Assembly (NCBI GenBank): GCA_025059205.1
Contig: JANXDS010000005.1
Location: 1 to 64,000 of the forward strand
From: Aigarchaeota archaeon
GTDB taxonomy: Archaea; Thermoproteota; Nitrososphaeria_A; Caldarchaeales; Wolframiiraptoraceae
Direction of reading: 5' to 3'
DNA length: 64,000 nucleotides
Of this stretch, positions 1 to 64,000 are shown in pieces. A model generated the notes under the pieces. It was not told where the DNA came from, ran no database searches, and saw nothing but the letters and a program-made list of their open reading frames with translations. Numbering within the stretch: position 1 is the stretch's first letter; each line of letters opens with the position of its first letter. The position numbers were made by a program, and so were the translations under genes.

Positions 1-468
1 AGCATAACATATGTTAGGACAAGACCTACGCCCAGGATTGTAACACCAACCGTAGCCAGGCCGACCCCGGTGAGAAGGACCGTAACTCAGCGACCGCCAG
101 TGAAGCATGTTGAAGAAGTCGTTAAATCTATAGAGAAAGAGTTGGAAGAAGCTATAAATAAAGCATCTATAGAGCAACCTACGTCTCCTCCAACACCGCA
201 ACAAGAGATTCCAAAGAGCACACCCATAAAGGTGATTACAACGGGCGTTGACGAAGTATGTCCGTCCTGTGGGGCCATAAACCCTTTGGGTCAGAAGACA
301 TGCAGTGAATGTGGGGCCGATATTTATGCTGAAGATCCCAGTCTACCAAGTTGCCCGGTATGCGGCGCTCCCTTGAAAAATCCGCAAAAGTTAACTGATA
401 AAATGTATGTTTGTAAGGTATGCTTCAGTGAGTTAGAGATCCCGAAAGAACTTTCGAAAAAGCTTTAA
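1..468 (+). CDS. Zinc-ribbon protein, 5' end cut by window edge
   Basis: The frame is open from base 1, so the true start lies outside the window; a GTG at 70 is the first internal candidate. The visible 155 residues are a low-complexity, Pro/Thr/Arg-rich stretch, a charged helix (about residues 35-60 of the visible part), then two CxxC zinc-binding units: CPSCG followed by CSECG, and CPVCG followed by CKVC. This resembles zinc-ribbon modules that follow membrane or regulatory domains in archaeal proteins. No enzymatic domain is visible, and what the missing N-terminus carries is unknown. It ends 41 bases before the Sm-like gene and may share its transcript. Confidence 0.7.
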   Translation, partial: SITYVRTRPTPRIVTPTVARPTPVRRTVTQRPPVKHVEEVVKSIEKELEEAINKASIEQPTSPPTPQQEIPKSTPIKVITTGVDEVCPSCGAINPLGQKTCSECGADIYAEDPSLPSCPVCGAPLKNPQKLTDKMYVCKVCFSELEIPKELSKKL

Positions 469-509
469 GTACGATTAAAATTATGTAAACATAAGAGTGT
501 GTGATTTGT

Positions 510-752
510 ATGCCAACCGTTGAAAGACCTCTGACATTCATTGCCAAATACCTCAATAAACCTGTCAAAGTCGTCTTAAAGAACGACTTAGTATACGGCG
601 GAACGATGGTAGAATGCGACAGTTATATGAACCTTGTAATCGAGAAAGCTGCTGAGTACCAAGGGGATGGCAAGAAGGTTAAGTACTCAAGGGTCCTAAT
701 ACGCGGAAATAACATAATTTACATACAGTTAACTCCCGTTTTAGAAGATTAA
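510..752 (+). CDS. Sm-like (LSm) RNA-binding protein
   Basis: 80 residues with a complete Sm fold signature. Sm1 covers about residues 17-48 and includes the DSYMN loop (37-41). Sm2 covers about 60-73 and includes RGNN (65-68); the Asp/Asn of the first loop and the Arg-Gly-Asn of the second form the uridine-binding pocket in this family. Archaeal LSm proteins form heptameric rings that bind U-rich RNA. An in-frame GTG lies at 501, but the ATG at 510 gives the normal family N-terminus (MPTVERPL) and has a GTGATT half Shine-Dalgarno 5 bases upstream, so I start there. The SAM synthetase gene follows after 54 bases on the same strand. Confidence 0.93.
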   Translation: MPTVERPLTFIAKYLNKPVKVVLKNDLVYGGTMVECDSYMNLVIEKAAEYQGDGKKVKYSRVLIRGNNIIYIQLTPVLED

Positions 753-806
753 TATGAGCATTAAATTTATACTATAGACGTTACGCCTAACGTAGACGAG
801 ATTGAC

Positions 807-2036
807 ATGAACGGCAATATAATTATCGAACCACTGAGGCACAAGCCTGTTAGTGAGCATGCTTGTGAGTTCGTCGAACGGAAGGGTTTAGGTCACCCAG
901 ATTACATAATAGACTCTGCATGTGAAGCAGCAAGTGTGGCTCTTTCAAAATACTATCTGCAAAATTTTGGGAAAATCCTACATCATAACGTTGACAAGGG
1001 CCTACTGGTCGGAGGTAGGGCGACTCCAAGGTTTGGTGGTGGTACTGTTGAGGTGCCAATTTACATACTGGTGGCGGGTCGTGCAACGGTAGAGGTTAAC
1101 ACTCCAACCGGTAAGACGAAGATACCAGTAGAAGATATAATGACGGAGGCCGTCAAAGATTTTATCAAGAAGAACTTCAGGTTTCTTGATGCTGAAAAAC
1201 ACGTAACAATAGACTTCAAGGTGAGGCAGGGCTCAGCCGACCTTAAAGCGATCGTAGAGGCGTCCGACGAAATGCCTTTGGCAAACGATACTTCATTCGG
1301 TGTGGGCTACGCTCCTATGACTCAGTTGGAAAAACTTGTTTATACATCTGAAAGGATGATAAATTCAAAGGATTTCAAGAGAGAAATTCCTGCCAGCGGG
1401 GAGGACTGCAAAGTCATGGGTTTGCGGATAGGTAAGAAGATACGATTAACGGTTGCAGACGGTATAGTTAGTAGCCTTACGCATAGTGTAGATGAATACA
1501 AAGCAACGAAAGAAGCAATAAAGGACAGAGTGTTAGATCTGGCTTCAAAGTATGCTAGCGATTTTGATGTCGAAGTTTATGTAAACACAGCCGACATATT
1601 TGGTAAGCGTCCAGGAGAGGATATAGTATACCTAACAGTTACTGGAACTTCCGCAGAGGCTGGTGATGATGGTAACACGGGCAGAGGTAACAGAGTTAAC
1701 GGTCTAATAACACCAAACAGACAAATGTCTTTGGAAGCGACTGCTGGAAAGAACCCCGTGTCACATGTAGGGAAGATATACAACGTCGCTGCTAAGTTAA
1801 TGGCAGAGAAAATATATGAGGAGACGAAGGGCGTCGAAGAAGTCTACGTAAAGATTCTTAGCCAAATAGGAAAACCGATAGATAAACCGCAAGTCGTCTC
1901 AGTTGAGTACATACCATCCGACGGGTGTAGTGAAAACAGCTTAAATTATGAAATTGCAGAAATAGTGAACGATGGGTTAAGAAATATCAGAGATATAACA
2001 AGAATAGTCTTAGAGGGCAAGACCATTTTATTCTAG
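807..2036 (+). CDS. mat: S-adenosylmethionine synthetase, archaeal type
   Basis: Makes S-adenosylmethionine from methionine and ATP in the cytoplasm. The 409-residue length and motifs are those of the archaeal MAT family, which is only distantly related to bacterial MetK: GHPD (29-32) near the N-terminus, a Gly-rich GGRATPRFGGG segment (69-79), TGTSAEAGDDGNTGRGNR (279-296) and ATAGKNPVSHVGK (311-323), the last two carrying the ATP/triphosphate-binding residues. The gene is intact. The ATG at 807 gives the expected N-terminus and no longer in-frame start is needed. A TATA-like stretch sits in the 54-base gap after the Sm-like gene. SAM is used by several products here, including Elp3. Confidence 0.96.
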   Translation: MNGNIIIEPLRHKPVSEHACEFVERKGLGHPDYIIDSACEAASVALSKYYLQNFGKILHHNVDKGLLVGGRATPRFGGGTVEVPIYILVAGRATVEVNTPTGKTKIPVEDIMTEAVKDFIKKNFRFLDAEKHVTIDFKVRQGSADLKAIVEASDEMPLANDTSFGVGYAPMTQLEKLVYTSERMINSKDFKREIPASGEDCKVMGLRIGKKIRLTVADGIVSSLTHSVDEYKATKEAIKDRVLDLASKYASDFDVEVYVNTADIFGKRPGEDIVYLTVTGTSAEAGDDGNTGRGNRVNGLITPNRQMSLEATAGKNPVSHVGKIYNVAAKLMAEKIYEETKGVEEVYVKILSQIGKPIDKPQVVSVEYIPSDGCSENSLNYEIAEIVNDGLRNIRDITRIVLEGKTILF

Positions 2037-2065
2037 AATTTGTTTGATTATATTTTTATACCCCA

Positions 2066-3427
2066 TCATGTAGGAAGATTTAAAAATCTTAGTATCGTTA
2101 TGTAAACGTCGTTTTTCACCGGGAACCATATGAAAAACCAAACGAGTTGAGCAGACATCGTTGCCACCAACAACATTCTCGTCCAATCGCCCCATTCCTT
2201 AAATCGGCATAAACCGATCGCAAGAGCAGGCACTGTCGCATAAAAATAAAACGGAAAAACCCAACGTTCTAAGGTGTGCGCTATTGGAAAGTATGGTAAG
2301 TAGGTTATTGCTACCCAGCTCAGGATTAGTACTTCATTAAAGATTGTTTGGTTCCTTTTTATGTTTAACACCAGCTTGTAAAGGTAGATGGGAACAAGGA
2401 TCCATATAGACCACCATAGCGGACTATAAATTCCCCAGTAAGCAACGGGATGGTAAACCGCAGAGTCAGACTTAACTGTCTCAACGTAATAGGGCGCGGG
2501 CTTGAAGGGACTTATTGGATTTATCCATGAAAAGGGCATGTCAACCTCGGACGGGTCTGTGTATTTGAGTCTGGCGTGATAATCTAACATGAACTTAATA
2601 TGCTCTATAGGTGTTTGAAAGGCACCGTATGCATAATCATAGATCCATAACCCTAATAGAAAAACTGCAGCTGTTAACAATGACACCTTACCGACATTCT
2701 TGAACAAAAACGAAATCTTGTTTAACTTACTTGTCTGTTCCCTAAAACTTTGCAAGATGACTATTATTAATATAAGACAAAGCACGTTCAGAAAGCTAAG
2801 TTTACAAAGTAAGGAGAGACCCATAAACGTTCCAACTAAAATGTATCTCTTTTTGGTGGCGAAGTAAATTGCGATAAGAGAAAAAGTCATAGCAGGTGCA
2901 TCGAGCATGGCTATTGAGCTCAGGTTAAACGACATCACGTCCGTAGCAAACAACAGAGATGCTATGTAGCTTACTGAGCTTCTGTTAGAAAGTTCCCAGG
3001 CTATTAGGCCGACCATAATTACAGACACCACACCAAAAATTGCTATGAAGATTCTCCATCCGGCTGCGTTGCCTATATGATCTCCAAGAAGCAACATACC
3101 TGCCATGATGATAAACTTAGATAAGGGAGGGTGCTCATTGTTTACCGCCTCACCTCTCATCAGCTTTCTTACTGCCGGGACATAGTGAGCCTCGTCAAAT
3201 ATGAAACCGCAACCTTCACTCTTAACATCCATGCACGCATCAGGTGACACAGAAGGACTCGGGATGTTCAATATAAGCAACTTAATAGCTAAAATCACAG
3301 CTACTAGTGATGCTATAGTAAAGTGCTTTTGGAAAAACCCGCGTATATCATTAAGACGTAACATTACTAAACGGAAAACTTTGGGGTACAACATCTGCTC
3401 AGCTTCAACGGAGCTTTTTCGTAACAT
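2066..3427 (-). CDS. PMT/ArnT-type membrane glycosyltransferase
   Basis: A 453-residue polytopic membrane protein with an N-terminal membrane helix (about 37-55) and roughly ten further hydrophobic segments. The first extracytoplasmic loop has the FDEAHY (77-82) and EHPPLSK (98-104) motifs, matching the catalytic Asp-Glu and 'HPPL' signature of dolichyl-phosphate-mannose protein mannosyltransferases and the ArnT/GT83 clan. It probably transfers a sugar from a polyprenyl-phosphate donor to protein or lipid outside the membrane. The start at 3427 overlaps the end of elp3 by 23 bases; a Met at residue 12 (3394) would avoid the overlap and still precedes the first membrane helix. Donor and acceptor cannot be told from sequence. 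Confidence 0.82.
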   Translation of the reverse strand: MLRKSSVEAEQMLYPKVFRLVMLRLNDIRGFFQKHFTIASLVAVILAIKLLILNIPSPSVSPDACMDVKSEGCGFIFDEAHYVPAVRKLMRGEAVNNEHPPLSKFIIMAGMLLLGDHIGNAAGWRIFIAIFGVVSVIMVGLIAWELSNRSSVSYIASLLFATDVMSFNLSSIAMLDAPAMTFSLIAIYFATKKRYILVGTFMGLSLLCKLSFLNVLCLILIIVILQSFREQTSKLNKISFLFKNVGKVSLLTAAVFLLGLWIYDYAYGAFQTPIEHIKFMLDYHARLKYTDPSEVDMPFSWINPISPFKPAPYYVETVKSDSAVYHPVAYWGIYSPLWWSIWILVPIYLYKLVLNIKRNQTIFNEVLILSWVAITYLPYFPIAHTLERWVFPFYFYATVPALAIGLCRFKEWGDWTRMLLVATMSAQLVWFFIWFPVKNDVYITILRFLNLPT

Positions 3428-5003
3428 AAGGGCCTTCCTTTACATAACCATGCTTATAGTAGTACTCTCTAACGCCTACGCCGCTTATTACAACAACTTT
3501 TCTACACCCTTCTTCAGCTGAGATTCTTTCTACCTCAGAAAGCAATTTTGAACCGAAACCTTTATGCTGCCAGCTTCTATCCGACGGTTCATCACCTACT
3601 GGCGTCATCTGACCATACACGTGTAGCTCCCTCACCAGAGCCGCACCCTCTAACTCAGACCTCAAAGCCTCCGATGGTATTCTTAACCTAACGAAGCCAA
3701 GAAGTATGTCGTTCTTCACGTCCTCGTACGAAAGGAAGTATTCCAAACCATTCGACGCTTCATACTTTATAGTTCTTAACTCTACACTATTCATATCAGG
3801 GTATATTCCTTCTTTTAAGACTTTATGACCAACCTCACGACACCTTATGCATCTACATGGTCTGCCCATATCTTTTAATCTCTTTTCGACTATTTCCCTT
3901 AAGTTGTATAACCTGTTCCCCGCAGCCGCCAACTGTAGCGGTATCTCCCTCTGAACCCTGATTACCCTAACGTAAGGAGGTACCATGCTAAACCACTCAC
4001 AAAGAAGAGCGACCAGCTCTTCATCGTCGTAAGACCTATACTTACCTTCTCGCCAAATTTCATAAAGCTCGGTACCCGGAAGGACTAACGTTGGATAAAT
4101 TTTCAGCATATCTGGTCTAAAGTCAGGGTTTTCAAATATCTCCTTGAACATTTTAAGATCCTTCTCATAACTTGAGCCTGGTAAGTTGGGCATGATATGG
4201 TAGCAAACTTTGAATGCTAAATCCTTCAGCAGCCTTGTAGAGTTGATAACATCAACGACCGCATGATTTCTCTTACAAATCCTGTAGATTTCATCGTCGA
4301 GTGCCTGAACACCTAACTCTACTCTAGTCACACCCATCTCGAGAAGAGCATTTGCCTGTTCCAACGAAACACAATCGGGTCTTGTCTCCACAGTAATTCC
4401 AGATATTCTCCTACTGCTGGACTCTGCCCTAGCTAAAACCTCCTCGAGCGTCATAGCATCCAACCCGATTGCCGCTTCCACACAGCGTTTCAGAAAATAG
4501 CGCTGAAAATCGATAGGGAAAGCCGTAAAGGTACCGCCTATTATTATGATCTCGATCTTGTCAACGTCGTGACCCATAGAGTGTAAAGTCTCAATTTTTT
4601 TCTTCACTTGAAGATAGGGATCATAAGAACTTATGGCAGCCAACTTTATGGCGGCTTCCTCACCGGTGTAGCTCTGGGGCGTACTATATTCAATACCTCC
4701 CGGACAATAGATGCACCTACCGTGTGGACATCTGCTCGGAGGTGTGACGACAGTGACTACGGATACGCCGGATGCAGTTCTTACAGGTTTAACTCTTAAT
4801 ATACGGGCGAGTAGCTTTCTCTCATTCTCCTCCGTAACCATACTCAAGATCTCTAGGTTTGACGGTACATAACTGAGGTTAAGCTCTTTAGCGATGGACA
4901 TCTTAAGCCTTGAAACGTTAACACTAACACCTTCGCGATACTTGTCCATGAGGGCTTTCACAAACTCTTTCATTGACGTTTCCTTCGGTATCATCCTCAC
5001 CAT
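3405..5003 (-). CDS. elp3: Elp3, tRNA U34 carboxymethylation radical SAM/acetyltransferase
   Basis: 532 residues with the standard Elp3 layout. A radical SAM domain has its cluster-binding cysteines in CPHGRCIYC (92-100), followed by PGG; a C-terminal GNAT acetyltransferase domain contains the acetyl-CoA loop around HKGFGSKLL (about 484-492). A cysteine cluster (CRCIRCREVGHKV, about residue 390) joins the two, as in other Elp3 proteins. Archaeal Elp3 works alone to make the 5-carboxymethyl group on wobble uridine 34 of tRNAs, using acetyl-CoA and SAM. The next gene on this strand, the PMT-type glycosyltransferase, begins within or just after the end of elp3, so the two are probably co-transcribed. 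A second Met at residue 4 could also be the start. Confidence 0.95.
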   Translation of the reverse strand: MVRMIPKETSMKEFVKALMDKYREGVSVNVSRLKMSIAKELNLSYVPSNLEILSMVTEENERKLLARILRVKPVRTASGVSVVTVVTPPSRCPHGRCIYCPGGIEYSTPQSYTGEEAAIKLAAISSYDPYLQVKKKIETLHSMGHDVDKIEIIIIGGTFTAFPIDFQRYFLKRCVEAAIGLDAMTLEEVLARAESSSRRISGITVETRPDCVSLEQANALLEMGVTRVELGVQALDDEIYRICKRNHAVVDVINSTRLLKDLAFKVCYHIMPNLPGSSYEKDLKMFKEIFENPDFRPDMLKIYPTLVLPGTELYEIWREGKYRSYDDEELVALLCEWFSMVPPYVRVIRVQREIPLQLAAAGNRLYNLREIVEKRLKDMGRPCRCIRCREVGHKVLKEGIYPDMNSVELRTIKYEASNGLEYFLSYEDVKNDILLGFVRLRIPSEALRSELEGAALVRELHVYGQMTPVGDEPSDRSWQHKGFGSKLLSEVERISAEEGCRKVVVISGVGVREYYYKHGYVKEGPYVTKKLR

Positions 5004-5024
5004 CCTACTATGTAAGATCTTGCT

Positions 5025-6038
5025 TTAATCCTCTTCACTTCTTAGTCTTGGTAATACCTCTGTAGTCAAAAGCATTATGGCCTTTTGTAGCTCAGGCCCA
5101 ATTGGCGAGCCTACGACTATGTGTTCATAGCCAAGGGACCGTATGGTGAGAAGTTTTTCAACTACTTGGCTAGGTGTTCCATAAATTACGAATGCATCAA
5201 CGTCCTCCTCAACAAAAGATTTAGCCTCTTGGAGATTCATACGCATGATAGCCGATCTAATCTTCGATGCTTTTTCTATACTTATGCCCAATCGTTCGAG
5301 GACTGCATCATTCGAACCTGCGAGTATGTATGCGGCGTACGGTAGTGCTGCCTTTTTCGCAAGTAGAATGTCGTCGGAAATTGAGACGGTTGTATGGGCT
5401 ACTATATCGATATTCGATGGGTTTCTCCCGACGTCCAAGCTCGTACGATATATTAGATTGTGCGCATATCTCAGCATATCTTCGTCGGAGAAGTTTACAA
5501 GTATACCGTCGGCGAATTGTGCCGCCATCTTAAGCATGTTGTCACCCTGAGCACCTACGTATATGGGAATGTTATCATGTTCTCCGAAGTTTAGCTTTGC
5601 ATTAATTAACTTGAACGTGGAGCTGCAAACGTTAACGGAATCTCCTCTCAATAGTCTTTTTATAGAAAGTAACGCGTCCCTTACGACACTTACTGGATTG
5701 GACCTTTCGAGACCTAGCTGTGTAAGACTTAAGAAGTCGCCAGCTCCTATACCGCATACAACCCTGCCCTTTGCCAAATCCGCTAGAGTCAAGATGCTCT
5801 GGGCTATGTATGCTGGATGATGTAGATATGGGCTTAGTACTCCAGGACCTACTTTGGTATGTTTGGTAGCCGATGCCATAATGGATAAAGTGATGAATAC
5901 GTTTCTATTATGATAATGGTCGCTGACCCAGATCGTGTCAAAACCAAACTCATCGATCAGTACGGCTAAATCCCTAAGCATAAAGGGATGCCACTTCGGT
6001 GTAAACTCTACGGAAAGTTTAAAGGTCAAGGAGCTCAC
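5025..6038 (-). CDS. LLM-class flavin/F420-dependent oxidoreductase
   Basis: 337 residues of the luciferase-like monooxygenase TIM-barrel family. Visible features are an N-terminal strand with IWVSDHYHNRN (about 36-46), GPGVLSPYLHHPAYIAQ (about 63-79), and GRVVCGIGAGDF (about 91-102), typical of the F420-binding subgroup that includes methylenetetrahydromethanopterin reductase (Mer) and F420-dependent glucose-6-phosphate dehydrogenase. F420 as cofactor is supported by cofD, cofC and an fbiB-like gene in the same window. The substrate is not clear; Mer is possible but the match to Mer-specific residues could not be checked. The gene lies 21 bases upstream of elp3 on the same strand, so the two likely share a promoter. 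Confidence 0.85.
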   Translation of the reverse strand: MSSLTFKLSVEFTPKWHPFMLRDLAVLIDEFGFDTIWVSDHYHNRNVFITLSIMASATKHTKVGPGVLSPYLHHPAYIAQSILTLADLAKGRVVCGIGAGDFLSLTQLGLERSNPVSVVRDALLSIKRLLRGDSVNVCSSTFKLINAKLNFGEHDNIPIYVGAQGDNMLKMAAQFADGILVNFSDEDMLRYAHNLIYRTSLDVGRNPSNIDIVAHTTVSISDDILLAKKAALPYAAYILAGSNDAVLERLGISIEKASKIRSAIMRMNLQEAKSFVEEDVDAFVIYGTPSQVVEKLLTIRSLGYEHIVVGSPIGPELQKAIMLLTTEVLPRLRSEED

Positions 6039-6116
6039 CGTTTAATGACCACATCTTGTTTAGAACAAAAGTGTTTTAAACTTATGTTTTCGATAATACA
6101 CAGAATCCGGAAACGG

Positions 6117-6126
6117 TTATATTTAT
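6117..6126 (+). promoter_or_regulatory. TATA box for a probably leaderless transcript
   Basis: TTATATTTAT is centred about 25 bases before the ATG at 6147. Archaeal transcription starts about 22-27 bases downstream of the TATA centre, so the mRNA should begin at or next to the start codon. There is no Shine-Dalgarno site before this ATG, which fits leaderless translation. Confidence 0.55.
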
Positions 6127-6146
6127 CATGATTCTTTTGAAGAATT

Positions 6147-6851
6147 ATGTTCGTCTCGAAAAGGGCAATCGTAAAGGGCCACCTCTGCTATGGTTGTTAT
6201 GTGTTCGGTAGCAGTTACGTTGGTGATAATACATTCATTGATGCCAATGTTGTGGTGGGTTACCCTTCTAGAGGTAAGCTCCTAAAAGCAGGATTCGAAA
6301 ATCAAAAAGTGCTTGAAGTTTTGGACGGTTTAAGCAACGGTGCCAAAATAGGTGACGGGTGCATCATAAGATGCGGTACCATAATATACGAAGATGTAAA
6401 GATAGGAAACCGTGTGGAAACGGGCCACAATGTTCTAATAAGGTCTGCTTCACAAGTAGGCGATAATTGTATCATAGGTACGGGTGCTCAACTTGATGGT
6501 TCCGTAAGAGTCGGTAACAACGTCAAGATTGAGTCAATGGTATACTTACCTCATTTAACCGAAATCGGTAATGATGTATTTTTAGGACCGGGCGTAAAGG
6601 TGACGAACGATCTGTATCCGCCAAGTAAAAGGCTAATTGGGGTGCGTATAGAAGACGGTGCTTCGATAGGATGCGGAGCAATTTTGCTAGCTGGCATAAC
6701 TATCGGAAAAGGGGCGGTTGTTGCCGCTGGTGCTGTTGTTACAAGGGATGTTCCGCCGGGTGTTGTTGTTAAAGGCATACCTGCCAGACTGCACACAAGC
6801 AAGGACGAATTCCTAAAGAAGAAGTACGATTATGAAACCAAAGGTTCGTGA
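6147..6851 (+). CDS. Left-handed beta-helix (hexapeptide) acyltransferase
   Basis: 234 residues made largely of isoleucine-patch hexapeptide repeats ([LIV]-G-x4), for example IGDGCI, IGNRVE, VGDNCI, VGNNVK, IGNDVF and IGKGAV, which fold as a left-handed parallel beta-helix. The C-terminal DVPPGVVVKGIPARL is typical of sugar O- or N-acetyltransferases of the WbbJ/LpxD-like group, which act as trimers on nucleotide or lipid-linked sugars with acetyl-CoA. A role in surface glycan or N-glycan synthesis is plausible given the nearby PMT-type transferase and sugar nucleotidyltransferase, but no substrate can be named. The gene stands alone, facing away from the LLM oxidoreductase. Confidence 0.85.
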   Translation: MFVSKRAIVKGHLCYGCYVFGSSYVGDNTFIDANVVVGYPSRGKLLKAGFENQKVLEVLDGLSNGAKIGDGCIIRCGTIIYEDVKIGNRVETGHNVLIRSASQVGDNCIIGTGAQLDGSVRVGNNVKIESMVYLPHLTEIGNDVFLGPGVKVTNDLYPPSKRLIGVRIEDGASIGCGAILLAGITIGKGAVVAAGAVVTRDVPPGVVVKGIPARLHTSKDEFLKKKYDYETKGS

Positions 6852-6963
6852 TATAGTATATAAAACTACCCTAAACTACTCATAAGTGAGGGGCAACGGA
6901 GAGTAAAGGTTAAGTTTAAATTTACAAAAGTTATTATTGATATTCTGCTAAGGAGAGTGGGTA

Positions 6964-7272
6964 ATGCCGGATATCTGTCCGCGCTGTGGACTACCAATAT
7001 CGATTTGCGCTTGCGAAGTGATAAGCCGTGAACAACAACATGTCAGAGTGAAATTAGAGCTGAGGAAATGGGGCAAAGTTTCTACCATTATAGAAGGTTT
7101 GGATGGTAGTAAGAAAGACCTAATGGAGATAACTTCGAAGTTAAAATCAGCATGCGCATGTGGTGGTGCCCTTAAGGACGGCATCATAATTCTTCAGGGC
7201 GATCATAGGGAAAAGGTAAAAGAAATTTTGATAAACATGGGCATACAACCTGAAAATATTGACGTAATTTAA
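6964..7272 (+). CDS. Translation initiation factor aIF1 (SUI1 family)
   Basis: 102 residues: an N-terminal zinc knuckle (Cys 5, 8, 15, 17) followed by the SUI1 domain, with the VRVKLELRKWGK strand, the GLDGS turn and the conserved ACACGG...GDH region near residues 60-80. Archaeal aIF1 binds the 30S subunit near the P site and helps select the start codon with the initiator tRNA. A Shine-Dalgarno-like GGAGAGTGGG lies just before the ATG, and a TATA-like AAGTTTAAATTT is about 45 bases upstream. It converges with the TFB gene, leaving 15 bases between stops. Confidence 0.94.
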   Translation: MPDICPRCGLPISICACEVISREQQHVRVKLELRKWGKVSTIIEGLDGSKKDLMEITSKLKSACACGGALKDGIIILQGDHREKVKEILINMGIQPENIDVI

Positions 7273-7287
7273 GGACTAAAAACGTGC

Positions 7288-8235
7288 TTAACTGGTGGCA
7301 GGGGTTTGTGTGGAGGTCACATCTTCCAGGATGTCCTTCAAACCCTTGAACCTGTTACGGACCGTTACTTCTGTTACACCAGCTGCCTTTGCTATATCCT
7401 TCTGGGTTACGTTCTGACCTGTCTCCTGGCATGCCATATAGAGCGCCGCTGCCGCCATACCTACTGGGTCTTTCCCTACGGTTGCGCCTTTTGAAGATGC
7501 AGATGCCAGTACCTTGATAGCCTCCTGGACGACTTTTTCCTCCAAGCCTAGCTTTGATGCTATCTTGTATAGGTAGATCTTAGGGTCGGCAACAGGTACC
7601 TTGAGATTCAAGTGCTTCAGAAGTAGACGGTAACCCTGAGCTATCGTCTTCCTCTTTACTACAGGATAAGCTTTCTCAAACTCCCTTAAGTCCCTTGGCG
7701 TGTCCATCATTCTACATGCCGCATAAGTCGCCGCGGCCATTATGGATCTTATTGACCTTCCCCGAACAAGACCGGCCTTCAACGCATTTCTATATATTAG
7801 CATGGCTCTTTCCGCAACCGCCTTCGATAGGTGTAACTTGTCAACGTATATTTCAAGGATATTTACTGCTTGCTGAAGGTTCCTAGTCTCGGATGTGTTA
7901 ACTTGCGATATCGCATCAAGCTTCTTGAGTCTAAGCATTTTCTCCTTAACTTCCTTGGGGAGTTTCCTTCCCGCTGCATCCTCGTCCACTTTTTCGATAA
8001 CTGTCGATAACCCATGGTCTCTATACATTATAGAAAGCGGTGCGCCAACTCTACTACGACTCTCGTCCTCTTCGTCTATATTCCTCCATTCAGGACCCCA
8101 ATCAACATCTCTCTCAAGTATGACGTAACCACAGACTGGGCAGCTTACTTCGCCACTCTTAGCGTCAGTTATTAAAGCCGAATTTCCACATTCTGGACAG
8201 ACCATATCGTCTTTCCAGCCCCTTATCTTTGGCAT
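7288..8235 (-). CDS. tfb: Transcription initiation factor B (TFB/TFIIB)
   Basis: 315 residues: an N-terminal zinc ribbon (Cys 13, 16, 32, 35), a B-reader/linker with EWRNIDEEDESRSR, and two cyclin repeats (about 105-200 and 205-300). TFB binds the TATA-TBP complex and BRE and recruits RNA polymerase. The frame extends to a GTG at 8247, but that GTG is part of a GGGGGTGA Shine-Dalgarno site spaced 8 bases from the ATG at 8235, so I use the ATG. The upstream region holds an unusual mirrored promoter (see the regulatory entry). Many archaea have several TFB paralogues; only one is visible here. Confidence 0.95.
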   Translation of the reverse strand: MPKIRGWKDDMVCPECGNSALITDAKSGEVSCPVCGYVILERDVDWGPEWRNIDEEDESRSRVGAPLSIMYRDHGLSTVIEKVDEDAAGRKLPKEVKEKMLRLKKLDAISQVNTSETRNLQQAVNILEIYVDKLHLSKAVAERAMLIYRNALKAGLVRGRSIRSIMAAATYAACRMMDTPRDLREFEKAYPVVKRKTIAQGYRLLLKHLNLKVPVADPKIYLYKIASKLGLEEKVVQEAIKVLASASSKGATVGKDPVGMAAAALYMACQETGQNVTQKDIAKAAGVTEVTVRNRFKGLKDILEDVTSTQTPATS

Positions 8236-8262
8236 ACGCTTTTTCACCCCCTCTTTACCTTC

Positions 8263-8347
8263 GGTAACGAACGTTACCCCCTCACCTAATTTTTATATAA
8301 AGGTTACGAAATCTATAATTGATTTCGTATAACCTGTATATAAATTT
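8263..8347. promoter_or_regulatory. Mirrored divergent promoter with long inverted repeat upstream of tfb
   Basis: Two TATA boxes face away from each other: TTTATATAAAA on the minus strand (8290-8300, toward tfb) and TGTATATAAAT on the plus strand (8335-8345, toward cysS). Between them is an inverted repeat with AGGTTACGAAATC (8301-8313) and GATTTCGT/AT/AACCT (8321-8335), 13-base arms with a two-base bulge, so each TATA box is preceded by the same GATTTCGTA..ACCT element. A second palindrome, GGTAACG-AA-CGTTACC (8263-8278), sits where the tfb transcript should start. The arms could be BRE/upstream elements or a regulator's operator. Confidence 0.55.
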
Positions 8348-8486
8348 TTTCTTTCATGAGTGCGACGATATAACGCGGAAATTCTTCTCAACTAGAAGCC
8401 GACCTTATTTTATTAGCTTAAGGGCATAAGATTAAAAAAGTAAAGTTTAAAGATATTAGTAACAGTTATTAAAGGAGCTTTTGAAA

Positions 8487-9929
8487 ATGGGAATAAAAGT
8501 TTATAACACCCTTACCAGACGGTTGGAAAATTTTCAACCCTTTGAAGGCAATCTTGTGAAGATGTACGTATGTGGACCGACTGTCCAAGACATGGCACAT
8601 TTGGGTCATGCAAGAACCTACATAGCCTTCGATGCTATAATAAGATTTCTTGAATACCAGGGGTACAGGGTTTTTTATGTGAGAAATATCACAGACGTCG
8701 GACATATAAGAGAGGACTCTGGAAGGGATAGAATACTTGAAGGTGCTGACAGGGAAAAGCTTGAACCAATGGAGCTCGTGGATAAGTACATGTTGATGTT
8801 CTTCGAAGATATGGACGCATTAAAACTCAGAAGACCGAACATACAACCTAGGGCAACGATGCATATATTGGACATGATTGAGATGATTAAATCACTAATA
8901 GAAAAGGGATATGCGTATGAGGTAGAAGGCAACGTATACTTCGACGTCTCCAAATTCCCAGACTACGGTAAGCTATCCGGAATAAAATATGAGGAACTCA
9001 TTAAACATAGGATAGAGCCTGACCCGAGGAAGAGGAACCCAGCCGACTTTGCACTTTGGAAGAAAGCTGAAAAAGGTTATCTGTTAAAATGGCCTAGTAT
9101 ATGGGGTGAGGGGTTTCCCGGGTGGCATATAGAATGCTCGGTCATGAGTATGAAATACTTAGGACCGCAGATAGATATACACGGTGGGGGACAAGAGCTC
9201 ATACTACCCCATCATGAAAACGAGATAGCCCAGTCAGAGACTTTTACGGGTAAGAAACCTTTTGTTAAGTATTGGCTCCATACAGGCTATCTAACGATAG
9301 CCGGTGAAAAGATGTCAAAATCTCTAGGAAACTTCGTGACGATAAGGGAAGTATTAAAAAAGTATGATGCCGACACTATAAGATTTTTCGTACTGTCTTC
9401 ACATTACAGAAGCAACATAGATTATAACGAGGAAGCGATAAAGAGGGCAGAACATGCTGTCAATAGGATTAGGTCTACATTAAGAGAACTGTATTACGAA
9501 AAAGAAGATGCGCGTCCTGGAGACGACGAAACAGCATCGACCATTTGTATAGAAATGAAGAGAAGATTTGTAGAAGCCATGGAGATGGATTTCAACACTC
9601 CTGAAGCCCTCTCTGTACTTCATGAACTAGTACGTAAAGCGAACATGTATCTCTCTTCAAGGATTGTGACAAAAGCAGGAATCGATGCTTACTATAACAC
9701 GACACTAGAGCTTTGCAGATCCATAGGTCTTTTACAAGACTTTAAACCAGAGGCTGGAATAGATAATTTAATTGCTTCTAGGGTTTTGCAGGTGCTACTT
9801 AATCTCAGAGAGGAATTGAGAAAGAGAGGCATGTATGATCTGAGTGACCGTATAAGAGAAGATCTCAAAGAGGTTGGGATACTCATCGAAGATACGAAAG
9901 AGGGGCAAAAGATTAGATTGAAGGGATAA
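8487..9929 (+). CDS. cysS: Cysteinyl-tRNA synthetase
   Basis: Charges tRNA-Cys with cysteine. About 480 residues with the class I signatures: the HIGH-type motif HLGH (38-41) and KMSKS (275-279). The catalytic zinc ligands are Cys29, Cys217 in WHIEC, His242 and Glu246 in HHENE, as in other CysRS enzymes. The C-terminal DALR-like helical domain is present. A TTG at 8481 is in frame, but AAAGGAG is only 3 bases from it and 9 bases from the ATG at 8487, so I start at the ATG. The divergent-promoter TATA at 8335 would give a leader over 100 bases; a nearer AAGTTTAAAG at about 8443 may be the real promoter. Confidence 0.96.
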   Translation: MGIKVYNTLTRRLENFQPFEGNLVKMYVCGPTVQDMAHLGHARTYIAFDAIIRFLEYQGYRVFYVRNITDVGHIREDSGRDRILEGADREKLEPMELVDKYMLMFFEDMDALKLRRPNIQPRATMHILDMIEMIKSLIEKGYAYEVEGNVYFDVSKFPDYGKLSGIKYEELIKHRIEPDPRKRNPADFALWKKAEKGYLLKWPSIWGEGFPGWHIECSVMSMKYLGPQIDIHGGGQELILPHHENEIAQSETFTGKKPFVKYWLHTGYLTIAGEKMSKSLGNFVTIREVLKKYDADTIRFFVLSSHYRSNIDYNEEAIKRAEHAVNRIRSTLRELYYEKEDARPGDDETASTICIEMKRRFVEAMEMDFNTPEALSVLHELVRKANMYLSSRIVTKAGIDAYYNTTLELCRSIGLLQDFKPEAGIDNLIASRVLQVLLNLREELRKRGMYDLSDRIREDLKEVGILIEDTKEGQKIRLKG

Positions 9930-9987
9930 CGTTTTACTAGTTCTTTATATATATCGAGGGCTTTATAGATAACGAGGGTGTTGCAAA

Positions 9988-10689
9988 CTGAAAGCAGTTA
10001 TTCTTGCGGGGGGCTATGGGAAAAGACTTAGACCCTTGACTGAGAGTGTTCCGAAACCTCTACTCAATATTTTAGGAAAACCGATACTTTGTTGGCAGTT
10101 TGAGTGGTTAAAGATTCACGGCATCACCGAAATAATAATGTGCGTCGGTCATCTAAAGGAGAAGATTATGGAAGAAATTGGTAGTGGTCAAAAATTCGGC
10201 GTAAAAGTGGGCTATGTTGTGGAGGATGAACCGTTAGGGACTGGCGGAGCTCTTAACAACACCATGCATCTTCTCAACAAAGAAGAGGCGTTTATAGTAA
10301 TTAACGGTGATGTCTTGACAAATCTGAATCCAGTAGAGCTGGTCAATGCACTTCGAGACGATGTCATTGGAGCAATCGCTGTAATTCCCTTACCATCACC
10401 TTACGGCATAGTTAATTTTAATGGTACTACTTTTAAGATAAACGAGTTTAGGGAGAAACCTAGAATTTACGATTATTGGATAAACGCTGGCATCTACGCC
10501 TTTACTCCTAAGGTCTTTAACTACTTGCCACAGCAAGGTGATTTGGAAAAGACAACTTTCCCAGAATTAGCGAGTCGGGGGCTGCTTAAGGCTGTGCCGT
10601 TTAATGAATGTGAGTGGATGAGCATAGATACCCATAAGGATCTTGAAGAGGCGGCAAAGCTCGTGAAGAACTTAAGTTTTAATCATTAA
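9988..10689 (+). CDS. Sugar-phosphate nucleotidyltransferase with apparent CTG start
   Basis: A GlmU/RfbA-like NTP_transferase. The family N-terminal signature, AVILAGGYGKRLRPLTES with PKP just after, is encoded in frame from 9994, but the first ATG/GTG/TTG in this frame (10036) comes after it and would remove the nucleotide-binding loop. The frame is closed by TAA at 9970, and the only near-cognate start between is CTG at 9988, giving 233 residues beginning MKAVILAGG and preceded by GAGGGTG 7 bases upstream. Later motifs are VEDEPLGTGGAL and INGDVLTN (the metal-binding Asp). The product is likely an NDP-sugar for glycan synthesis; the substrate is unknown. The stop is 6 bases from the convergent acetyltransferase gene. 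Confidence 0.85.
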   Translation: MKAVILAGGYGKRLRPLTESVPKPLLNILGKPILCWQFEWLKIHGITEIIMCVGHLKEKIMEEIGSGQKFGVKVGYVVEDEPLGTGGALNNTMHLLNKEEAFIVINGDVLTNLNPVELVNALRDDVIGAIAVIPLPSPYGIVNFNGTTFKINEFREKPRIYDYWINAGIYAFTPKVFNYLPQQGDLEKTTFPELASRGLLKAVPFNECEWMSIDTHKDLEEAAKLVKNLSFNH

Positions 10690-10695
10690 GCAACA

Positions 10696-11202
10696 CTAGA
10701 GCTTTTTTGCCATAACGTATGCATCTTCACCATCCATATAGTAGTGCTCTTGTATCTCAACTTTTTTAAAACCAAGCTTTTCATACATAGCGATAGCTGG
10801 TTCGTTGGAAACCCTTACTTCTAGGTAAACTTCGTGACAATTGTATTCATTTTTCAACGCCTCCGTCGCACACTTCATCAGGGTCGTACCTATATGCATT
10901 CGTCTGTACTCCGGAAGAACCGCTATGGAGACTACGTGACCTACCTTTTTTAACTTAAACTTATCTATCTTCGAAAATGTTCTTTCTACCCTACACATCA
11001 CGTAACCCACTATCTTACCATCACATTCTGCGACAAAGAACGCTTTTGGAGCATCTCTGTAAAGCGCCTCGAAGAAAGAGAACGTATAATTTTCCGGGAG
11101 ACATAGTCTGTTAATGTGCATAACCTGAAGTAACTCGTTCAGGTTTACATTTCTTATAATAACGTTTGGTGGAATTTCAGCACATTTCGAAAGACCTTCC
11201 AC
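10696..11202 (-). CDS. RimI-like protein N-acetyltransferase (GNAT)
   Basis: 168 residues with a single GNAT domain. The acetyl-CoA pyrophosphate-binding loop is YRRMHIGTTL (about residues 95-104), and the C-terminal YEKLGFKKVEIQEHYY with DAYVM matches archaeal Ard1/RimI-type N-terminal acetyltransferases, which acetylate protein N-termini. The N-terminal INRLCLPENYTFSFFE segment is the peptide-binding part of that subfamily. The gene is single, converges with the nucleotidyltransferase and diverges from the M50 protease. Substrate preference cannot be read from sequence. Confidence 0.88.
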   Translation of the reverse strand: MEGLSKCAEIPPNVIIRNVNLNELLQVMHINRLCLPENYTFSFFEALYRDAPKAFFVAECDGKIVGYVMCRVERTFSKIDKFKLKKVGHVVSIAVLPEYRRMHIGTTLMKCATEALKNEYNCHEVYLEVRVSNEPAIAMYEKLGFKKVEIQEHYYMDGEDAYVMAKKL

Positions 11203-11291
11203 GTATGCATCACCAACACATATCTTTCATCCCCGGGGTTAGATAAAGATATTTATTGAGGCTTTAATGTAAGAGTTGTTGCGGGTGCATT

Positions 11292-12395
11292 TTGTCAGAA
11301 TTTGAGTACAGCATAGACGACTTAGAAAATATAAAGGCCCTTGTTGCTAAAAGGTTCACAGTCGAAGATGTATTTTTTGAAGAAGGCGTCCTATCTTTCG
11401 TTATAAGGGAATATACTATTAAAGAGCCGTTCAAAGAACTTGTTTTTGATCTAAGGAAGATTGGATACGTTCCAATGGCGGTTCGAGATGGTAATAATGT
11501 ACTTATAAAGGTGTTTCCTTACAAAAGGGTCGCTGAGAAAACGAGCAGGATGCCTTTAATACTGTTCTTTGCGACTGTAGGTACAGTACTCATCGACGGT
11601 TATCTACGTTCTGCATCATATGCTGATGTATTCTCAAAAGTATTTGGCCGGTTCAATGTTACAGATGTTTTATTGAACACGTTACTCTTTGCGGTTGCAC
11701 TCATGTCCATAATAGGTTTACATGAATTCGGTCATCTACTTTCGGCTAAGGCTAGCGGGATAGGTGCGACGCCTCCGTACTTTATACCTGGAGTTCCAGG
11801 CCTCATACCGACGTTTGGTGCGCTCATATTTCAGAAAGACCCTGCGATAAATAAAGATAGCTTATTCGATAGTGGCATAAGTGGTCCTATCACGGGATTT
11901 GTCGTGAGTGTCTTTGTAATGGTTGCGGCCTTCCTAACGGCTAACTGGTTGAGTACATCGGAATACGAGACTGTGCAAACGTTGATAACAAAAGAAGGCG
12001 GCGTGTTTTTACCTTCACCGCTTGTGTTCTATTTAATTAGACCTATTTTTGGTAAGCCAGATATGGTACCTTTCTTTTCCACGCTAGGTTTCGCAGCATG
12101 GCTCGGTATGGTGGTGACCGCGATAAACCTATTTCCTGCATGGCAACTGGATGGTGGTAGAATATTTAGGCCATTGCTATCAAGAAAGCAATACATCATA
12201 GCTTCGTACGCTTCGGCGCTTCTCTTAATAATAACAGGATACTTTTTATTGGGAATCTTAATCCTGCTTATGTCCTCTCGAACACCCGACATCGTGCCAC
12301 TTGATCAGGTCTCACCACTCTCGAAGAAAAGGAAGTTAGCCATTCTGGGCGTTATTGGGATTCTCGTTCTGAGTTTTGTTCCCCTCTCCTTCTAG
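11292..12395 (+). CDS. Site-2-type intramembrane metalloprotease (M50)
   Basis: 367 residues: a soluble N-terminal domain (about 1-80), then about six membrane segments. The zinc motif HEFGH is at 144-148 inside a hydrophobic helix and the third metal-ligand region is NLFPAWQLDGG (279-289), both diagnostic for the S2P/RseP family. The family cuts membrane-bound regulators or remnant signal peptides within the bilayer. Between the motifs lies a GVPGLIPTFGALI substrate-strand-like region. The start is a TTG preceded 4 bases upstream by GGGTG. The 3' end overlaps the convergent LarA-like gene by 60 coding bases. Confidence 0.9.
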   Translation: MSEFEYSIDDLENIKALVAKRFTVEDVFFEEGVLSFVIREYTIKEPFKELVFDLRKIGYVPMAVRDGNNVLIKVFPYKRVAEKTSRMPLILFFATVGTVLIDGYLRSASYADVFSKVFGRFNVTDVLLNTLLFAVALMSIIGLHEFGHLLSAKASGIGATPPYFIPGVPGLIPTFGALIFQKDPAINKDSLFDSGISGPITGFVVSVFVMVAAFLTANWLSTSEYETVQTLITKEGGVFLPSPLVFYLIRPIFGKPDMVPFFSTLGFAAWLGMVVTAINLFPAWQLDGGRIFRPLLSRKQYIIASYASALLLIITGYFLLGILILLMSSRTPDIVPLDQVSPLSKKRKLAILGVIGILVLSFVPLSF

Positions 12396-13583
12396 CGATG
12401 CTAAGATTCTTGTTGCGTCTGGTATTAAGGCTATGCTACATTCTTTTCCCTTTATCCTCAAGGCATAAGATAGTGCATCCGATAAAGTGTCAAACGCTTT
12501 CGCCCCCAATAACCTTTCAACATAGACTTTAGGCAGTGTCGAGACCAGAGCTATCCTGCACTTTCTAGAGATGGATCTAAACTTATTGATTATCACGGCT
12601 TCCTGATTAATTATACTCGTTGGACGATAATCATCCTTCTCCGATGCGTATCTGCCTAGCTCTGCTGCGAATTCAAGACCGCCTAGCCCATTAATACATT
12701 CGCTTGCCAATATTAGGATGCCATCATTTTTTATTATATGCTCAAGGTTTCCCAGAGTTTGGAGCGCGCTCATCAATGTCGAGTCGTAGGGTGCACCTCC
12801 TGGACTTGCTATAATTATGTCCGCTTTATTCTTTAGTTTTACCGTAAGAACTTCATAAGCTAAAATAGATGCAGAAGTTGCAACTTGTTCTGGTTGTCCT
12901 GCGAAAACTTTCACAAGTCCTTTTTTATCCGAGTGAACCGTTTGGAAGACAATATTAGGTTTAAGATTCTTAGTAACCTCCCACAGACTTTCTATACTCT
13001 TTGCACGCTTTGGTCTTGATCTCGCATACACTGCCCCCATGACGATAGTGTGCCTATAATCAAGTAGACCATAGGCGCCATGATACTCCGTAGGCAGGAG
13101 TACGAGTTTCAAGTCGCTGTTCAAGTATTCATGATGAACTTGGAGGTCGCTAGTATCGTCCAAAACCCATCCAGAAGATTCTGAATAACGGTCAACAACG
13201 ACAACATCGATTCCAGCGGTATCGATATCTTCAACGTTTGTAAAACGCTCAATCCCTACCTTGCCATATCGCCATGGCAAAAGAAGTACGCTAAAGGACG
13301 TCATATCGCTCTTGTGCTGAATAAAAAAGCTTACCAACTTTTTGTACACACGTAAAAAACTTTCAAAGGGCAGTTGCGTATCAACTAAGAGCGAAATTTT
13401 CTTAGATGAATGAATTGATCTTTCGAGCTCTTCATGTCCTAAACTTTTAATGGCTGATTCTACGTCCTCTTCAACATTTTCGATTTCTGCCGGCTTACTA
13501 GGTTCAACTACGAAATATTGAACCTCAGGAGGTACATCGACGAATATCTCTGTTTTGCCATATTTTAGCCAAAGCTCAACCAA
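12336..13583 (-). CDS. LarA-like (DUF2088) protein lacking the usual catalytic lysine motif
   Basis: 415 residues. The N-terminal KYGKTEIFVDVPPE, the middle FQTVHSDKKGLVKVFAGQPE and the C-terminal ASPGGAPYDSTLMSALQTL and ILASECINGLG match the lactate-racemase (LarA) superfamily, whose members carry a nickel-pincer cofactor on a lysine. The positions that normally read DHTRP and GGRKS/GGaKs appear here as DTQLP and YHGAYGLLD, so the cofactor-bearing lysine and a catalytic histidine seem absent. It may have a different chemistry or a non-catalytic role. The C-terminal 15 residues are Asn/Gln-rich. The gene overlaps the M50 protease at its 3' end and diverges from the FbiB-like gene. Confidence 0.72.
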   Translation of the reverse strand: MVELWLKYGKTEIFVDVPPEVQYFVVEPSKPAEIENVEEDVESAIKSLGHEELERSIHSSKKISLLVDTQLPFESFLRVYKKLVSFFIQHKSDMTSFSVLLLPWRYGKVGIERFTNVEDIDTAGIDVVVVDRYSESSGWVLDDTSDLQVHHEYLNSDLKLVLLPTEYHGAYGLLDYRHTIVMGAVYARSRPKRAKSIESLWEVTKNLKPNIVFQTVHSDKKGLVKVFAGQPEQVATSASILAYEVLTVKLKNKADIIIASPGGAPYDSTLMSALQTLGNLEHIIKNDGILILASECINGLGGLEFAAELGRYASEKDDYRPTSIINQEAVIINKFRSISRKCRIALVSTLPKVYVERLLGAKAFDTLSDALSYALRIKGKECSIALIPDATRILASLEGEGNKTQNENPNNAQNG

Positions 13584-13651
13584 ACCGTTCCAACCTTCTC
13601 ATAGTAAGATGATAAGATTGATATAAGCGATTATGCGTATGTAACTTCGTC

Positions 13652-14275
13652 ATGGAAACCCAAGAGTTGCTTTCTTTCATATCCTCAAGAGCAAGTGCAA
13701 AGGTTCCAGGTGACGGAGAGGTCTCGCTCGAGGAGATTATAAGGGCGCTTGAGGTTGCGACTTCTGCACCGTCAGCACATAACGCTCAGCCTTGGAGATT
13801 CGTCATCATCAAGGACTCAAGAGTAAAAGAAGAGTTGATTGAAGAGATGGCAACCTTATGGCGCGAGGATTTAATGAGAGATGGACTAGATGAGAAGATC
13901 ATAGAGGAAGTCGTAAAAACTTCAACAGAGAGAAGTATGAAGGCCTCAGCCATTATTGTGGTATGTCTCACAATGGATGAAATGCATAAGTACCCTGATG
14001 ATAGGCGAAAGAGATGTGAGTACATAATGGCAGTTCAATCTGTCGCAGCCGCGATAGAGAACATGCTCCTAGCATTTCATGCAATGGGCATATCGGCTTG
14101 TTGGAGAAGCAGCGCATTATTTGCTTCAGAAGTTGTGAAAAAAGTTTTAAGAATTCCAGACCCTTTCGAGCCGCAAGCTATGATAGAGGTCTCGCGTGGA
14201 GGTCTTTCATCAAAACCTCCAAGAAAACCATTGAGCGAAGTTGCATGCCTAAACTTTTGGGGGAATCCAATATGA
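13652..14275 (+). CDS. FbiB-C-terminal-like nitroreductase, probable dehydro-F420 reductase
   Basis: 207 residues of the FMN nitroreductase fold. PSAHNAQPWRF (40-50), WREDLMRDGLDE, YPDDRRKRCEYIMAVQSVA and GISACWRSSALF line up by eye with the C-terminal domain of mycobacterial FbiB rather than with generic nitroreductases. In actinobacteria that domain reduces dehydro-F420-0, made when CofD/FbiA uses a phosphoenolpyruvate-derived donor. The gene overlaps cofD by ATGA (14272-14275), so the two are translationally coupled, which strongly supports a role in F420 synthesis. No CofE-type ligase domain is fused. A TATA-like region lies in the 68-base gap to the LarA-like gene. Confidence 0.85.
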   Translation: METQELLSFISSRASAKVPGDGEVSLEEIIRALEVATSAPSAHNAQPWRFVIIKDSRVKEELIEEMATLWREDLMRDGLDEKIIEEVVKTSTERSMKASAIIVVCLTMDEMHKYPDDRRKRCEYIMAVQSVAAAIENMLLAFHAMGISACWRSSALFASEVVKKVLRIPDPFEPQAMIEVSRGGLSSKPPRKPLSEVACLNFWGNPI

Positions 14276-15210
14276 TAACTGCTCTCGCTGGCGGTGTTGG
14301 TGCTGCTAAGCTTATCGATGGACTTTCTTCAATAGTTCCGCCCGATAAACTGACGATAATCGTGAATACAGGAGATGATTGCGAGTTTCACGGTTTGTAT
14401 GTTTCGCCCGACCTGGATATAATCACATACACTTTGGCAGGGCTAGTCGATGAAGAAAAAGGATGGGGCATAAAGAACGATACCTTTAACTGTCTCGATA
14501 TGTTAAGGGTTTACGGCCATGATACATGGTTCAAGCTCGGAGACAGGGACTTGGCAACACACATTCACAGGACGATGATGTTAAGATCTGGCTATAAGCT
14601 CTCTGAAGTAACGAGAGACATATGTGCTAGACTCAACCTCAAACAAAAAATCATACCGATGACTGACGATTACTTTGCGACGAAGATAAAAACGGAAAGT
14701 GATACAATACATTTCCAAGAATATTTGGTGAAGAGAGGTGCCGTTGACGTTATTCGTGATATAATATATGAAGGTGCCGAGAATGCAAAACCAGCGCCAG
14801 GTGTGATAGAATCGATAATGGATGCTGAAATTGTTGTCGTATGTCCAAGTAACCCTCTAGTGAGTATAGGCACGATACTTTCTATTAAGGGCGTACGTCA
14901 AGCACTGAGGGGGACTAGGGCCAAAAAAGTCGCAGTTTCGCCGATAATCGGCGGCACGGTCGTTAAAGGACCTGCGGACAAGATGATGAAGTACTTAGGA
15001 ATTGATGTTTCGGCATTAGGTGTAGCCAAGCTCTACTCGGACTTCTTAGATATATTCGTGATGGATGAAGTTGATGCGTCGCTCGTACACGAAGTTGAAA
15101 AATTGGGCGTAAAGGCCTTTACAACCAACACACTAATGAAGACCAAAGAGGACAGAATTAAGTTGGCAAAGTTTGTCCTAGAAGTTGCCTCGGCATATAG
15201 AAAAGCTTAA
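14272..15210 (+). CDS. cofD: CofD, 2-phospho-L-lactate transferase of F420 biosynthesis
   Basis: 312 residues. Transfers the phospholactyl (or enolpyruvyl phosphate) moiety from the GDP-activated donor to Fo, giving F420-0 or its dehydro form. The N-terminal GGVGAAK (7-13) and NTGDD (32-36), followed by HGLYVSPDLDIITYTLAG, are the CofD signatures; VVCPSNPLVSIGTIL and VSPIIGG appear in the C-terminal half. The reading frame is open further upstream to 14098, but that extension lies inside the nitroreductase gene and has no family match; the ATG at 14272 overlaps its stop as ATGA and has a GGGGGAA stretch before it. The 3' end overlaps the convergent alcohol dehydrogenase by 4 bases. Confidence 0.95.
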   Translation: MITALAGGVGAAKLIDGLSSIVPPDKLTIIVNTGDDCEFHGLYVSPDLDIITYTLAGLVDEEKGWGIKNDTFNCLDMLRVYGHDTWFKLGDRDLATHIHRTMMLRSGYKLSEVTRDICARLNLKQKIIPMTDDYFATKIKTESDTIHFQEYLVKRGAVDVIRDIIYEGAENAKPAPGVIESIMDAEIVVVCPSNPLVSIGTILSIKGVRQALRGTRAKKVAVSPIIGGTVVKGPADKMMKYLGIDVSALGVAKLYSDFLDIFVMDEVDASLVHEVEKLGVKAFTTNTLMKTKEDRIKLAKFVLEVASAYRKA

Positions 15211-16220
15211 GGTATTAGGACGGCTCTCGCCCTAATCTCACCTCTCTTCAGCTTTTTAAGAACTTCGTTCACTTTTTCTAAAGGATACTTTTCGCAGATA
15301 GATCTTATCTTTCCAGAGCGTGCTAACTCTATAACTTCCTTCATCATCCATCTAGAGCCGATTACTGAGCCAACTATTTTTTTCTCTTCATGGAAGAAAA
15401 ATTCACCAAGCTTGACGTGAACACCGATTACTATAGTTCCGGACGGTTTTGTGACTTTTAGCGCTTGCTCCGCAACGATATTGGAAGGTGCAAAGACTAT
15501 GCTAGCGTCTACTCCGCCAAGTTTCCTTATCTCATCTACTGGATCGCTGGTTGATGAATCTATTATTAGGTCTGCTCCCAGCTCCTCCGCAACTTTCAGA
15601 TGTTCTTTACTCCTGCTAACCGCTATGACTTCAGCACCATAAAGCTTAGCTATTTGGACGACCATATGACCTACTCCTCCTATACCAAAGACCGCCACCT
15701 TCTTCCCTGGCTTTATTTCCGCTTTAAGTACCGCACCGTAAGCCGTCACGCCGGGACAGAATAGCGGAGCTGCTTCAACCGGGTCTAGATTAGCAGGCAT
15801 AGGATAGACGTATCGATAATCGGCAAGGATGTATTCGGCGTATCCACCATCAACAGTCTCGCCAGCTATTTTCTTTCTAGGACAAAGGTGCTCAAGCCCC
15901 CTCAGACAGTATTCACATGTACCGCAAGCACTCCAAAGCGGCTGAATACCTACCCTCTGTCCGATACCTAAACCTTCTACACTTCGGCCGATTTCTCTTA
16001 TCGTACCTACTATCTCATGTCCAGGTATTATAGGATACTTGGATGGCAAGCCGTACTCGACCCAGTCCCCCTCGATCATATGAAGGTTTGATCTGCATAC
16101 ACCGCATGCTTCAACTTTAACTAGAACCTGATCATCTTTTGGTTCAGGTACAGGCACGTCTTCAACAACAAGCGGATCCTTTTCAACCGGAGCTGTCTTA
16201 TGGAGAAGTGCGGCTTTCAT
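15207..16220 (-). CDS. Zinc-dependent alcohol dehydrogenase (MDR family)
   Basis: 337 residues with a GroES-like N-terminal domain and a Rossmann domain. Catalytic zinc ligands are visible at Cys39 and His68 (GHE), and the structural-zinc lobe has Cys99, 102, 105 and 113 in CGTCEYCLRGLEHLC. The nucleotide-binding loop is GIGGVG (about 175-180), followed by an AVSR segment at the end of beta-2, which suggests NADP(H) preference. The sequence resembles thermophilic secondary or broad-range alcohol dehydrogenases; the substrate is unknown. The gene converges with cofD and is 35 bases downstream of the reverse gyrase stop region on the same strand... its own promoter is likely in that gap's far side, since transcription runs from reverse gyrase toward it. 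Confidence 0.9.
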   Translation of the reverse strand: MKAALLHKTAPVEKDPLVVEDVPVPEPKDDQVLVKVEACGVCRSNLHMIEGDWVEYGLPSKYPIIPGHEIVGTIREIGRSVEGLGIGQRVGIQPLWSACGTCEYCLRGLEHLCPRKKIAGETVDGGYAEYILADYRYVYPMPANLDPVEAAPLFCPGVTAYGAVLKAEIKPGKKVAVFGIGGVGHMVVQIAKLYGAEVIAVSRSKEHLKVAEELGADLIIDSSTSDPVDEIRKLGGVDASIVFAPSNIVAEQALKVTKPSGTIVIGVHVKLGEFFFHEEKKIVGSVIGSRWMMKEVIELARSGKIRSICEKYPLEKVNEVLKKLKRGEIRARAVLIP

Positions 16221-16255
16221 ATTTATTTAGTTCTTTAACAAATCCTTAATAAAAA

Positions 16256-19200
16256 TTAGCGTATGTTTTTGATTTCTTCGTAAAGTTCTTTCAACATATC
16301 CTCGTATTTAACAGCTCTTCTTTCAACATCGTCCATCATTTTAAGCAGAAGCCTAGTCCTCTCTTCGGAGACGAAATTGCCGTAATTCTTCTCCAGAAAT
16401 TCAAAGACTTTGCGTCCAATGACCGTCGGGAATAGTAAACGTTTCCTTTCTGTAACATATTTTCTTCGGAAAAGCTTATCGATTATGGTGGCATAGGTGG
16501 ACGGTCTACCGATTGCTTTATCTTTCATGAGTTTTATCACATCAGCCTGCGTGTAGGGGTAAGCAGAGGGTACTACTCGGTATTCCAATTCAACATCAAA
16601 TACCCCCTCTGGAAGTTCCTTATCGACGGTTACACTTCTATAGAGTTCTAGGGTCTTTCCTTTTGCTTCGACTATCCTTTCGACTATTTTTTCTTTATCC
16701 AAAAACCTCAGCAAGTATTTCTTGATTCTAACTTCAAACTCGCGACACTGACTCGCCATGAAGCGTCTGAAGATTAAGTCATAAAGGGCAAAGTGTTCAG
16801 CGGTCATCCCCTCAGCTGGTACAACCCCTTCGTAAATCATTCTCTGGAGTGTAAACCTATCCCAAGGTCTCGTGGGTCTTATACATTCATGAGCACCCTC
16901 AGCCGTGGACCAATGCCTACCTACGAAATCTTCCCCGAGAAATTCCTTCGCAATTCTCAGCCCGACGTCGCTTACATACGCCGAATCTGTTCTGTGATAA
17001 GTAATAAAGCCGCTCTCGAAAAGGTCTTGGGCCAGCTTCATTGCTACATCGGAACTCAAGCGTATGATACGGTTAGCATCCCTTAACATCTCGTCTGTCG
17101 TATAAGGTGGAAGCGGTGAGCGTTTTTCCCACTTATCTTCTATCAGTGAAATCTCTACACGTAACCGTTTTTGCTCATCCTCCAATTCTTCAAAGGTCAG
17201 GTCTAATTGTGGAGCATAGACAACCTTCCTTTTCTTCTTAGATTCATCAGTGCGTTGGATTATTGATCCCAGAACAGGTGTTTGAACCCTACCTGCAGAT
17301 AGGTTATAATCTCCAAAACGTTTCCAGAGTAACTGCGAAAGAACGAAACCTATCCATCTATCCTCCACCCTTCGGAGTATCTGGGCCTTCACCAAGTCTT
17401 CGTTGATATCCCTTAAGTTTGAAAATGCTTTTATGATGGCCATAGGTGTGACTTCATGAAACTCAGCACGCTTTACCTCCGCTAATCCATTTAAGACATT
17501 CTTTAGGTCCCAGGCAATCTTCTCACCTTCGGCATCTGGGTCCGTACCTATGATGACGAAACCTGTTTGGTAAGCAATACTTCTGAGGGAATCTATTCTT
17601 TCTGCTGAATCGTCTATATCATCGTACCCACATATCGGACACTTATCCTGCTTGTTGGTAAACTGATAATTGCATCGCTTGCATCGCTTTATTGTCGTAT
17701 ATATTGGTGTGAAATTATCGTTAACTTGGACTCCATGGAAGCCTCTGTCCGTGACTAAATCAACTATATGACCGAGGCAAGCAGTTATAGAGAGTACATA
17801 ATTTTGACTTGCAACCTCATATACAACCAAATTGTTAAGAACTTTAATGCTTGGACGTCCAAAAAACCTGGATATTATTTTTGCTTTTGTTGGGCTTTCA
17901 ACGATAAACAACGCAGGTCTTATTGCTTCGGCTACATGCTGCCTAAACGTTCTGGTCTCGTCTATTTCTTTATTTAGCGATTTGAAGTCAGCTTCGTTAA
18001 AAGACTTAAACACTACATCATAGTACTTTGCTCTTTTAACAAATGCGTTAAGTATCTCCTCGTCTTTTTCCAATAAAAACGACGCGCCCTTCGTTAGACC
18101 GCTAACTGTCAGCCTAGATGACCTCCCAGAACCTTGAATGTAAGTTTTGACGTCCGGAAAAATTATTTCATTCTCTCTTACTACGAAGTCCTCAACTTTT
18201 TTTCTTTGTAAGATTTCGCTTATCAGTTTTTTTATCTCTTCTAATTTTTCTGGATGTTTCTCCAAACTAAGTATCAACGGAAGTTTTTTCCGTATAGATT
18301 CTTCGTGTAAACTTAAGGCCAAAGTTTTTATCAACTTAGGTGTTAAAGTCTCGTATCTAAATCTTAAAATGGGAGCACCGATGAAAATGACATACCTTAT
18401 TTTTTGTGGGAGGTCCAAACCCCTAACGAGTAAACCATAATAATACGAAGTCCCGATTAAGTGGTCGATCTTGCCCTCGCAGAAGAGATCGTAATCCTCC
18501 TTCTTCCCAGCCAAAACAAGTCCGATTTTGAATTCGTCCTTTAAAGCCTCGTAGTACTTTTCAGCCTCCTCACTATTTCGTGCGTAAATTATGCATCCCT
18601 TACCCATTATTCTTAGAATCTCCTTTACTTTTTCTGGCTCTTCTAAATTTGAGTAGAAATCCTCAACATTCCTAACCGTGAAAAATGAGGAACCGACGTC
18701 GAAATTCAATAACTTTTTAAATAACATTGTGGCCTTACCTTTACTTGTAGTCGCCGTAGAGACTATCAAGATACCTTTAGCTTCACCAGTCCATTCTTCA
18801 CCAACTTTCTTAAACCCTAGAAGGTACAATATCCTTTCCACATTTTTAGAAGCTTTTAGTATGGCGTCTACATCATCGACGAATATGAAGTCAAAACAAA
18901 GGTTTTTTAACTCATCAAACCTTTTGGAAAGAAAAGCCGCAGTCGTTACCAGAATATTAAAGTCACCATTCTTAAGAGTTTCCTCGAACTTCTCCTTCTC
19001 TTTTTTCTCGAGGTTTTCGTGGTAAAAGGCTATCGTTACATCTCTTTTTTCGTTCATGCCCGCGTCTTTACCTATCTTTAAGCAGAAGCTTCTTAACTCG
19101 TTAACACACTGCTCAACCAAGATCGTCGTAGGGACTATGATGTAGCTTTTCTTCCCTTTTAATGCCGAAAAGAGCGAGGCGATCAAACCAAAAACCGTTT

Positions 19201-19450
19201 TTCCGATTCCGGTGGGAGCCACGACGGTAAAGCTCTCATTCCTAACGAACCTTTTTATCCAAAACTTCTGTATCTCTCTCGGTTCTCCCAATACTTTCCT
19301 GAATAGATTTTCGAGCTCCGTTTCTTCCATTACATGTATCGCTAAGCTGAAGGGAGTATTCTTAACGTTGCACTTTTTTTCAGAAATTTCGTCTGAAGAT
19401 ACGTCTTTTTTGCAGACAATGCACAAATCTTCGTATATTACTGGTATCAC
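16256..19450 (-). CDS. rgy: Reverse gyrase
   Basis: 1064 residues fusing a helicase-like module to a type IA topoisomerase; it adds positive supercoils to DNA with ATP and is the one protein consistently linked to life above about 70 C. In order: an N-terminal zinc finger remnant (Cys 10, 13, 27), Walker A APTGIGKT (78-85), a VDDVDAIL motif II, a second helicase domain, Toprim (IVESPTKAK and DPDAEGE), a second zinc finger CKRC/CPIC inside the Toprim insertion, and the active-site tyrosine in FITYHRTDS. The N-terminal finger seems to lack its fourth cysteine. The start is a GTG with GGGGAT 5 bases upstream. The gene is complete and single-chain. Confidence 0.97.
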   Translation of the reverse strand: MIPVIYEDLCIVCKKDVSSDEISEKKCNVKNTPFSLAIHVMEETELENLFRKVLGEPREIQKFWIKRFVRNESFTVVAPTGIGKTVFGLIASLFSALKGKKSYIIVPTTILVEQCVNELRSFCLKIGKDAGMNEKRDVTIAFYHENLEKKEKEKFEETLKNGDFNILVTTAAFLSKRFDELKNLCFDFIFVDDVDAILKASKNVERILYLLGFKKVGEEWTGEAKGILIVSTATTSKGKATMLFKKLLNFDVGSSFFTVRNVEDFYSNLEEPEKVKEILRIMGKGCIIYARNSEEAEKYYEALKDEFKIGLVLAGKKEDYDLFCEGKIDHLIGTSYYYGLLVRGLDLPQKIRYVIFIGAPILRFRYETLTPKLIKTLALSLHEESIRKKLPLILSLEKHPEKLEEIKKLISEILQRKKVEDFVVRENEIIFPDVKTYIQGSGRSSRLTVSGLTKGASFLLEKDEEILNAFVKRAKYYDVVFKSFNEADFKSLNKEIDETRTFRQHVAEAIRPALFIVESPTKAKIISRFFGRPSIKVLNNLVVYEVASQNYVLSITACLGHIVDLVTDRGFHGVQVNDNFTPIYTTIKRCKRCNYQFTNKQDKCPICGYDDIDDSAERIDSLRSIAYQTGFVIIGTDPDAEGEKIAWDLKNVLNGLAEVKRAEFHEVTPMAIIKAFSNLRDINEDLVKAQILRRVEDRWIGFVLSQLLWKRFGDYNLSAGRVQTPVLGSIIQRTDESKKKRKVVYAPQLDLTFEELEDEQKRLRVEISLIEDKWEKRSPLPPYTTDEMLRDANRIIRLSSDVAMKLAQDLFESGFITYHRTDSAYVSDVGLRIAKEFLGEDFVGRHWSTAEGAHECIRPTRPWDRFTLQRMIYEGVVPAEGMTAEHFALYDLIFRRFMASQCREFEVRIKKYLLRFLDKEKIVERIVEAKGKTLELYRSVTVDKELPEGVFDVELEYRVVPSAYPYTQADVIKLMKDKAIGRPSTYATIIDKLFRRKYVTERKRLLFPTVIGRKVFEFLEKNYGNFVSEERTRLLLKMMDDVERRAVKYEDMLKELYEEIKNIR

Positions 19451-19572
19451 GCTTTATCCCCACAAAAACTCTCTGATGGTAATCAATGTCGCCTAAATTT
19501 TTACTTTTAGCATGATAAAGTTAGAGAAATTTAATATTTAACAAGAATAATAAAATTAAACCTAGACGCGTC

Positions 19573-20244
19573 TTGCTTGAGTTTGCTATAATCCCAGTTA
19601 AGAAGTTAGCCGATGGAAAATCGAGGCTTAAGGGACTACTCACCCTAGAGCAACGTAGGCATCTTATTCTTAAGATGCTTGGGGGAGTTATTGATACTTG
19701 TCTTGAAGCTGGATTAAGTAAGGTGTACGTGATCGGAAGCGATCCTGAGGTGGAAGTTTTAGCTAAGCATAAGGGCTTGTCTTTTATACATGATACATGG
19801 TGCGGGCTCAACGAATCCCTCGAAGGTGCTATTGGTATGATTTATCCAAAGCATGTAGGAAGCTTTGTTATATTTCCCTGCGACCTTCCGTTGCTTTCAC
19901 CGGAAGATGTAAAAACCATAGGAAAGTTATTAGAGTATAACGATGTCGTGATTTCTCCTTCTTTTGGATTGAAAGGTACGAATGCATTGGCGATGAAGGA
20001 AGCGTATACGATCAAGATGCAGTTCGGGAGTTTAAGCTTCCCTAAACATATGTCTTCAGCAAGAGTGTGTGGTAAGAGGGTGGCAACCTATGCATCGTTG
20101 GGCACATGTCTGGACATAGATCTGCCTAAAGATTTGAAAATGCTTAGTAAGTTATCGAAATCTGCTCGTAGAGGTATCGAAAGGCTTAGAGCTCTAAATT
20201 ATTTTACGTTTATGAGGTTTCTTTCGTCTTCTGAGAACGTATAA
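19573..20244 (+). CDS. cofC: CofC, 2-phospho-L-lactate guanylyltransferase
   Basis: 223 residues. Makes the GDP-activated donor that CofD uses in F420 synthesis. The N-terminal AIIPVKKLADGKSRL matches the CofC signature (VPVK...KSRL), and FPCDLPLLSPEDV carries the metal-binding Asp, followed by SPSFGLKGTNAL near residue 137. The TTG start puts the family N-terminus in the right place, and no ATG or GTG is available in frame nearby. TATA-like A/T stretches (about 19530-19545) lie in the 122-base divergent gap to reverse gyrase. The last 51 bases overlap the convergent propeller-protein gene. Confidence 0.92.
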   Translation: MLEFAIIPVKKLADGKSRLKGLLTLEQRRHLILKMLGGVIDTCLEAGLSKVYVIGSDPEVEVLAKHKGLSFIHDTWCGLNESLEGAIGMIYPKHVGSFVIFPCDLPLLSPEDVKTIGKLLEYNDVVISPSFGLKGTNALAMKEAYTIKMQFGSLSFPKHMSSARVCGKRVATYASLGTCLDIDLPKDLKMLSKLSKSARRGIERLRALNYFTFMRFLSSSENV

Positions 20245-21594
20245 AACTGCAAGCACCAGGGGTATGAGGAGTAGCAATTCTGAAATTAGTATGTAAATTT
20301 GCATACCAGTTCCATGTTCTTCGCCTTTCCTTAGCTCTATAGAGGCTATGATTCCATTTCTTATCGTTATGTTTCCGGCACGAAGGTGAGCCAAATTGCC
20401 TACTGCGTCAGAAGTAACAACCTTCACCCTAGCTATTCCATCGTTGATTTTTATGCTCTCTTCGCCGACATATCTATTACCTTGGACTACACTCATCCCA
20501 GAAGTAGAATTTAGCATCAGTTTTTCGTTCACGTAATACTCAACGACTGCCGTAACGTATCTTAAATCACCCTCCCTATCCTCGACCTCAGCAAAAATTT
20601 TGAAATCCTTATCGTTAAGTTTCTCAATCCATACGGTTCTTATCGTAGGCGGCCTAGAAATCGTTACTACACCTATAGCATTCCTCGTTATGTCGATAAA
20701 CCAGAATGTGTTGTTTGGACCTTTCGTAGGATGCCACGGCGATGCAGGACCTAAATAAATTTCCTCCACGTTTCCATTAAGCACCTCACCTACTGAGTTT
20801 CTTGGTCTGCAAAAGTAAACGACTGTGCCGTAATCACTCAAAAGGAGGGGTGGAGCAACGATCGTTCCAGCTGGTAGGGCCACCTTCTTTGTTAGCTTTA
20901 GATCATTCGTTACGTGTATTAGATAACCTTCGACCGTCACTGCCCAAACACCACCATCTTTTGCTGGCACCACGAGATATGTCTGGTTTCTGACTTCGTA
21001 CGTTTTAATAACGCCGGAGACCGTATTAACTAGTAACAAACTCCTATAAGACTTCTCTATAACCCAAAGTCCTGCGTCAGACTCGGCAATGACACCCTCA
21101 CCCATGGCGACGTCCAAATTTAAATCCTTTAGCACTTTCATCTCGAACGGCGAGAAGAGTAAGACTTTAGAAACGCTGGGAAGTGTAAGCCATATGCCCT
21201 TTTCTGTCGGGTACATATCTACAACGTCCGCATCAAGCTTGAACGTCTTTACTTCAAGTGTCTTCGAGTCTATAACGGCAACAGATTTTGCATTGCTGAG
21301 GGCCACAATAACTGCACCTTTATAGTACAAAAGCTTGGACGGGAGACCTGGGAGACTTATCGCCACCATCTCCCCAGTCTTTGGCATGAAGAGAACTACC
21401 TCCATCCTCGATGGTAATGAAAGCCAGACTTTCTCTTGGCTTTCAACGGCTATATGCGTAGGCAGATCTCCTCTAAGCTGAAAGTTGTAGTAGTCTAAAA
21501 CCTTAATGGACATCACTGGTTGAACTGTTGAAAGAAGCATTAAAGCTAAAACCATCGTTAACGCGGCCGCTGTTCTCATCGTATGACTCGCCAT
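20194..21594 (-). CDS. Secreted, C-terminally anchored beta-propeller-like protein
   Basis: 466 residues. A signal peptide lies at about residues 6-29 (Arg then a long hydrophobic stretch ending VMS). The body has repeated strand units of the kind GLWVIEKSYRSLLLVNT and GIWLTLPSVSKVLLFSP, consistent with an NHL/Vgb-type six- or seven-bladed propeller, followed by an Ig-like segment (about 335-415) and a C-terminal membrane helix with a basic tail (KPHKRK). It should sit on the outer face of the cytoplasmic membrane. Propellers of this type bind ligands or partner proteins; no catalytic residues stand out and I assign no function. Confidence 0.75.
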   Translation of the reverse strand: MASHTMRTAAALTMVLALMLLSTVQPVMSIKVLDYYNFQLRGDLPTHIAVESQEKVWLSLPSRMEVVLFMPKTGEMVAISLPGLPSKLLYYKGAVIVALSNAKSVAVIDSKTLEVKTFKLDADVVDMYPTEKGIWLTLPSVSKVLLFSPFEMKVLKDLNLDVAMGEGVIAESDAGLWVIEKSYRSLLLVNTVSGVIKTYEVRNQTYLVVPAKDGGVWAVTVEGYLIHVTNDLKLTKKVALPAGTIVAPPLLLSDYGTVVYFCRPRNSVGEVLNGNVEEIYLGPASPWHPTKGPNNTFWFIDITRNAIGVVTISRPPTIRTVWIEKLNDKDFKIFAEVEDREGDLRYVTAVVEYYVNEKLMLNSTSGMSVVQGNRYVGEESIKINDGIARVKVVTSDAVGNLAHLRAGNITIRNGIIASIELRKGEEHGTGMQIYILISELLLLIPLVLAVLYVLRRRKKPHKRKII

Positions 21595-21634
21595 CCGTTG
21601 TGCTTATAAAGGTTCATGTAATCTTTTCTATAGC

Positions 21635-23026
21635 ATGGTAGAAAGGCTAATAAAGAATATGGACGAATTGCTTGAGGATTATTCAGGACCTGAAAGGAAG
21701 TTCAGGAAAGACATGCTCAACTCTTTAGAGGTGGCAATACGGGCCGTGCAACCTGACGAACTTTTGCGCAAGAAGCTCAAGTTGAGGGGGGAGACTCTAA
21801 CGATTAGTGATGTAAGGGTCAAGCTTACGGATTTTGAGGAGGTCGTCGTCTTAGGAGCAGGCAAGGCCGTGCATACCATGTGCCGCTACGTCGAGCGGCT
21901 ATTGGAGGATAAGATAACAAGGGGGCTCATAATAGTCCCGCATGCTGTCGCAAGCACTTACACACCTTCTTCTAACGTAAGGGTTAGGGGTGGTGGGCAC
22001 CCTGTTCCAGACAAAGAAGGGTACGAAGCCGCTAAAGAGCTTGTTGAGATTGCGCAAAGCACTGGACCGAAAAGTTTAGTATTAGTGCTTATTTCAGGCG
22101 GTGGCTCAGCCCTCATGCCTCTGCCAGCAGAGCCCGTGACTCTGGAAGATAAGATAGAAATCACGAAAATGCTTCTGAAGTCTGGCGCGACGATTGATGA
22201 AATAAATGTCGTTAGGAAGCATCTTTCCATGGTAAAGGGCGGCTGGCTTGCTCGACATCTTTCCAAAGCAAAAACCATATCGCTCATACTTTCGGATGTC
22301 GTTGGGGATAAGTTGGAGGTTATTGCATCAGGACCTACATCGCCAGATACGAGCACATACGCTGACGCTGTTTCAATATTGAAGAAGTACGGCGTTTGGG
22401 ATTCTTCACCACCAAACGTAAAAATTAGACTTGAACGTGGTATGAACGGTGAGGTGTCAGAAACACCGAAGCCAGGTGATGCGGCATTTTTAAGAGTGCA
22501 TAACATAATCATAGGTGGTTGCTCCGACGCATGTAACGCTGCACTTTCTAAGCTTACGAAGCTAGGTTACAATACGATTTATCTGACGCATAGGCTCGAG
22601 GGTGAGGCACGTCATGTCGGCCAAATGTTAGCTAGATTCTTACTTGATATGAAGTACGGAAATAGGAAAAGACCTATTGCTCTGGTGTTAGGCGGTGAGA
22701 CTACAGTAGTCGTGAAAGGCAAAGGGATCGGTGGTAGAAATCAGGAGTTAGCACTTTCAGCGGCCATTGAGCTAGATGGTTCAAAAGGTTACGCATGCAT
22801 AGCTGTAGGGACGGATGGATTCGACGGGCCGACCGATGCCGCGGGTGCTATAGTCGATTACCAAACACTCGATAAGGGCAGGAGGGTCAATTACGATGCG
22901 AAGGTATTTCTGGATGACAACGACTCTTACACGTTCTTGAAGAAGACCTCTTCCCTAATCTTTACCGGTCCTACAGGCACGAATGTCGGTGACCTCGTCA
23001 TCTTGGGGAGGTGCGGAAGACTTTAG
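21635..23026 (+). CDS. Glycerate 2-kinase (MOFRL/GckA family)
   Basis: 463 residues. GAGKAVHTMCRYVE near residue 75, GGHPVPD, SGGGSALMPLP (about 154-164) and NVVRKHLSMVKGGWLA belong to the N-terminal domain of the GckA/TtuD family. GGETTVVVKGKGIGGRNQELAL and GTDGFDGPTDAAGA form the C-terminal MOFRL domain with catalytic Arg and Asp residues. Archaeal members phosphorylate D-glycerate to 2-phosphoglycerate with ATP and serve the non-phosphorylative or branched Entner-Doudoroff pathway. The start is the ATG at 21635, 40 bases from the divergent propeller gene. Confidence 0.93.
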   Translation: MVERLIKNMDELLEDYSGPERKFRKDMLNSLEVAIRAVQPDELLRKKLKLRGETLTISDVRVKLTDFEEVVVLGAGKAVHTMCRYVERLLEDKITRGLIIVPHAVASTYTPSSNVRVRGGGHPVPDKEGYEAAKELVEIAQSTGPKSLVLVLISGGGSALMPLPAEPVTLEDKIEITKMLLKSGATIDEINVVRKHLSMVKGGWLARHLSKAKTISLILSDVVGDKLEVIASGPTSPDTSTYADAVSILKKYGVWDSSPPNVKIRLERGMNGEVSETPKPGDAAFLRVHNIIIGGCSDACNAALSKLTKLGYNTIYLTHRLEGEARHVGQMLARFLLDMKYGNRKRPIALVLGGETTVVVKGKGIGGRNQELALSAAIELDGSKGYACIAVGTDGFDGPTDAAGAIVDYQTLDKGRRVNYDAKVFLDDNDSYTFLKKTSSLIFTGPTGTNVGDLVILGRCGRL

Positions 23027-23170
23027 AAGTCGAAATACTCACACATTTTTTAAGAAATACGCGAAAAATCTTGCCTAGGCTTTATAACAATACTTTTTAA
23101 GGCCTAGTTCTATTTAAATACGGGGGATTAAATACCATAAAAAGAGTTAAAAACGTAGAGATGGGAAAAC

Positions 23171-23776
23171 ATGGCATCGTACGTTAAGATAATAGCTGCA
23201 ACGTTCGTCTCGTTTGCAGTCTTAACTTTAATGTCATTTGTTGAAAGTTACTGCGGTAAAATGTGTGAATTGGTTGCCATATCAGGCGTTGTGGTTTCTG
23301 CCCTTTTAGTTAGCTTGATAGCGCGATCTTTGGTGAGTAGTGTAGTTAGTATGTGCATAGGCGGTGTTGCGGCCGTAATCTTTACATTCTTAAGTCCATA
23401 CATTTTCAATAACCAGCTCCGACTTTGGAATCCATTAACGATGTTTGGAGTTCCGGAGTTGTACGGCAGGTTATTACTGATCGCTATAGCGATCGGCATC
23501 TCAGCTGGTATAACTAGCGTAATAGTAGAAGTTTCTACACGTCCGAAAGAAGAAGCAGTTCCTACCGAGGAATTGGTGAAAGAAGTAGTTGAGGTAGAAG
23601 AAAAGCTCGAAGTTACTGCTGCTTACCCACAAGTAACGGAGACTATACCTCCAGGTGCCCCTAAGAAAACTACCGAAGTAGTCATGGAGATGACAACATG
23701 TCAGCATTGCGGAGGTAGCATACCATCAGATGCCCTATTCTGTCCTTTATGTGGAAAAAAAGTTAAAGAGGATTGA
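23171..23776 (+). CDS. Four-helix membrane protein with C-terminal zinc ribbon
   Basis: 201 residues: four predicted membrane helices (about 5-25, 34-54, 56-76, 98-119), an acidic cytoplasmic linker rich in Glu and Val (about 125-175), and a C-terminal zinc ribbon CQHCG/CPLCG. Membrane-plus-zinc-ribbon proteins of this shape are common in archaea and mostly uncharacterised. The UPF0282 hydrolase gene begins 33 bases downstream on the same strand, so the two may be co-transcribed. A TATA-like TATTTAAATAC lies about 60 bases upstream of the ATG. Confidence 0.7.
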   Translation: MASYVKIIAATFVSFAVLTLMSFVESYCGKMCELVAISGVVVSALLVSLIARSLVSSVVSMCIGGVAAVIFTFLSPYIFNNQLRLWNPLTMFGVPELYGRLLLIAIAIGISAGITSVIVEVSTRPKEEAVPTEELVKEVVEVEEKLEVTAAYPQVTETIPPGAPKKTTEVVMEMTTCQHCGGSIPSDALFCPLCGKKVKED

Positions 23777-23809
23777 AACGACTATATCGTTACTCATGGC
23801 GAGTTTTTC

Positions 23810-24724
23810 ATGTTGGCAAAGTTGTTAGCCGCCGACAGTCTTGGAACAAGAAGTATGTGCACGCTCGTTGATACTGGGGACATAAGCATAGTGATAGATC
23901 CGGGGGCAGCGCTAGGTCCTTGGAGATATGGTCTCAGACCGCATCCGAAGGAGGTTGAAAGATTGGAAGCACATAAGGCTAAAATTGCCAGCTTAACGTC
24001 AAAGGTCGACTTGGTGATAATTACACACTATCACTATGACCACATACCAAGACCTTATGAAGACGTATCATGGCTCGCGGGTAAAACGGTAATCATAAAA
24101 GACCCAGATAACAACATAAACTTCAGCCAAAGATCAAGGGCTCATCTTTTTTTAGAACAGCTGAAGAGGTTTAATTGTAAGGTATCTGTTGCCGATAGTA
24201 GGAGCATCAAAATCGGCAATACCTTGATAAAGTTTTCAGAGGCAGTACAGCACGGAAATTCTCCAAAGCTCGGATACGTCGTGGAAGTATGCATAAGCAC
24301 GGGTAGCGAGTGCTTAGTCCATACATCCGATGTCGAAGGACTAGTAGACGAGCGGCAACTTAGCTTCATTATACAAAATAAACCCGACACCATAATATGT
24401 GACGGGCCCATGACCTACATGCTAGGTAACAAGTTTACGGATAAGGATTTTGAGAAGTCGATGAATAATCTCACGAAGGTTATAGCTTTATGTCGCCCAG
24501 CCTTTCTAGTGCTTGACCATCATCTCATCAGAGATATAAGCTGGAAGGAAAGAATAAGCGAGCTTATAGTTTACGCGGAAAGTTCTGGTACACGTGTTTG
24601 CACTGCTGCTGCATTCTCTGGATTAGACTACGAACCCTTGGAGGCCATGCGGAAAACGTTGTATGAGTCTTTTCCGATAGATAAAAGTGGAAACGTTAAG
24701 GTAAGCGAAGACGAAGACGTTTAG
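23810..24724 (+). CDS. Metallo-beta-lactamase-fold hydrolase, UPF0282 family
   Basis: 304 residues. The metal-binding motif HYHYDH (73-78) follows LVIITH, and the protein begins with the AADSLGTRSMCTLVDTGD segment and has IDPGAALGPWRYGLRPHP, which are characteristic of the archaeal UPF0282 group. Later His/Asp ligands lie around EAVQHG, HTSDVEG and LVLDHH. The fold usually hydrolyses phosphodiester, thioester or nucleic-acid substrates; the true substrate of UPF0282 proteins is not known to me. It is encoded directly after the zinc-ribbon membrane protein. Confidence 0.85.
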   Translation: MLAKLLAADSLGTRSMCTLVDTGDISIVIDPGAALGPWRYGLRPHPKEVERLEAHKAKIASLTSKVDLVIITHYHYDHIPRPYEDVSWLAGKTVIIKDPDNNINFSQRSRAHLFLEQLKRFNCKVSVADSRSIKIGNTLIKFSEAVQHGNSPKLGYVVEVCISTGSECLVHTSDVEGLVDERQLSFIIQNKPDTIICDGPMTYMLGNKFTDKDFEKSMNNLTKVIALCRPAFLVLDHHLIRDISWKERISELIVYAESSGTRVCTAAAFSGLDYEPLEAMRKTLYESFPIDKSGNVKVSEDEDV

Positions 24725-24791
24725 TATTATAGCCAGTAGTATAACGATCTAGCTTTAATTTGATAAAAGTACATACGAGTATCCGAAAGCT

Positions 24792-25046
24792 CTATTCACT
24801 TTTCTCCTCTTCTTGCTTCGTCTCCGCCGTTAACTCCGGCAGGGGCTCGGGGGTCGGCGTAGTTGCGAGCGTATAACCTATCCATGCTAATATAGCAAGG
24901 ACTATACTTACACCAAGGAAGGCCGTTATCTGTATAGTTAAAAGCTGCCATGCTGGTGGCGATAAGAAGACAAGCCAGAAGTACAACACTAAGATCGCAA
25001 TACTTACTATTAGTACGCAAACACCAATAGCCCGGTCCTTGTTCAT
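24792..25046 (-). CDS. Small two-helix membrane protein
   Basis: 84 residues: two membrane helices (about 6-28 and 35-58), then WIGYTLATTPTPEPLPEL and an acidic tail. The second-helix ending with WIGYTLATTP resembles a small membrane protein I recall from several TACK archaea, but I cannot confirm the family. The gene lies alone between the UPF0282 gene (convergent) and the divergent Lhr helicase gene. An overlapping 74-residue frame on the same strand is a shadow. No function is assigned. Confidence 0.62.
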   Translation of the reverse strand: MNKDRAIGVCVLIVSIAILVLYFWLVFLSPPAWQLLTIQITAFLGVSIVLAILAWIGYTLATTPTPEPLPELTAETKQEEEKSE

Positions 25047-25131
25047 ATTACATCAACTATGTGTCAACTTTTCACATGAATGGATTTAAATTTATCGGTG
25101 ACGGAAGACGCATGAGAGAGGGAAAGTACAA

Positions 25132-27993
25132 GTGGGCGAGCTGACAAGCGAAGGCGTGTTAGAATTACTGGCGAAACCCGTCAGAACAGCCTTCGTCGAA
25201 AGGTTTGGAGAGCTAACTCCACCCCAGATCGAAAGCATACCGAAGATACTTGAAGGTAAAAATCTGTTATTAATGGCACCAACCGGTACCGGAAAGACCG
25301 AGGCCGCCCTCCTGCCCATACTTAGTAATTTATTACAGAACCCGGGACTTCCGGGAATTAAGGCACTATACATAACGCCGCTCCGAGCGCTTAACCGGGA
25401 CATGTTGGAAAGGTTTGATTGGTGGGCAAAAAAACTAGACATTAACGTATCCGTCAGACATGGAGACACAGCCGTTGCGGAAAGGAGGGCACAAACCCTC
25501 ATCCCGCCAGACATACTAATAACGACTCCTGAAACACTGCAGGCAATCCTCTGCGGAAAAGTTCTCAGAAAGCACTTGAAGAGCGTAAAGTGGGTTGTCG
25601 TTGACGAGGTTCACGAACTTGCCACAGACAAGAGGGGTGCGCAACTCTCCATAGCGCTAGAGAGGTTATTGGAGATAGTTGGTTCCGAATTTCAGAGAAT
25701 AGGTCTCTCAGCCACTATCGGCAGCCCAAAAACAGTAGCCAAGTTCTTAGTTGGAGCCGGAAGAGAGTGCGAAATTGTAAGAGTCCCTGTAGCCAAGAGT
25801 ATGAAAATAGATGTTCTCTATCCTGTGCCGGAAGCTGAAGATGCCGTGCTAGCTGAAGAACTTGCGATCTTGCCAGACGTAGCGGCGAGGCTTAGGACGA
25901 TAAGGAGACTCGTGGAGTCGCATGGTTCAACGTTGATATTTACGAATACGAGACCTTTGGCGGAGATTCTGACAAATAGGTTTAGGGCGTGGGATGAGAA
26001 CTTCAGCGTGGGTATACACCATGGTTCACTAGCAAAATCCGCAAGGGTATCAACGGAGCAGGGTCTAAAGGCCGGTACACTGCTAGGTATAGTCTGCACA
26101 TCATCTCTGGAACTCGGTATAGATGTAGGCAGGGTAGACCTTTGTATACAATACAACTCTCCTAGAGAAGTAACGAGGCTTATACAGAGGGTCGGTAGAA
26201 GCGGTCATAGAATAGGAAGGGTAGCTAACGGCGTTATACTGGTCATGGACTCGGATGATGCTCTTGAGTCTATAGCCATAGCCAGAAGGGCGCTGGCGGA
26301 GGAGTTGGAAGAGGTTAGAATACCTACAAACTGTCTCGACGTCCTAATGCACCAACTTGCCGGGCTCCTGATAGAGCGCGGCCGCGTTAACGTCGAGGAT
26401 GCTTTGAGCATATTCAGGCGAGCCTATGGTTTCTCGGAGCTCGATAAGCACACGCTCCTAAGAGTTCTTGAACATATGAAGGCATTAAATATTTGTGTGC
26501 TTACAGACGATGGCTACTTCTGGAAACCTATCAAATCTAAGCCCCTTTACGATTACTATTTCGGAAACCTTTCTATGATACCAGAAGAAAAGCAATACTT
26601 GGTTGTCCAGGAGGACACAAGCGAGCCCATAGGCATATTGGATGAGGAGTTCGTCGCTGAATACGGTGAGCCCGGAACGAGATTCATATTGCTCGGTAAA
26701 GCATGGGAAATACTTAGCATGCTTGGCGAGAAGATCTACGTCAATAAATTGGACGAATATGAAGGTGCAGTACCTTCGTGGGTGGGCGACGAGATACCGG
26801 TTCCGTATGAGGTTGCGGAGGAGGTTGGCAGCCTAAGAGCAGAATACGAAGAGCGCCTCCGCAAAGGCGAGCCGCATGAGGTCATCTGCGCTGATATAGC
26901 GAAGAGATATGGTGTATCGGAAGAGTTAATCTCGAGAAGCATGGCTGAGGTTAGGGCGCATATCGACTTAGGGATACCGGTGCCTACGAACAGCAGGATA
27001 CTTGTAGAGAAGTCGGGAGAATATACCATAATACATATACATGCGGGACTTAGGATAAACAGGACCTTAGCCAAGGTTATTTCGTTCCTGGTGTCCGAGA
27101 AAGTCGGAATGCCCATCTCCGTCCAGCAAGACCCTTACAGGATCGTCATAAGATCGAAACACGTTTATCCAGAGCTCATCCTCGATGTCATAAAAAGCTT
27201 ATCCGAGGGGGATTTTGGTGAGGTCTTAAGGAAAGCTATCGAGGGGTCTACGTTATTCAGGAGGAGATTAGTTCATGTGGCAAGAAAAATGGGCGTCATT
27301 AGTAAAGAGGCGAGCATACTTGACGTCAATCTTTCTAAAATCGTTGAAGTATTGAAGGGTACGATAGTTTACGACGAGGCCATATCCTACTGTTTATTCC
27401 AAGACTTTGATGAATACAGTGCACGTGAGCTTATTCGCTCTATAGTTATGGGAAATTATGAGCTTGTAACTTACTCATCACCCGATACCGCGGGTCCCTC
27501 ACCTTTGGCATTGCTCACGCTCAGGCGTTATCAGGAGGCGTACGAAACCGTATCTTCAGATAGAATCGAAAAGTTAGTTTTGATGGCAGTTAGAGCTAGA
27601 CTGATGAACGAAACGGGCATTCTCATATGCTCCGATTGTTATCAGTACTTCGACAAAGTAGTGGTCAAGGATGTTGAGGAAAGACCTTCTTGTCCGGCAT
27701 GCGGTTCGAGAAAGCTCGGCTTCCTAAAGGGCGAGGTGGAAGATGTTTACGGTCTAATATCCAGAAAGGGTAAACCTATAAACAAAAAGGAGAAGGAGTT
27801 GCTCAAGGAAATAGAAAGAAGTTCGGATTTGGTAGAGAAGTACGGAAAGGCGGCCATCGTGGCGATATCTGGAAAAGGTTTTACTGTGAAAGATGCTGCT
27901 AAGGTTCTACAAAAGGAAGGAAGCTTAACAAATAGGTTGATACAGTACATAATCGAAGAAGAAAAGAACAAACTGATTGCGACATTCAAATGA
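25132..27993 (+). CDS. Lhr-type superfamily 2 helicase with C-terminal zinc ribbon
   Basis: 953 residues. Q-motif-like TPPQIESIP, Walker A MAPTGTGKTEAA (48-59), motif II DEVH (158-161), SATIG motif III, and motif VI QRVGRSGHRIG. The DEVH box and the large winged-helix/beta-barrel region after the RecA cores fit the Lhr (large helicase-related) family, which unwinds DNA:DNA and RNA:DNA forks with 3'-5' polarity and acts in repair or replication restart. A zinc ribbon (CSDC/CPAC, about 826-862) lies near the C-terminus, followed by a helical tail. The GTG start is the only in-frame option near the family N-terminus. The Nudix gene follows after 15 bases. Confidence 0.9.
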   Translation: MGELTSEGVLELLAKPVRTAFVERFGELTPPQIESIPKILEGKNLLLMAPTGTGKTEAALLPILSNLLQNPGLPGIKALYITPLRALNRDMLERFDWWAKKLDINVSVRHGDTAVAERRAQTLIPPDILITTPETLQAILCGKVLRKHLKSVKWVVVDEVHELATDKRGAQLSIALERLLEIVGSEFQRIGLSATIGSPKTVAKFLVGAGRECEIVRVPVAKSMKIDVLYPVPEAEDAVLAEELAILPDVAARLRTIRRLVESHGSTLIFTNTRPLAEILTNRFRAWDENFSVGIHHGSLAKSARVSTEQGLKAGTLLGIVCTSSLELGIDVGRVDLCIQYNSPREVTRLIQRVGRSGHRIGRVANGVILVMDSDDALESIAIARRALAEELEEVRIPTNCLDVLMHQLAGLLIERGRVNVEDALSIFRRAYGFSELDKHTLLRVLEHMKALNICVLTDDGYFWKPIKSKPLYDYYFGNLSMIPEEKQYLVVQEDTSEPIGILDEEFVAEYGEPGTRFILLGKAWEILSMLGEKIYVNKLDEYEGAVPSWVGDEIPVPYEVAEEVGSLRAEYEERLRKGEPHEVICADIAKRYGVSEELISRSMAEVRAHIDLGIPVPTNSRILVEKSGEYTIIHIHAGLRINRTLAKVISFLVSEKVGMPISVQQDPYRIVIRSKHVYPELILDVIKSLSEGDFGEVLRKAIEGSTLFRRRLVHVARKMGVISKEASILDVNLSKIVEVLKGTIVYDEAISYCLFQDFDEYSARELIRSIVMGNYELVTYSSPDTAGPSPLALLTLRRYQEAYETVSSDRIEKLVLMAVRARLMNETGILICSDCYQYFDKVVVKDVEERPSCPACGSRKLGFLKGEVEDVYGLISRKGKPINKKEKELLKEIERSSDLVEKYGKAAIVAISGKGFTVKDAAKVLQKEGSLTNRLIQYIIEEEKNKLIATFK

Positions 27994-28008
27994 CGCGGTG
28001 GTCTTTGT

Positions 28009-28443
28009 ATGGGTAAGGAATATCCGAAAATGCCGGTTGTCGCCGTAGGTGCGTTGATACTTCAAGACCACAAAATACTTCTCGTTAAAAGAAAGAACGA
28101 ACCCGGCAAAGGAAGATGGTCCATTCCAGGCGGTACAGTTGAGCTTGGAGAATCGCTAAAGGATGCAGTGATCAGGGAAGTCTATGAAGAAACAGGCCTT
28201 GTGGTCGAGGTGTCCGAATTGCTTGACATTGTTGAAGTCATTAGGAAAGATGAAGTTGGAAACGTAATTTTCCATTACGTAATCCTCGACTACCTAGCCA
28301 AACCAATTAGCGGCACGCTTAGGGCTGCATCCGACGTCTCGGATGCCCTTTGGGCATCTATAGAGGAAGCTATGAATATGGAAATTACAGATAGCCTAAG
28401 GGCCATGCTTCGCAAGCTAAAAGAAAAAGGATTCTTCCGTTAG
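28009..28443 (+). CDS. Nudix hydrolase
   Basis: 144 residues with a complete Nudix box (about 41-63): GG-x4-GES-x7-REVYEETG. The N-terminal PVVAVGALILQDHKILLVKR and GRWSIPGG before the box are typical of ADP-ribose pyrophosphatase or MutT/NTP-pyrophosphatase members. The substrate is a nucleoside diphosphate linked to another group; which one cannot be decided by eye. It is probably co-transcribed with the upstream Lhr helicase and overlaps the convergent kite gene by 4 bases. Confidence 0.92.
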   Translation: MGKEYPKMPVVAVGALILQDHKILLVKRKNEPGKGRWSIPGGTVELGESLKDAVIREVYEETGLVVEVSELLDIVEVIRKDEVGNVIFHYVILDYLAKPISGTLRAASDVSDALWASIEEAMNMEITDSLRAMLRKLKEKGFFR

Positions 28444-29039
28444 ATTTTCTCTTTAGTATCATCCTTAGACTGAATTGGGCTGATGTCCGTTATAGCCTTC
28501 AGTAATTCTTTTTCGTCCACCTCAGCCAGTGTCCTCCACCCGATCTTTATCATGTTATCCTCAACTTTCATAAGATACCCTTTTCTGATAAACCGCTCTA
28601 TGGCTGCTTCTACTTTCCATTTCGGAAACTTCACCTCTAAGAGCTCCACCAACTCCTTCTCGGTAGCCTTGCCACCTTTAGTGAAGATGTAAGATAACGT
28701 TGCTGCCAAGATCGCCACGTCTTCTATACTCCAACCTGCAGCCACTATGTCTGCGACTGAGAGCGGTTCGGAGAGTGTTACGAAGAACCTAGCTTTATCG
28801 AAGTCGTCTTGGGCTGGGCTACCACTCGACGGTTGGTCGAACATTATCTTTATCCTAAGACCTATATTGTTCAGTTTATTGTTTAGCGCATCAATTATCT
28901 TTAGGTAATTTTTACCTAATCTCCTACGGAGTTCCCAACCCCTGACACCCGGAAGCCTGTGGCTTGAGAAGAGGAGCATGCTGGTGGCTATCGCTAACTT
29001 CTTACCCGCTCGCTCAGCCTCACTCTTTCTCTCTTCCAA
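28440..29039 (-). CDS. Tandem winged-helix kite-like (Nse1/Nse3-MAGE-like) subunit of an SMC operon
   Basis: About 199 residues from the TTG at 29039; a longer frame begins with ATG at 29063. The TTG is preferred because GAGGAGGTG, a near-perfect archaeal Shine-Dalgarno site, lies 10 bases before it and inside the longer version. Two helix-rich winged-helix-like units can be seen: the first around GWELRRRLGKNYLKIIDALN, the second around EKELVELLEVKFPKWKVEAA with RFIRKGYLMKV as the wing. The second resembles the WH-B domain of MAGE/Nse3. Kite proteins (ScpB, MukE, Nse1/Nse3) bind the kleisin of SMC complexes, and this gene is third in an SMC-kleisin-kite operon. ScpB-like assignment is the alternative. 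Confidence 0.65.
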   Translation of the reverse strand: MEERKSEAERAGKKLAIATSMLLFSSHRLPGVRGWELRRRLGKNYLKIIDALNNKLNNIGLRIKIMFDQPSSGSPAQDDFDKARFFVTLSEPLSVADIVAAGWSIEDVAILAATLSYIFTKGGKATEKELVELLEVKFPKWKVEAAIERFIRKGYLMKVEDNMIKIGWRTLAEVDEKELLKAITDISPIQSKDDTKEKI

Positions 29040-29811
29040 GATACTTTGGCACCTCCTCACCATTTAGGGAGATCGCGAATGTCGTTACTTTTTCTCTCTT
29101 ACGTTTTGAAGGATACGGCACTACCTTTATCTCGCCCGTGATGGGGTTCTTCTTTATTTCCGCTAAACCTTCGCTGACGACGAAGCTGAGCACGTAGGCT
29201 CTCCATACAGCTTCTTCGAAACTATCGGCACTTACTATGGACCAATAATCCAATTCACCACTGCTTCCCGCCTTAGCTAGGCATCTTTCGTGCATCTTCC
29301 TAACCTCTTCCTCCAACACCACGTCCTTCGCATAACCTGTCCCCTTCAGAATAAGCAATTTGTCTTCTTGTATCGTCGGAAGCTTCTCACGGACTCTGTC
29401 TCTGGGCGGTAGCATTAGGAAGTACTCCATACCCTGCCTTAGCCTGTAAAGCGTAAGCTGCTCGGCTCTGACTATAGGCCTCCAGCTCCTAGCGAGTGCC
29501 ATAGCCAACTGCTTCGGTTCAGCGGCGGCTATCTTGAGCGATACGAGTTGGCTATCTATGAAAAGCGATGATGCTCTTTCCTTTAACCACTTCTGTTGCA
29601 GCGATATCAAGACGGCTATCTTGTAAAGCGTCTCGGCGTCGAGGATTATTGTATCCAAATCCTTATGCTCTTCTAATATGCGCCTTAGCTTCACTAGGAG
29701 CTCTTTTACGTTGACCGAGAATGGGTCCAGACCCCTTTTCTCGATTGACTCACAAAGCGCTATTATCTTCTCCAGCTCCTCCCTACTCACCATCTTTCTT
29801 TCATGAGACAT
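29020..29811 (-). CDS. Nse4-like kleisin candidate of an SMC operon
   Basis: 263 residues. Residues 29-85 (beginning DPFSVNVKELLVKLRRIL, with LDTIILDAETLYKIAVLI after) look like the N-terminal kleisin helices that bind the SMC neck. Residues 188-233, with SIVSADSFEEAVWRAYVLSF followed by VVSEGLAEI and GEIKVVP, resemble the C-terminal winged helix of kleisins and especially the Nse4 C-terminal pattern (P-x-SF-x2-T-V-x4-Y-x-SFLV-x-DG). The centre is helical and less conserved, as in kleisins. The ATG at 29811 follows GAGAGGTAG and is 6 bases after the SMC gene; the kite gene begins inside its 3' end. Assignment rests on motif reading and operon position. Confidence 0.65.
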   Translation of the reverse strand: MSHERKMVSREELEKIIALCESIEKRGLDPFSVNVKELLVKLRRILEEHKDLDTIILDAETLYKIAVLISLQQKWLKERASSLFIDSQLVSLKIAAAEPKQLAMALARSWRPIVRAEQLTLYRLRQGMEYFLMLPPRDRVREKLPTIQEDKLLILKGTGYAKDVVLEEEVRKMHERCLAKAGSSGELDYWSIVSADSFEEAVWRAYVLSFVVSEGLAEIKKNPITGEIKVVPYPSKRKREKVTTFAISLNGEEVPKYLGREKE

Positions 29812-29817
29812 GCGACA

Positions 29818-31605
29818 CTACCTCTCTACTACGCCAACTGATGATTTTCCGCTGACGTTTTGGACGATAATGACGTTTGCGTCCTCGCCCACGTTTATAT
29901 AACCGGGCGTTATTATTATGTACTGGACGTGTGGATCTGCCCTTGCCGTTGCCGTCAACATCTTTACCATCCTATCCCTATTGAGCGGATCCAGGTGAAC
30001 GTCGAACTCATCAACGGCTCTGAACGGTGACTTGACGTACTTTTGCAACGCTAGAAGGAAGGCAAGCGTCGCTACTATTCTCTCACCACCACTCTGTGTG
30101 TGAGAGTCTAGAAGGACAGGTTCGACGCCCCTGAAACCAACGTAAAGGTCAAGGGATGCTTTCTCGATGTCCTCTAGGTTACGTAAAGATATCTTGCCGT
30201 TTGCATCAACAGATCTTAGTATCTGAATGTAAGCTGGCTCGACTTCTGTCACGAGCTTTCTTAAGAATTCCCTCCAAACCTCCTTTCTACGCTCGATCTC
30301 TTCCTTCGCTTTCTCTATGTTCTCGGATAGCTGCTTGGCTTTCATCTCGACCTCGCTGTACTTAGCATCCGCCAAGAGATACATCTCTTCTGCATTAGGT
30401 GTTACGCTGCCCAAAGAGTTTATCTGGACTTCTAAGATCTTCAAATCTTCTTGGATTTCCGTCGGTCTTCTGTTTGTCTCAACGCGAGGGCCTTTCGACT
30501 CGGCCTCGGACATCTGGGATGCGAGTTTCGTCTTCAACTCGCTTAACTGAGACTTTAGCTTTCTCATCTCAGACTCCGTTAGACGTATTTTAAATCTAGC
30601 AACACCTTCCTGCACCTTTTCGTCGATGAGTTCATCTATCAATTTCTCTATTCTTTTTTCCAGATCATCTAAAACCTCGGATGTCTGGGGCCCCATACCT
30701 CTTAGTTGACTTACGGCCTCACGAATCTTATTGCGTAAAGCCTCGGCCTTTGATTCGTGTTCACCAGCTTCTTTATTTAAGTCTTCGATTTCTAGGACGA
30801 GTGAGGCGATCTTATCCTCAACCCTCTTCACATCATTCTCTAGGACTATGACCTGAGACCAGGCAAGTTCCCGTTCAAGCTCAACCCTGTGATTCTCGAG
30901 CTTTCTGAGCTTTACTAGCTTCCCGTACTCTTCCTTCCAATATTCAACGGTCGCCCTCGCTTCCTCCAGCGTTTTCTTTAGACTCATCTCCTCTGTTAGC
31001 AACATGTTCAACTTTGCCTCAGCATCCACTATTCTCTCCCTGAGTCTCGACGCACCTACAGCATCTTCAACCATCTGAAGTTTTTCAACACTGCTTTTGG
31101 TTACGAACTGTTCTATCATGTTCTGATGCATTATGATGAGCATGTTGTTTGGGTTGATGCCAACCTGTCTAAGCAGGTGCTCGACCTCGGCCTTTGTCAT
31201 GAACTTATTGTTCACGTAATGCCAGTAGTCTCCATTTCTCTTGAGGTATCTGGCGATGGATACTGTGTCCGTGTTTATCGTTCTGAATGGTCTTTTACCG
31301 TTGTGGACGTTGTTATCAAACACGACGGTAACTCTAGCCACATCCTTTCCACGACGTATCAGGTCGCTTAGCCGCTCACCCCTCTCCGTGTAGGTCTGAC
31401 CGAGTGCGACGGATATTCCAAGCAGTATTGAGGACTTTCCAGCACCGTTGGGTCCCATTATGACGTTAAGGCCTGGCTTCAGCGGTATCCTAGAGTATTC
31501 ATGGGACATGAAGTTCTCCAGTATTACCTCTTTTATGTGAGGTACAGACCTGGTCTTCTGCTCCAGCTCAAGCCTTTCTGCGGGCCGTTCGTCCACATCT
31601 TTCAC
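29818..31605 (-). CDS. Short-armed Smc5/6-like ATPase
   Basis: 595 residues with an SMC-type split ABC ATPase. N-terminal head: NFMSHE (31-36), Walker A GPNGAGKS (51-58), Q-loop region IIMHQNMIEQF (157-167). C-terminal head: signature QSGGER (504-509), Walker B FRAVDEFDV (528-536), then DPLNRDRM and IIITP (563-567). NFM-H after a strand, DEFDV and the ITP at the H-loop position are marks of Smc5/Smc6 rather than Smc1-4 or Rad50. Between heads are two coiled coils of only about 110 and 140 residues, joined at a GMGPQ turn (303-307); no hinge domain is visible, although LGSVTPNAEEM (398-408) matches the post-hinge coil of SMCs. GTG start; GGAGGAG lies 11 bases upstream. First gene of the kleisin/kite operon. 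Confidence 0.85.
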   Translation of the reverse strand: MKDVDERPAERLELEQKTRSVPHIKEVILENFMSHEYSRIPLKPGLNVIMGPNGAGKSSILLGISVALGQTYTERGERLSDLIRRGKDVARVTVVFDNNVHNGKRPFRTINTDTVSIARYLKRNGDYWHYVNNKFMTKAEVEHLLRQVGINPNNMLIIMHQNMIEQFVTKSSVEKLQMVEDAVGASRLRERIVDAEAKLNMLLTEEMSLKKTLEEARATVEYWKEEYGKLVKLRKLENHRVELERELAWSQVIVLENDVKRVEDKIASLVLEIEDLNKEAGEHESKAEALRNKIREAVSQLRGMGPQTSEVLDDLEKRIEKLIDELIDEKVQEGVARFKIRLTESEMRKLKSQLSELKTKLASQMSEAESKGPRVETNRRPTEIQEDLKILEVQINSLGSVTPNAEEMYLLADAKYSEVEMKAKQLSENIEKAKEEIERRKEVWREFLRKLVTEVEPAYIQILRSVDANGKISLRNLEDIEKASLDLYVGFRGVEPVLLDSHTQSGGERIVATLAFLLALQKYVKSPFRAVDEFDVHLDPLNRDRMVKMLTATARADPHVQYIIITPGYINVGEDANVIIVQNVSGKSSVGVVER

Positions 31606-31808
31606 TTCTGAGAGTTCTCCTCCGTGCCTTCGGTTTTTAGCCGCGCTATATTTGGTTTATCGGAAAGTTATCCCTGAGTCCATGTATCTCAAACCTTAAG
31701 GGTGTCAAACATCAAGTTTTGGCCATAATGTATAAAGATGCCGTGAAAATGGCTTAGTTTATGCTCGACAGGACAGTAACAAACTCCTTTACCTAAAAAT
31801 CGGTTTGG

Positions 31809-32033
31809 TTAACTTCTCCAGAAGTGCGGCACGCTAGGCCCTACGATCGTAGGGGAAGACTTGCGCCTTCTCTTGTTGTGGCCGTTGGTGTACTTAGTCC
31901 TCCGACGTCTCTTTATAAATTCCTTAATAGCTGCCGAGAGCTTGGGCACTAACCTCTCGGCGCTCATCCATAGGGTTATCATGATGACCGAGAAGAGTGC
32001 TGACTCTATTACTATGCTCATTAGGTTAAGCAT
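31809..32033 (-). CDS. Possible small single-helix membrane protein with basic tail
   Basis: 74 residues from the ATG at 32033, which is preceded 4 bases upstream by GGTGAT, an exact match to the archaeal Shine-Dalgarno core. A TATA-like CCTTATAAAAGG (about 32093-32104) is suitably placed for transcription toward it. The protein has one membrane helix (about 4-27) and then an Arg/Lys-rich tail (RRRR, KRRRK). I know no homologue. It lies upstream of, and on the same strand as, the Smc5/6-like operon but about 200 bases away. The opposite strand is also open for 70 residues, so this call is tentative. Confidence 0.42.
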   Translation of the reverse strand: MLNLMSIVIESALFSVIMITLWMSAERLVPKLSAAIKEFIKRRRRTKYTNGHNKRRRKSSPTIVGPSVPHFWRS

Positions 32034-32042
32034 AGTAATCAC

Positions 32043-32399
32043 CCAGAGGCTAAATGCCGGTCGGACGCTTTAACGTTTTTGTTTTATAGATTTCCTTTTA
32101 TAAGGCTTGTTTTTGGCTAAAAAACGTTATAATTTCCCTGTTTTTCAAAAAAAGCATTTTATTTTCGAATCAGCGCTCGAGAGTCGATATAATGTCAAAA
32201 TCTTAGAACGGCAAGCACGAACTGACCTTTTGCTTTTATAAGCGGCATATACGGCTGCTTTGCCCGCTTGACGCCCATGCCTATAGGCCGGGATTTTCCT
32301 ATTATAGAGGCCCAGCAGACCCCAACCAAAAATAGCCCGTAAAGTTTAATGAGACGCCGGTTTACGACAATCTATAGAAAACAGACAGTGACCCTAATC
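32043..32399. other. Gene-poor A/T-rich region with divergent promoters
   Basis: No open reading frame with support lies here (the 32349 extension of the next gene aside). The left part carries TATA-like boxes for the minus strand (about 32080-32104) and poly-T/poly-A runs. The right part has a plus-strand TATA box CTTTTATAAG (32231-32240) that would start RNA near 32262, followed by an unusually GC-rich stretch (about 32255-32340, with GGCCGGGA and AGGCCC). That stretch could be the leader of the next gene or a small RNA; I could not fold it into a known RNA class. Confidence 0.4.
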
Positions 32400-32819
32400 A
32401 TGACAAAGATCGAAACGAAGACGACACTCGAGAAGTTCAGGAGGTTCGTGATAAGTAACTGCTGTGCGTCATTCATACCTAAAGAGTATATGGAAGATCC
32501 TACGGTCTTCCCCGAAAGGGATCCTACAGAGGGGACGATCCACGTGGAAGCGGTATCTAAAGTCTTCCTTAACCAAATCAGAAACGTGAAGTTTGTAAAG
32601 GTCGCCGACGTTCTTGGCGTCCTGTACTCCTCTAAGAGCGGTAACACGAACCTAAAGTGGAGGCAGATTAAAGGCAACCTTGGCAAGCTTACCGGTCATG
32701 CGTCTCCTAACTCTATAGTGAACCTATTGAACGTGGGCATATTAACACCCGACCAAATACGGCAGATGCTTTCCGCGCTAAAGGCGTCCCAGCAGAGTGT
32801 TAAGGACGAAGAAAGTTAA
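32400..32819 (+). CDS. Uncharacterised protein
   Basis: 139 residues from the ATG at 32400, which has GTGA 8 bases before it, the same spacing as at tfb; a longer frame begins with ATG at 32349 and adds 17 basic residues. The protein is helical and mildly basic in the middle (VSKVFLNQIRNVKFVKVADV, then SGNTNLKWRQIKGNLGKL) and ends in a charged Ser/Glu-rich tail. There is no signal peptide, membrane helix or cysteine motif (apart from CC near the N-terminus). I do not recognise a family. Size, basic patches and helices would fit a small nucleic-acid-binding or adaptor protein, but that is speculation. Confidence 0.68.
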   Translation: MTKIETKTTLEKFRRFVISNCCASFIPKEYMEDPTVFPERDPTEGTIHVEAVSKVFLNQIRNVKFVKVADVLGVLYSSKSGNTNLKWRQIKGNLGKLTGHASPNSIVNLLNVGILTPDQIRQMLSALKASQQSVKDEES

Positions 32820-32915
32820 CCGGCGTACCATACTGGTATGGGTCGACGGTACCCAAGCTGCTTTAGTTTCACTCCGCCGAAAAATTTTTCCATCGTGCTG
32901 AACTAATTCCGCAGA

Positions 32916-34223
32916 CTACTCCGCCAGCTGAACAACGTCCTTGTAGTCCTCGATGTACTTGTTCACGTACTTCATGCCTGGCGGTATGGTCAAGTACGGA
33001 TTCACCTTCGTTCCTATAAGACTACAACCTTCCCTTATCCTGACGGCGTTGCCTATGACAGAGTACTCGACGATGTGTGTCGGGTTGCTTTTATAGGATT
33101 CGATGATCGACTTCCTACCGATGATGCTGTCAATTATGCGGGCGTTATCGCCGATTTTCACGGCGTCCATTATCGCAGACCTCTCAATCCTGACATTCTC
33201 CCCTATTATGCAGTAGTTGTCTATGCAGGAGTCCTGTATCACCGTGCGCTCACCTATCCTTGTATGCTTACCTATCAAGGCCGCACCCTCGATGACTATC
33301 TTGCCATCCCTGTACTTTTTTAGAACGTCATCCCTGAGCTTATTAGACCCCCCATCGTACTCTTGTATCCACACATTCCTACCCAGCTGAACAATCCTTT
33401 CTGGCATCTTGATGTTAATTGAGCCTTTAAGTATCTCAACCATAGCCCTTAAGTATTCCTTCGGGTTGCCAACGTCGTACCAAGTAGATATTTCGTAGCC
33501 GTATACTGGAAAGCCCTTATCCACAAGGTACGGTATCAGATCGTAGCCGAAGTCCAATCTTTTTCTTTCGTCCAAAATTCTCTTTACCTCGTCACTTGCG
33601 ACTATCTTCCTCATTTCAGGTGCCAACAAGTATATTCCAGCGTTTATCAAGTTGCTTGGTGCCTTCTCAGATGTTGGTTTCTCTACGAATTTTTTTATTC
33701 TCATATCGTCGTCAACATCGGCTACACCGTATTCCTCTACGTTTTTTGTCTTAAAGAGGGCGATAGTCATCAACGAGTCCTTCTTTTCGTGCCACCTCAT
33801 TAAATCCTCTAGATTTACGTCAAAGATGTTATCGCCTTGGACAACTATCACGGGCCCTTCGACGTCGTAGTACTCAACATTTAATCTATACGAATCAGCA
33901 CTGCCTAAGTCATCCACATTTGGTTGGTGCATTATGTGGATTCTTGGGTTTATACCATATTTCGCTGAAAACCCGGCACCGTCACCAAACTGATCAAAGA
34001 GGCCCGTATAGTTAATGTAACCTTGTTCACCTAATATAAAATTCCTTACACCCTGACTTGCTAACGCGAGTATCGGAAACTCTATCAGCGCTCTATTCAT
34101 GAACCTTATACATGGTTTAGAGATGTCGCACGTTAATGGTCTTAGCCTTTTTGCCATACCGCCAACAGGTATGAAGCACGTTAAGTCCTCGGCCTTCACG
34201 GTAATGATAACTTTTACGGGCAT
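32916..34223 (-). CDS. NDP-sugar synthase with C-terminal left-handed beta-helix
   Basis: 435 residues. The N-terminal nucleotidyltransferase domain has FIPVGGMAKRLRPLT (about 17-31) and SKP, then VVQGDNIFDVN with the metal-binding Asp (about residue 110) and INAGIYLLAP. The C-terminal 150 residues are hexapeptide-type repeats (IGKHTRIGERTVI, IGENVRIERSAI, IGNAVRIREG). This layout is that of archaeal glucose-1-phosphate thymidylyl/uridylyl- or mannose-1-phosphate guanylyltransferases. The substrate is not decided. The archaemetzincin gene is 9 bases upstream on the same strand, so the two are probably one transcript. Confidence 0.88.
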   Translation of the reverse strand: MPVKVIITVKAEDLTCFIPVGGMAKRLRPLTCDISKPCIRFMNRALIEFPILALASQGVRNFILGEQGYINYTGLFDQFGDGAGFSAKYGINPRIHIMHQPNVDDLGSADSYRLNVEYYDVEGPVIVVQGDNIFDVNLEDLMRWHEKKDSLMTIALFKTKNVEEYGVADVDDDMRIKKFVEKPTSEKAPSNLINAGIYLLAPEMRKIVASDEVKRILDERKRLDFGYDLIPYLVDKGFPVYGYEISTWYDVGNPKEYLRAMVEILKGSINIKMPERIVQLGRNVWIQEYDGGSNKLRDDVLKKYRDGKIVIEGAALIGKHTRIGERTVIQDSCIDNYCIIGENVRIERSAIMDAVKIGDNARIIDSIIGRKSIIESYKSNPTHIVEYSVIGNAVRIREGCSLIGTKVNPYLTIPPGMKYVNKYIEDYKDVVQLAE

Positions 34224-34232
34224 GTATATATG

Positions 34233-34745
34233 TTATCTGAGCTTGCCCATGCAACGTGCGCACGGCATGTAACTCTTAACGTCCGTATCATATATCCAAT
34301 TACTAAAATGCATCACACATTTTGGGTTTTCGCAGTGTTTAAGTCCAAGAAGGTGTCCAACCTCATGACATGCTTCCTTGACTATCCTCTCGCGATAAAT
34401 CGACTCATCATAAGGCAAACCGTAAAATCTTGGGTCGAGCCTGTACGTAGAAACTACGGCTATATCATTTAAAGCTATACCAAAGCAGTAATTTAGCCCA
34501 GGCGCATAGATATCTACATCGATTAAAGCAAGTAAGAGTGCGTCATCTTTCTTCGTTTTCGAAAGCACTTCAACGATGGAGAGCGCGTTATGTTGTCTTC
34601 GCAAAGCGTTAAAGCTGTGGGACGTAACGCTGAACGTCTCTTCATCTATACTAACATCGAGACCATAAACTTCCCTTAGACGCTCAGCGATAACTTCCGT
34701 GGTTTTTCCAAGTTGTGTTGATTGAATTATTCTAAGCTTTCGCAT
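34233..34745 (-). CDS. amzA: Archaemetzincin-family zinc metalloprotease
   Basis: 170 residues. The extended metzincin motif HEVGHLLGLKH is at 127-137, directly followed by C138-x4-C143-VM and then C162-x2-C165: the archaemetzincin signature, where the first zinc is catalytic and the four cysteines hold a second, structural zinc. The Met of the Met-turn is Met145. It is a soluble cytoplasmic protease or aminopeptidase by family; natural substrates are unknown. The start ATG is 38 bases from the divergent AK6-like gene. Confidence 0.95.
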   Translation of the reverse strand: MRKLRIIQSTQLGKTTEVIAERLREVYGLDVSIDEETFSVTSHSFNALRRQHNALSIVEVLSKTKKDDALLLALIDVDIYAPGLNYCFGIALNDIAVVSTYRLDPRFYGLPYDESIYRERIVKEACHEVGHLLGLKHCENPKCVMHFSNWIYDTDVKSYMPCARCMGKLR

Positions 34746-34783
34746 CGTAGTTAGATTAAGACGAACGTTTTATTAAGCTTGAG

Positions 34784-35389
34784 GTGTTATTGGAAGATGA
34801 GTTGGCTGACCTCTACATATTAGCCGGAGTTCCAGGCGTAGGTAAGACGACGATAGGCTCCTTGGCTGCGAGATTAATGCATGCGAAGTTTATTGACCTA
34901 CCAGAATTCGTTAAATCTGAGAGACTTTATGTAGAATACGACAGGAGCAGCAAGTCATACGTCGTAGACCTCAGAGCACTATCGGCTGCTCTTGGCTCAA
35001 TAGTAAAAGAGGAAATCAGACCACCTATCGTTGCCACACACGTAGCATTTAAGCCTAGGGGCTGCAGAGTGTTGAGGATCTTAATACTCAGGAAGAATCC
35101 ACTAAACCTGCTAGCTGTGCTGCGATCCCGTGGGTATCCTCTCCGGAAGGTAGCCGCCAATGTCGCGGCGGAGCTTATGGACGAACAATACGTCGAATTC
35201 GTTCGCAAGTTTGGCCGCTCAAAAGTTGTTCAATTAGATGTTACACATTTAGGGAGTCACGATGCCGCAAAGAAGGTAGTAAAGCTGCTATCCGAAGTCG
35301 ATAGAGGCGATACCATCGACTGGGTCTCTTTGCTAGAAAAAGATAGCAAGCTTGGTGAGGTCTTGTCATTCCTTTCAAAGTATGGGTGA
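34784..35389 (+). CDS. Adenylate kinase 6 / Fap7-like NTPase
   Basis: 201 residues. P-loop GVPGVGKT (15-22), then LPEFVKSE; LILRKNPLNLLAVLRSRGYP, followed by ANVAAELMDEQY, matches the LID/NMP region of the archaeal AK6 (Fap7) family. In eukaryotes Fap7 aids final cleavage of 18S rRNA; archaeal members bind uS11 and hydrolyse ATP, so a role in small-subunit assembly is likely. A Nob1-like nuclease is encoded 1.1 kb away. The GTG at 34784 lies within a GAGGTG Shine-Dalgarno-like site, so the TTG at 34790 could be the real start. The stop is 3 bases from the convergent dehydrogenase. Confidence 0.85.
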   Translation: MLLEDELADLYILAGVPGVGKTTIGSLAARLMHAKFIDLPEFVKSERLYVEYDRSSKSYVVDLRALSAALGSIVKEEIRPPIVATHVAFKPRGCRVLRILILRKNPLNLLAVLRSRGYPLRKVAANVAAELMDEQYVEFVRKFGRSKVVQLDVTHLGSHDAAKKVVKLLSEVDRGDTIDWVSLLEKDSKLGEVLSFLSKYG

Positions 35390-35392
35390 TGT

Positions 35393-36421
35393 TTATTTCC
35401 TTAGTAGGTCTTTAGCCTTTTCGGCTATGGTCTCTGCCATCTCGAACGTCGTGGCTGTGCCGCCTAGGTCATACGTGACCTTCTTACTTTCGGCTATGAC
35501 CGCTTCTGTGGCCTCAAATATTGCCTTTGCAGCATTAGCTTCTCCTAAGTATTCCAGCATCCACGCACCAGAGAGGATCATGGCAGTTGGGTTCACTTTG
35601 TTCATGCCCTTGTATTTTGGCGCACTTCCGTGTGCTGGTTCGAACATCGCGTAGTTGTCGCCAAAGTTTCCAGAATATATGCAACCTATGCTGGCGACAA
35701 GTCCTGAGGCTTCCTCAGACAATATATCCATGAACATATTGGTTCCGAGTATAACATTCTTGTTGAATCTTTCTGGATTTTTTACAAGTTGTTGTGCCAT
35801 GTTATCGACAAAGTACTCTTCATAAGATATGCCAGGATAGTCTTTCGCAACCCTCTCCACAGATTCCCAGAATATTCCATCAGCTTCTTTCATTATGTTC
35901 CTTTTCGTGATGACTATAACCTTGCTCCAGCCTTTTGACTTAGCTATTTCGAACGCCTTCCTAGCTACCCTCTCGGACTGCTTCCTAGAAACCTTCCTGA
36001 TGGCTATTGCACAATCATCAGACAGCCTGACATCGATTCCCGTGTAGAGGTCCTCCGTCCCCTCTCTGACGCATATAAACTCAAGCTCGCCGAATCGTTC
36101 CTGCAACCCCTTGAACGTCTTGATTGGTCTTACGTTAGCGTAAAGGTCGAACCTCTGCCTGATGCTTACCGCGACACTCTTGGGCATGCCTCTCTCCCAG
36201 GGCGTCGTAGTTGGAGCTTTCAGACATGCATCTGACCTTTCCAAAACCTCCCAAGTTTCAGGAGGTATTAGGGATGGCCCACCATGCGCTTGCCACCATT
36301 CGAACCCTGCCTCTAATGGTATTATCTTGACGTTAGGTTTGACTGCATCGAAAACTTTTAGAAAGGCCTCTGCTAACTCCGGTCCAACACCGTCGCCCTT
36401 TATCAAGGCAACAGTCTTCAT
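35393..36421 (-). CDS. Isocitrate/isopropylmalate-type dehydrogenase
   Basis: 342 residues of the beta-decarboxylating dehydrogenase family: GDGVGPEL (9-16), SVAVSIRQRFDLYANVRPIK with the substrate-binding arginines, VREGTEDLYTGID, and a C-terminal GNFGDNYAMFEPAHGSAPKY followed by NPTAMILSGAWML. The cofactor site AHGSAP suggests NAD use. Length and sequence fit NAD-dependent isocitrate, homoisocitrate or 3-isopropylmalate dehydrogenases, and these cannot be separated by eye. No leuCD or lysine-pathway genes are near. The gene is single. Confidence 0.88.
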   Translation of the reverse strand: MKTVALIKGDGVGPELAEAFLKVFDAVKPNVKIIPLEAGFEWWQAHGGPSLIPPETWEVLERSDACLKAPTTTPWERGMPKSVAVSIRQRFDLYANVRPIKTFKGLQERFGELEFICVREGTEDLYTGIDVRLSDDCAIAIRKVSRKQSERVARKAFEIAKSKGWSKVIVITKRNIMKEADGIFWESVERVAKDYPGISYEEYFVDNMAQQLVKNPERFNKNVILGTNMFMDILSEEASGLVASIGCIYSGNFGDNYAMFEPAHGSAPKYKGMNKVNPTAMILSGAWMLEYLGEANAAKAIFEATEAVIAESKKVTYDLGGTATTFEMAETIAEKAKDLLRK

Positions 36422-36491
36422 GAATTCTCCACTTTTTGGACGGGAGTATTGTATGTGGTGGTTTAAATCTTTTTTTGGTTAAGAAAACGTT

Positions 36492-37064
36492 TTATCGTTT
36501 TGCTGGCTTTCGTTTTAACTCGGCACCACACTTCGTGCAGACATTTAGGTCGCTGATTCCATACTCACTCCTGCATACTGGACAGTAAGTTACCCAAGTT
36601 ATTTGTTTCCGGATTCCGGGATGAATAACGCCGACAACCTTTATGTTCATGCTCCTCGCAAGGTTCTGGATACTATAGTCGTCGCTTATTATGACGATGT
36701 TCATTCCTGCTCTTTTTTTCTCCAGAGCGAGGGCCAAGATTTCTATGTCCGTTCGGGACAGTTTATTCCTATCACCAGTCGAGGTTGCAATCTTCTCCAC
36801 CTCCATGACGCTAGCTTCCGATGGGCTGGAAACCTCTAACTGACCACAATCGATTGCGATCTCCACCACATTCTTTACAGACTCATCGTGCATTACCTCT
36901 GACAAGACGGATGGTGTGGTCGCAAACTCTTTTCTTGAAAAATCCGTCTGACCAGCTATGAGGGCCGTTGAGTCGAGAATGTATAGTGTCGATTTATTAT
37001 GGTTTTTGGTTGAGGCGCTTCTTAAGTCTTCTCGCAAAGCTGTAATCCCTCTTAAATCGGACAA
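36492..37064 (-). CDS. nob1: Nob1-like PIN-domain endoribonuclease with zinc ribbon
   Basis: 190 residues. The PIN domain has its first acidic residue in YILDSTALIAG (28-38), then TDIEILALALE and ISDDYSIQNLA with further metal-binding Asp residues; a C-terminal zinc ribbon is CPVC/CTKC (about 160-180). This is the archaeal Nob1 layout; Nob1 cleaves precursor 16S rRNA at its 3' end. The first start (TTG at 37064) lies 68 bases inside the NAD kinase gene; a second TTG at 37037 follows AGAGGG and is equally plausible. It is likely co-transcribed with NAD kinase. Confidence 0.88.
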   Translation of the reverse strand: MSDLRGITALREDLRSASTKNHNKSTLYILDSTALIAGQTDFSRKEFATTPSVLSEVMHDESVKNVVEIAIDCGQLEVSSPSEASVMEVEKIATSTGDRNKLSRTDIEILALALEKKRAGMNIVIISDDYSIQNLARSMNIKVVGVIHPGIRKQITWVTYCPVCRSEYGISDLNVCTKCGAELKRKPAKR

Positions 37065-37806
37065 AGCGAACTGTATGTTCGGACTTTCTTATGATAAGAT
37101 TTTCCTTGTCTATAACCTCACGAATCTGACCGTCAATCAATACATGAACCTTCGGAACCTTCAGGCGGAGAGTTATGCTACTGTCAATGGGCAACACGAG
37201 CGGGCTCACCTTTGTAAGCGGACATACGGGCACAACGACTACCGCCTCAAGTTTATGGTCGACAGCCGGACCTCCTGCGGACATGGCATAAGCGGTCGAG
37301 CCTAAAGGTGTTGATATTATAACACCATCAGCCGCACAATCAAGCAAAACATGGTCATCACGAACAACCTCAAACTCTATGATCTTACCGATGTATTCGC
37401 CCGAGACGTAAACTTCGTTGATCACATCCCCTAACTTTCTATTTTCGGCGTAAACTGAAAGTTTCATTATTTCTTCAACATTAAGATCTTCTTTGATTAA
37501 CCTATCTAGGACATTGGGCACCTCCTCAGGATTGAGTTCCGAAAGGTAACCGCCCCTGCCGAAGTTCACTCCTAATAAAGGTGTTCTATAATCGGCCAAG
37601 GAATGTATGCTCCTCAGTATCGTACCATCGCCACCAAGCGTTATGACAAGGTCCGCGACTATCTTCCTACCCGTTTCCATGATGCGCTCAGAATCGAAAA
37701 CTTCGCTCCCAATCCCTAAGGAGCTTAAGTACTTAAAGAGCTCGCTGGCCATCTCTACAGCTTTGGCTTTCGTTGGTGCATAAACTATGGCTACCTTCTT
37801 GATCAA
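36997..37806 (-). CDS. nadK: NAD kinase
   Basis: 269 residues. Phosphorylates NAD to NADP with ATP or polyphosphate. GGDGTILRS (58-66) is the catalytic and nucleotide-binding motif; NFGRGGYLSEL and the GSTAYAMSAGG segment (about residues 172-182) are the other family marks, along with INEVYVSG. The length is standard for archaeal NAD kinases. The 3' end overlaps the Nob1-like gene and transcription is probably shared. A 54-base gap separates it from tiaS upstream. Confidence 0.95.
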   Translation of the reverse strand: MIKKVAIVYAPTKAKAVEMASELFKYLSSLGIGSEVFDSERIMETGRKIVADLVITLGGDGTILRSIHSLADYRTPLLGVNFGRGGYLSELNPEEVPNVLDRLIKEDLNVEEIMKLSVYAENRKLGDVINEVYVSGEYIGKIIEFEVVRDDHVLLDCAADGVIISTPLGSTAYAMSAGGPAVDHKLEAVVVVPVCPLTKVSPLVLPIDSSITLRLKVPKVHVLIDGQIREVIDKENLIIRKSEHTVRFVRFKRDYSFARRLKKRLNQKP

Positions 37807-37860
37807 CGTTCTTTTACTCTCCCTAACTTGCCCTTATTTCGTCAACTATAAACATTAAGC

Positions 37861-39159
37861 TTAGAGTTCTTCCTCGAAGGTTACTAGATCTTCGAGAAAC
37901 AGCGGTTTTGATAGATGTCTTCGTGCCGAAGGCGGAACCGTATAGATACCGGGCGTTAAAGTCCTTTGTTCCTCAACAAGCACTTTCGAGTCTTCCGGCA
38001 ACCTATTCCCGCATTTCGGACACCTGTAGCCCTTGCCTTGGCCCAAGGACTCCATTTTCTTACCACATATGTCGCAAGACGGTGGCGAAGTGTAGACATA
38101 CCTCGCAAGACTTATCACCCGTATTTTTTCCAAATTTATCGTTAAGGACTTATTAGGTTTGGATTTTACGCCGCCGTAAACCTTTACCCTATCGCCTGGT
38201 CTGAGGGAACGTATCACGTTTCTAAAAGACTTCGTAGGTTCGAAAGCAGCACACTGGATCGTCCCCGTATCGTCCCTTAACATGAAGAACACATGGCCTC
38301 CGGGTATAACTTTAGGTAAATCTGCAACAACCCCTTCAACCGATACCGACATATTTTCCTTTGTATCCGCAACCTTTACCTCTTGTATGTGTAAGTCTGT
38401 TGCTTGGTTTGTCTCGAAGAGCAGTATCCTCTCCACTGGTTCTAATATTCTCAGAATCGAAAAAGCATAGAATGCCATATCCGAGTCAAGCGACCTGATA
38501 CCCAAAAGCACTGGACATGGCGTGTGCGGCGTTATCCTCGATTCGTTCGTTTCGTAGTCGAAGTTGTCGAAGGTCCATGGCTTTGTCATAACGTCCATCT
38601 TGATGACAGAATCATCGTCGACTCTCCTGAACGTACCCCAGTTTTGCTTAGCTCTGTACGCTATGAGCTCGTAAGTTTTTCTGGGGATTCTGTCCATACC
38701 AACGGCAGCCAACGCACCTACGACTCCTCTGCATCCTTTCAGCGAATAAAGCTCGGCTCCAACGTCCGAGGCAACAGCGATAGCATCTTCTACGGTCACC
38801 ATCCGCCTAACGACTGAGAGCGAGAAGTTCCTCAACTTGTCCGGTATCTCCTCACCTACGTAAAATGCGACGCCGGGCTCCGTACCGTCGCATTCCAGCT
38901 CGGCCAACTCGCGTACTCTATCCAAGACGACTTCCTTGACCCTATCCAGTTTTCCTGAGTCGACGGAAAACCTCAAGGCCACTGCGGCGTTTCCCCTCGT
39001 TTTGTAGGGACAGTTCGGGTTGAGGCGGATAAGTTGGGGCCTCATCACAGGAGTTAAACCCATTTTCAGCAAATCCTCGAAGACGGCGGCGGCTACGTAC
39101 GTCGTGCACATTGCCTTCTTAGAATCGGTGTCATCAATACCAACGTGTATCGTTACCAA
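37861..39159 (-). CDS. tiaS: TiaS, tRNA-Ile2 agmatinylcytidine synthetase
   Basis: 432 residues. Converts C34 of the AUA-reading tRNA-Ile2 (anticodon CAU) to agmatidine with agmatine and ATP, an archaea-specific step. The N-terminal HVGIDDTDSKKAMCTTY (5-21) is the TiaS phosphate-binding signature; a central catalytic region has CRGVVGALAAVG and NWGTFRRVDDDSV; an OB-fold region (about 275-350, EGVVADLPKVIPGGHVF) and a zinc ribbon CDIC/CPKC (about 366-385) follow. A tRNA-Met gene elsewhere in this window is not its target. Its substrate tRNA-Ile2 gene is not visible here. Confidence 0.95.
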   Translation of the reverse strand: MVTIHVGIDDTDSKKAMCTTYVAAAVFEDLLKMGLTPVMRPQLIRLNPNCPYKTRGNAAVALRFSVDSGKLDRVKEVVLDRVRELAELECDGTEPGVAFYVGEEIPDKLRNFSLSVVRRMVTVEDAIAVASDVGAELYSLKGCRGVVGALAAVGMDRIPRKTYELIAYRAKQNWGTFRRVDDDSVIKMDVMTKPWTFDNFDYETNESRITPHTPCPVLLGIRSLDSDMAFYAFSILRILEPVERILLFETNQATDLHIQEVKVADTKENMSVSVEGVVADLPKVIPGGHVFFMLRDDTGTIQCAAFEPTKSFRNVIRSLRPGDRVKVYGGVKSKPNKSLTINLEKIRVISLARYVYTSPPSCDICGKKMESLGQGKGYRCPKCGNRLPEDSKVLVEEQRTLTPGIYTVPPSARRHLSKPLFLEDLVTFEEEL

Positions 39160-39204
39160 GCCGGCCTTGAGATGTATATATCCGGGTCGTGGATTTAAGC
39201 CTAA

Positions 39205-39921
39205 CTAGGAGAGTTCCAAGAACGACATGACCTTGCACTTTAACCCTAACCTCTTCTTTAACTCCTCTGCACAGTTCTTAACGGAAAACAGAGTAAATAT
39301 TCCTACGGTTTTTGCTTTCGACCTTTCTACGAGCCTCACCATAGCCTCGAGCGTCGCGCCGGTTCGCATTATGTCATCGACTATAAGGACGTTCTCGTCC
39401 TTCCTTATGGAGCCCTTGGGTATGTAGAAGGTCTTAAAGAGGACTGGTGAGAACATCGCCTTCTCTTCGAGGAACTCCTCTACGCCAACCTCCTTGGTTC
39501 CCTTCGCTATTATGATGGACTTGACACCGAGTTCGTTCCCTAGTTGTATCGCTATGGGTATTCCGTCAACCGCGGCCGTTAGAATCCTATCTACCTTGAC
39601 GAGTTCGAACTCGCTAGCTACGCTCTTCGCGATGAGCTGCTGAAGGCCTGCGTCGTAGCAAACAGAAGTTAGATCATAAGCGCCGTTCCTCTCGGTGACC
39701 CTTGACCTGAGGATGTCGCGTATGTAGTTCTCCTTGAACGTCTCTATTATCCTCTCGGCTTTTTCGATGCTCGGTATCACATGGCCGTTTATGTACCTGC
39801 TCAAAACACTCGGCGGCAGATTTATCATCTTGGAGATCTCCTTGTACGTGTAGTTCCTTTTCAAAACCTTCAACACTTCTACGGCGAAAATCTTTTTCTT
39901 CATAGAGGCCAGTTTGCTCAC
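39205..39921 (-). CDS. GfcR-like regulator: HTH domain fused to phosphoribosyltransferase
   Basis: 238 residues. An N-terminal helix-turn-helix (about 20-50, TYKEISKMINLPPSVLSRYI) precedes a type I phosphoribosyltransferase domain with the PRPP-binding loop VLIVDDIMRTGATLEAM (about 184-200). This fusion is known in archaea as GfcR/PurR-like; in haloarchaea GfcR activates glycolytic genes. The enzyme activity may be lost or used for ligand sensing. Catalysis of a base-PRPP reaction is the alternative. The gene is 45 bases upstream of tiaS and could head the tiaS-nadK-nob1 transcript, and it diverges from the recombination operon. Confidence 0.85.
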   Translation of the reverse strand: MSKLASMKKKIFAVEVLKVLKRNYTYKEISKMINLPPSVLSRYINGHVIPSIEKAERIIETFKENYIRDILRSRVTERNGAYDLTSVCYDAGLQQLIAKSVASEFELVKVDRILTAAVDGIPIAIQLGNELGVKSIIIAKGTKEVGVEEFLEEKAMFSPVLFKTFYIPKGSIRKDENVLIVDDIMRTGATLEAMVRLVERSKAKTVGIFTLFSVKNCAEELKKRLGLKCKVMSFLELS

Positions 39922-40051
39922 GAAATGTTGAGCACGAATGTATTATTTATCAATTTCCTAAATTTAATTTTTATCTTAAAAGTAGCTGATTGATTGATGA
40001 CATGGGTCCTGCCCTTAAGCCTTATTTTAGGCCGCGCACAAACTTATCTCA

Positions 40052-40933
40052 ATGACTCTGAAGCAACTCTTTGAACGTGCAAAGTTGCTTAGGCAAAGGC
40101 TGCTGGAAGAAGAAGGTAGCGAGAGATATAAAGAGTGGTTGGACAGAGCAAAAAATGTCTGGAAACCATATAAACCTGAGAAGGTTGGGAGAAAAGTTGC
40201 TGCAGTTGATAGCGGATGGAACTACAGAACGTATTGTGGTTTCTATCTATATGCCATCAGAGCTATTGCTGTTACACCATCCTCGGAAACTATTATTGAG
40301 CCCGTAGTCGAGGTTGATACGTTACCTATGGAGGCTGAAGGGGGCGGCATGAGTCCTGAGCTGTACATGCAAAAAGTAGCCGAATGTTATGAGCACGATT
40401 TGGCCTCAAGAGCATCGAAGGTTTTAGACGCGGTATTGGTTGACGGGTCTATTTTGGCTAGGCTGAATTTGATGTTTGTCCTCAAAAAAGTTAAGCTCTT
40501 CAGGGAGTACGTTGCTTATCTCAGACCGCTGAGAAATAAGAAAAACATCTTGTTCATCTCGAAGTACTCTCAAGATAGGAGCCTTGTGTGTGGAGCGTTG
40601 GGAGATGTTTACTACATCAATAAGGCTACAAGAGGCATAGGATATACGGAACCTATAATATCCGAAAAAGAAGGTACGACCGTATCGGTATTCTACGTGA
40701 GGTTATCGGAAAATTCCGATGCGATACATGTAGAAGTTCCTGCGATAGTTGATTCTGAATATGTTAGATCCATAATTGACGCGCTATACGGCACAACGGT
40801 CAATGGATACCCATATGCCCTCATGGTTGCACACGAAATGGCCTCGATACCTAATGATCTCATAAACATGCTCAGCGAAACGGCAGGGCTTTCTGTTCTA
40901 CCGACAGCCAGGGAGGTGCTCGAAGTTGGATGA
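40052..40933 (+). CDS. nurA: NurA 5'-3' nuclease
   Basis: 293 residues. Resects DNA ends together with HerA. The NurA domain begins with AAVDSGWN (51-58; Asp53 is the metal-binding residue), and later acidic positions are in VLVDGSILARL (about 131-141) and PAIVDSEYV. It is the first gene of nurA-herA-mre11-rad50, all on the plus strand with end overlaps: its stop lies 8 bases inside herA. The 130-base gap upstream divides it from the GfcR-like gene and holds TATA-like A/T stretches. Gene order differs from the Sulfolobus operon, where nurA and herA flank rad50 and mre11. Confidence 0.93.
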   Translation: MTLKQLFERAKLLRQRLLEEEGSERYKEWLDRAKNVWKPYKPEKVGRKVAAVDSGWNYRTYCGFYLYAIRAIAVTPSSETIIEPVVEVDTLPMEAEGGGMSPELYMQKVAECYEHDLASRASKVLDAVLVDGSILARLNLMFVLKKVKLFREYVAYLRPLRNKKNILFISKYSQDRSLVCGALGDVYYINKATRGIGYTEPIISEKEGTTVSVFYVRLSENSDAIHVEVPAIVDSEYVRSIIDALYGTTVNGYPYALMVAHEMASIPNDLINMLSETAGLSVLPTAREVLEVG

Positions 40934-42416
40934 AGTCGGAATCGTGGTCGGCGAGGCGCGACCTGAGCGAATACAATTCTCAGCTAAGGATATTGTCAGA
41001 GTTGGGGAATTCGTCACGGTAGATACTGTAGACGGGCGAGTTCTATACTTGGTTGAGTTCTCCAAGCTGGAGAGCAAACTTCTGTCAAAAGTACATGATT
41101 ACATAACGACGATCGAGGCGAGGGAGGCGAGCAAGGCCAACCCCAGAGATATTGTGAAGTATTGTATCGCAAAAGCCGTCGGACTTGTTGAAGAAGTTTT
41201 GAGAGGTGCACGCGTTTATCCTACGATGCCGCCTAATCCTGGTTCACCTGTATTTCTAGCAGAAGACGAGCTACTGAAAAGAATATTTCATAACGATTCG
41301 AAAGAATGGGTCGAAGTCGGAAGACTTTTGAGGAGGAAGAACGTTACCGTTTCCGTTAACCTGAATAAAATAGCCTCAAGACATCTCGCGATACTCGCAT
41401 CTACGGGCAAGGGAAAGTCTAACCTTTTGGCACTAATAGCGAAGAGGATAGCAGAGAAAAACGGGACCATGATAATACTGGACTATCATGCTGAGTATCA
41501 TGGCCTGAAGATAGGAAAGGTGAGGTTTGTGTCTCCGAAAATTAATCCAAGATACTTAGATTCCGAGGAGCTGGCGGATATGCTCGACATAAAAAGAGAC
41601 GCAACAAGGCAAAGAGGAGTGCTCAGAGAGGCATACACCAAAGAGGTAATGAATGCGCCAAACTTCTGGGAGGCTCTAAAGAAGAACTTAGATGACAAAG
41701 TAAAAGATGAGGACGAAGAATTTCAAACAAGGGCCACTGCCAAAAGGGTCATAGAAATAATCGAAAGAAATCTTGCGATAAAGGGTAACATATTCGATAC
41801 GGAAATAGAAAACCCACTCAATCTCGTTGAGCCCAATAGAATAAATGTGTTGGACCTTTCAGGTTTAACGGAAACCCAAGCGCAGATAATCGTGGCGCAT
41901 TATCTTGCAGAGATCTTGAACGACAGGAAAAACGCGATGTTTAAAAGAAGCTCGAGGTTCAGATCGCCCGTGGTCATAGCTGTTGAAGAAGCTCATACCT
42001 TCATACCACAGGACAGGAGTTCCAAATGCTCTGACGTTTTGGCTAGAATAGCGAGGGAGGGGAGAAAGTTTGGGGTTTCATTGATCTTAGTCTCACAAAG
42101 ACCATGTAAGTTGAACGCGGATGTAGTGAGTCAGATGGGTAGCTTCGCAATTTCTGGCTTAACCCATCCAAAAGACCAGCAGTTTGTTATGGAGGTGACG
42201 GACGAGGTCTCAACTGAGCTGGGCGCATCGTTACCAAGTCTCAACACTGGTGAGATGATATTGTCAGGCCAGTGGGTAACCGTGCCAGTACTCGTCAAAG
42301 TGGACCTAGTAGAGGAGAAGTACATGGGCATGGACTTGGATGCTGTAAGGTTGTGGGCCGAAGATGCTAGCGCAGGACACAGAAGGATATCAACGGAGGA
42401 ACTCATCAGGTTATGA
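40926..42416 (+). CDS. herA: HerA hexameric DNA translocase
   Basis: 496 residues. A HAS-barrel N-terminal domain is followed by an FtsK/HerA-type RecA core: Walker A ASTGKGKSN (158-166), Walker B VVIAVEEAHTFIP (about 340-352) and the arginine-finger region LARIAREGRKFGVS. HerA forms a hexamer that pumps DNA and drives NurA in end resection. The TTG start overlaps nurA by 8 bases and is the only start that keeps the complete HAS barrel. It ends in ATGA shared with mre11 (42413-42416). Confidence 0.95.
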   Translation: MDEVGIVVGEARPERIQFSAKDIVRVGEFVTVDTVDGRVLYLVEFSKLESKLLSKVHDYITTIEAREASKANPRDIVKYCIAKAVGLVEEVLRGARVYPTMPPNPGSPVFLAEDELLKRIFHNDSKEWVEVGRLLRRKNVTVSVNLNKIASRHLAILASTGKGKSNLLALIAKRIAEKNGTMIILDYHAEYHGLKIGKVRFVSPKINPRYLDSEELADMLDIKRDATRQRGVLREAYTKEVMNAPNFWEALKKNLDDKVKDEDEEFQTRATAKRVIEIIERNLAIKGNIFDTEIENPLNLVEPNRINVLDLSGLTETQAQIIVAHYLAEILNDRKNAMFKRSSRFRSPVVIAVEEAHTFIPQDRSSKCSDVLARIAREGRKFGVSLILVSQRPCKLNADVVSQMGSFAISGLTHPKDQQFVMEVTDEVSTELGASLPSLNTGEMILSGQWVTVPVLVKVDLVEEKYMGMDLDAVRLWAEDASAGHRRISTEELIRL

Positions 42417-43528
42417 TTATCGGACACCTGTCAGATACACATCTCGGAGCTTATGCAGGAAGGGATGAAGAAAGAGAGCAAGATTACTATGAAGCCTTTC
42501 AAGAAGCCATCGAGATTTTCATAAGGGAGCATACTAAGCTGGTCATCCATTCAGGCGATATACTGGACTCCTCTAAACCATACGGAACCGCCATGAGGGT
42601 CCTTGTAGAAGGTGTCAAAAGGCTGGATGAAAAAGGTATACGGTTCGTCTTTACTTTAGGTGAACACGACATATCCAACGTACCCAGCACACCTCACCCC
42701 AACATACTTGGGATATTGGGGCTTGCTAACTACATAGGAACGGGAGAACCTTTAGTTATAGGAGACATAGTGGTGGCGGGTCTTCATAAGTACAAGAAAG
42801 TTGAAAGAGAAACGCTGTGTGAGAAACTCAAAGGGGTAGCTAAGAAGGCAAAGCAGGTTGACGGAAAGAAAAGGATTCTCGTACTGCATCAAGGACTTAC
42901 TGAATTACGTGAATTCGCAGGCGAGATCTCTAAATACGATATTCCTGCAGAGTTTGACTACTATGCAATGGGACATTTTCATATGTTCCACGAGTTTAGA
43001 CATGGTAACGGTTTGGGTTCATACCCAGGAGCGACGCACTGGGTAGATTGGAGCGACTCAGAGACCTCTTTCGTTAATCTGGTCGATCTTTCTGCAGACG
43101 AGCCGAAAATAAACAAAGTCAGGTTAGAGTCCGTAAGGCCAAGAATCGAGAAAGACATAAAGTTTGAGGAGCTAGGAACTTTGGTACAGAATCTAACATC
43201 AATTTCGCATAAGAACCGTAAGAGACCTTGTCTCATGATAAGGGTAGAGACTAGTAAACCTTTTGACCCTAAATCTCTTGAAGATTCGCTAAGCGCATTT
43301 TACATCGTCACAATCAAACAGCTCTTAAAGGAGGTAGGTAGAGAAGTTATTCATGAAGCCCCTGACGTGGATGCTGAGTTGATGAGGTTGGTAGAGAGCG
43401 TATTGGGGAGTAAAGAAAAAGCTGAGTTTGCGTTATTTGAGTTACTCAAGGTTCTTAACGATGAAGATTGGAAGAAGGGCGCGCTGGAGCTTATCTGGAA
43501 GATCTTCAGGGAGGGCAGGTTGAGATGA
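42413..43528 (+). CDS. mre11: Mre11 double-strand-break nuclease
   Basis: 371 residues. Phosphoesterase motifs in order: SDTH (7-10), HSGDILDSS (46-54), GEHD (83-86), LVLHQG (about 160) and YYAMGHFHM (about 185). Together with Rad50 it detects and processes DNA ends. Motif III usually reads GNHD in Mre11, where the Asn holds a metal; here it is GEHD, a substitution that may be normal in this lineage. The C-terminal 120 residues form a short capping domain and Rad50-binding helices. It is coupled on both sides by ATGA overlaps (42413-42416 and 43525-43528). Confidence 0.94.
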   Translation: MIIGHLSDTHLGAYAGRDEEREQDYYEAFQEAIEIFIREHTKLVIHSGDILDSSKPYGTAMRVLVEGVKRLDEKGIRFVFTLGEHDISNVPSTPHPNILGILGLANYIGTGEPLVIGDIVVAGLHKYKKVERETLCEKLKGVAKKAKQVDGKKRILVLHQGLTELREFAGEISKYDIPAEFDYYAMGHFHMFHEFRHGNGLGSYPGATHWVDWSDSETSFVNLVDLSADEPKINKVRLESVRPRIEKDIKFEELGTLVQNLTSISHKNRKRPCLMIRVETSKPFDPKSLEDSLSAFYIVTIKQLLKEVGREVIHEAPDVDAELMRLVESVLGSKEKAEFALFELLKVLNDEDWKKGALELIWKIFREGRLR

Positions 43529-45798
43529 TCACTAAAGTTATTCTTAACAACTTTACCTCGCATAAAGAGACGTTCCTAGACCTGGGACCGGGCCTTAACG
43601 TATTCGTTGGTAGAAACGGTTCTGGAAAGACTTCTGTTGTAGATGGGATAACATACGCGCTTTTTGGCAAGCATGGAAGGGGGAACAACGTAAACATAGT
43701 TAGGGACGGGGCGTCTAGAGGTTACGTAGAAGTCGAGTTCGTACTCGACGGCAAAACATACGTTGTAGGTAGGCATTTTGATGGACAAGGTAGGTTAGAG
43801 GATGCTTACTTAAAATTTGACGGAAAACCTTTGGTGAGCGGTGAGAGAAAGAGAGAGGACGCGGTAACCAGAAAGATTGAAGAAATCATGCGCATGGGAT
43901 ACGAGAGATTGAGGGCTTCTGTGATCATCCAGCAAGGGGAGATCGACAGAATACTTTCTTGGCAACCCAGGGAGATAAAAGCACTATTCGACGATCTCCT
44001 GGGCCTTAGTATGATGGAGAGCGCCTACAGAAAGATGGGTGATGTGATTAAGGATTTTGAGGAAAGGATAAGGAAGGATACAGGATACTCCGTCGAGGAC
44101 GTCGAAAGGGTCCGCAGAGAAATCTCAGAATACGAGTCCGCGATAAGCAAGCTTAACGAGGGATTGAGAGAGAAAGGACGACAGCTTGCTGAGCTAAAGG
44201 AAAAGTATGAAATAATGAGGTCTGAGCTAGAAAAGATGGAGCAATTCAGGGAGGCATACTACAAAGCATCGTCCCAAATCGGCTCCATTACCGATATCGT
44301 TAAGGATTGGTTGAAGAAAGAGAGGGAAGAGCTCAGGAAATGCGAGTCGGCATTAGAGCTGATGAAGTTAAAGGAAGAAGTCGAAGAGAGAGTAAGGCTG
44401 AGGGATAGGCTAAAAGAAGAGGTCATGAAGCTGGAGAAGGATATTGAGTATTTGAAGATAGAAATCGGCCGGGTTGAGGAAGAAAGGAAGGAGGTAACAA
44501 AAAAGCTAGAAGCACTAGATAAAGAAAGTTTTAGGGGAAGGTCGTTTTCTGAAATCGTTAGAGAGGTCGACAGCAAAGCTGTCGAACTCATTGACCTGGC
44601 CGTAGAACTTGGTAAATCGTTAGCGACCAGGGACGGTAGAGAAGGTTTTCTAAAGGAAGCTTTGGAGAACAAGAAAAAGGAAGTGCTCGGGCTTTTCGAG
44701 GAATCTTATAGATCCGGACTAAAAGCGTACTTCGAGGACTTGGAGACCAAGATAAAGAGCCTGAACGGAGAAGCGGAGATTCTCTCGTCAAAGCTAGAGT
44801 CAGCAAGTCTGAAGCTAAAAGACACGAAAGATAGATTGGTACAGCTATCCAAGCTGAATGGTGAGAGCCTTGAGGATTTGCAGGAATGGATTAGAAGGGC
44901 TCAGATTATATTGGAGGCTGTCGGTATCGATAGTAGAGAGAAGTTTAACCTAAGGAAGGCAAAGCTAGAAAGCGTTGAGAAAACCCTTGCATCAATATCG
45001 GAAGATAAGCTTCCAGAGCCTAAGTTACTCTATGCTCTAGCCGTGACGGATGACATCGTTCATAAGATAAAAAGCGTAGAGGCCGTGATGTCGGAGGCCA
45101 AGACCTTCGATAACGAACTGTACAACAACCTCAGGAAGTCTTGTGAAGAGTTGCAGAAGAGTATCGCTTCTTTGGAAGTCGAGGTTGAGAGGGACCGAAA
45201 AGATATCAAGGAGAAAGAGGATGGACTTTCTAGGCTCAAAAACGTCATAAACACATTAGAAGACGCCAGAAAGTTACGGGACTTCCTCGTCGACGTTAGG
45301 GATAAGGTATACTATAGAGATGGGCCTGTCCTCAAGTCTCTAAGGTCGTGGGCTATCAAAGAAGTATCAAGGCTCGCTACTGAGAACCTGGAATTATTCA
45401 GCGTAAACGTAGATGGTGTAAAGCTCGGGGAGATTAGGAACGAACTCGAGATAAAGTGTTACCAGAGGGGGCGGGAAGCCCATACTGATAGGCTTAGCGG
45501 CGGTGAGAAAGTTGCCGTAGCTCTGGCCCTTAGGCTTGCCATCGGTGACATACTTGGTGCAAGAAGGTTAGGCTTCTTCGTACTCGACGAACCAACAGTG
45601 CACTTAGACTCCGAGAATAAGATGAAACTTGCGGAGGTTTTTTCGGCACTGAGCAAAGGTGTCAGGCAGGTTATCGTAATCACACACGACGAAGAAGTTT
45701 TCGAGGAGGCTGAGGCTATACTTTACAAGTTCGAGAGAAGTACTGGAACAGAGGAATACAGCAAGGTGGAGCTAGTAGGAAGACCAATTAGAAAGTGA
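43525..45798 (+). CDS. rad50: Rad50 ATPase without a zinc-hook motif
   Basis: 757 residues from the ATG at 43525, which overlaps the mre11 stop as ATGA; the frame is open upstream to 43468 but that part lies inside mre11. Walker A GRNGSGKT (29-36), Q-loop IIQQGEID (about 142-149), signature RLSGGEKVA and Walker B FFVLDEPTVHLD near the C-terminus are intact. The arms are long coiled coils, but the protein has only three cysteines and no CXXC, so the zinc hook that dimerises Rad50 is missing. Non-coil stretches around 335-375 and 500-530 may mark a different apex. It is about 120 residues shorter than typical archaeal Rad50. Confidence 0.94.
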   Translation: MITKVILNNFTSHKETFLDLGPGLNVFVGRNGSGKTSVVDGITYALFGKHGRGNNVNIVRDGASRGYVEVEFVLDGKTYVVGRHFDGQGRLEDAYLKFDGKPLVSGERKREDAVTRKIEEIMRMGYERLRASVIIQQGEIDRILSWQPREIKALFDDLLGLSMMESAYRKMGDVIKDFEERIRKDTGYSVEDVERVRREISEYESAISKLNEGLREKGRQLAELKEKYEIMRSELEKMEQFREAYYKASSQIGSITDIVKDWLKKEREELRKCESALELMKLKEEVEERVRLRDRLKEEVMKLEKDIEYLKIEIGRVEEERKEVTKKLEALDKESFRGRSFSEIVREVDSKAVELIDLAVELGKSLATRDGREGFLKEALENKKKEVLGLFEESYRSGLKAYFEDLETKIKSLNGEAEILSSKLESASLKLKDTKDRLVQLSKLNGESLEDLQEWIRRAQIILEAVGIDSREKFNLRKAKLESVEKTLASISEDKLPEPKLLYALAVTDDIVHKIKSVEAVMSEAKTFDNELYNNLRKSCEELQKSIASLEVEVERDRKDIKEKEDGLSRLKNVINTLEDARKLRDFLVDVRDKVYYRDGPVLKSLRSWAIKEVSRLATENLELFSVNVDGVKLGEIRNELEIKCYQRGREAHTDRLSGGEKVAVALALRLAIGDILGARRLGFFVLDEPTVHLDSENKMKLAEVFSALSKGVRQVIVITHDEEVFEEAEAILYKFERSTGTEEYSKVELVGRPIRK

Positions 45799-45804
45799 TG
45801 AAAA

Positions 45805-46521
45805 TTAGGAGCCGCTACCCAATCCGAGATAGAGTGTTGAAAGTTGCGAGTGCGCCAGTAGCTCGTCACACCTTCCCTCAAACGAGAGCCTTCCGCCCAC
45901 CAGCAGGTAGGCTCTATCACCTATTTCAAGGGCTCTCTTGGCATTCTGCTCCACAAGTATTATAGTGATCTTCATAGTATCTCTAAGTTCGACTATTTTC
46001 TCGAGTACAATGTTAGCGACCTTTGGCGCAAGCTCGCTCGTTGGCTCGTCGAACATCATTACTCTAGGCCTTCTCAAGAGCGCCATAGCCATCGCGACCA
46101 TCTGCCTCTCGCCACCGCTTAGCAAGCCGGCTTTGGTCCGCCAATACTTCTTCACGACGGGGAAGATATCGCAAACCTCCTTTAACCTCTCTGCTCTCTC
46201 GGACTTGTCGAGAGTATAGCCTGCCATCATCATGTTCTCTTCCACGCTTAGGTTTTCGAAAATCTTACCAAGCTGAGGTAAGTAGGCTATACCGAGCTTA
46301 GCTATCTCGTGCGGAGGTTTACCAACGATCTCCGTACCCTCAAACTTCACCGAGCCAGAGTAAATCGTTGCTAGTCCGAATATGGATTTTAGTAACGTAC
46401 TCTTTCCACTTCCGTTAGGCCCGACTATCGTGTTTATCTTTCCGGGTTGAAAATTGGCCGATACGTCAAAGAGTACCTGTAGCTTGCGATAGCCTGAGTT
46501 TAAGTTCTTGACTTCTATCAC
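45805..46521 (-). CDS. livF: Branched-chain amino acid type ABC transporter ATPase, LivF-like
   Basis: 238 residues. Walker A GPNGSGKST (34-42), signature LSGGERQM (about 133-140), Walker B RVMMFDEPTSE (about 152-162). The short length and the LAPKVANIVLEKI segment after Walker B are typical of LivF. It forms the ATPase pair with LivG under permeases LivH and LivM, importing ligands bound by LivK. It is last in the minus-strand group livK-livG-livF and starts 6 bases after livG. It converges with rad50, leaving 6 bases. Confidence 0.93.
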   Translation of the reverse strand: MIEVKNLNSGYRKLQVLFDVSANFQPGKINTIVGPNGSGKSTLLKSIFGLATIYSGSVKFEGTEIVGKPPHEIAKLGIAYLPQLGKIFENLSVEENMMMAGYTLDKSERAERLKEVCDIFPVVKKYWRTKAGLLSGGERQMVAMAMALLRRPRVMMFDEPTSELAPKVANIVLEKIVELRDTMKITIILVEQNAKRALEIGDRAYLLVGGRLSFEGRCDELLAHSQLSTLYLGLGSGS

Positions 46522-46527
46522 GGCTTG

Positions 46528-47289
46528 CTACCCTCCTAGATAAGCATCAATAACCCTTTTGTCTGAGACCACCTCTTCTGGTTTTCCGGACGCTATCATG
46601 GAACCTGCTGCCATCACGTAAACATAGTCGACATAACGGAGGGCGATGTCAAGCCTATGCTCTACGGTGAGTATGGTTAGGTTCTTTTCATCTTTAAGCT
46701 TCCTGAGCGTTTTGAATATATCATGGGCGATTACTGGATTTACGCCGGCTATCGGCTCGTCCATTATCAGCAACTTCGCACCGGCCATGAGCGCCCTCCC
46801 GATCTCTAGGAGCTTCATTTGTCCTCCGCTCAGCTTCTCGGCCTCCTGATGCCACAAGTGGTCTAGCTTAAGGAATTTGAGGAGCTCCAGAGCCTTCTCG
46901 ACGGCTTCTTCCTCAAACTTTCTCCAATTGTTCCTCTTCAGGGCCGATACGAAACCTTCTCCAGGGTTTCCCGGATAGACCGTAAGCATGTTTTCTAGAA
47001 CCGTAAGCTTTCTGAAGGGCTGCGGTATCTGGAAAGTCCTGGATATTCCGAGCCTGAATATCTCGTGAGACGGAAAATCAGTTATGTCTAAACCATCAAA
47101 GAAGATTCTTCCACGGTCTGGCCTGTATACCCCTGTTATCAGATTTATGAGCGTAGTCTTGCCACTTCCGTTAGGTCCTATCAGAATCGTTAGAGTGTTT
47201 TTCTCAACATCCATGCTAACCCCTGCTACGGCTAAGAGTCCGCCGAAACTTTTCGTAACTTCTCTGATCTTTAGTACATATTCCGGCAT
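46528..47289 (-). CDS. livG: Branched-chain amino acid type ABC transporter ATPase, LivG-like
   Basis: 253 residues. Walker A GPNGSGKTT (38-46), a LivG-type insertion around RTFQIPQPFRKLTVLENML, signature LSGGQMK, Walker B LLIMDEPIAGVNP, and a C-terminal IASGKPEEV with VIDAYLGG, all LivG marks. It pairs with LivF. It lies 47 bases downstream of livK on the same strand, with a short A/T-rich gap. Confidence 0.93.
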   Translation of the reverse strand: MPEYVLKIREVTKSFGGLLAVAGVSMDVEKNTLTILIGPNGSGKTTLINLITGVYRPDRGRIFFDGLDITDFPSHEIFRLGISRTFQIPQPFRKLTVLENMLTVYPGNPGEGFVSALKRNNWRKFEEEAVEKALELLKFLKLDHLWHQEAEKLSGGQMKLLEIGRALMAGAKLLIMDEPIAGVNPVIAHDIFKTLRKLKDEKNLTILTVEHRLDIALRYVDYVYVMAAGSMIASGKPEEVVSDKRVIDAYLGG

Positions 47290-47336
47290 CTGTTATGTAT
47301 TAGCATAAAAAATAAGGAATTTAAAACCTTTTCAGA

Positions 47337-48614
47337 TCACTTCCAGACGATTTCGCCCGTCGTTCCGTAATATACTCCCGTGGTTGCCCATTCGTATGTG
47401 CCGTCTTTTGCTACGATTTCGGCCAATTCGTAGTCTGCCGCGATCCTGTCTCCCGCCTCGTCGAGCTCAATGTAACCGCTCGAGCCGTAGTAATTTTTAA
47501 GTATGCTGGGCATGACGGATATAACGGCATCAGCATCATATTTGTTAGTCGTAATCAAGCAAAGCGCCACTACCCATAAAGCGTCATAGGCGTTGAAAGC
47601 ATAAGGCGGCGGTGATCTTCCAAGCTGGCTGACAATCTTGTTCAATACCTCTTGGTACCTCGGCGTCTTTGTTGGTGCGAATATTGGGCTTACGAATCTA
47701 ACACTAGATGAGAACTCTGCCGTCTTTCTCTCATTGAGGAGCGTGCCCTCGTATGCAGTACCGTCACTTCCAAACCACTTCACTTTCCAGAGAACGTCGT
47801 ACTCTCTGGCAGAGAGCATGAAGGTCGTAGCCTCACCGTAAGTTATCAGGTGTATCATTATCTTTTCAGGTGGAACACCCTGTCCTACCAATTTGTTGAC
47901 TTCTGCTACAAGGCTCGAAACCTCGGCAGAGTAATCCGTCGCAGCTTCAGCTATCCTAAACTTTCCCGCAACCTTTATGCCGAGCTCATTCGCAGTCTTT
48001 TCAGATACCTCCGCTAAGCCATCGCCCCAGGGGTTAGCCAAGTATACGATGAACATATGAGTTGCACCAAGCTTTTTGGCAAATTTCGGCCCTATCGGTC
48101 CTTGGTAAAGGTCGTTCGGAACAAACCTGTAGACATAGTCATTCTTTATCCAGAGCCTCGGCGAGGTCGAAGATTGTGATATGATCAGTATTTTGTTTGA
48201 GTCAGCATACTCTTTTATCTTCAACACCTCTCCGCTACCCATAGGTCCAATAACTATCTTGATGCCCTTCGCATGTAAGCTCATTAGTTTCTCCAATGCA
48301 ACCTCGGGCTTTGTCTCCGTATCCTCGATGTAGAGTTTCAACCTCCAGTTGGCTCCTGACTTTGCTAGAAGGCTATTTATCTCATCGGCGGCTATGAGTA
48401 GGGCAGGTCTATTAGGTTCTCCGAGCGTTGCAAGAGGTCCGCTTAAAGGCAGCAAAACACCAATCGGTATCTCGCCGCTTAAGCCTACCTTAGGAGCCGC
48501 AGGAGCGACAGGCGCTACGTACGACGTAACCACATAGCCTATACCTATACCGATCAATAACGTTATTATAGAGACAACTACGGCTACGGCTTTAGTTACA
48601 CCTTTTATCTTCAT
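47337..48614 (-). CDS. livK: ABC transporter substrate-binding protein, LivK-like
   Basis: 425 residues. An N-terminal membrane anchor (about 8-32) without a lipobox leaves the binding protein tethered outside the cell, as is common in archaea. The mature part has the periplasmic-binding type I fold: IPIGVLLPLSGPLA with ADEIN, VIGPMGSGEVL and SQSSTSPRLW (ligand-binding Ser/Thr), and FNAYDALWVVALCL near the C-terminus. Ligands in this family include leucine, isoleucine, valine, other amino acids, amides and urea; the present one is not certain. It is expressed from a TATA box shared with the divergent permease genes. Confidence 0.92.
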   Translation of the reverse strand: MKIKGVTKAVAVVVSIITLLIGIGIGYVVTSYVAPVAPAAPKVGLSGEIPIGVLLPLSGPLATLGEPNRPALLIAADEINSLLAKSGANWRLKLYIEDTETKPEVALEKLMSLHAKGIKIVIGPMGSGEVLKIKEYADSNKILIISQSSTSPRLWIKNDYVYRFVPNDLYQGPIGPKFAKKLGATHMFIVYLANPWGDGLAEVSEKTANELGIKVAGKFRIAEAATDYSAEVSSLVAEVNKLVGQGVPPEKIMIHLITYGEATTFMLSAREYDVLWKVKWFGSDGTAYEGTLLNERKTAEFSSSVRFVSPIFAPTKTPRYQEVLNKIVSQLGRSPPPYAFNAYDALWVVALCLITTNKYDADAVISVMPSILKNYYGSSGYIELDEAGDRIAADYELAEIVAKDGTYEWATTGVYYGTTGEIVWK

Positions 48615-48654
48615 TTTTCTCGTCCCACTTTGAGCCTATTGGATCTACTATTTC

Positions 48655-48663
48655 GTATATAAG
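48655..48663. promoter_or_regulatory. Single TATA box serving both livK and livH
   Basis: GTATATAAG is nearly symmetrical and is the only good TATA box in the 106-base divergent gap. On the minus strand it would start RNA near 48632, 18 bases before the livK ATG; on the plus strand, near 48685, about 36 bases before the livH TTG. A shared, two-way core promoter would keep the binding protein/ATPases and the permeases in step. Two overlapping separate promoters cannot be excluded. Confidence 0.5.
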
Positions 48664-48720
48664 GCTTTAGCTAAGGTTATTAACGAGTCCGCGAGAGAAT
48701 GCGTCGGCAGGGAAGACGGG

Positions 48721-49638
48721 TTGACTCTTCTCCTGATTAGGGATGCCATAATCTTCAGCTCATTGATGATTATGCTTAGTGCGGGCTTAACGTTGACGTA
48801 TATGACGACGAAGGTTCCTAACTTCGCCCATGGAGACTTCGCTACACTTAATGTATACTTGAGTCTAGCTTTAGTCCGACTACTCAACATTAACCCGTAT
48901 CTCAGCACTGTTTCAGCGTTCATGTTAGGAGGGTTAGCAGCCCTAATACTCTACTTGGCAGTGCTGAAACCTTTGATGGATAGAGGTGCGAACTATGTAA
49001 TCTTAATGATCGCGACAATAGCATACGATATGATCCTCATATCGCTGATCAACATATTTGCTGATTATCTTAACAGGGTTCATAAGCTTATTACAAGACT
49101 CTTCCAGTTGAAGGGTTTTGATATCGAGATATTCGGGCAGCCAGGATTGTTTGTCATAGCGCCCATTCTTGCCTTCGTTATGATAACATCACTTTACTTC
49201 TTCTTAAACAAGACGAAGTTTGGAATAGCGATGAGGGCTGCAATAGAGAACCCATCTTTGGCAGAAATTGTTGGGATAAATATCAACTTAATGTATGCGG
49301 TTTCATGGTTCATCTCAGGCGGACTGGCAGGTGTCGTCGGTGCTCTAATGCCGCTTTATATGACCTGCAACCCAGACTTAGGGATAAGGTTGCTGATCAG
49401 CATATTCGCCGCAAGCATTCTGGGAGGTTTGAGTAACATATACGGAGCCCTTGTCGGGGGAGCCGTGATAGGTTTAGCCGAGGTACTGGGAACTGGTTAT
49501 CTATCGATGACCCTTGGGCCTTGGGTTGTTCCTTATCGTCCTGTGATACCTTTAATCATAATGATGCTGACGTTGCTCCTTGTTCCGAAGGGTTTGGCTG
49601 GTGTAGATTGGAAGAGATTTATAAAGAAGGTAGGTTAG
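48721..49638 (+). CDS. livH: Branched-chain amino acid type ABC permease, LivH-like
   Basis: 305 residues, about eight membrane helices. LSAGLTLTYMTTKVPNFAHGDF near the N-terminus is the LivH signature, and the cytoplasmic loop FGIAMRAAIENPSLAEIVGI (about 176-196) is the coupling helix that docks on the ATPases. The TTG start places the N-terminus as in other LivH proteins. livM begins 2 bases after its stop. It is encoded divergently from livK-livG-livF, an uncommon split of this operon. Confidence 0.93.
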   Translation: MTLLLIRDAIIFSSLMIMLSAGLTLTYMTTKVPNFAHGDFATLNVYLSLALVRLLNINPYLSTVSAFMLGGLAALILYLAVLKPLMDRGANYVILMIATIAYDMILISLINIFADYLNRVHKLITRLFQLKGFDIEIFGQPGLFVIAPILAFVMITSLYFFLNKTKFGIAMRAAIENPSLAEIVGININLMYAVSWFISGGLAGVVGALMPLYMTCNPDLGIRLLISIFAASILGGLSNIYGALVGGAVIGLAEVLGTGYLSMTLGPWVVPYRPVIPLIIMMLTLLLVPKGLAGVDWKRFIKKVG

Positions 49639-49639
49639 G

Positions 49640-50707
49640 ATGGCGCTTCCTATTCCGCTTACGTTTCTAATTGACTTGTTGACGTTCTTTGGAATATTCG
49701 CTATAATATCCATGAGTCTAAACCTCGAATTCGGTTACGCTGGAATACCAAACTTTGGCAAGCTGTTAGCCGTTGCAGGAGGTGCTTTCTTCGTTGGAGC
49801 AATTCCGGGTAGAGTTATCGCGTATCTATTCAATTTACCTGCAGAATTTGACTTTATCACAAACAACTTAGAAGTCGTATCCTCGATCAACCAAATTTTA
49901 ATGTTCGAACCCGTGACCTCGATCTTCTATCTTTTGGTGTCACTGATAGGGGCGGCATTATCCGGAGCGGCTTTGGGATACATCGCATCCTATCCCGGAA
50001 TAAGGCTCAGGGGCGATTATCTCGCTATGACACTTTTAGCTATGGCCGAGGTGTTTAGGATCGTAGGAGATAACTGGGAACCATTCGTCGGAGGTAGCTT
50101 AGGTGTCCGAATACCAGACCCATTCAGGTGGGTCGGTGGAGAATATAGACCACTTTATGTAGCTCTGACGATACTGTTGGTAACTGCTGCGATATTCATC
50201 TACTTGGAGCTCGTTAGTAGGTCGCCGCTTGGTAGGACGCTTAGAGCGATAAGGGACGATGAACTCTCGGCCAGAGTTTATGGAAAAGACGTAGACAGGC
50301 TAAGGATAAAGACGCTGATCGTGGGATGTGCGATAGCTGCAATCGGAGGAGCGCTATATTCATTCCTCACAGCGAGCGTGTCGGCTCGCGATTTCAACAG
50401 AGTCACGCATACTTTTTGGCCATGGGTTATGGTGATCGTCGGAGGTGCTGGCAACAACCTTGGAGCTCTGATAGGGGCTGGCATATTCGTGACACTCCGT
50501 AGGCTCATAACGTTCTACAAAAGTTACTTCGAGACGATCGTTCCATTCGACGTCGTCTGGCTCGAGTATATGCTGCTTGGACTTGCGCTCATTCTCGTCC
50601 TGCTTTACAGACCTGAGGGGCTGGTACCCGAAAGACCGACAAAAACCCTAAAACACAGCTATATCGTCAAGTTGATCTCGCGTATCAAGTCTAATGAAGG
50701 TGCATGA
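49640..50707 (+). CDS. livM: Branched-chain amino acid type ABC permease, LivM-like
   Basis: 355 residues, about ten membrane helices. ISMSLNLEFGYAGIPNFGK near the N-terminus, GIRLRGDYLAMTLLAMAEVFR in the middle and LGRTLRAIRDDELSARVYGKD (coupling loop) mark it as LivM. The insertion of about 50 residues after helix 2 is longer than usual. It partners LivH in the membrane. The stop is 7 bases from the convergent ModE-like regulator gene. Confidence 0.93.
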   Translation: MALPIPLTFLIDLLTFFGIFAIISMSLNLEFGYAGIPNFGKLLAVAGGAFFVGAIPGRVIAYLFNLPAEFDFITNNLEVVSSINQILMFEPVTSIFYLLVSLIGAALSGAALGYIASYPGIRLRGDYLAMTLLAMAEVFRIVGDNWEPFVGGSLGVRIPDPFRWVGGEYRPLYVALTILLVTAAIFIYLELVSRSPLGRTLRAIRDDELSARVYGKDVDRLRIKTLIVGCAIAAIGGALYSFLTASVSARDFNRVTHTFWPWVMVIVGGAGNNLGALIGAGIFVTLRRLITFYKSYFETIVPFDVVWLEYMLLGLALILVLLYRPEGLVPERPTKTLKHSYIVKLISRIKSNEGA

Positions 50708-50714
50708 GGATTAC

Positions 50715-51797
50715 TTATTCACTGACGATATTGCCGGTTTCGCTCGTTATTCTGTAACCCCTCATTCGCTTTATTGCTTGTATAAAATCCTTGGATGTCA
50801 GAAGGTTAAGAAATTCCCTTACCGTTTCCCTTCTCATGACTTCTTTTAAGACCGCTAAATCGTACCATTCCCATACGAGTCTCATAAATTGTAGGCCGTA
50901 GAGTTCCGCGGCGTACCTCACGGTTATGCCTACGTCAGCGGCACCGGTTGCTATCTCCTTAGCTACCTCGACATGTGTCTTGACCTCCCTATCGTAGTTC
51001 TTGACGAGTCGTGGCACATCGGCCGGGTCTATGCCTCTGTCGAGTGCCGCTTGCTTAAGTAAGTGGTCCAACAAGATTCTCGTGCCCGAACCCGGATTTC
51101 TGTTCACGAGTTTGAGTTTACGATCCAGTAAGTCCGAGATCCCGCTGACTTTCGTGTCGGGTCTAAAAGCTAAACCGAGTTCCCGCTGATAACCTCTGAC
51201 TACTACAGCCCTACCCTCGAGCCAGTAACGGCTTAAGAAGGGGACGTTGTACTTACCTGTCACGGGGTCTAGGAGATGGACTCCGGCTATATGTGCATCA
51301 CCTATCATGAGCGCGGCTAGACCACCTGCCGAGCCGAGCCAGGAGATTTCGACGTCCAAGTCGGGCTTTTTCGTCCTAAAGATTCCAATGAGAACGTCTA
51401 GCGCTGGATCGTTGCTTCCCATCACTGCTAGGTCGGGCATCTTCTTCATGACGCTTGTCTCCGATGTCGTTCTGAATGAGTCGCCGAGCTTAGCCTCAGC
51501 ATCGAGGTAAAGCTTAATGAGTTCCTTGCCGAGCTTCGTGAGTTTTGCGCCTCCACCTCCGGGACCGCCACGCTTGGCTTCGAGTAACCTTTCTCCGAAC
51601 ATATCCTCAACCTTTGCCAGTCTTTCCCAAGTCCTCGCGTAAGGTACGCCGACGGTTCTGCATGCTGTCAGCAAAGAGCCCCTCTGTTCTACTTCACGCA
51701 ACACTTTAGCAAGCTTTGAGTCAAGGATAATCTCACCTTTCCATTCTAAGAAGACCTCAGCCCTAATTGTTAGGTCATGTAGACGTGGCCCTTTCAA
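50715..51797 (-). CDS. ModE-type HTH fused to a substrate-binding domain; probable tungstate/molybdate regulator
   Basis: 360 residues. Residues about 15-110 are a ModE/LysR-like winged helix: SLLTACRTVGVPYARTWERL is the recognition region and GGPGGGGAKLTKLGKEL the ModE wing. Residues about 125-350 look like a periplasmic-binding-protein domain (GSNDPALDVLIGIF, then GSAGGLAALMIGDAHIAG, RNPGSGTRILLDHLL, and an ATGAADVGI segment), used here as an intracellular sensor. There is no TOBE (molbindin) domain. It diverges from tupABC, and ModE-type sites lie between the two, so it most likely represses tungstate uptake. Its own promoter also carries half-sites. Confidence 0.88.
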   Translation of the reverse strand: MKGPRLHDLTIRAEVFLEWKGEIILDSKLAKVLREVEQRGSLLTACRTVGVPYARTWERLAKVEDMFGERLLEAKRGGPGGGGAKLTKLGKELIKLYLDAEAKLGDSFRTTSETSVMKKMPDLAVMGSNDPALDVLIGIFRTKKPDLDVEISWLGSAGGLAALMIGDAHIAGVHLLDPVTGKYNVPFLSRYWLEGRAVVVRGYQRELGLAFRPDTKVSGISDLLDRKLKLVNRNPGSGTRILLDHLLKQAALDRGIDPADVPRLVKNYDREVKTHVEVAKEIATGAADVGITVRYAAELYGLQFMRLVWEWYDLAVLKEVMRRETVREFLNLLTSKDFIQAIKRMRGYRITSETGNIVSE

Positions 51798-51799
51798 GA

Positions 51800-51868
51800 C
51801 GTTATATAGTCGTTATCTTTTTTATAAAAACATTTAAAAATATCGTTATTCTCATTTGGTATAACGAT
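51800..51868. promoter_or_regulatory. ModE-type operators between the regulator and tupA
   Basis: ATCGTTAT (51842-51849) and ATAACGAT (51861-51868) form a perfect inverted repeat over 27 bases, very close to the bacterial ModE box (ATCGnTATA...TATAnCGAT type). It covers the expected start of the tupA transcript and its start codon; the TATA box TTTAAAAATA is just before it (51833-51842), so tupA mRNA should be nearly leaderless. Two direct half-sites, CGTTATATA (51800-51808) and CGTTAT (51811-51816), lie between the minus-strand TATA (TTTTATAAAA, about 51817-51829) and the start of the regulator gene, fitting autoregulation. Confidence 0.7.
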
Positions 51869-52781
51869 GATGCGTGTGAAAATGAGATGGATAGCCGTAA
51901 CGCTCGTCATCGTAGTAGCGGTTTCTATTCTTTTGCTTTCTGCCTACCAGGTAGGACACCACGAGAACGTGCTTCGTGTTACTACGACAACGAGCTTATA
52001 CAACACGGGCCTTCTCGACAAACTGGCTGAAGCGTTTAAGCAAAAGAATCCAGAAGTCTCAATTCATTTCATCGCGGTCGGTAGCGGCGAGGCTTTACGA
52101 AGAGCTGCGCAAGGCGATGCAGACATCGTTATATCGCATGCGCCAAACCTCGAGAAGCAATACCTCGACGATAGAACACTTAAGCTCGGCGGGATACTTG
52201 CATACAATTATTTCATCGTGGTCGGGCCAAGTGACGATCCTGCCGGCATAGCCGGTATGGACCCTGTTAGCGCTATGGCACGCCTCTACGAAACGGGTGA
52301 GAGTGGAAAGGTGATGTTCGTATCCAGAGCGGACAAATCAGGGACTCACGTCAGAGAACTGATGTTATGGTCGTTGGCTGGCATTACCCCATCTGGCAGA
52401 GCATGGTACTTAGAGCTGGGGGTAGATATGGCGCAGGCTTTGATGGTTGCTAACGAAAAGAGAGCTTACATACTTAGCGACGTCGGCACGTATCTTAAGT
52501 TCAAGAACAGGTTGGGCGAGCTCAGACCGCTCATCGAAAAAGGGGACGTTCTGATCAACATCTATTCAGTTTACGTTGTTAACAAGACAAAAGTCCCGGG
52601 CGTGAACGAGAAGCTGGCTGAGGCTTTCGTGAATTTCATACTTTCTGAAGAAGGACAGAAAATAATCGGAGATTATGGTATCACCGAGTACGGCGAACCT
52701 TTGTTCTTTGCGGCTAAGAATGAACCTAACGAAAGGCTCAAGAGCGCTTGGGAAAGGGTTGCCGAATTTAGGATGAATTGA
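51867..52781 (+). CDS. tupA: Tungstate-binding protein TupA
   Basis: 304 residues. A membrane anchor or signal segment (about 8-26) leads to the mature binding protein, which opens with VTTTTSLYNTGLLDKL; TTTTS is the oxyanion-binding TupA signature. VGSGEALRRAAQGDADIVISH and SRADKSGTHVRELMLW (with the anion-binding Ser-Gly-Thr) are the other family marks. TupA binds tungstate with very high affinity outside the cell. It is first in tupABC. The regulator's operator overlaps its start. Confidence 0.93.
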   Translation: MMRVKMRWIAVTLVIVVAVSILLLSAYQVGHHENVLRVTTTTSLYNTGLLDKLAEAFKQKNPEVSIHFIAVGSGEALRRAAQGDADIVISHAPNLEKQYLDDRTLKLGGILAYNYFIVVGPSDDPAGIAGMDPVSAMARLYETGESGKVMFVSRADKSGTHVRELMLWSLAGITPSGRAWYLELGVDMAQALMVANEKRAYILSDVGTYLKFKNRLGELRPLIEKGDVLINIYSVYVVNKTKVPGVNEKLAEAFVNFILSEEGQKIIGDYGITEYGEPLFFAAKNEPNERLKSAWERVAEFRMN

Positions 52782-52794
52782 GCGAGGGGCAGAT

Positions 52795-53433
52795 ATGTGG
52801 CAAGAGGTTGCCGAGGTTGTTACGAGGTCTCTATTCGTTTCGGGTACGGCTACGATACTTGCTGCATCATGGAGCATACCTATTGCTATGGTTCTGACGG
52901 CTAAAGAGTCTGAGTTCAGGAAAGTGTTGCTTGATGTGATGAATACGTTCGTCGCAATTCCGACCGTCTTAATCGGCCTCGTTCTCTATCTTTTGCTCTC
53001 ACGTTCCGGTCCTTTAGGTTTCTTCGGCATACTTTACACACCTACCTCAATCATTATCGGTGAGGCCATTCTGATAACACCTCTCATAGTTTCGTTTAGT
53101 GCATCTGTACTCCGCGATACGAGGGCAGGCATCTGGGAGATGGCCGTCTCAATGGGCGCAACCGAAAGGCAGGCATTGGTTACGATGGTTGCCGAGTCGT
53201 TTCCGAGGCTATTGACGGCGGTTCTCTTGGGCTTCAATAGGGCAATAGGCGAGCTAGGTGTAGCCCTGATGCTCGGAGGCAATATAAAAGGGCTCACACA
53301 GGTCATGACAACGGCCATAGCATTGGAGGTCTCTAAAGGCGAATTTGAACTTGCCCTAACGTTCGGAGGGATATTGCTTCTCGTTACGTTTGCGGTAACG
53401 GTAATCGTCAGAAAGGTGGGCAAGACCATATGA
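52795..53433 (+). CDS. tupB: Tungstate ABC transporter permease TupB
   Basis: 212 residues with about five membrane helices. The coupling loop is WEMAVSMGATERQALVTMVAESFP (shown in part: MGATERQALVTMV, about 122-134), followed by GFNRAIGELGVALMLGGNIKG, the family's permease signature. SD GCGAGGGGCAG lies just before the ATG. It forms the channel that TupC powers. It is coupled to tupC by an ATGA overlap. Confidence 0.93.
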   Translation: MWQEVAEVVTRSLFVSGTATILAASWSIPIAMVLTAKESEFRKVLLDVMNTFVAIPTVLIGLVLYLLLSRSGPLGFFGILYTPTSIIIGEAILITPLIVSFSASVLRDTRAGIWEMAVSMGATERQALVTMVAESFPRLLTAVLLGFNRAIGELGVALMLGGNIKGLTQVMTTAIALEVSKGEFELALTFGGILLLVTFAVTVIVRKVGKTI

Positions 53434-54098
53434 TAGAGCTAAAGAAAGTTTCGTTCGCGTATATGAATGAGGACGTCATCAAGGACGCGAGCCTTACGTT
53501 TGGTCCTGGCGTAACCGCGATCATAGGACCAAATGGTTCGGGAAAAACCACACTACTGAAACTGGCCGCCGCTATATACAGACCGCGGGTAGGCGAGGTT
53601 TTGATAGACGGCGTTAACCCTTGGTCCGTATCAGAAGTATCCAAAGTTTCTGTTAGGCGGAATGTTGTTTATGTGCATGAGAAGCCCATCATGCTCAGGG
53701 GCAGCGTTGCCGATAACGTCGCTTACGGCCTGAGGGTTAGGAATTTGCCTGACGACGAGGTGGTTGTTAGGACTGAGGAGGCGCTCGAGGCGCTTGGTAT
53801 CAAACATTTAGCGTATGAAAAAGCTCGAACACTTTCTGCTGGACAACAACAGAAGGTAGCCCTAGCGAGAGCCTTAGCCGTAAGGCCGAAGAATCTATTG
53901 CTCGATGAACCTACGGCAAACTTGGACAAAAACGGTCGTGAAACCTTCACTGAGTTAATAAAAGAGCTTGTAAGGAAAGGCGTTTGCATTGCCATAGCGA
54001 CACATGACAGGCTTCTCGCCCTGAAGCTAATGGACAGAGTCGTTCTCGTAGAGAACAAGACGGCCGTCTTTGTTGGAAATCTAGAACTCACTGAATGA
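53430..54098 (+). CDS. tupC: Tungstate ABC transporter ATPase TupC
   Basis: 222 residues. Walker A GPNGSGKTT (33-41), signature LSAGQQQKVALARALA (about 134-149), Walker B NLLLDEPTANLD (about 155-166) and the H-loop ATHDR. The LSAGQ variant of LSGGQ is seen in TupC and some molybdate ATPases. There is no C-terminal regulatory domain, so control is transcriptional. The ATG overlaps the tupB stop; the gene ends 2 bases from the convergent PRC-barrel gene. Confidence 0.93.
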   Translation: MIELKKVSFAYMNEDVIKDASLTFGPGVTAIIGPNGSGKTTLLKLAAAIYRPRVGEVLIDGVNPWSVSEVSKVSVRRNVVYVHEKPIMLRGSVADNVAYGLRVRNLPDDEVVVRTEEALEALGIKHLAYEKARTLSAGQQQKVALARALAVRPKNLLLDEPTANLDKNGRETFTELIKELVRKGVCIAIATHDRLLALKLMDRVVLVENKTAVFVGNLELTE

Positions 54099-54099
54099 T

Positions 54100-54513
54100 T
54101 TAATCGATGTATTTCGCGCATTTGTAGCAGTAGTATCTTTTATACTGGGGTATGTACGTTGCCTTTTCGCCGCAACTAGGACATTTTACGTTGCTAGGCT
54201 TAACGAGAGACTTTATGGACTCGCCTATTCCACCAAGCTTCTCCGTCACCGTTTGGGAAACGGGTTTGGGCACTTCTAATGGGGGTGCTTGTGGTGCTTG
54301 TATCTCAACTTTCTCCTTCAGTAAAACGATGTCACCAACGGCATTCACCCTTGTCCACGGTATGTACTCCACGGTCCTGTACTTGGTCTGTACCTGAAGG
54401 GCCACTTCATTTCTGTCTATGATTAGCTCAACATCGTTTATTGTCCCTACCAACGTTCCGTCAGGGTTGTAAACTTGTTTGCCTATAAGTTGACTTCTAG
54501 TTAAGCCTGACAC
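54100..54513 (-). CDS. PRC-barrel protein with C-terminal zinc ribbon
   Basis: 137 residues. Residues 1-75 are a PRC-barrel: LIGKQVYNPDGTLVGTINDV with the Gly turn, then VEYIPWTRVNAVGDIVLL. A Pro/Val-rich linker follows, then a zinc ribbon CPSCG/CYKC (about 114-133). Stand-alone archaeal PRC-barrel proteins are thought to take part in RNA metabolism or cell division scaffolding (CdpB-type); this zinc-ribbon variant is not one I can assign. It is convergent with tupC and upstream of nothing on its strand except the tRNA gene. Confidence 0.82.
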   Translation of the reverse strand: MSGLTRSQLIGKQVYNPDGTLVGTINDVELIIDRNEVALQVQTKYRTVEYIPWTRVNAVGDIVLLKEKVEIQAPQAPPLEVPKPVSQTVTEKLGGIGESIKSLVKPSNVKCPSCGEKATYIPQYKRYYCYKCAKYID

Positions 54514-54658
54514 GTCGTGTATTTCCCATCAGACACTTATAAGTGTTGCTAACTAGAATATACCGTAATTTTAGTTATGATTTTTGGACTAAATTTTTAA
54601 ACGTTTGTTTTGCAACCAACCTTCAGCAAACCTGAAAGCGGAGAATGAAATATTATTT

Positions 54659-54733
54659 TAGCGGGGGATGGATTTGAACCATCGATCTCCGGGTTATGAG
54701 CCCGGCGGGTTATCCTGGCTACCCTACCCCGCT
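54659..54733 (-). tRNA. Initiator tRNA-Met (CAT)
   Basis: 75 bases including the discriminator A; CCA is not encoded and there is no intron. Acceptor AGCGGGG/CCCCGCT, D-stem GGGT/ACCC, anticodon stem CCGGG/CCCGG with loop CTCATAA, variable AGATC, T-arm GATGG-TTCAAAT-CCATC. The A1-T72 pair and the three consecutive G-C pairs closing the anticodon loop mark it as initiator rather than elongator tRNA-Met or tRNA-Ile2. In the latter the CAT anticodon would be modified by TiaS. Confidence 0.97.
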
Positions 54734-54754
54734 CCGACACTAGAAACAGCCTTA

Positions 54755-54766
54755 CCTAAATAAATA
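54755..54766 (-). promoter_or_regulatory. TATA box of the initiator tRNA gene
   Basis: TATTTATTTAGG on the minus strand is centred about 27 bases upstream of the mature 5' end at 54733, so transcription would begin within a base or two of the tRNA. A separate plus-strand TATA box (CTTTATATTT, 54781-54790) serves the divergent aor gene. Confidence 0.5.
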
Positions 54767-54817
54767 CATTAACACGCTAGCTTTATATTTTTATTAGTGT
54801 AGTGGGGTCTTCTAAAC

Positions 54818-56665
54818 ATGTTATTGGGTTACAACAGGATTTCGTATGTAGACCTGCGTTCTGGTAAAGTCGAAGTAAAAGACGTTGATGAAGAGCTTGC
54901 ATACGGCTTCATAGGTGGTCGTGGATGGGCCGCTTATATTCTGTTTAAGGAAATTGACAACATAGTTGACAGCCTTCATCCTTCGAACGTACTCGTCGTC
55001 GCAACCGGACCTTTAACCGCAGTACCATTCCAAAGCGGCGGAAAGGTAACGTTCGCGGCCATAAGTCCACAGACGGGCATATACGGCGATAGCAACGTAG
55101 GTGGCTTCTTTGGCTATAAGATGAGGAAAGCCGGAATAGATGTACTGGTGATTAAGGGCGCATCGCCACACCCCGTCTACTTACTCATAGCCGATGGTAA
55201 GGTAGAGATTCATGATGCAGAGAGGCTCTGGGGTCTTAATTCGCAAGAGGCCGATGCGAAGTTGGTGAAGGAATATGGCGACTCTTCTGTCGCGTCAATA
55301 GGTACGGCGGGCGAGAAGCTCGTGAAGTTTGCTTGCGTCAACGTAGACTGGTCGAGGAAAGGAATGCGGCATGCCCAGGCAGGAAGGACAGGAATGGGTG
55401 CGGTGATGGGTTCGAAAAAGTTGAAAGCGATAGTTGCAACAGGTAACAAAGATATTAAGGTTGCAGACGAAGAAAGACTAAGGGAAGCAACGAGAAAACT
55501 TCAGAAGATGGTGAGGGAGAGTCCAAACTACGAAGCTTGGAGAAGGTATGGAACACTGGCTACGATCGAGTGGTCAAACAAGGCAGAGTGCTTGCCGACT
55601 TATAACTTCCAAAAAACGGTTTTTGAGTATGCGGATAACATAGGCGGCAACGCTATGGAAAGGGTGAAGGTGTTTACGAGGGCTTGCTCTAACTGTATAA
55701 TTCCATGCGAACACGTTGTTAGGTTTAAGTTGGATGAGGAGGGCGAAGTTGGCGTTGAGTATGAAACGGCCGCTATGCTGGGCTCGAACCTCGGGCTGAA
55801 GAGTATTGAAGAAGTTGCAAAAGCAAACTACCTATGCGACTATTACGGGCTAGATACCATAAGCATGGGGTCGGTACTTGCATTCGTCATGGAATGTTAC
55901 CAAAGGGGGTTAATCACGGAAAAAGAGCTAGGTCTCGTTCCAAATTGGGGAGATGTAGACGCCGTATGCAAGATGATAAGCATGACCGCAAAAAGAGAAG
56001 GGTTCGGTGACTTGATGGCAGAGGGCGTAAAGGCTCTGGCCGAACGTTTAGGCAAGGGCTCCGAAGCTTTCGCCATGCACGTGAAGGGCTTAGAGATCAG
56101 TGCTTATGATCACAGGGCCGCGACTGCTATGGCCTTAAGTTATGCAACCTGCGACATAGGTGCACACCACAACAGGTCTTGGGCGATAACCTACGACCTC
56201 GAGGTTGGTAGGGACAGGTACATAGAGGATAAAGTTAGGAAAGTCATCTACCTTCAGCACATAAGACCGCTATTCGACATGCTAGGTGTATGCAGATTTT
56301 ACTGGGTGGAGTTAGGTATCGACCCTAGCGTTTATGCAGAAGCGTACTCCGCGGTTACTGGAAAAGAGTTTACACTTGACGACCTCTTATTCAGGTCGGA
56401 AAAGGTTTGGAATTTGACGAGAGCGATCGCGATCATTCGAAAAGGCGTAAGTATAAAAGATGACCTATTACCGGAGAGAGACTTCTCCGACCCAGTTCCA
56501 GAAGGACGGACGAAGGGCGCGAAGCTGGATAAGGACAAATTCATAGAAATGCTAAAGACATATTACGCTATCAGAGGCTGGGATGAATTCGGTAGGCCGA
56601 CCTACGAGAAACTCATGGAGCTCGGCTTAGAAGAGGTTGCCAGAAGGCTTTACGGAAGGTCTTAA
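54818..56665 (+). CDS. aor: Tungsten aldehyde ferredoxin oxidoreductase
   Basis: 615 residues. Oxidises aldehydes to acids with ferredoxin, using a tungsten bis-pyranopterin and a 4Fe-4S cluster. FQSGGKVTFAAISPQTGIYG (71-90) is in the pterin-binding N-terminal domain; cluster ligands are Cys290, 293 and 297 (CSNCIIPC), with the fourth cysteine in the later LGVC motif (about residue 496). It belongs to the AOR/FOR family; which aldehydes it takes is not decided. Placement next to tupABC fits supply of tungsten to this enzyme. TATA CTTTATATTT and GGGGT 9 bases before the ATG give it its own promoter and ribosome site. Confidence 0.95.
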   Translation: MLLGYNRISYVDLRSGKVEVKDVDEELAYGFIGGRGWAAYILFKEIDNIVDSLHPSNVLVVATGPLTAVPFQSGGKVTFAAISPQTGIYGDSNVGGFFGYKMRKAGIDVLVIKGASPHPVYLLIADGKVEIHDAERLWGLNSQEADAKLVKEYGDSSVASIGTAGEKLVKFACVNVDWSRKGMRHAQAGRTGMGAVMGSKKLKAIVATGNKDIKVADEERLREATRKLQKMVRESPNYEAWRRYGTLATIEWSNKAECLPTYNFQKTVFEYADNIGGNAMERVKVFTRACSNCIIPCEHVVRFKLDEEGEVGVEYETAAMLGSNLGLKSIEEVAKANYLCDYYGLDTISMGSVLAFVMECYQRGLITEKELGLVPNWGDVDAVCKMISMTAKREGFGDLMAEGVKALAERLGKGSEAFAMHVKGLEISAYDHRAATAMALSYATCDIGAHHNRSWAITYDLEVGRDRYIEDKVRKVIYLQHIRPLFDMLGVCRFYWVELGIDPSVYAEAYSAVTGKEFTLDDLLFRSEKVWNLTRAIAIIRKGVSIKDDLLPERDFSDPVPEGRTKGAKLDKDKFIEMLKTYYAIRGWDEFGRPTYEKLMELGLEEVARRLYGRS

Positions 56666-56751
56666 AAACGATGGCCGGTACTGTGTGGCACATCCTTAAA
56701 TTTACGTAACGTATATAGCCATCCATTCAATGCTGATGTCGAGGGGAGAGC

Positions 56752-57141
56752 ATGAGCAAACCAACCGATATGGGTTCTCTGAAAGTTGGGCATAACATCA
56801 TAATAGATGGTGAGCCTTGTAAGATAGTAGAGCTGGAAAAGAGCAAGCCGGGCAAGCATGGCTCGGCCAAGGTCAGGCTGGTTGCCATAGGGATATTCGA
56901 TGGTGTTAAGAGGAGCATTGTAGGGCCTGCAGACAGTAAGGTTGATGTCCCGATAATAGAAAAGAGAACTGGTCAAGTCGTATCGATAGGTGACGTGGTC
57001 AGCGTCATGGACTCCGAGAGCCTCCAGATAGTCGAGGTGCCGCTACCGCAAGACGAGGCTTTGAGGGATAAGATAGAACCCGGCGTTACCGTCGAGTACT
57101 GGACGATACTGGGCAGACACCTATTGGTCGCCGTTAAATAA
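56752..57141 (+). CDS. eif5A: Translation factor aIF5A
   Basis: 129 residues. The loop SKPGKHGSAK contains Lys35, the lysine converted to hypusine by deoxyhypusine synthase. An N-terminal SH3-like and a C-terminal OB-fold domain follow the family layout and length. It relieves ribosome stalling at difficult peptide sequences. GAGGGGAGAG lies just before the ATG, and a TATA box ACGTATATAG about 40 bases upstream. No modification enzyme is encoded beside it. Confidence 0.96.
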   Translation: MSKPTDMGSLKVGHNIIIDGEPCKIVELEKSKPGKHGSAKVRLVAIGIFDGVKRSIVGPADSKVDVPIIEKRTGQVVSIGDVVSVMDSESLQIVEVPLPQDEALRDKIEPGVTVEYWTILGRHLLVAVK

Positions 57142-57190
57142 TCTCAGTATTTTTAGGATCTTACGCTATCTAGTAAAAACATACATTTCC

Positions 57191-57232
57191 TTTATATATA
57201 GGCTATCGAAGTTGATATCAATGGTGATATCA
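57191..57232. promoter_or_regulatory. Promoter and paired palindromic sites before the padR gene
   Basis: TTTATATATA (57191-57200) is the TATA box. Downstream, the palindrome TGATATCA occurs twice, at 57213-57220 and 57225-57232, 12 bases apart, so about one helical turn. The pair covers the expected transcription start and runs into the start codon. This is where a repressor would act, and PadR proteins usually bind as dimers to such repeats and repress their own operon. GGTGAT within the second copy may also act as ribosome-binding site. Confidence 0.6.
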
Positions 57233-57801
57233 TGTTCGATTACCCTTTACGCATTCCGGCGCTTAGATACTGGGCAAGGCATATGGCAGCCGTCCCAAAA
57301 GGCTTTCTACGGTATCACGTTCTCGAGCTTTTGAATGAAAAGCCTCTATCGGGCTCAGAGATAATAAACGAAATCGGGAGGGTGACTGGCGGTTGCTGGA
57401 AGCCAAGTCCAGGGTCGGTCTATCCGCTCCTTGCATGGCTCCAAGACAATGGATACATCGAGGAGGTGCCCGCGCAGGAAAGCGGAATAAAGCGCTATAC
57501 GCTCACCGCTAAGGGCAAGAGCCTCTTGGAGGAGCAACGAAAAATAAGGTCGCATTTCAGGATGGAAAAAATGACCGTTGTACCACCGTTCTACGGTTTA
57601 TGGTTGCATATACCACCGGAGTATGCCGAAAAAATCAATGAAACTTTCAGGAGGTTCTTCAGAGCAATATTCAACCTTCGCATGAGTTTGGAGGAGAAGT
57701 TCTCGGAGTCTGCTATGAAAGAGGCGCTCGATGTTTTGAACGATACCGCGCAGAAACTGGAAGAGATAGAGAGGAGGTTAAGGGAGGCGGCGCAATCGTG
57801 A
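57232..57801 (+). CDS. PadR-family transcriptional regulator
   Basis: 189 residues. An N-terminal winged helix of the PadR type: VPKGFLRYHVLELLNEKPLS, SGSEIINEI, GSVYPLLAWLQDNGYIEEV and RYTLTAKGKSLLEEQ. A C-terminal helical part (about 130-189) would form the dimer. PadR repressors often control adjacent ABC exporters and are released by the exported compound. The stop overlaps the ATPase gene's GTG start (57798-57801), so regulator and transporter are one operon. Confidence 0.92.
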   Translation: MFDYPLRIPALRYWARHMAAVPKGFLRYHVLELLNEKPLSGSEIINEIGRVTGGCWKPSPGSVYPLLAWLQDNGYIEEVPAQESGIKRYTLTAKGKSLLEEQRKIRSHFRMEKMTVVPPFYGLWLHIPPEYAEKINETFRRFFRAIFNLRMSLEEKFSESAMKEALDVLNDTAQKLEEIERRLREAAQS

Positions 57802-58802
57802 CAAAGAACGTGATACAGGTTGAAGGGTTGACGAAGGTCTTCAATAAGGGTTTCGTGGCCGTGGACCATGTAAGCTTTAGCGTAAATGAAGGTGAAATCT
57901 TTGGTTTTCTTGGGCCGAACGGTGCGGGTAAAACGACGACTATGAACATGTTGATAACGGTTTTGAAGCCTACAGAAGGTAGGGCTTCAGTGCTTGGCTA
58001 CGATGTTGTCAAACAAGCGAATATTGTCAGAAAGTACATAGGTGTTGTGCCCCAAGAGTACACGGCGGATGAGGACTTGACCGGTTATGAGAACATAATG
58101 TTATGCGCGGACCTTTATGGTATACCAAAGGATGCTGCTAAGAAGCGGGCCCTTGAGCTACTTGAGCTTGTAGAACTAACACCGTTCAAGGACAAAAGGG
58201 TCGAAACGTACTCCGGCGGCATGCGTCGAAGGCTCGAGCTCGCATGTGGGCTGATCAACACACCTAAAGTGCTCTTCTTGGACGAACCAACTCTGGGTTT
58301 AGACGTTCAGACAAGAGCCGCGATATGGGACTACATCAAGAGGCTCAAAGAAGAGTACGGTATGACACTCTTCATGACAACACATTACTTGGAGGAGGCA
58401 GATGCCCTATGTGACCGCATTGCCATAATAGACCACGGCAAGATAATAGCCATGGGCTCGCCGAGTGAGCTAAAGGGAAGTTTGGGTGGCGATATAATAA
58501 CAATAAGCATCAAAGAAGATGCGGATGTCAGCGAACTTATCCGCAACGTGGACAACGTGAAAGATGTCAGGAAGGAGAACGATTTTTATAGGATTAAGGC
58601 TGAGGCCGGAGAAGTCACCGCACCCATTATAATTGATGTCTTACGAAGTAGGGGATACACGGTAACAAAGCTCTCGCTCACGAAACCTACGCTGAACGAG
58701 GTATATCTAGAATACACTGGAAGATCGATGCGTGATGTTGAGGAATCTAGGGAGGCGTTCATCTCACATAGAATAACCTTGGGGAGGGCTAGGTCAAAAT
58801 GA
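57798..58802 (+). CDS. ABC exporter ATPase, DrrA-type
   Basis: 334 residues. Walker A GPNGAGKT (39-46), signature YSGGMRRRLELACG, Walker B VLFLDEPTLGLD and a C-terminal regulatory domain of about 100 residues, which matches the daunorubicin-resistance (DrrA) group. It powers the DrrB-like permease encoded immediately downstream (ATGA overlap). The substrate is unknown; drug, lipid or peptide export are possible. The PadR gene upstream suggests ligand-responsive expression. Confidence 0.92.
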   Translation: MTKNVIQVEGLTKVFNKGFVAVDHVSFSVNEGEIFGFLGPNGAGKTTTMNMLITVLKPTEGRASVLGYDVVKQANIVRKYIGVVPQEYTADEDLTGYENIMLCADLYGIPKDAAKKRALELLELVELTPFKDKRVETYSGGMRRRLELACGLINTPKVLFLDEPTLGLDVQTRAAIWDYIKRLKEEYGMTLFMTTHYLEEADALCDRIAIIDHGKIIAMGSPSELKGSLGGDIITISIKEDADVSELIRNVDNVKDVRKENDFYRIKAEAGEVTAPIIIDVLRSRGYTVTKLSLTKPTLNEVYLEYTGRSMRDVEESREAFISHRITLGRARSK

Positions 58803-59722
58803 GCGATTACAACCCGAGCGTGCTTCGCGGGCTCTTGGCGCTAACCACCCGTGAGCTGAAGAAGTGGGCGAAGGAGCCCATAATACTTCTCATGGCAGTG
58901 CTGCAACCGGTAATATGGATGGGACTTCTCGGGAAGGCCATGAACCTTAATGCGATTTTTTCGATAAATAGCTTGAACAACGTAAACGTACCAGACATAA
59001 AAATACCCGAATACGGTATCATCGTACCGGGTTCGTTGCTCAAACAAAAGCTGCTGGAGGTGTTTGAAAGCATAGGCGCCAACGTAATGCAAACCGTTTT
59101 TGGTGTTACAGATTACTTCAGCTACATGTCCGTGGGCATGATATCGATGATAGTCATGTTCACGACGATGTTCAGCGGAATGTCGATGGTCTGGGACAGG
59201 CGCTTAGGTTTTTTAGACAAAGTCCTGAGTACCCCCGTTCCGAGGTCGGCGATAATCTTTTCGAAAGTACTTAACGCTGCTCTGAGGTCTATGTTCCAGG
59301 CGACCATAATATTGGCGTTAGCAGTAGTCTTCGGTCTGAAAATCAGCCCAAAGTTCAGTCCATTAAATCTTATGGGAATTTACGCGGCCATATTCCTCTT
59401 ATCGGTAGGACTGTCCTCGTTGTTCTTGGCGCTAGCTTTGAGGTCAACACGCCATGAGATGCAGATGGCGGTAGTTAACATGATAAACATGCCACTGATG
59501 TTCGCGAGTAACATATTCTTTCCTACGTCGATGATGCCCGAGTGGTTACAGGCAATAGCTAACGTGAACCCAGTAAGTTATTTGACGGATGCTATAAGGC
59601 AACTTACGATATTACCGCTTAATACCTCGGCGTTGGTTATGGACTTTATTTATCTGGGCGCGTTCGCAGTAACGTTATCCGCTATTGGCATAACACTTTC
59701 ATGGAGATACTTGACGAAGTAA
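58799..59722 (+). CDS. ABC-2 type exporter permease, DrrB-type
   Basis: 307 residues with about six membrane helices and a long first extracytoplasmic loop (about 50-105). MSMVWDRRLGFLDKVLSTPV (about 126-145) is the ABC-2 conserved cytoplasmic segment, and FFPTSMMPEWLQAIANVNPVS precedes the last helices, as in DrrB. It forms the exporter with the preceding ATPase. The stop is 3 bases from the convergent dph6 gene. Confidence 0.92.
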   Translation: MSDYNPSVLRGLLALTTRELKKWAKEPIILLMAVLQPVIWMGLLGKAMNLNAIFSINSLNNVNVPDIKIPEYGIIVPGSLLKQKLLEVFESIGANVMQTVFGVTDYFSYMSVGMISMIVMFTTMFSGMSMVWDRRLGFLDKVLSTPVPRSAIIFSKVLNAALRSMFQATIILALAVVFGLKISPKFSPLNLMGIYAAIFLLSVGLSSLFLALALRSTRHEMQMAVVNMINMPLMFASNIFFPTSMMPEWLQAIANVNPVSYLTDAIRQLTILPLNTSALVMDFIYLGAFAVTLSAIGITLSWRYLTK

Positions 59723-59725
59723 CTA

Positions 59726-60403
59726 CTACGTTTTATTAATGCAATCCAAACTAATTATCTCGTAGACACCACAGTCGCCAAACCACTTTTTAACGGCTTC
59801 CTTCACCCTAAGTTTTTTCTTGAAGATGGGACAGTCGAGGACAAAGGTTTCGCCCTCGCCACCTTCGAAGCACATATTTATCCCGAATTTTTCGCTTAGT
59901 CGGCGAAGTTCGTCTATCGCAGCTTCGTCTAACTTCCTGCCCAACCAACTTTCATCAAGACCTTCGGCCGAGACAGACGTTACTATACTCTCGAAACCTA
60001 ATGCATATTGTTCACGGAGTAACCTATCGGGTTCCATGCCCCAGAGCGGTGTGAGATGCTTAAGTCCGAGTTCGCTACAAACTTTTTCTATTCTATTCCT
60101 CTGGTAGCGGCTTGCGATAACCCCCGAGACTAAGCCATCTACATCACTCAGCCTCTCCAACGCTACCTTTAGGTCCTCAACCTCTTTCTCTTTGATGCCC
60201 ATGCTAGGCACCATTATCTGTTTTATGCCGATAGCATCTGCTTGGTACCGCGTCATCTCAACGTTTATCCTATGAAACATCCAAGAGTTTGGGTTACGTG
60301 TTACAACCGTCACTAGGTATTCTACAGAGTTGCCTTCGAGTAATGTTTTGTAGACGGCGTACGTGCTGTCCTTTCCACCGCTAAAAAGTGCTGCAACTCT
60401 CAA
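59726..60403 (-). CDS. dph6: Diphthine-ammonia ligase Dph6
   Basis: 225 residues. Final step of diphthamide synthesis on elongation factor 2: amidation of diphthine with ammonium and ATP. ALFSGGKDSTYA is the PP-loop of the N-type ATP pyrophosphatase fold, and GEGGEGETFVLDCP-type sequence near the C-terminus (EGGEGETFV) is the Dph6 signature, along with PLWG and VSAEGLD. The frame is open to 60535, but the 44 extra residues have no family match; the TTG at 60403 has AGAGGA 7 bases upstream and gives the normal length. It diverges from cdc6. Confidence 0.92.
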   Translation of the reverse strand: MRVAALFSGGKDSTYAVYKTLLEGNSVEYLVTVVTRNPNSWMFHRINVEMTRYQADAIGIKQIMVPSMGIKEKEVEDLKVALERLSDVDGLVSGVIASRYQRNRIEKVCSELGLKHLTPLWGMEPDRLLREQYALGFESIVTSVSAEGLDESWLGRKLDEAAIDELRRLSEKFGINMCFEGGEGETFVLDCPIFKKKLRVKEAVKKWFGDCGVYEIISLDCINKT

Positions 60404-60553
60404 AGTCAAATCCTCTCTAATCGACCGAGCGGCTTTCGGGGATATTAACCTATGCCTAACAGCAACATTCTCCGGATAATTATACAGAAATATCCATTTT
60501 CGGTTAACTCTATGATTTAATTTTAGGTATTCCATTCCATAGAGTGAGAGAGG

Positions 60554-61726
60554 ATGAGAATATTCCGTGACGAGAGTAAGCTATCGCTGGAATACGTCCC
60601 ACCTGTCCTTCCGCATAGGGAGGACGAGTTGCGTCTCCTAAAGGCTTTCTTCAGCAGCATCGTGAAGGGCAAGCAAAGCATCTCAGTTAAAGCCATAATA
60701 TCTGGCTCCGCTGGCACCGGTAAGACTGCCATGGCGAAGCTTTTTGGAAGACAGATGGAGGCTGAGGCTAAGAGTAAGCAAATGAACCTTAGATACATTC
60801 ACGTAAACTGTCGCGTGAACAGGACACTCTTCATGATACTCAAGAGGGTTGTTGAGCATCTCAAGATACCGTTACCTTCGAGAGGATATTCAACGGAGGA
60901 GTTGATGCACGGACTCCTGGATTATCTTGCGGAGAACGACCTCTACATCATCCTAGCACTCGATGACGTGGAAGTTCTGATAAAGGAAGAGGGGTCGGAC
61001 CCGTTTTACTTTCTAATGAAGATCGGTGAGGATAGAGATGATAAGATGTCCAGGCTTTCCTTCTTATTCATCGTGAGGAATCCAGAGATACTAAACATGT
61101 TGGAGAGCGGTGCAAGGATTGGTATACTTACTAATGTAGTGCACCTCTCAGAGTACAATGCTACCCAACTTTATGACATATTGAGTTATAGAGCTTCTGA
61201 GGCATTCTTTGATGGCGTCATCCTAGAGGAATCAATAAGGCTAATAGCAGACCTAGCCAGCGAGAGGGGCGATGCTAGGTATGCAATCGAGACTCTTTGG
61301 AGAAGCGGAAAGTACGCCGAAGCGGAGGGGCGCGATGTCGTAACGCCCGAACATGTAAGGAAAGCCGCGGCCAGCATATATCCTGCTATAAAGAAAGAGA
61401 ACCTTGCGTACCTCTCACTGCATGAAAAGCTAATACTTTTAGCAATAACTAGAGCCTTGGCCTCGAACGAGAAGGCCTACACCACCTCGTCAGAGTTAAA
61501 CGAGCTCTATAGACTCGTGTGCGAAGAGTATAGGGTTCAGCCTAAGGCATACACGCGCTTCTGGGAATACCTCCAAAAGCTCGAGGACCAGGGCATAATA
61601 AGAATAAAGGTATCCAGTGAAGGAGCAAGGGGACGTAGGTCGTACATAACGTTGCCTGAGGTACCGGTCTCAATACTTCAGCATGAATTAACAAAGTTGC
61701 TGGAGGTTGGGAGTAGAGAGTTTTGA
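60554..61726 (+). CDS. cdc6: Orc1/Cdc6 replication initiator
   Basis: 390 residues. AAA+ core with Walker A GSAGTGKT (51-58), Walker B LALDDVEVL (about 134-142), sensor 1 FIVRNPEI and sensor 2 region GDARYAIETLWRSG, followed by a C-terminal winged helix (about 295-375) ending ...ARGRRSYITLP. Archaeal Orc1/Cdc6 binds origin repeats and loads MCM. The gene often lies beside its origin, but no clear origin-recognition repeats are visible in the 150-base divergent gap. The stop overlaps the small winged-helix gene by TTGA. Confidence 0.94.
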   Translation: MRIFRDESKLSLEYVPPVLPHREDELRLLKAFFSSIVKGKQSISVKAIISGSAGTGKTAMAKLFGRQMEAEAKSKQMNLRYIHVNCRVNRTLFMILKRVVEHLKIPLPSRGYSTEELMHGLLDYLAENDLYIILALDDVEVLIKEEGSDPFYFLMKIGEDRDDKMSRLSFLFIVRNPEILNMLESGARIGILTNVVHLSEYNATQLYDILSYRASEAFFDGVILEESIRLIADLASERGDARYAIETLWRSGKYAEAEGRDVVTPEHVRKAAASIYPAIKKENLAYLSLHEKLILLAITRALASNEKAYTTSSELNELYRLVCEEYRVQPKAYTRFWEYLQKLEDQGIIRIKVSSEGARGRRSYITLPEVPVSILQHELTKLLEVGSREF

Positions 61727-61995
61727 GCGATTGTATGAAAAGGTTGATGTTCTTATCAAAGGGAAGAGAGAAGATATTAGAGGTTCTCATGGAGTTTGGC
61801 GAGCTAAACATATCAAAGATAATAAGGCATACGTCGCTCAACCATAAGGTCGCGAATGCCTACCTAAAAGAGATGGTATCTCTGGGCTTGGTGAAAGAAA
61901 GGAAGTTTGGTAGGGTCAGGATGTTCAGGATTTCTGATCCCGAGACACTTAAGCAGATGCTCCGGAGCGCCTTCGACTCGAAGACGTCCTCTTAA
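61723..61995 (+). CDS. Small winged-helix protein
   Basis: 90 residues: a single winged helix of the ArsR/MarR-like type with KILEVLMEFGELNISKI, HTSLNHKVANAYLKEMV as recognition helix and LVKERKFGRVRMFRI as wing. There are no cysteine or metal sites. The TTG start overlaps the cdc6 stop; an ATG four codons on (61735) is the alternative. Coupling to cdc6 suggests a role linked to replication or control of that operon. The last 47 bases overlap the convergent rfcL. Confidence 0.75.
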   Translation: MSDCMKRLMFLSKGREKILEVLMEFGELNISKIIRHTSLNHKVANAYLKEMVSLGLVKERKFGRVRMFRISDPETLKQMLRSAFDSKTSS

Positions 61996-63268
61996 GCTTT
62001 GTCGCTTTAACCTCCTCTGGCTTACCCGATAAGTAAGATATCTCGGATTCCGATAGTTCGAAGAATTTCGCAAGACCGCTCGCAACTTCACCATCATTCT
62101 TGAATATGAAGCTCAAGAAAGGAAGCATCTCGACATTTGCCTTATACGATGACATGTGACACTTTGAAGCCAACTTGTTGGCCAAATCACTCCTTAGTTC
62201 CCTCTCGTGCTTTGTAGACTGAAGCAATCTAACCCTTTGCGGAAATGAGAATTTGACGAAACCAGTCTGCGATTTCTTTCTTGAGACCGCTATACCACCA
62301 GTCATTATTGGTACTGCGTATCTAAGTAGATTCCATCTTTGCATCCTCTTTATCTTCGCGAAATAAAGATCGGCCTTTGCAAGAAAGTCCATAGCGCGCT
62401 CAAGGTCCTCAGGGTCTGTCAGCTGTTGCGGAACGTTGTCCAAGACCCAGTTGAAAAAGGTATCGATATCCACGTCAATGTTTTCCGTTGACGCCCATGC
62501 ATCTCTGATACTTTTTGCGTGAAATACCTGGACTAGCGCTGAGAATATCTCCTTAACTCTATCCCTGTATCCTAAAGCAGCCAGTGTGGAACCATCTATC
62601 TTCGGTCCCACCATCGCCAATGCCTGAAGGTCATTTATTGCGGACCTCACATCACCATTCGACCTTTCTGCTATTGCTTTCAACACGTCGTCACTACACT
62701 CTAATCTTTCTAGCGTACATATCTTTCTCAAATGTGAGACTATAAGTTGCTTATGAACATGCTTGAACTCTATCATCTCGCACATTTCCCTTATCGTGGC
62801 TAACTTCTGGTCCCACGGATCGTTTGCAATGAGTACTATCGGCACTCTAGTTTTTTCTATTGCATCCCTTATGGCCGGTATTCCTCCGGCATCTTCCTGA
62901 CCCGCTATGCCGTCTACCTCGTCAACTAATATTATTCTCTTCCTCATACCATCTAATGTTAAGGACTCGCACGCAGAGCCCACGACCCTCCTAACCTTCT
63001 CGGCAGTTCTCCAATCGCTAGCATTTACTTCAACTAAATCGTATCCCTTTTCCGTAGCATAAGCTATAACTAATGAAGTCTTACCCACACCTGCAGGTCC
63101 GTACAAGAATGCCGCCTTCTTGTACGGAGCCCCCTTCTCCCAGGATGCCATCCAATTAAGGAAAGCCTCTATTGCCTCTTTATTGCCGATTACTTCGGAT
63201 ACCCTCTTTGGTCTATACTTCTCTGTCCATATCGTGGGATGCTCTTCTCTTGTTGCTAACGTCATCAC
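61949..63268 (-). CDS. rfcL: Replication factor C large subunit
   Basis: 439 residues. Clamp-loader AAA+ core: TEKYRPKRVSEVIGN (15-29), Walker A GPAGVGKT (57-64), Walker B LVDEVDGI, sensor 1 IANDPWD. The C-terminal collar is present and the tail is Lys/Arg/Ser-rich (KLKRTSSSRRR) rather than a clear PIP-box. It works with RfcS as a 1:4 complex to load PCNA. It lies 108 bases downstream of rfcS on the same strand. Its 3' end overlaps the small winged-helix gene. Confidence 0.95.
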   Translation of the reverse strand: MMTLATREEHPTIWTEKYRPKRVSEVIGNKEAIEAFLNWMASWEKGAPYKKAAFLYGPAGVGKTSLVIAYATEKGYDLVEVNASDWRTAEKVRRVVGSACESLTLDGMRKRIILVDEVDGIAGQEDAGGIPAIRDAIEKTRVPIVLIANDPWDQKLATIREMCEMIEFKHVHKQLIVSHLRKICTLERLECSDDVLKAIAERSNGDVRSAINDLQALAMVGPKIDGSTLAALGYRDRVKEIFSALVQVFHAKSIRDAWASTENIDVDIDTFFNWVLDNVPQQLTDPEDLERAMDFLAKADLYFAKIKRMQRWNLLRYAVPIMTGGIAVSRKKSQTGFVKFSFPQRVRLLQSTKHERELRSDLANKLASKCHMSSYKANVEMLPFLSFIFKNDGEVASGLAKFFELSESEISYLSGKPEEVKATKLKRTSSSRRRSGASA

Positions 63269-63376
63269 TAGTAACCTTTATTCCCAACTAATAAGCTTCA
63301 CGAAAAATTAGCTCATGATGATGTTAACGTCGATCATTCTCGCATCGTTGGGGCAGGTAGAAGTTTTCCTGATTAG

Positions 63377-64000
63377 CTACTTCTTTTTGGTCATCGTAGC
63401 TAATTTCGCTAGGAAGCTCATGATCTGTACCTCTTCCGATGCACCTTCTGCTATCCTGTAGTCGACCTCGCCCAAAATGTCAAGTAGCTCAACCTTTGAT
63501 TCTTCTGGGATGCTAAGCGCGAATATCTCCCTATATATTGCCGAGATAAGATCCCTGCCGGCTATTCCTTGCAGGTACAGTATAGCCCTGAGAGCGTCCC
63601 TCGCCTCCACAAACTTACCGGACATCGCATACTCCAGTATCCTTCTGACGTCACCTCTGCTCACATATCCTATGACTGTGTAAACGGCTTTCTCGTCCAC
63701 TTTCTTTCCAAGAGTTGAGGTTGCTTGTAAGATGTTTATACATTTCCTCATATCGCCCTGTGCAAAATCGTAGATTGCGTCGATGGCTTCATTATCTATC
63801 TCCAAACCTTCAGCCTTTGCTATCTTCCTCAGATGCGATGCTACATCTGTCTTCGTTAAGGGTTTAAATCTAAAGATTGCGCACCTCGACTGTATCGGTT
63901 CGATTATTCTGTTGCTGTAGTTGGCTACAAGTATGAACCTACACGTCGAGGAAAATTGCTCCATTATACGTCTGAACGCATGTTGGGCATCATCCGTGAG
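63377..64000 (-). CDS. rfcS: Replication factor C small subunit, 5' end cut by window edge
   Basis: The visible 207 residues are the C-terminal part; the frame is open to base 64000, and the Met at 63964 is internal. LTDDAQHAFRRIMEQFSSTC with CRFILVANY is the sensor 1 region and PIQSRCAIFRF carries the SRC arginine finger, as in RfcS. The lid (LRKIAKAEGLEI) and the helical collar follow, ending with a Lys-rich tail. The N-terminal Walker motifs lie outside the window. It is probably co-transcribed with rfcL. Confidence 0.95.
   Translation of the reverse strand, partial: LTDDAQHAFRRIMEQFSSTCRFILVANYSNRIIEPIQSRCAIFRFKPLTKTDVASHLRKIAKAEGLEIDNEAIDAIYDFAQGDMRKCINILQATSTLGKKVDEKAVYTVIGYVSRGDVRRILEYAMSGKFVEARDALRAILYLQGIAGRDLISAIYREIFALSIPEESKVELLDILGEVDYRIAEGASEEVQIMSFLAKLATMTKKK

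Follow-up and report, generated by a model that had tools for sequence, protein, structure and literature searches.

An archaeal operon of SMC, kleisin and kite genes related to Smc5/6, with an SMC protein modelled without a hinge

The locus and its ATPase

Three tightly spaced genes on the minus strand of the window (the whole 64,000-nucleotide stretch of DNA analysed here) encode an SMC-type ATPase and two smaller proteins, which profile and structure searches assign to the kleisins and the kites (Table 1). The ATPase and kleisin genes are separated by a gap of 6 bases and the kleisin and kite genes overlap by 44 bases, and both the reading frames and the spacing agree with the original prediction. 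The same order and spacing of the three proteins are kept in dozens of genomes, which makes the operon far more than a chance arrangement.

Table 1. Features of the SMC-kleisin-kite locus (positions are those of the window)
Feature	Position	Strand	Details
SMC ATPase gene	29818-31605	minus	595 aa; GTG start preceded by GGAGGAG
Walker A, GPNGAGKS	31432-31455	minus	SMC residues 51-58
Apex turn of coiled-coil hairpin, usual hinge site	30682-30696	minus	residues 304-308; AlphaFold2
ABC signature SGGER in LDSHTQSGGER	30079-30093	minus	residues 505-509; sequence and alignment
Walker B/D-loop, AVDEFDVH	29995-30018	minus	residues 530-537; compare yeast Smc6 ALDEFDVFMD
ITP, switch/H-loop	29905-29913	minus	residues 565-567; shared with Smc5 and Smc6
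Kleisin gene, Nse4-like	29020-29811	minus	263 aa
Nse4_C-like C-terminal winged-helix region	29122-29238	minus	kleisin residues 192-230; Pfam and PDB profile
Kite gene (tandem winged-helix)	28440-29063	minus	207 aa
Lhr-type DEAD/DEAH helicase gene	25132-27993	plus	953 aa; Pfam DEAD, DEAD_assoc, WH_Lhr; convergent neighbour

The head of the ATPase matches Pfam SMC_N (6.4e-39), and in an alignment of 35 SMC relatives the Walker A residues G51, P52, N53, G54, G56, K57 and S58 are invariant. The DEFDV Walker B and the ITP at the H-loop, both named in the prediction, were located in the sequence, and the signature stretch LDSHTQSGGER is identical to that of yeast Smc5 over 11 residues. Yeast Smc5 is also the best match in the PDB (8.7e-37). 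With the SMC family profile, Smc6 (7.8e-72) and Smc5 (6.8e-69) score well ahead of the top canonical SMC (4.2e-53). In the phylogenetic tree, where Smc5/6 is represented by two divergent yeast sequences with long branches, Smc5/6, the hinge-less archaeal family and its Asgard relatives are grouped with a support of 96/91, canonical SMC is split off at 100/100, and grouping with canonical SMC is disfavoured by the AU test (p=0.013; p=0.0496 in a first tree). Judged by these sequence comparisons, the archaeal ATPase belongs to the Smc5/6 clade, apart from canonical SMC, as had been proposed from its motifs.

Short arms are also found in other archaeal ATPases of the SMC superfamily, such as Rad50 and ASRP/coalescin ClsN, and at a total of 595 amino acids, and with NCBIfam models of Rad50 and ASRP heads matching weakly, the protein could be taken for one of these (Rad50/SbcC-like or ASRP/coalescin) with two unrelated winged-helix partners. 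This is very improbable, as the ASRP match (1e-22) is far weaker than that to Smc TIGR02169 (2.3e-61), an Nse4-type kleisin and an Nse-type kite adjoin the SMC gene, and a Rad50-like protein is encoded separately within the window. Those systems differ in having a zinc hook, reported for most ASRPs in PMC9389158, and no kleisin-kite operon. Here the coil of all 35 members is without a Cys-x-x-Cys hook motif, and the SMC protein of the window is without any cysteine. On scores and trees together a Rad50, SbcC or RecN identity was rejected, the placement on which the phylogeny had been expected to decide.

The kleisin and kite partners

The second protein had been proposed to be a kleisin, and at its C-terminus it is indeed of the Nse4 type in both the PDB profile search and Pfam. 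Its family profile finds Nse4 (1.1e-5), EID3 (4.8e-4) and the ScpA C-terminal domain (0.014-0.017), and Pfam Nse4_C is found in 25 of 38 kleisin members (best 1e-6); the region concerned, residues 192-230, is predicted to bind the SMC head. The N-terminal half, where a helical, neck-binding domain would lie in a kleisin of this kind, weakly matches the ScpA N-terminal domain (E 0.089) over profile positions 5-74. The profile also finds the protein beside the source genome's own canonical SMC, and a direct comparison with a single Asgard ScpA gave no match.

For the third protein, a PDB sequence profile search gave no useful match, and the fold came from a structure search. The AlphaFold2 model (pLDDT 91) has MAGE-G1/NSE1, Nse1-Nse3-Nse4, JetB and MukE as its top Foldseek matches, and the sequence matches Pfam MAGE/Nse3 (1.2e-4) and Nse1 (0.024). 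Going by this model, the 207-amino-acid protein is a kite of the Nse1/Nse3 fold, with the two winged helices that had been foreseen.

The set therefore resembles Smc5/6 in its head clade, with LDSHTQSGGER as in Smc5, DEFDV as in Smc6 and ITP, and in having a kleisin with an Nse4-type C-terminus and a kite of the MAGE/Nse1 fold; to our knowledge, Smc5/6 is the only eukaryotic SMC complex that retains kites. It differs in that a single SMC takes the place of two, the hinge is absent, the arms are short and there is only one kite, and neither an Nse1-type RING nor an Nse2 SUMO ligase domain was found in the three proteins or their recurrent neighbours, so that the earlier wording of a complete Smc5/6-like complex was overstated. 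With Smc-ScpA(B) it has in common the SMC-kleisin-kite make-up and weak sequence links, from the kleisin to ScpA and from an Asgard kite homologue to Pfam ScpB (2.8e-5), whereas canonical Smc-ScpAB has a hinge, long arms and another head clade, and is here encoded by a separate gene with its own kleisin.

An archaeal "SMC5/6-related" ATPase is already known (Yoshinaga and Inagaki 2021, cited in PMC9389158). As far as it is described there, it is of the same clade and probably includes the present ATPase or its relatives, and it was apparently defined by ATPase phylogeny alone. Neither the partner subunits, kleisin and kite, nor the missing hinge was found described in the literature searched, which covered neither preprints nor the full 2021 paper.

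Coiled-coil arms and the hinge site

Current models of SMC motors depend on a hinge, through which the arms dimerise. In the AlphaFold2 model of the SMC protein (pLDDT 88), a helix at residues 186-303 is followed by a turn at 304-308 and helices at 309-464 with no strand between, and the protein is, in this model, one coiled-coil hairpin without hinge or hook. SMC_hinge is not among the Pfam families listed for the 35 SMC family members. It is likewise matched nowhere in the source genome, the canonical SMC of which has a divergent hinge region. An 850-amino-acid Asgard relative retains the hinge (E=1e-11). The original prediction had missed the absence of the hinge.

One could suppose that dimerisation takes place at the arm tips although no hinge can be recognised there, in which case the complex would be a second condensin-like organiser or loop extruder with ordinary SMC behaviour. 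Head, kleisin and kite are all there, and the apex could compensate for the hinge-less state. However, the apex region (about residues 271-315) is poorly conserved, the arm length varies among relatives (183-304 residues between W249 and W444), and there are neither strands nor a hook, which makes a conserved dimer interface at the arm tips, and with it this reading, unlikely.

Distribution and possible function

In the taxonomic order of the source genome the trio is near-universal, the kite being present in 41 of 43 genomes at one copy each. As had been suggested for examination, the gene order was followed across genomes: of 40 loci fetched from the phylum, 38 have the three genes side by side, and the trio is also found in Hadarchaeota and in five Asgard genomes. 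At the remaining two loci (L037 and L053) an apparent loss of the SMC gene was rejected, as their contigs carry it at a distance of about 10 kb. The Lhr helicase lies within the fetched flank at 23 of 50 surveyed loci; it has one to three copies per genome in 10 genomes and is single in the source genome.

The source genome has one SMC of the Smc5/6 clade, and its further matches are the canonical SMC and the Rad50-like protein. Searches with the Pfam hinge and ScpA came back empty, but the idea that the genome has no canonical SMC was rejected, since a 1154-amino-acid SMC with a divergent kleisin adjacent to it exists. These two probably serve bulk chromosome organisation.

The original prediction had also offered a role in defence, similar to Wadjet, where an SMC complex senses small circular plasmid or virus DNA and an effector destroys it. 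The subunit types are the same as in JetABC, and Wadjet (JetABCD) and MukBEF also have SMC, kleisin and kite subunits, with kites (JetB, MukE) that match the archaeal one in structure. In addition, episomes are restricted by eukaryotic Smc5/6 (review PMC10586767). In contrast to these systems, the archaeal set has a hinge-less SMC and no JetD: no JetD-like Toprim nuclease is found in the operon or among recurrent neighbours. PADLOC gave nothing for the kleisin or kite, and for the SMC it gave no matches other than generic ATPase ones. On both grounds a Wadjet or Lamassu identity was rejected. Unlike patchy defence genes, the trio is nearly always present in its order, and the Lhr helicase as a conserved neighbour favours chromosome maintenance or repair over defence, which is thus quite improbable.

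We consider it probable that the three genes specify a minimal Smc5/6-clade complex of SMC, kleisin and kite, which acts in chromosome maintenance as a DNA clamp gated by ATP or as a translocator that moves in short steps; the structure predictions behind this proposal are of single proteins (monomers). Two identical SMC subunits would engage their heads around two ATP, and a single kleisin, with a kite dimer placed on its middle, would link the neck of one SMC to the head of the other. SMC, kleisin and kite would then jointly clamp duplex DNA atop the heads, as in Smc5/6, while the arms would form hairpins of about 17-18 nm. As the arms are modelled without a hinge, the ring could close only via the heads and kleisin, or via weak arm-tip contacts, which argues for such a clamp or translocator rather than a classical long-armed loop extruder. 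Gene neighbourhood and kinship suggest that, with the neighbouring Lhr helicase, the complex probably takes part in repair or in the resolution of recombination or replication intermediates.

Some Asgard versions of the SMC set are in a common operon with E1, E2-like and JAB genes; the middle protein of the 1000-amino-acid-type Asgard operons had no kleisin match by profile. It is possible, though speculative, that the hinge-less motor acts as an ATP-driven DNA clamp and is the archaeal sister of the ancestor of eukaryotic Smc5/6. In the same reading, a longer Asgard machine of this clade shares its operon with a ubiquitin-type cassette that also has a Cys-rich RING-like member, and the connection of Smc5/6 with Ub/SUMO modification would then be older than eukaryotes. 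Smc5/6 gains prokaryotic relatives with matching partners, and its origin becomes testable in archaea. A conserved family with heads, kleisin and kite but no hinge is also a natural test of which part of an SMC complex does the work, and the relatives include thermophiles, the proteins of which may purify easily.

An operon for an SMC ATPase, a kleisin and a kite

The original prediction read three minus-strand genes, set 6 bases apart and then overlapping, as the parts of an Smc5/6-like complex. All three open reading frames were found in the window as described, in an archaeal assembly of 1.19 Mb that is 97% complete. The gap of 6 bases lies between the SMC gene and the second gene, and the second and third genes overlap by 44 bases.

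Features of the operon, its surroundings and related loci (L-numbers are fetched loci, with positions within each)
Feature	Location	Positions	Strand	Remark
SMC ATPase gene	window	29818-31605	minus	ORF
Second gene (kleisin)	window	29020-29811	minus	ORF
Third gene (kite)	window	28440-29063	minus	ORF
77-aa ORF	window	31809-32042	minus	candidate, upstream of SMC
NurA, HerA, Mre11, Rad50-like	window	40052-45798		four genes
~230-aa family	L047	2704-3390
~230-aa family	L049	9304-10005
~230-aa family	L057	7254-7937		plus 18 further loci
Canonical SMC and kleisin	L184 (window's genome, C4)	3-4110
Asgard operon, ~1000-aa SMC	L173	4524-9267
Asgard operon, ~1000-aa SMC	L174	5008-9845
Asgard operon, ~1000-aa SMC	L175	1629-9503		also L160, L161, L166, L168
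1131-aa Asgard SMC	L165	2833-7374
1131-aa Asgard SMC	L167	3844-7887

The ATPase matches Pfam SMC_N at 6.4e-39, and a single-sequence search of the PDB places yeast Smc5 at the top (8.7e-37) with Pyrococcus SMC behind it (4.2e-26). With a profile of 35 relatives, Smc6 (7.8e-72) and Smc5 (6.8e-69) are followed by canonical SMC at a lower level (4.2e-53). This protein and yeast Smc5 have LDSHTQSGGER and a PFR-VDE pattern in common, and its Walker B region reads DEFDV, one of the marks named in the original prediction, as in Smc6. In a head-domain tree the ATPase and its archaeal relatives form one clade, joined by Smc5, Smc6 and two Asgard groups (support 96/91), and canonical SMCs split off at 100/100; an AU test rejects placing the family with canonical SMC (p=0.013). 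A first tree, which contained more long branches, agreed in topology but was less well supported (88/89; AU p=0.0496). Because the yeast branches are long, these trees do not establish that Smc5 in particular is the sister of the family. The kinship is known in outline, because a passage of PMC9389158 cites an archaeal 'SMC5/6-related' SMC clade (Yoshinaga and Inagaki, 2021). Searches of the literature, preprints and the 2021 paper aside, turned up no description of the operon, of a kleisin or kite partner for the ATPase, of the hinge being missing or of synteny with Lhr.

The second protein proved kleisin-like, as predicted. A profile of 38 relatives finds yeast Nse4 (1.1e-5) and human EID3 (4.8e-4). 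ScpA C-terminal domains come next (0.014-0.017), and the N-terminal 70 positions of the profile weakly match an ScpA N-terminal domain (0.089). Pfam Nse4_C is found in 25 of the 38 (best 1e-6). One other protein of the window's own genome matches the profile (1.2e-4); its gene follows directly on that of the canonical SMC, consistent with both proteins being kleisins. The hinge of this canonical SMC (L184) is missed by Pfam PF06470, and the ScpA-like kleisin behind it is very divergent; PF02616 misses such kleisins across most of the order Caldarchaeales.

For the third protein, AlphaFold2 returns the two winged helices expected of a kite (pLDDT 91), and every one of the top 10 Foldseek hits in the PDB is an SMC-complex kite or a MAGE domain (MAGE-G1/NSE1, Nse1-Nse3-Nse4, MAGEA4, JetB, MukE). 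It matches Pfam MAGE (Nse3) at 1.2e-4 and Nse1 at 0.024; among 39 relatives, 8 match MAGE and 5 match Nse1.

An SMC without a hinge

SMC_N is matched by all 35 aligned family members, and SMC_hinge is not among the 25 Pfam families listed for them, which leaves room for no more than one member with a match; the hinge model has no match in the window's genome. In the AlphaFold2 model of the window SMC (mean pLDDT 88), a helix at residues 186-303 is followed by a turn (304-308) and helices up to 464. Strands are absent from residue 137 to residue 467, and the coil is thus predicted to be a plain hairpin. Its arm would measure about 17-18 nm by arithmetic (118 helical residues, 0.15 nm per residue). 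Arm length differs between members, the stretch around the apex is the least conserved part of the protein apart from the N-terminal tail, and no member has a CxxC zinc hook. The 850-aa Asgard relative does have a hinge (Pfam, 1.3e-11), as does an Asgard SMC of 1131 aa (2.4e-10), and it was therefore most likely lost in the short form.

Conservation, neighbours and proposed role

Across the phylum Thermoproteota, 126 of 300 genomes sampled carry the kite; within the order the figure is 41 of 43, the two exceptions being 70-73% complete. The genes also stay close: 38 of 40 fetched loci, from about 30 families, have SMC, kleisin and kite together (in one, SMC sits on the opposite side and strand), and in the remaining two SMC is about 10 kb away. 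Named carriers include Bathyarchaeota, Thermofilales, Methanomethylicota, Korarchaeota (Methanodesulfokora), Thaumarchaeota and Calditenuaceae MAGs, one of the last being the nearest named relative found (52%); in the phylum of a Hadesarchaea MAG, 21 of 28 genomes are carriers. The same trio is present in 5 of 228 Asgard genomes (L153-L157), where the SMC is about 850 aa long (truncated in one case by a contig end). It is tied to the window trio by profile (kleisin 1.3e-12, kite 5e-15); these Asgard kites also match Pfam ScpB (2.8e-5).

In 23 loci of a 50-locus survey the operon's neighbour is a gene for an Lhr-type helicase, which in most cases runs convergently and frequently abuts the kite gene. 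Ten genomes tested hold 1-3 copies each, and we estimate that Lhr would fall within 5 kb by chance in about 1 locus in 100. A second family of about 230 aa, with no convincing match in Pfam or NCBIfam, lies upstream of SMC in 21 loci, mostly divergent and often 56-170 bases away, and was not found near the window's operon. No nuclease effector recurs among the neighbours surveyed.

The searches show the parts of the trio and their conservation; its action can be proposed from them. The complex would contain two SMC, one kleisin and two kites, with DNA clamped on the ATP-engaged heads. With no hinge, only the heads and the kleisin together could close the compartment. This makes a DNA clamp or short-step translocator, working with Lhr on intermediates of recombination or replication, a better candidate than a long-range loop extruder. 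The original prediction had offered a chromosome or repair loop extruder or a defence device; the near-universal, single-copy presence of the operon in the order argues for housekeeping rather than defence.

The candidate 77-aa ORF has a hydrophobic N-terminus and a basic tail. About 8.5 kb from the operon, four tightly packed genes were read as NurA, HerA and Mre11 (named by inspection) and a short Rad50 of 776 aa (a Rad50-like call from Pfam), which together are the archaeal end-resection set.

Asgard operons with a putative ubiquitin-type cassette

In other Asgard operons the genes run from an SMC of about 1000 aa in the Smc5/6 clade, through a middle protein whose type is unproven and a kite (tied to the window kite by profile, 7e-8), to a small, Cys-rich, RING-like protein with no Pfam match. 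After these come a JAB protease (Prok-JAB, 4.6e-9), an E1/ThiF protein (1e-38 to 2e-44), one protein of 103 aa and one that is E2-like (UQ_con, 6e-4 to 8e-3). This suggests that a ubiquitin-type cassette was tied to an Smc5/6-like machine before eukaryotes. At L158/L176 and L159/L177, from other Asgard genomes, the SMC of about 1000 aa, middle protein, kite (MAGE, 0.014) and Cys-rich protein are present with no E1, E2 or JAB genes nearby. The hinge-bearing 1131-aa type, with small downstream genes that are kleisin- and kite-like by position, branches outside the Smc5/6 group in the head-domain tree, with Lokiarchaeal SMC-like proteins.

Follow-up and report, generated by a model that had tools for sequence, protein, structure and literature searches.

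The hinge is regarded as a core element of SMC rings and of loop-extrusion models, and canonical SMC and Smc5/6 proteins share homologous hinges. In yeast, the Smc5/6 DNA clamp is formed by the engaged heads, the necks, Nse4 and Nse1/3 (PMC9191643). Archaeal Smc-ScpA has been argued to be generally without a kite subunit (ScpB) (PMC7055376), and the archaeal SMC-like ATPases ASRP (coalescin, Sph) and Rad50 bear a zinc hook (PMC9389158). A set of archaeal "SMC5/6-related" SMCs was described by Yoshinaga and Inagaki in 2021 (cited in PMC9389158), and the accessible text on these proteins says nothing of a lost hinge or of kleisin and kite genes linked to them.

Here we describe a locus in the window, by which we mean the whole 64,000-nt stretch of Aigarchaeota DNA that was analysed, at which three adjoining genes likely encode a three-subunit complex of the SMC5/6 branch, consisting of a hingeless SMC homodimer, an Nse4-like kleisin and a kite, and acting as a DNA clamp that resembles a head module. 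We refer to these genes as A, B and C; all three, with every feature given within them, lie on the minus strand. Gene A (29818..31605) starts with GTG and encodes 595 aa. We observe that it is an ATPase of the SMC superfamily with intact motifs, in which Walker A lies N-terminally, the signature and Walker B lie C-terminally and a coiled coil connects them, and the SMC_N match (Pfam, 6e-39) places its half-domains at the two ends of the protein. The N-terminal half of the head (residues 22-185; 31051..31542), delimited by the AlphaFold2 model and invariant residues, contains the Walker A motif GPNGAGKS (residues 51-58; 31432..31455), with seven of its eight residues invariant in 46 sequences, and the Q-loop residue Q161, which is invariant among the 46 relatives. 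The C-terminal half (29836..30213) carries the signature SGGER (505-509) and the Walker B/D-loop FRAVDEFDVHLD (528-539), in which S505, G506, G507 and E508, together with D532, E533, H537 and D539, are invariant across the same 46 sequences.

Next, we investigated to which SMC branch A belongs. A single-sequence search of the PDB returned yeast Smc5 first (9e-37), and with the family profile the top ten matches were all Smc5/Smc6 chains (182-217 bits), compared to 172 bits for the best canonical SMC. In a maximum-likelihood tree of 39 sequences and 392 positions from the two head halves, with canonical SMCs included and four Rad50 sequences serving as outgroup, A groups with Smc5 and Smc6 apart from canonical SMC and Rad50 (aLRT/UFBoot 97.4/99); eukaryotes are represented in this tree by a single long-branched yeast sequence for each of Smc5 and Smc6, and HMMER alignments were the source from which the head sequences of eukaryotes, Pyrococcus and bacteria were transcribed. 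The AU test rejects placing A with canonical SMC (p 0.023) as well as placing Smc5/6 with canonical SMC (p 0.033), these being modest p-values from 5000 resamplings, and the tree leaves the branching order among A, Smc5 and Smc6 unsettled. Profile scores, tree and AU test thus agree in assigning A to the eukaryotic Smc5/Smc6 side and not to canonical SMC, which upholds the Smc5/6-like character proposed in a first-pass annotation of this DNA, and A very probably falls among the archaeal SMCs that group with SMC5/6. Against the curated model for canonical archaeal SMC (TIGR02169) A scores 208 bits, with a cut-off of 729. An ASRP or Rad50 identity was rejected, as A reaches 80 bits against the ASRP model (593 positions; cut-off 300) and contains neither a Cys nor a CxxC, and hence no zinc hook.

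Upon examining the region between the half-domains, we find that AlphaFold2 (single chain, alignment of 46 relatives, mean pLDDT 84) models two antiparallel helical arms that meet at a five-residue loop, with no domain carried at the tip. The N-terminal arm is one unbroken helix of 118 residues (186-303; 30697..31050), corresponding to approximately 18 nm at 1.5 A per residue. The tip loop (304-308; 30682..30696) occupies the usual hinge position, and the returning arm consists of a helix at 309-371 (30493..30681), a break at 372-380 (30466..30492) that opens the conserved motif GxRVETxRxPxEI in the alignment, a helix at 381-397, a loop at 398-404 and a head-proximal helix at 405-464 (30214..30393). 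The pLDDT of the arms is mostly 82-96, and that of the tip is 58. The arm lengths (roughly 110 and 140 residues), the GMGPQ turn and the second break that had been read from the letters alone agree with this model to within about 15 residues.

The absence of a hinge domain, claimed at the same time, is confirmed computationally. SMC_hinge (PF06470) finds no match in A (Pfam), the turn at 304-308 is bare in the AlphaFold2 model, and across residues 295-385 no compact hinge-like domain is predicted by AlphaFold2 or matched by Pfam. Additionally, SMC_hinge does not figure among the 25 Pfam families with the most matches in the 46 aligned relatives, and it has no match in three of the longest forms of the family. 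In the longer frames (680-760 aa, three of which were checked for a hinge) the added length consists of arms, which exceed those of A by up to about 100 residues, while some long frames merely begin upstream of the true start. The sequence LGSVTPNAEE (398-407; 30385..30414) had been taken for a retained post-hinge segment and is reinterpreted here. It aligns to PVNMKAIEDF of the Pyrococcus SMC, at the head-proximal joint position, and by this alignment it represents a joint motif common to canonical SMCs. In a hinge-bearing korarchaeal SMC (L121) the hinge spans 312-417 and the corresponding IGQVNPNAEIEY motif lies far downstream, close to the C-terminal head; LGSVTPNAEE is therefore uninformative about the hinge.

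Every SMC requires two heads to be brought together, and A could in principle dimerise either at the tips of its coiled coil or, as a rod, along the arms, in which case it would form a short closed ring and work as a smaller ordinary SMC. The uncertain model of the tip (pLDDT 58) would accommodate such a contact, and the longer arms of the relatives mean that it could be lineage-specific; however, among the helical parts of the protein conservation is lowest at the tip, the GMGPQ turn varies even inside the genus, and the lack of Cys leaves no zinc hook. We consider a tip or arm dimer unlikely, and the earlier suggestion that A dimerises through the turn is not favoured. Two A subunits may also be joined by some other bridging partner. 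For the clamp complex that we prefer, the adjoining kleisin and kite genes offer an alternative means to join the two heads.

Gene B (29020..29811; 263 aa) begins 6 nt past A, and gene C (28440..29063; 207 aa) shares 44 nt with B. We found that B is a kleisin with Nse4 as its best match by both profile and fold. Its profile against the PDB matches human and yeast Nse4 (1e-4) and then ScpA (0.16), and Foldseek with the single-chain AlphaFold2 model, which is partly confident (mean pLDDT 78, pTM 0.39), places two Nse4 chains at the top (9e-6 and 9e-5), followed by cohesin and ScpA kleisins. Nse4_C is matched by 23 of 44 relatives of B, the B protein of the window itself scoring below the Pfam cut-off. 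Furthermore, in three true ScpA proteins (defined by PF02616, up to 1e-14) both the N- and the C-terminal domain are matched by the B profile, with their order kept. The N-terminal helical domain of B (residues 2-83; 29563..29808) is a putative SMC-neck binder by its colinearity with the ScpA N-terminus and by the model, and the C-terminal winged helix (about 186-232; 29116..29256) is a putative SMC-cap binder by its likeness to the ScpA C-wHD (TM 0.78, 2.4 A, Foldseek) and by Nse4_C. A kite identity for C, probably of the MAGE/Nse1-like type, appears fairly well supported: MAGE (1.2e-4) and Nse1 (0.024) both match below their curated cut-offs, 13 and 14 of 39 relatives match MAGE and Nse1, respectively, and the C profile has weak matches in the PDB (0.02-0.1). 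No RING was matched by Pfam in C, whose 207 aa include a single Cys. Almost all of the loci compared preserve the A-B-C order, the median gaps being -3 and -7 nt, and among 22 additional loci that belong to other families 20 have it as well, with one of the exceptions ending at a contig edge; the SMC-kleisin-kite operon is thus conserved.

We also examined the genes around the operon. An Lhr-type DEAD-box helicase gene (25132..27993, plus strand; Pfam WH_Lhr and DEAD_assoc) is convergent with the operon in the window. The same arrangement is observed in 29 loci, usually with the helicase just past the kite gene, and spans Caldarchaeales to Hadarchaeota and Korarchaeota; it is an old gene order and may reflect a functional link. 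Upstream of A, an opposite-strand gene, mostly of 226-251 aa and mostly adjoining (L072:5185-5868 and 11 loci), was seen in Hadarchaeota, Korarchaeota and Methanomethylicota, with no confident Pfam match. Approximately 8.5 kb from the SMC operon, the window contains NurA, HerA, an Mre11-like phosphoesterase and Rad50 in one run (40052-45798).

When examining the spread of the family, we observe that the closest relatives of A are in Candidatus Terraquivivens (Caldarchaeales) and that A is present in 42 of the 44 genomes of its order, in 116 of 299 sampled Thermoproteota genomes (61 of 126 genera) and in 21 of 28 Hadarchaeota genomes. Many genomes without A are 99% complete, indicating that whole families lack it. 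Apart from split contigs, each genome has a single strong match. Full frames, fragments aside, span about 550-760 aa and are short throughout, none of the members checked gave a hinge match, and the hingeless short form is common to Caldarchaeales, Methanomethylicota, Korarchaeota, Geothermarchaeota and Hadarchaeota. A recent deletion of the middle of A, which had been raised as an alternative, is excluded by the occurrence of the short form from Caldarchaeales to Hadarchaeota.

The genome of the window also encodes a separate canonical SMC of 1154 aa (contig C4; L123, L128), with a hinge region that is unrecognised by PF06470; after it come a diverged kleisin-like gene and ScpB (3e-39), and no ScpA was found in this genome by PF02616. 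The presence of ScpB beside this SMC contrasts with the general lack of ScpB that has been argued for archaeal Smc complexes (PMC7055376). Since the canonical SMC has its own kleisin-like gene and ScpB, B and C are not required for the canonical system. This weighs against A being a lone repair ATPase similar to RecN or Rad50, with B and C as chance neighbours or as servants of the canonical SMC. Such a protein has a precedent in bacterial RecN, a hingeless short-armed SMC relative, and the PDB and Pfam matches of C are weak, but A groups with Smc5/6 in profile and tree, and B and C trail it across several phyla, making a lone ATPase very unlikely and leaving the three-subunit complex as the reading that we retain.

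Canonical-type SMCs of other archaea vary in length and hinge content. In Hadarchaeota and Hodarchaeaceae, they have 732-773 aa and no recognised hinge, group with Pyrococcus SMC and lie beside a ScpA (L118:718-2976, L119:795-2990, L120:752-3070), and this is apparently a second, independent hinge loss. The korarchaeal (Methanodesulfokora) canonical SMC introduced above (L121:994-3285; 764 aa) has a clear hinge (1.5e-22) and very short arms. In six genomes (G047, G068, G091, G222, G250 and G319) no SMC above 1000 aa was found (PF02463, E<1e-8), with A being the best SMC_N match, and A may be the only SMC there.

The short form and its wide spread in archaea could also suggest that A is an ancestral hinge-free SMC, as the first-pass annotation had entertained, and that hinges were gained later. 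However, with homologous hinges in both canonical SMC and eukaryotic Smc5/6, A most simply lost its hinge before the archaeal lineages split; on the tree a single loss is more parsimonious than two gains, and the Hadarchaeota canonical SMC appears to show a separate loss. We therefore regard an ancestral state as highly improbable and the hinge loss in A as probably ancient and derived. A Wadjet- or Lamassu-like defence system was rejected and is hardly credible, since the PADLOC models LmuB and mad3 match A (3e-25 and 4e-31) as general SMC/ATPase matches, whereas no PADLOC model matches B or C, no nuclease partner was seen among the recurrent neighbours, and A is near-universal and single-copy in its order, with conserved synteny.

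In the complex that we propose, A is expected to form a homodimer because each genome has one strong match. Upon ATP binding two A heads would engage, B would bridge them by contacting one at its neck and the other at its cap, and two C subunits would be seated on B; heads, B and C would then enclose DNA resting on the engaged heads, much as the Smc5/6 head module does, until ATP hydrolysis reopens the clamp. We propose this A2-B-C2 arrangement on the grounds that the parts of the yeast clamp are all matched apart from a second paralogue each for SMC and kite. Kleisin, kite and ATP would keep the complex together in place of a hinge. As the absence of a hinge and the 18-nm arms leave no hinge-closed SMC ring, the capture of large loops is unexpected, and the complex would instead grip, bridge or take short steps along DNA. 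We infer the stoichiometry, the clamp action and a cellular role in chromosome maintenance or repair. In B. subtilis, Smc with shortened arms keeps head engagement and ATPase activity intact, while coupling to redistribution and DNA entrapment can fail (PMC5344682); by analogy, the hingeless archaeal SMC may have dispensed with the coupling step at which the short-armed protein fails.

In the literature searched, where the 2021 SMC phylogeny was represented through a citing paper, we found nothing direct on a hinge-less archaeal SMC, including its kleisin-kite operon. It is an evenly balanced prospect that a complete hingeless SMC-kleisin-kite system of the Smc5/6 branch works across several archaeal phyla, in some lineages (e.g. 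Methanomethylicota) as the sole SMC. If true, the head-kleisin-kite clamp would suffice by itself as a DNA machine, and archaea would have possessed a homodimer of the Smc5/6 type together with its kleisin and kite. An archaeal ancestry of the Smc5/6 complex has also been traced in later work. Our findings support an archaeal origin of its core, a homodimeric system of SMC, Nse4-like kleisin and kite. An SMC that lacks a hinge, is ancient and widespread and retains kleisin and kite offers a natural experiment on the function of hinge and long arms, and A-B-C could be purified from a thermophile.

Overall, the locus shares features with each of the described systems and departs from each. Like ASRP and Rad50, A is an archaeal SMC-like ATPase, and the ASRP model is of similar length. 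Like archaeal Smc-ScpA and bacterial Smc-ScpAB, the locus follows the SMC, kleisin and kite plan, with B colinear with ScpA; these systems have a hinge and long arms, whereas A has neither, and A-B-C has an operon-linked kite-like gene, a subunit that archaeal Smc-ScpA is argued to be generally without (PMC7055376). Unlike Smc5/6, A carries no hinge, its arms measure about 18 nm where those of ordinary SMCs reach about 50 nm (PMC9191643), a single SMC gene replaces the heterodimeric SMC pair and a single kite gene the kite pair, C has no RING, unlike Nse1, and no Nse2, Nse5 or Nse6 was seen in the operon or among the recurrent neighbours inspected. The closest resemblance is nevertheless to eukaryotic Smc5/6-Nse4-Nse1/Nse3, with the same SMC head branch, an Nse4-like kleisin and a kite-like partner, and A combines in one protein the Smc5-like HTQSGGER with the Smc6-like NFMxHE and DEFDV.
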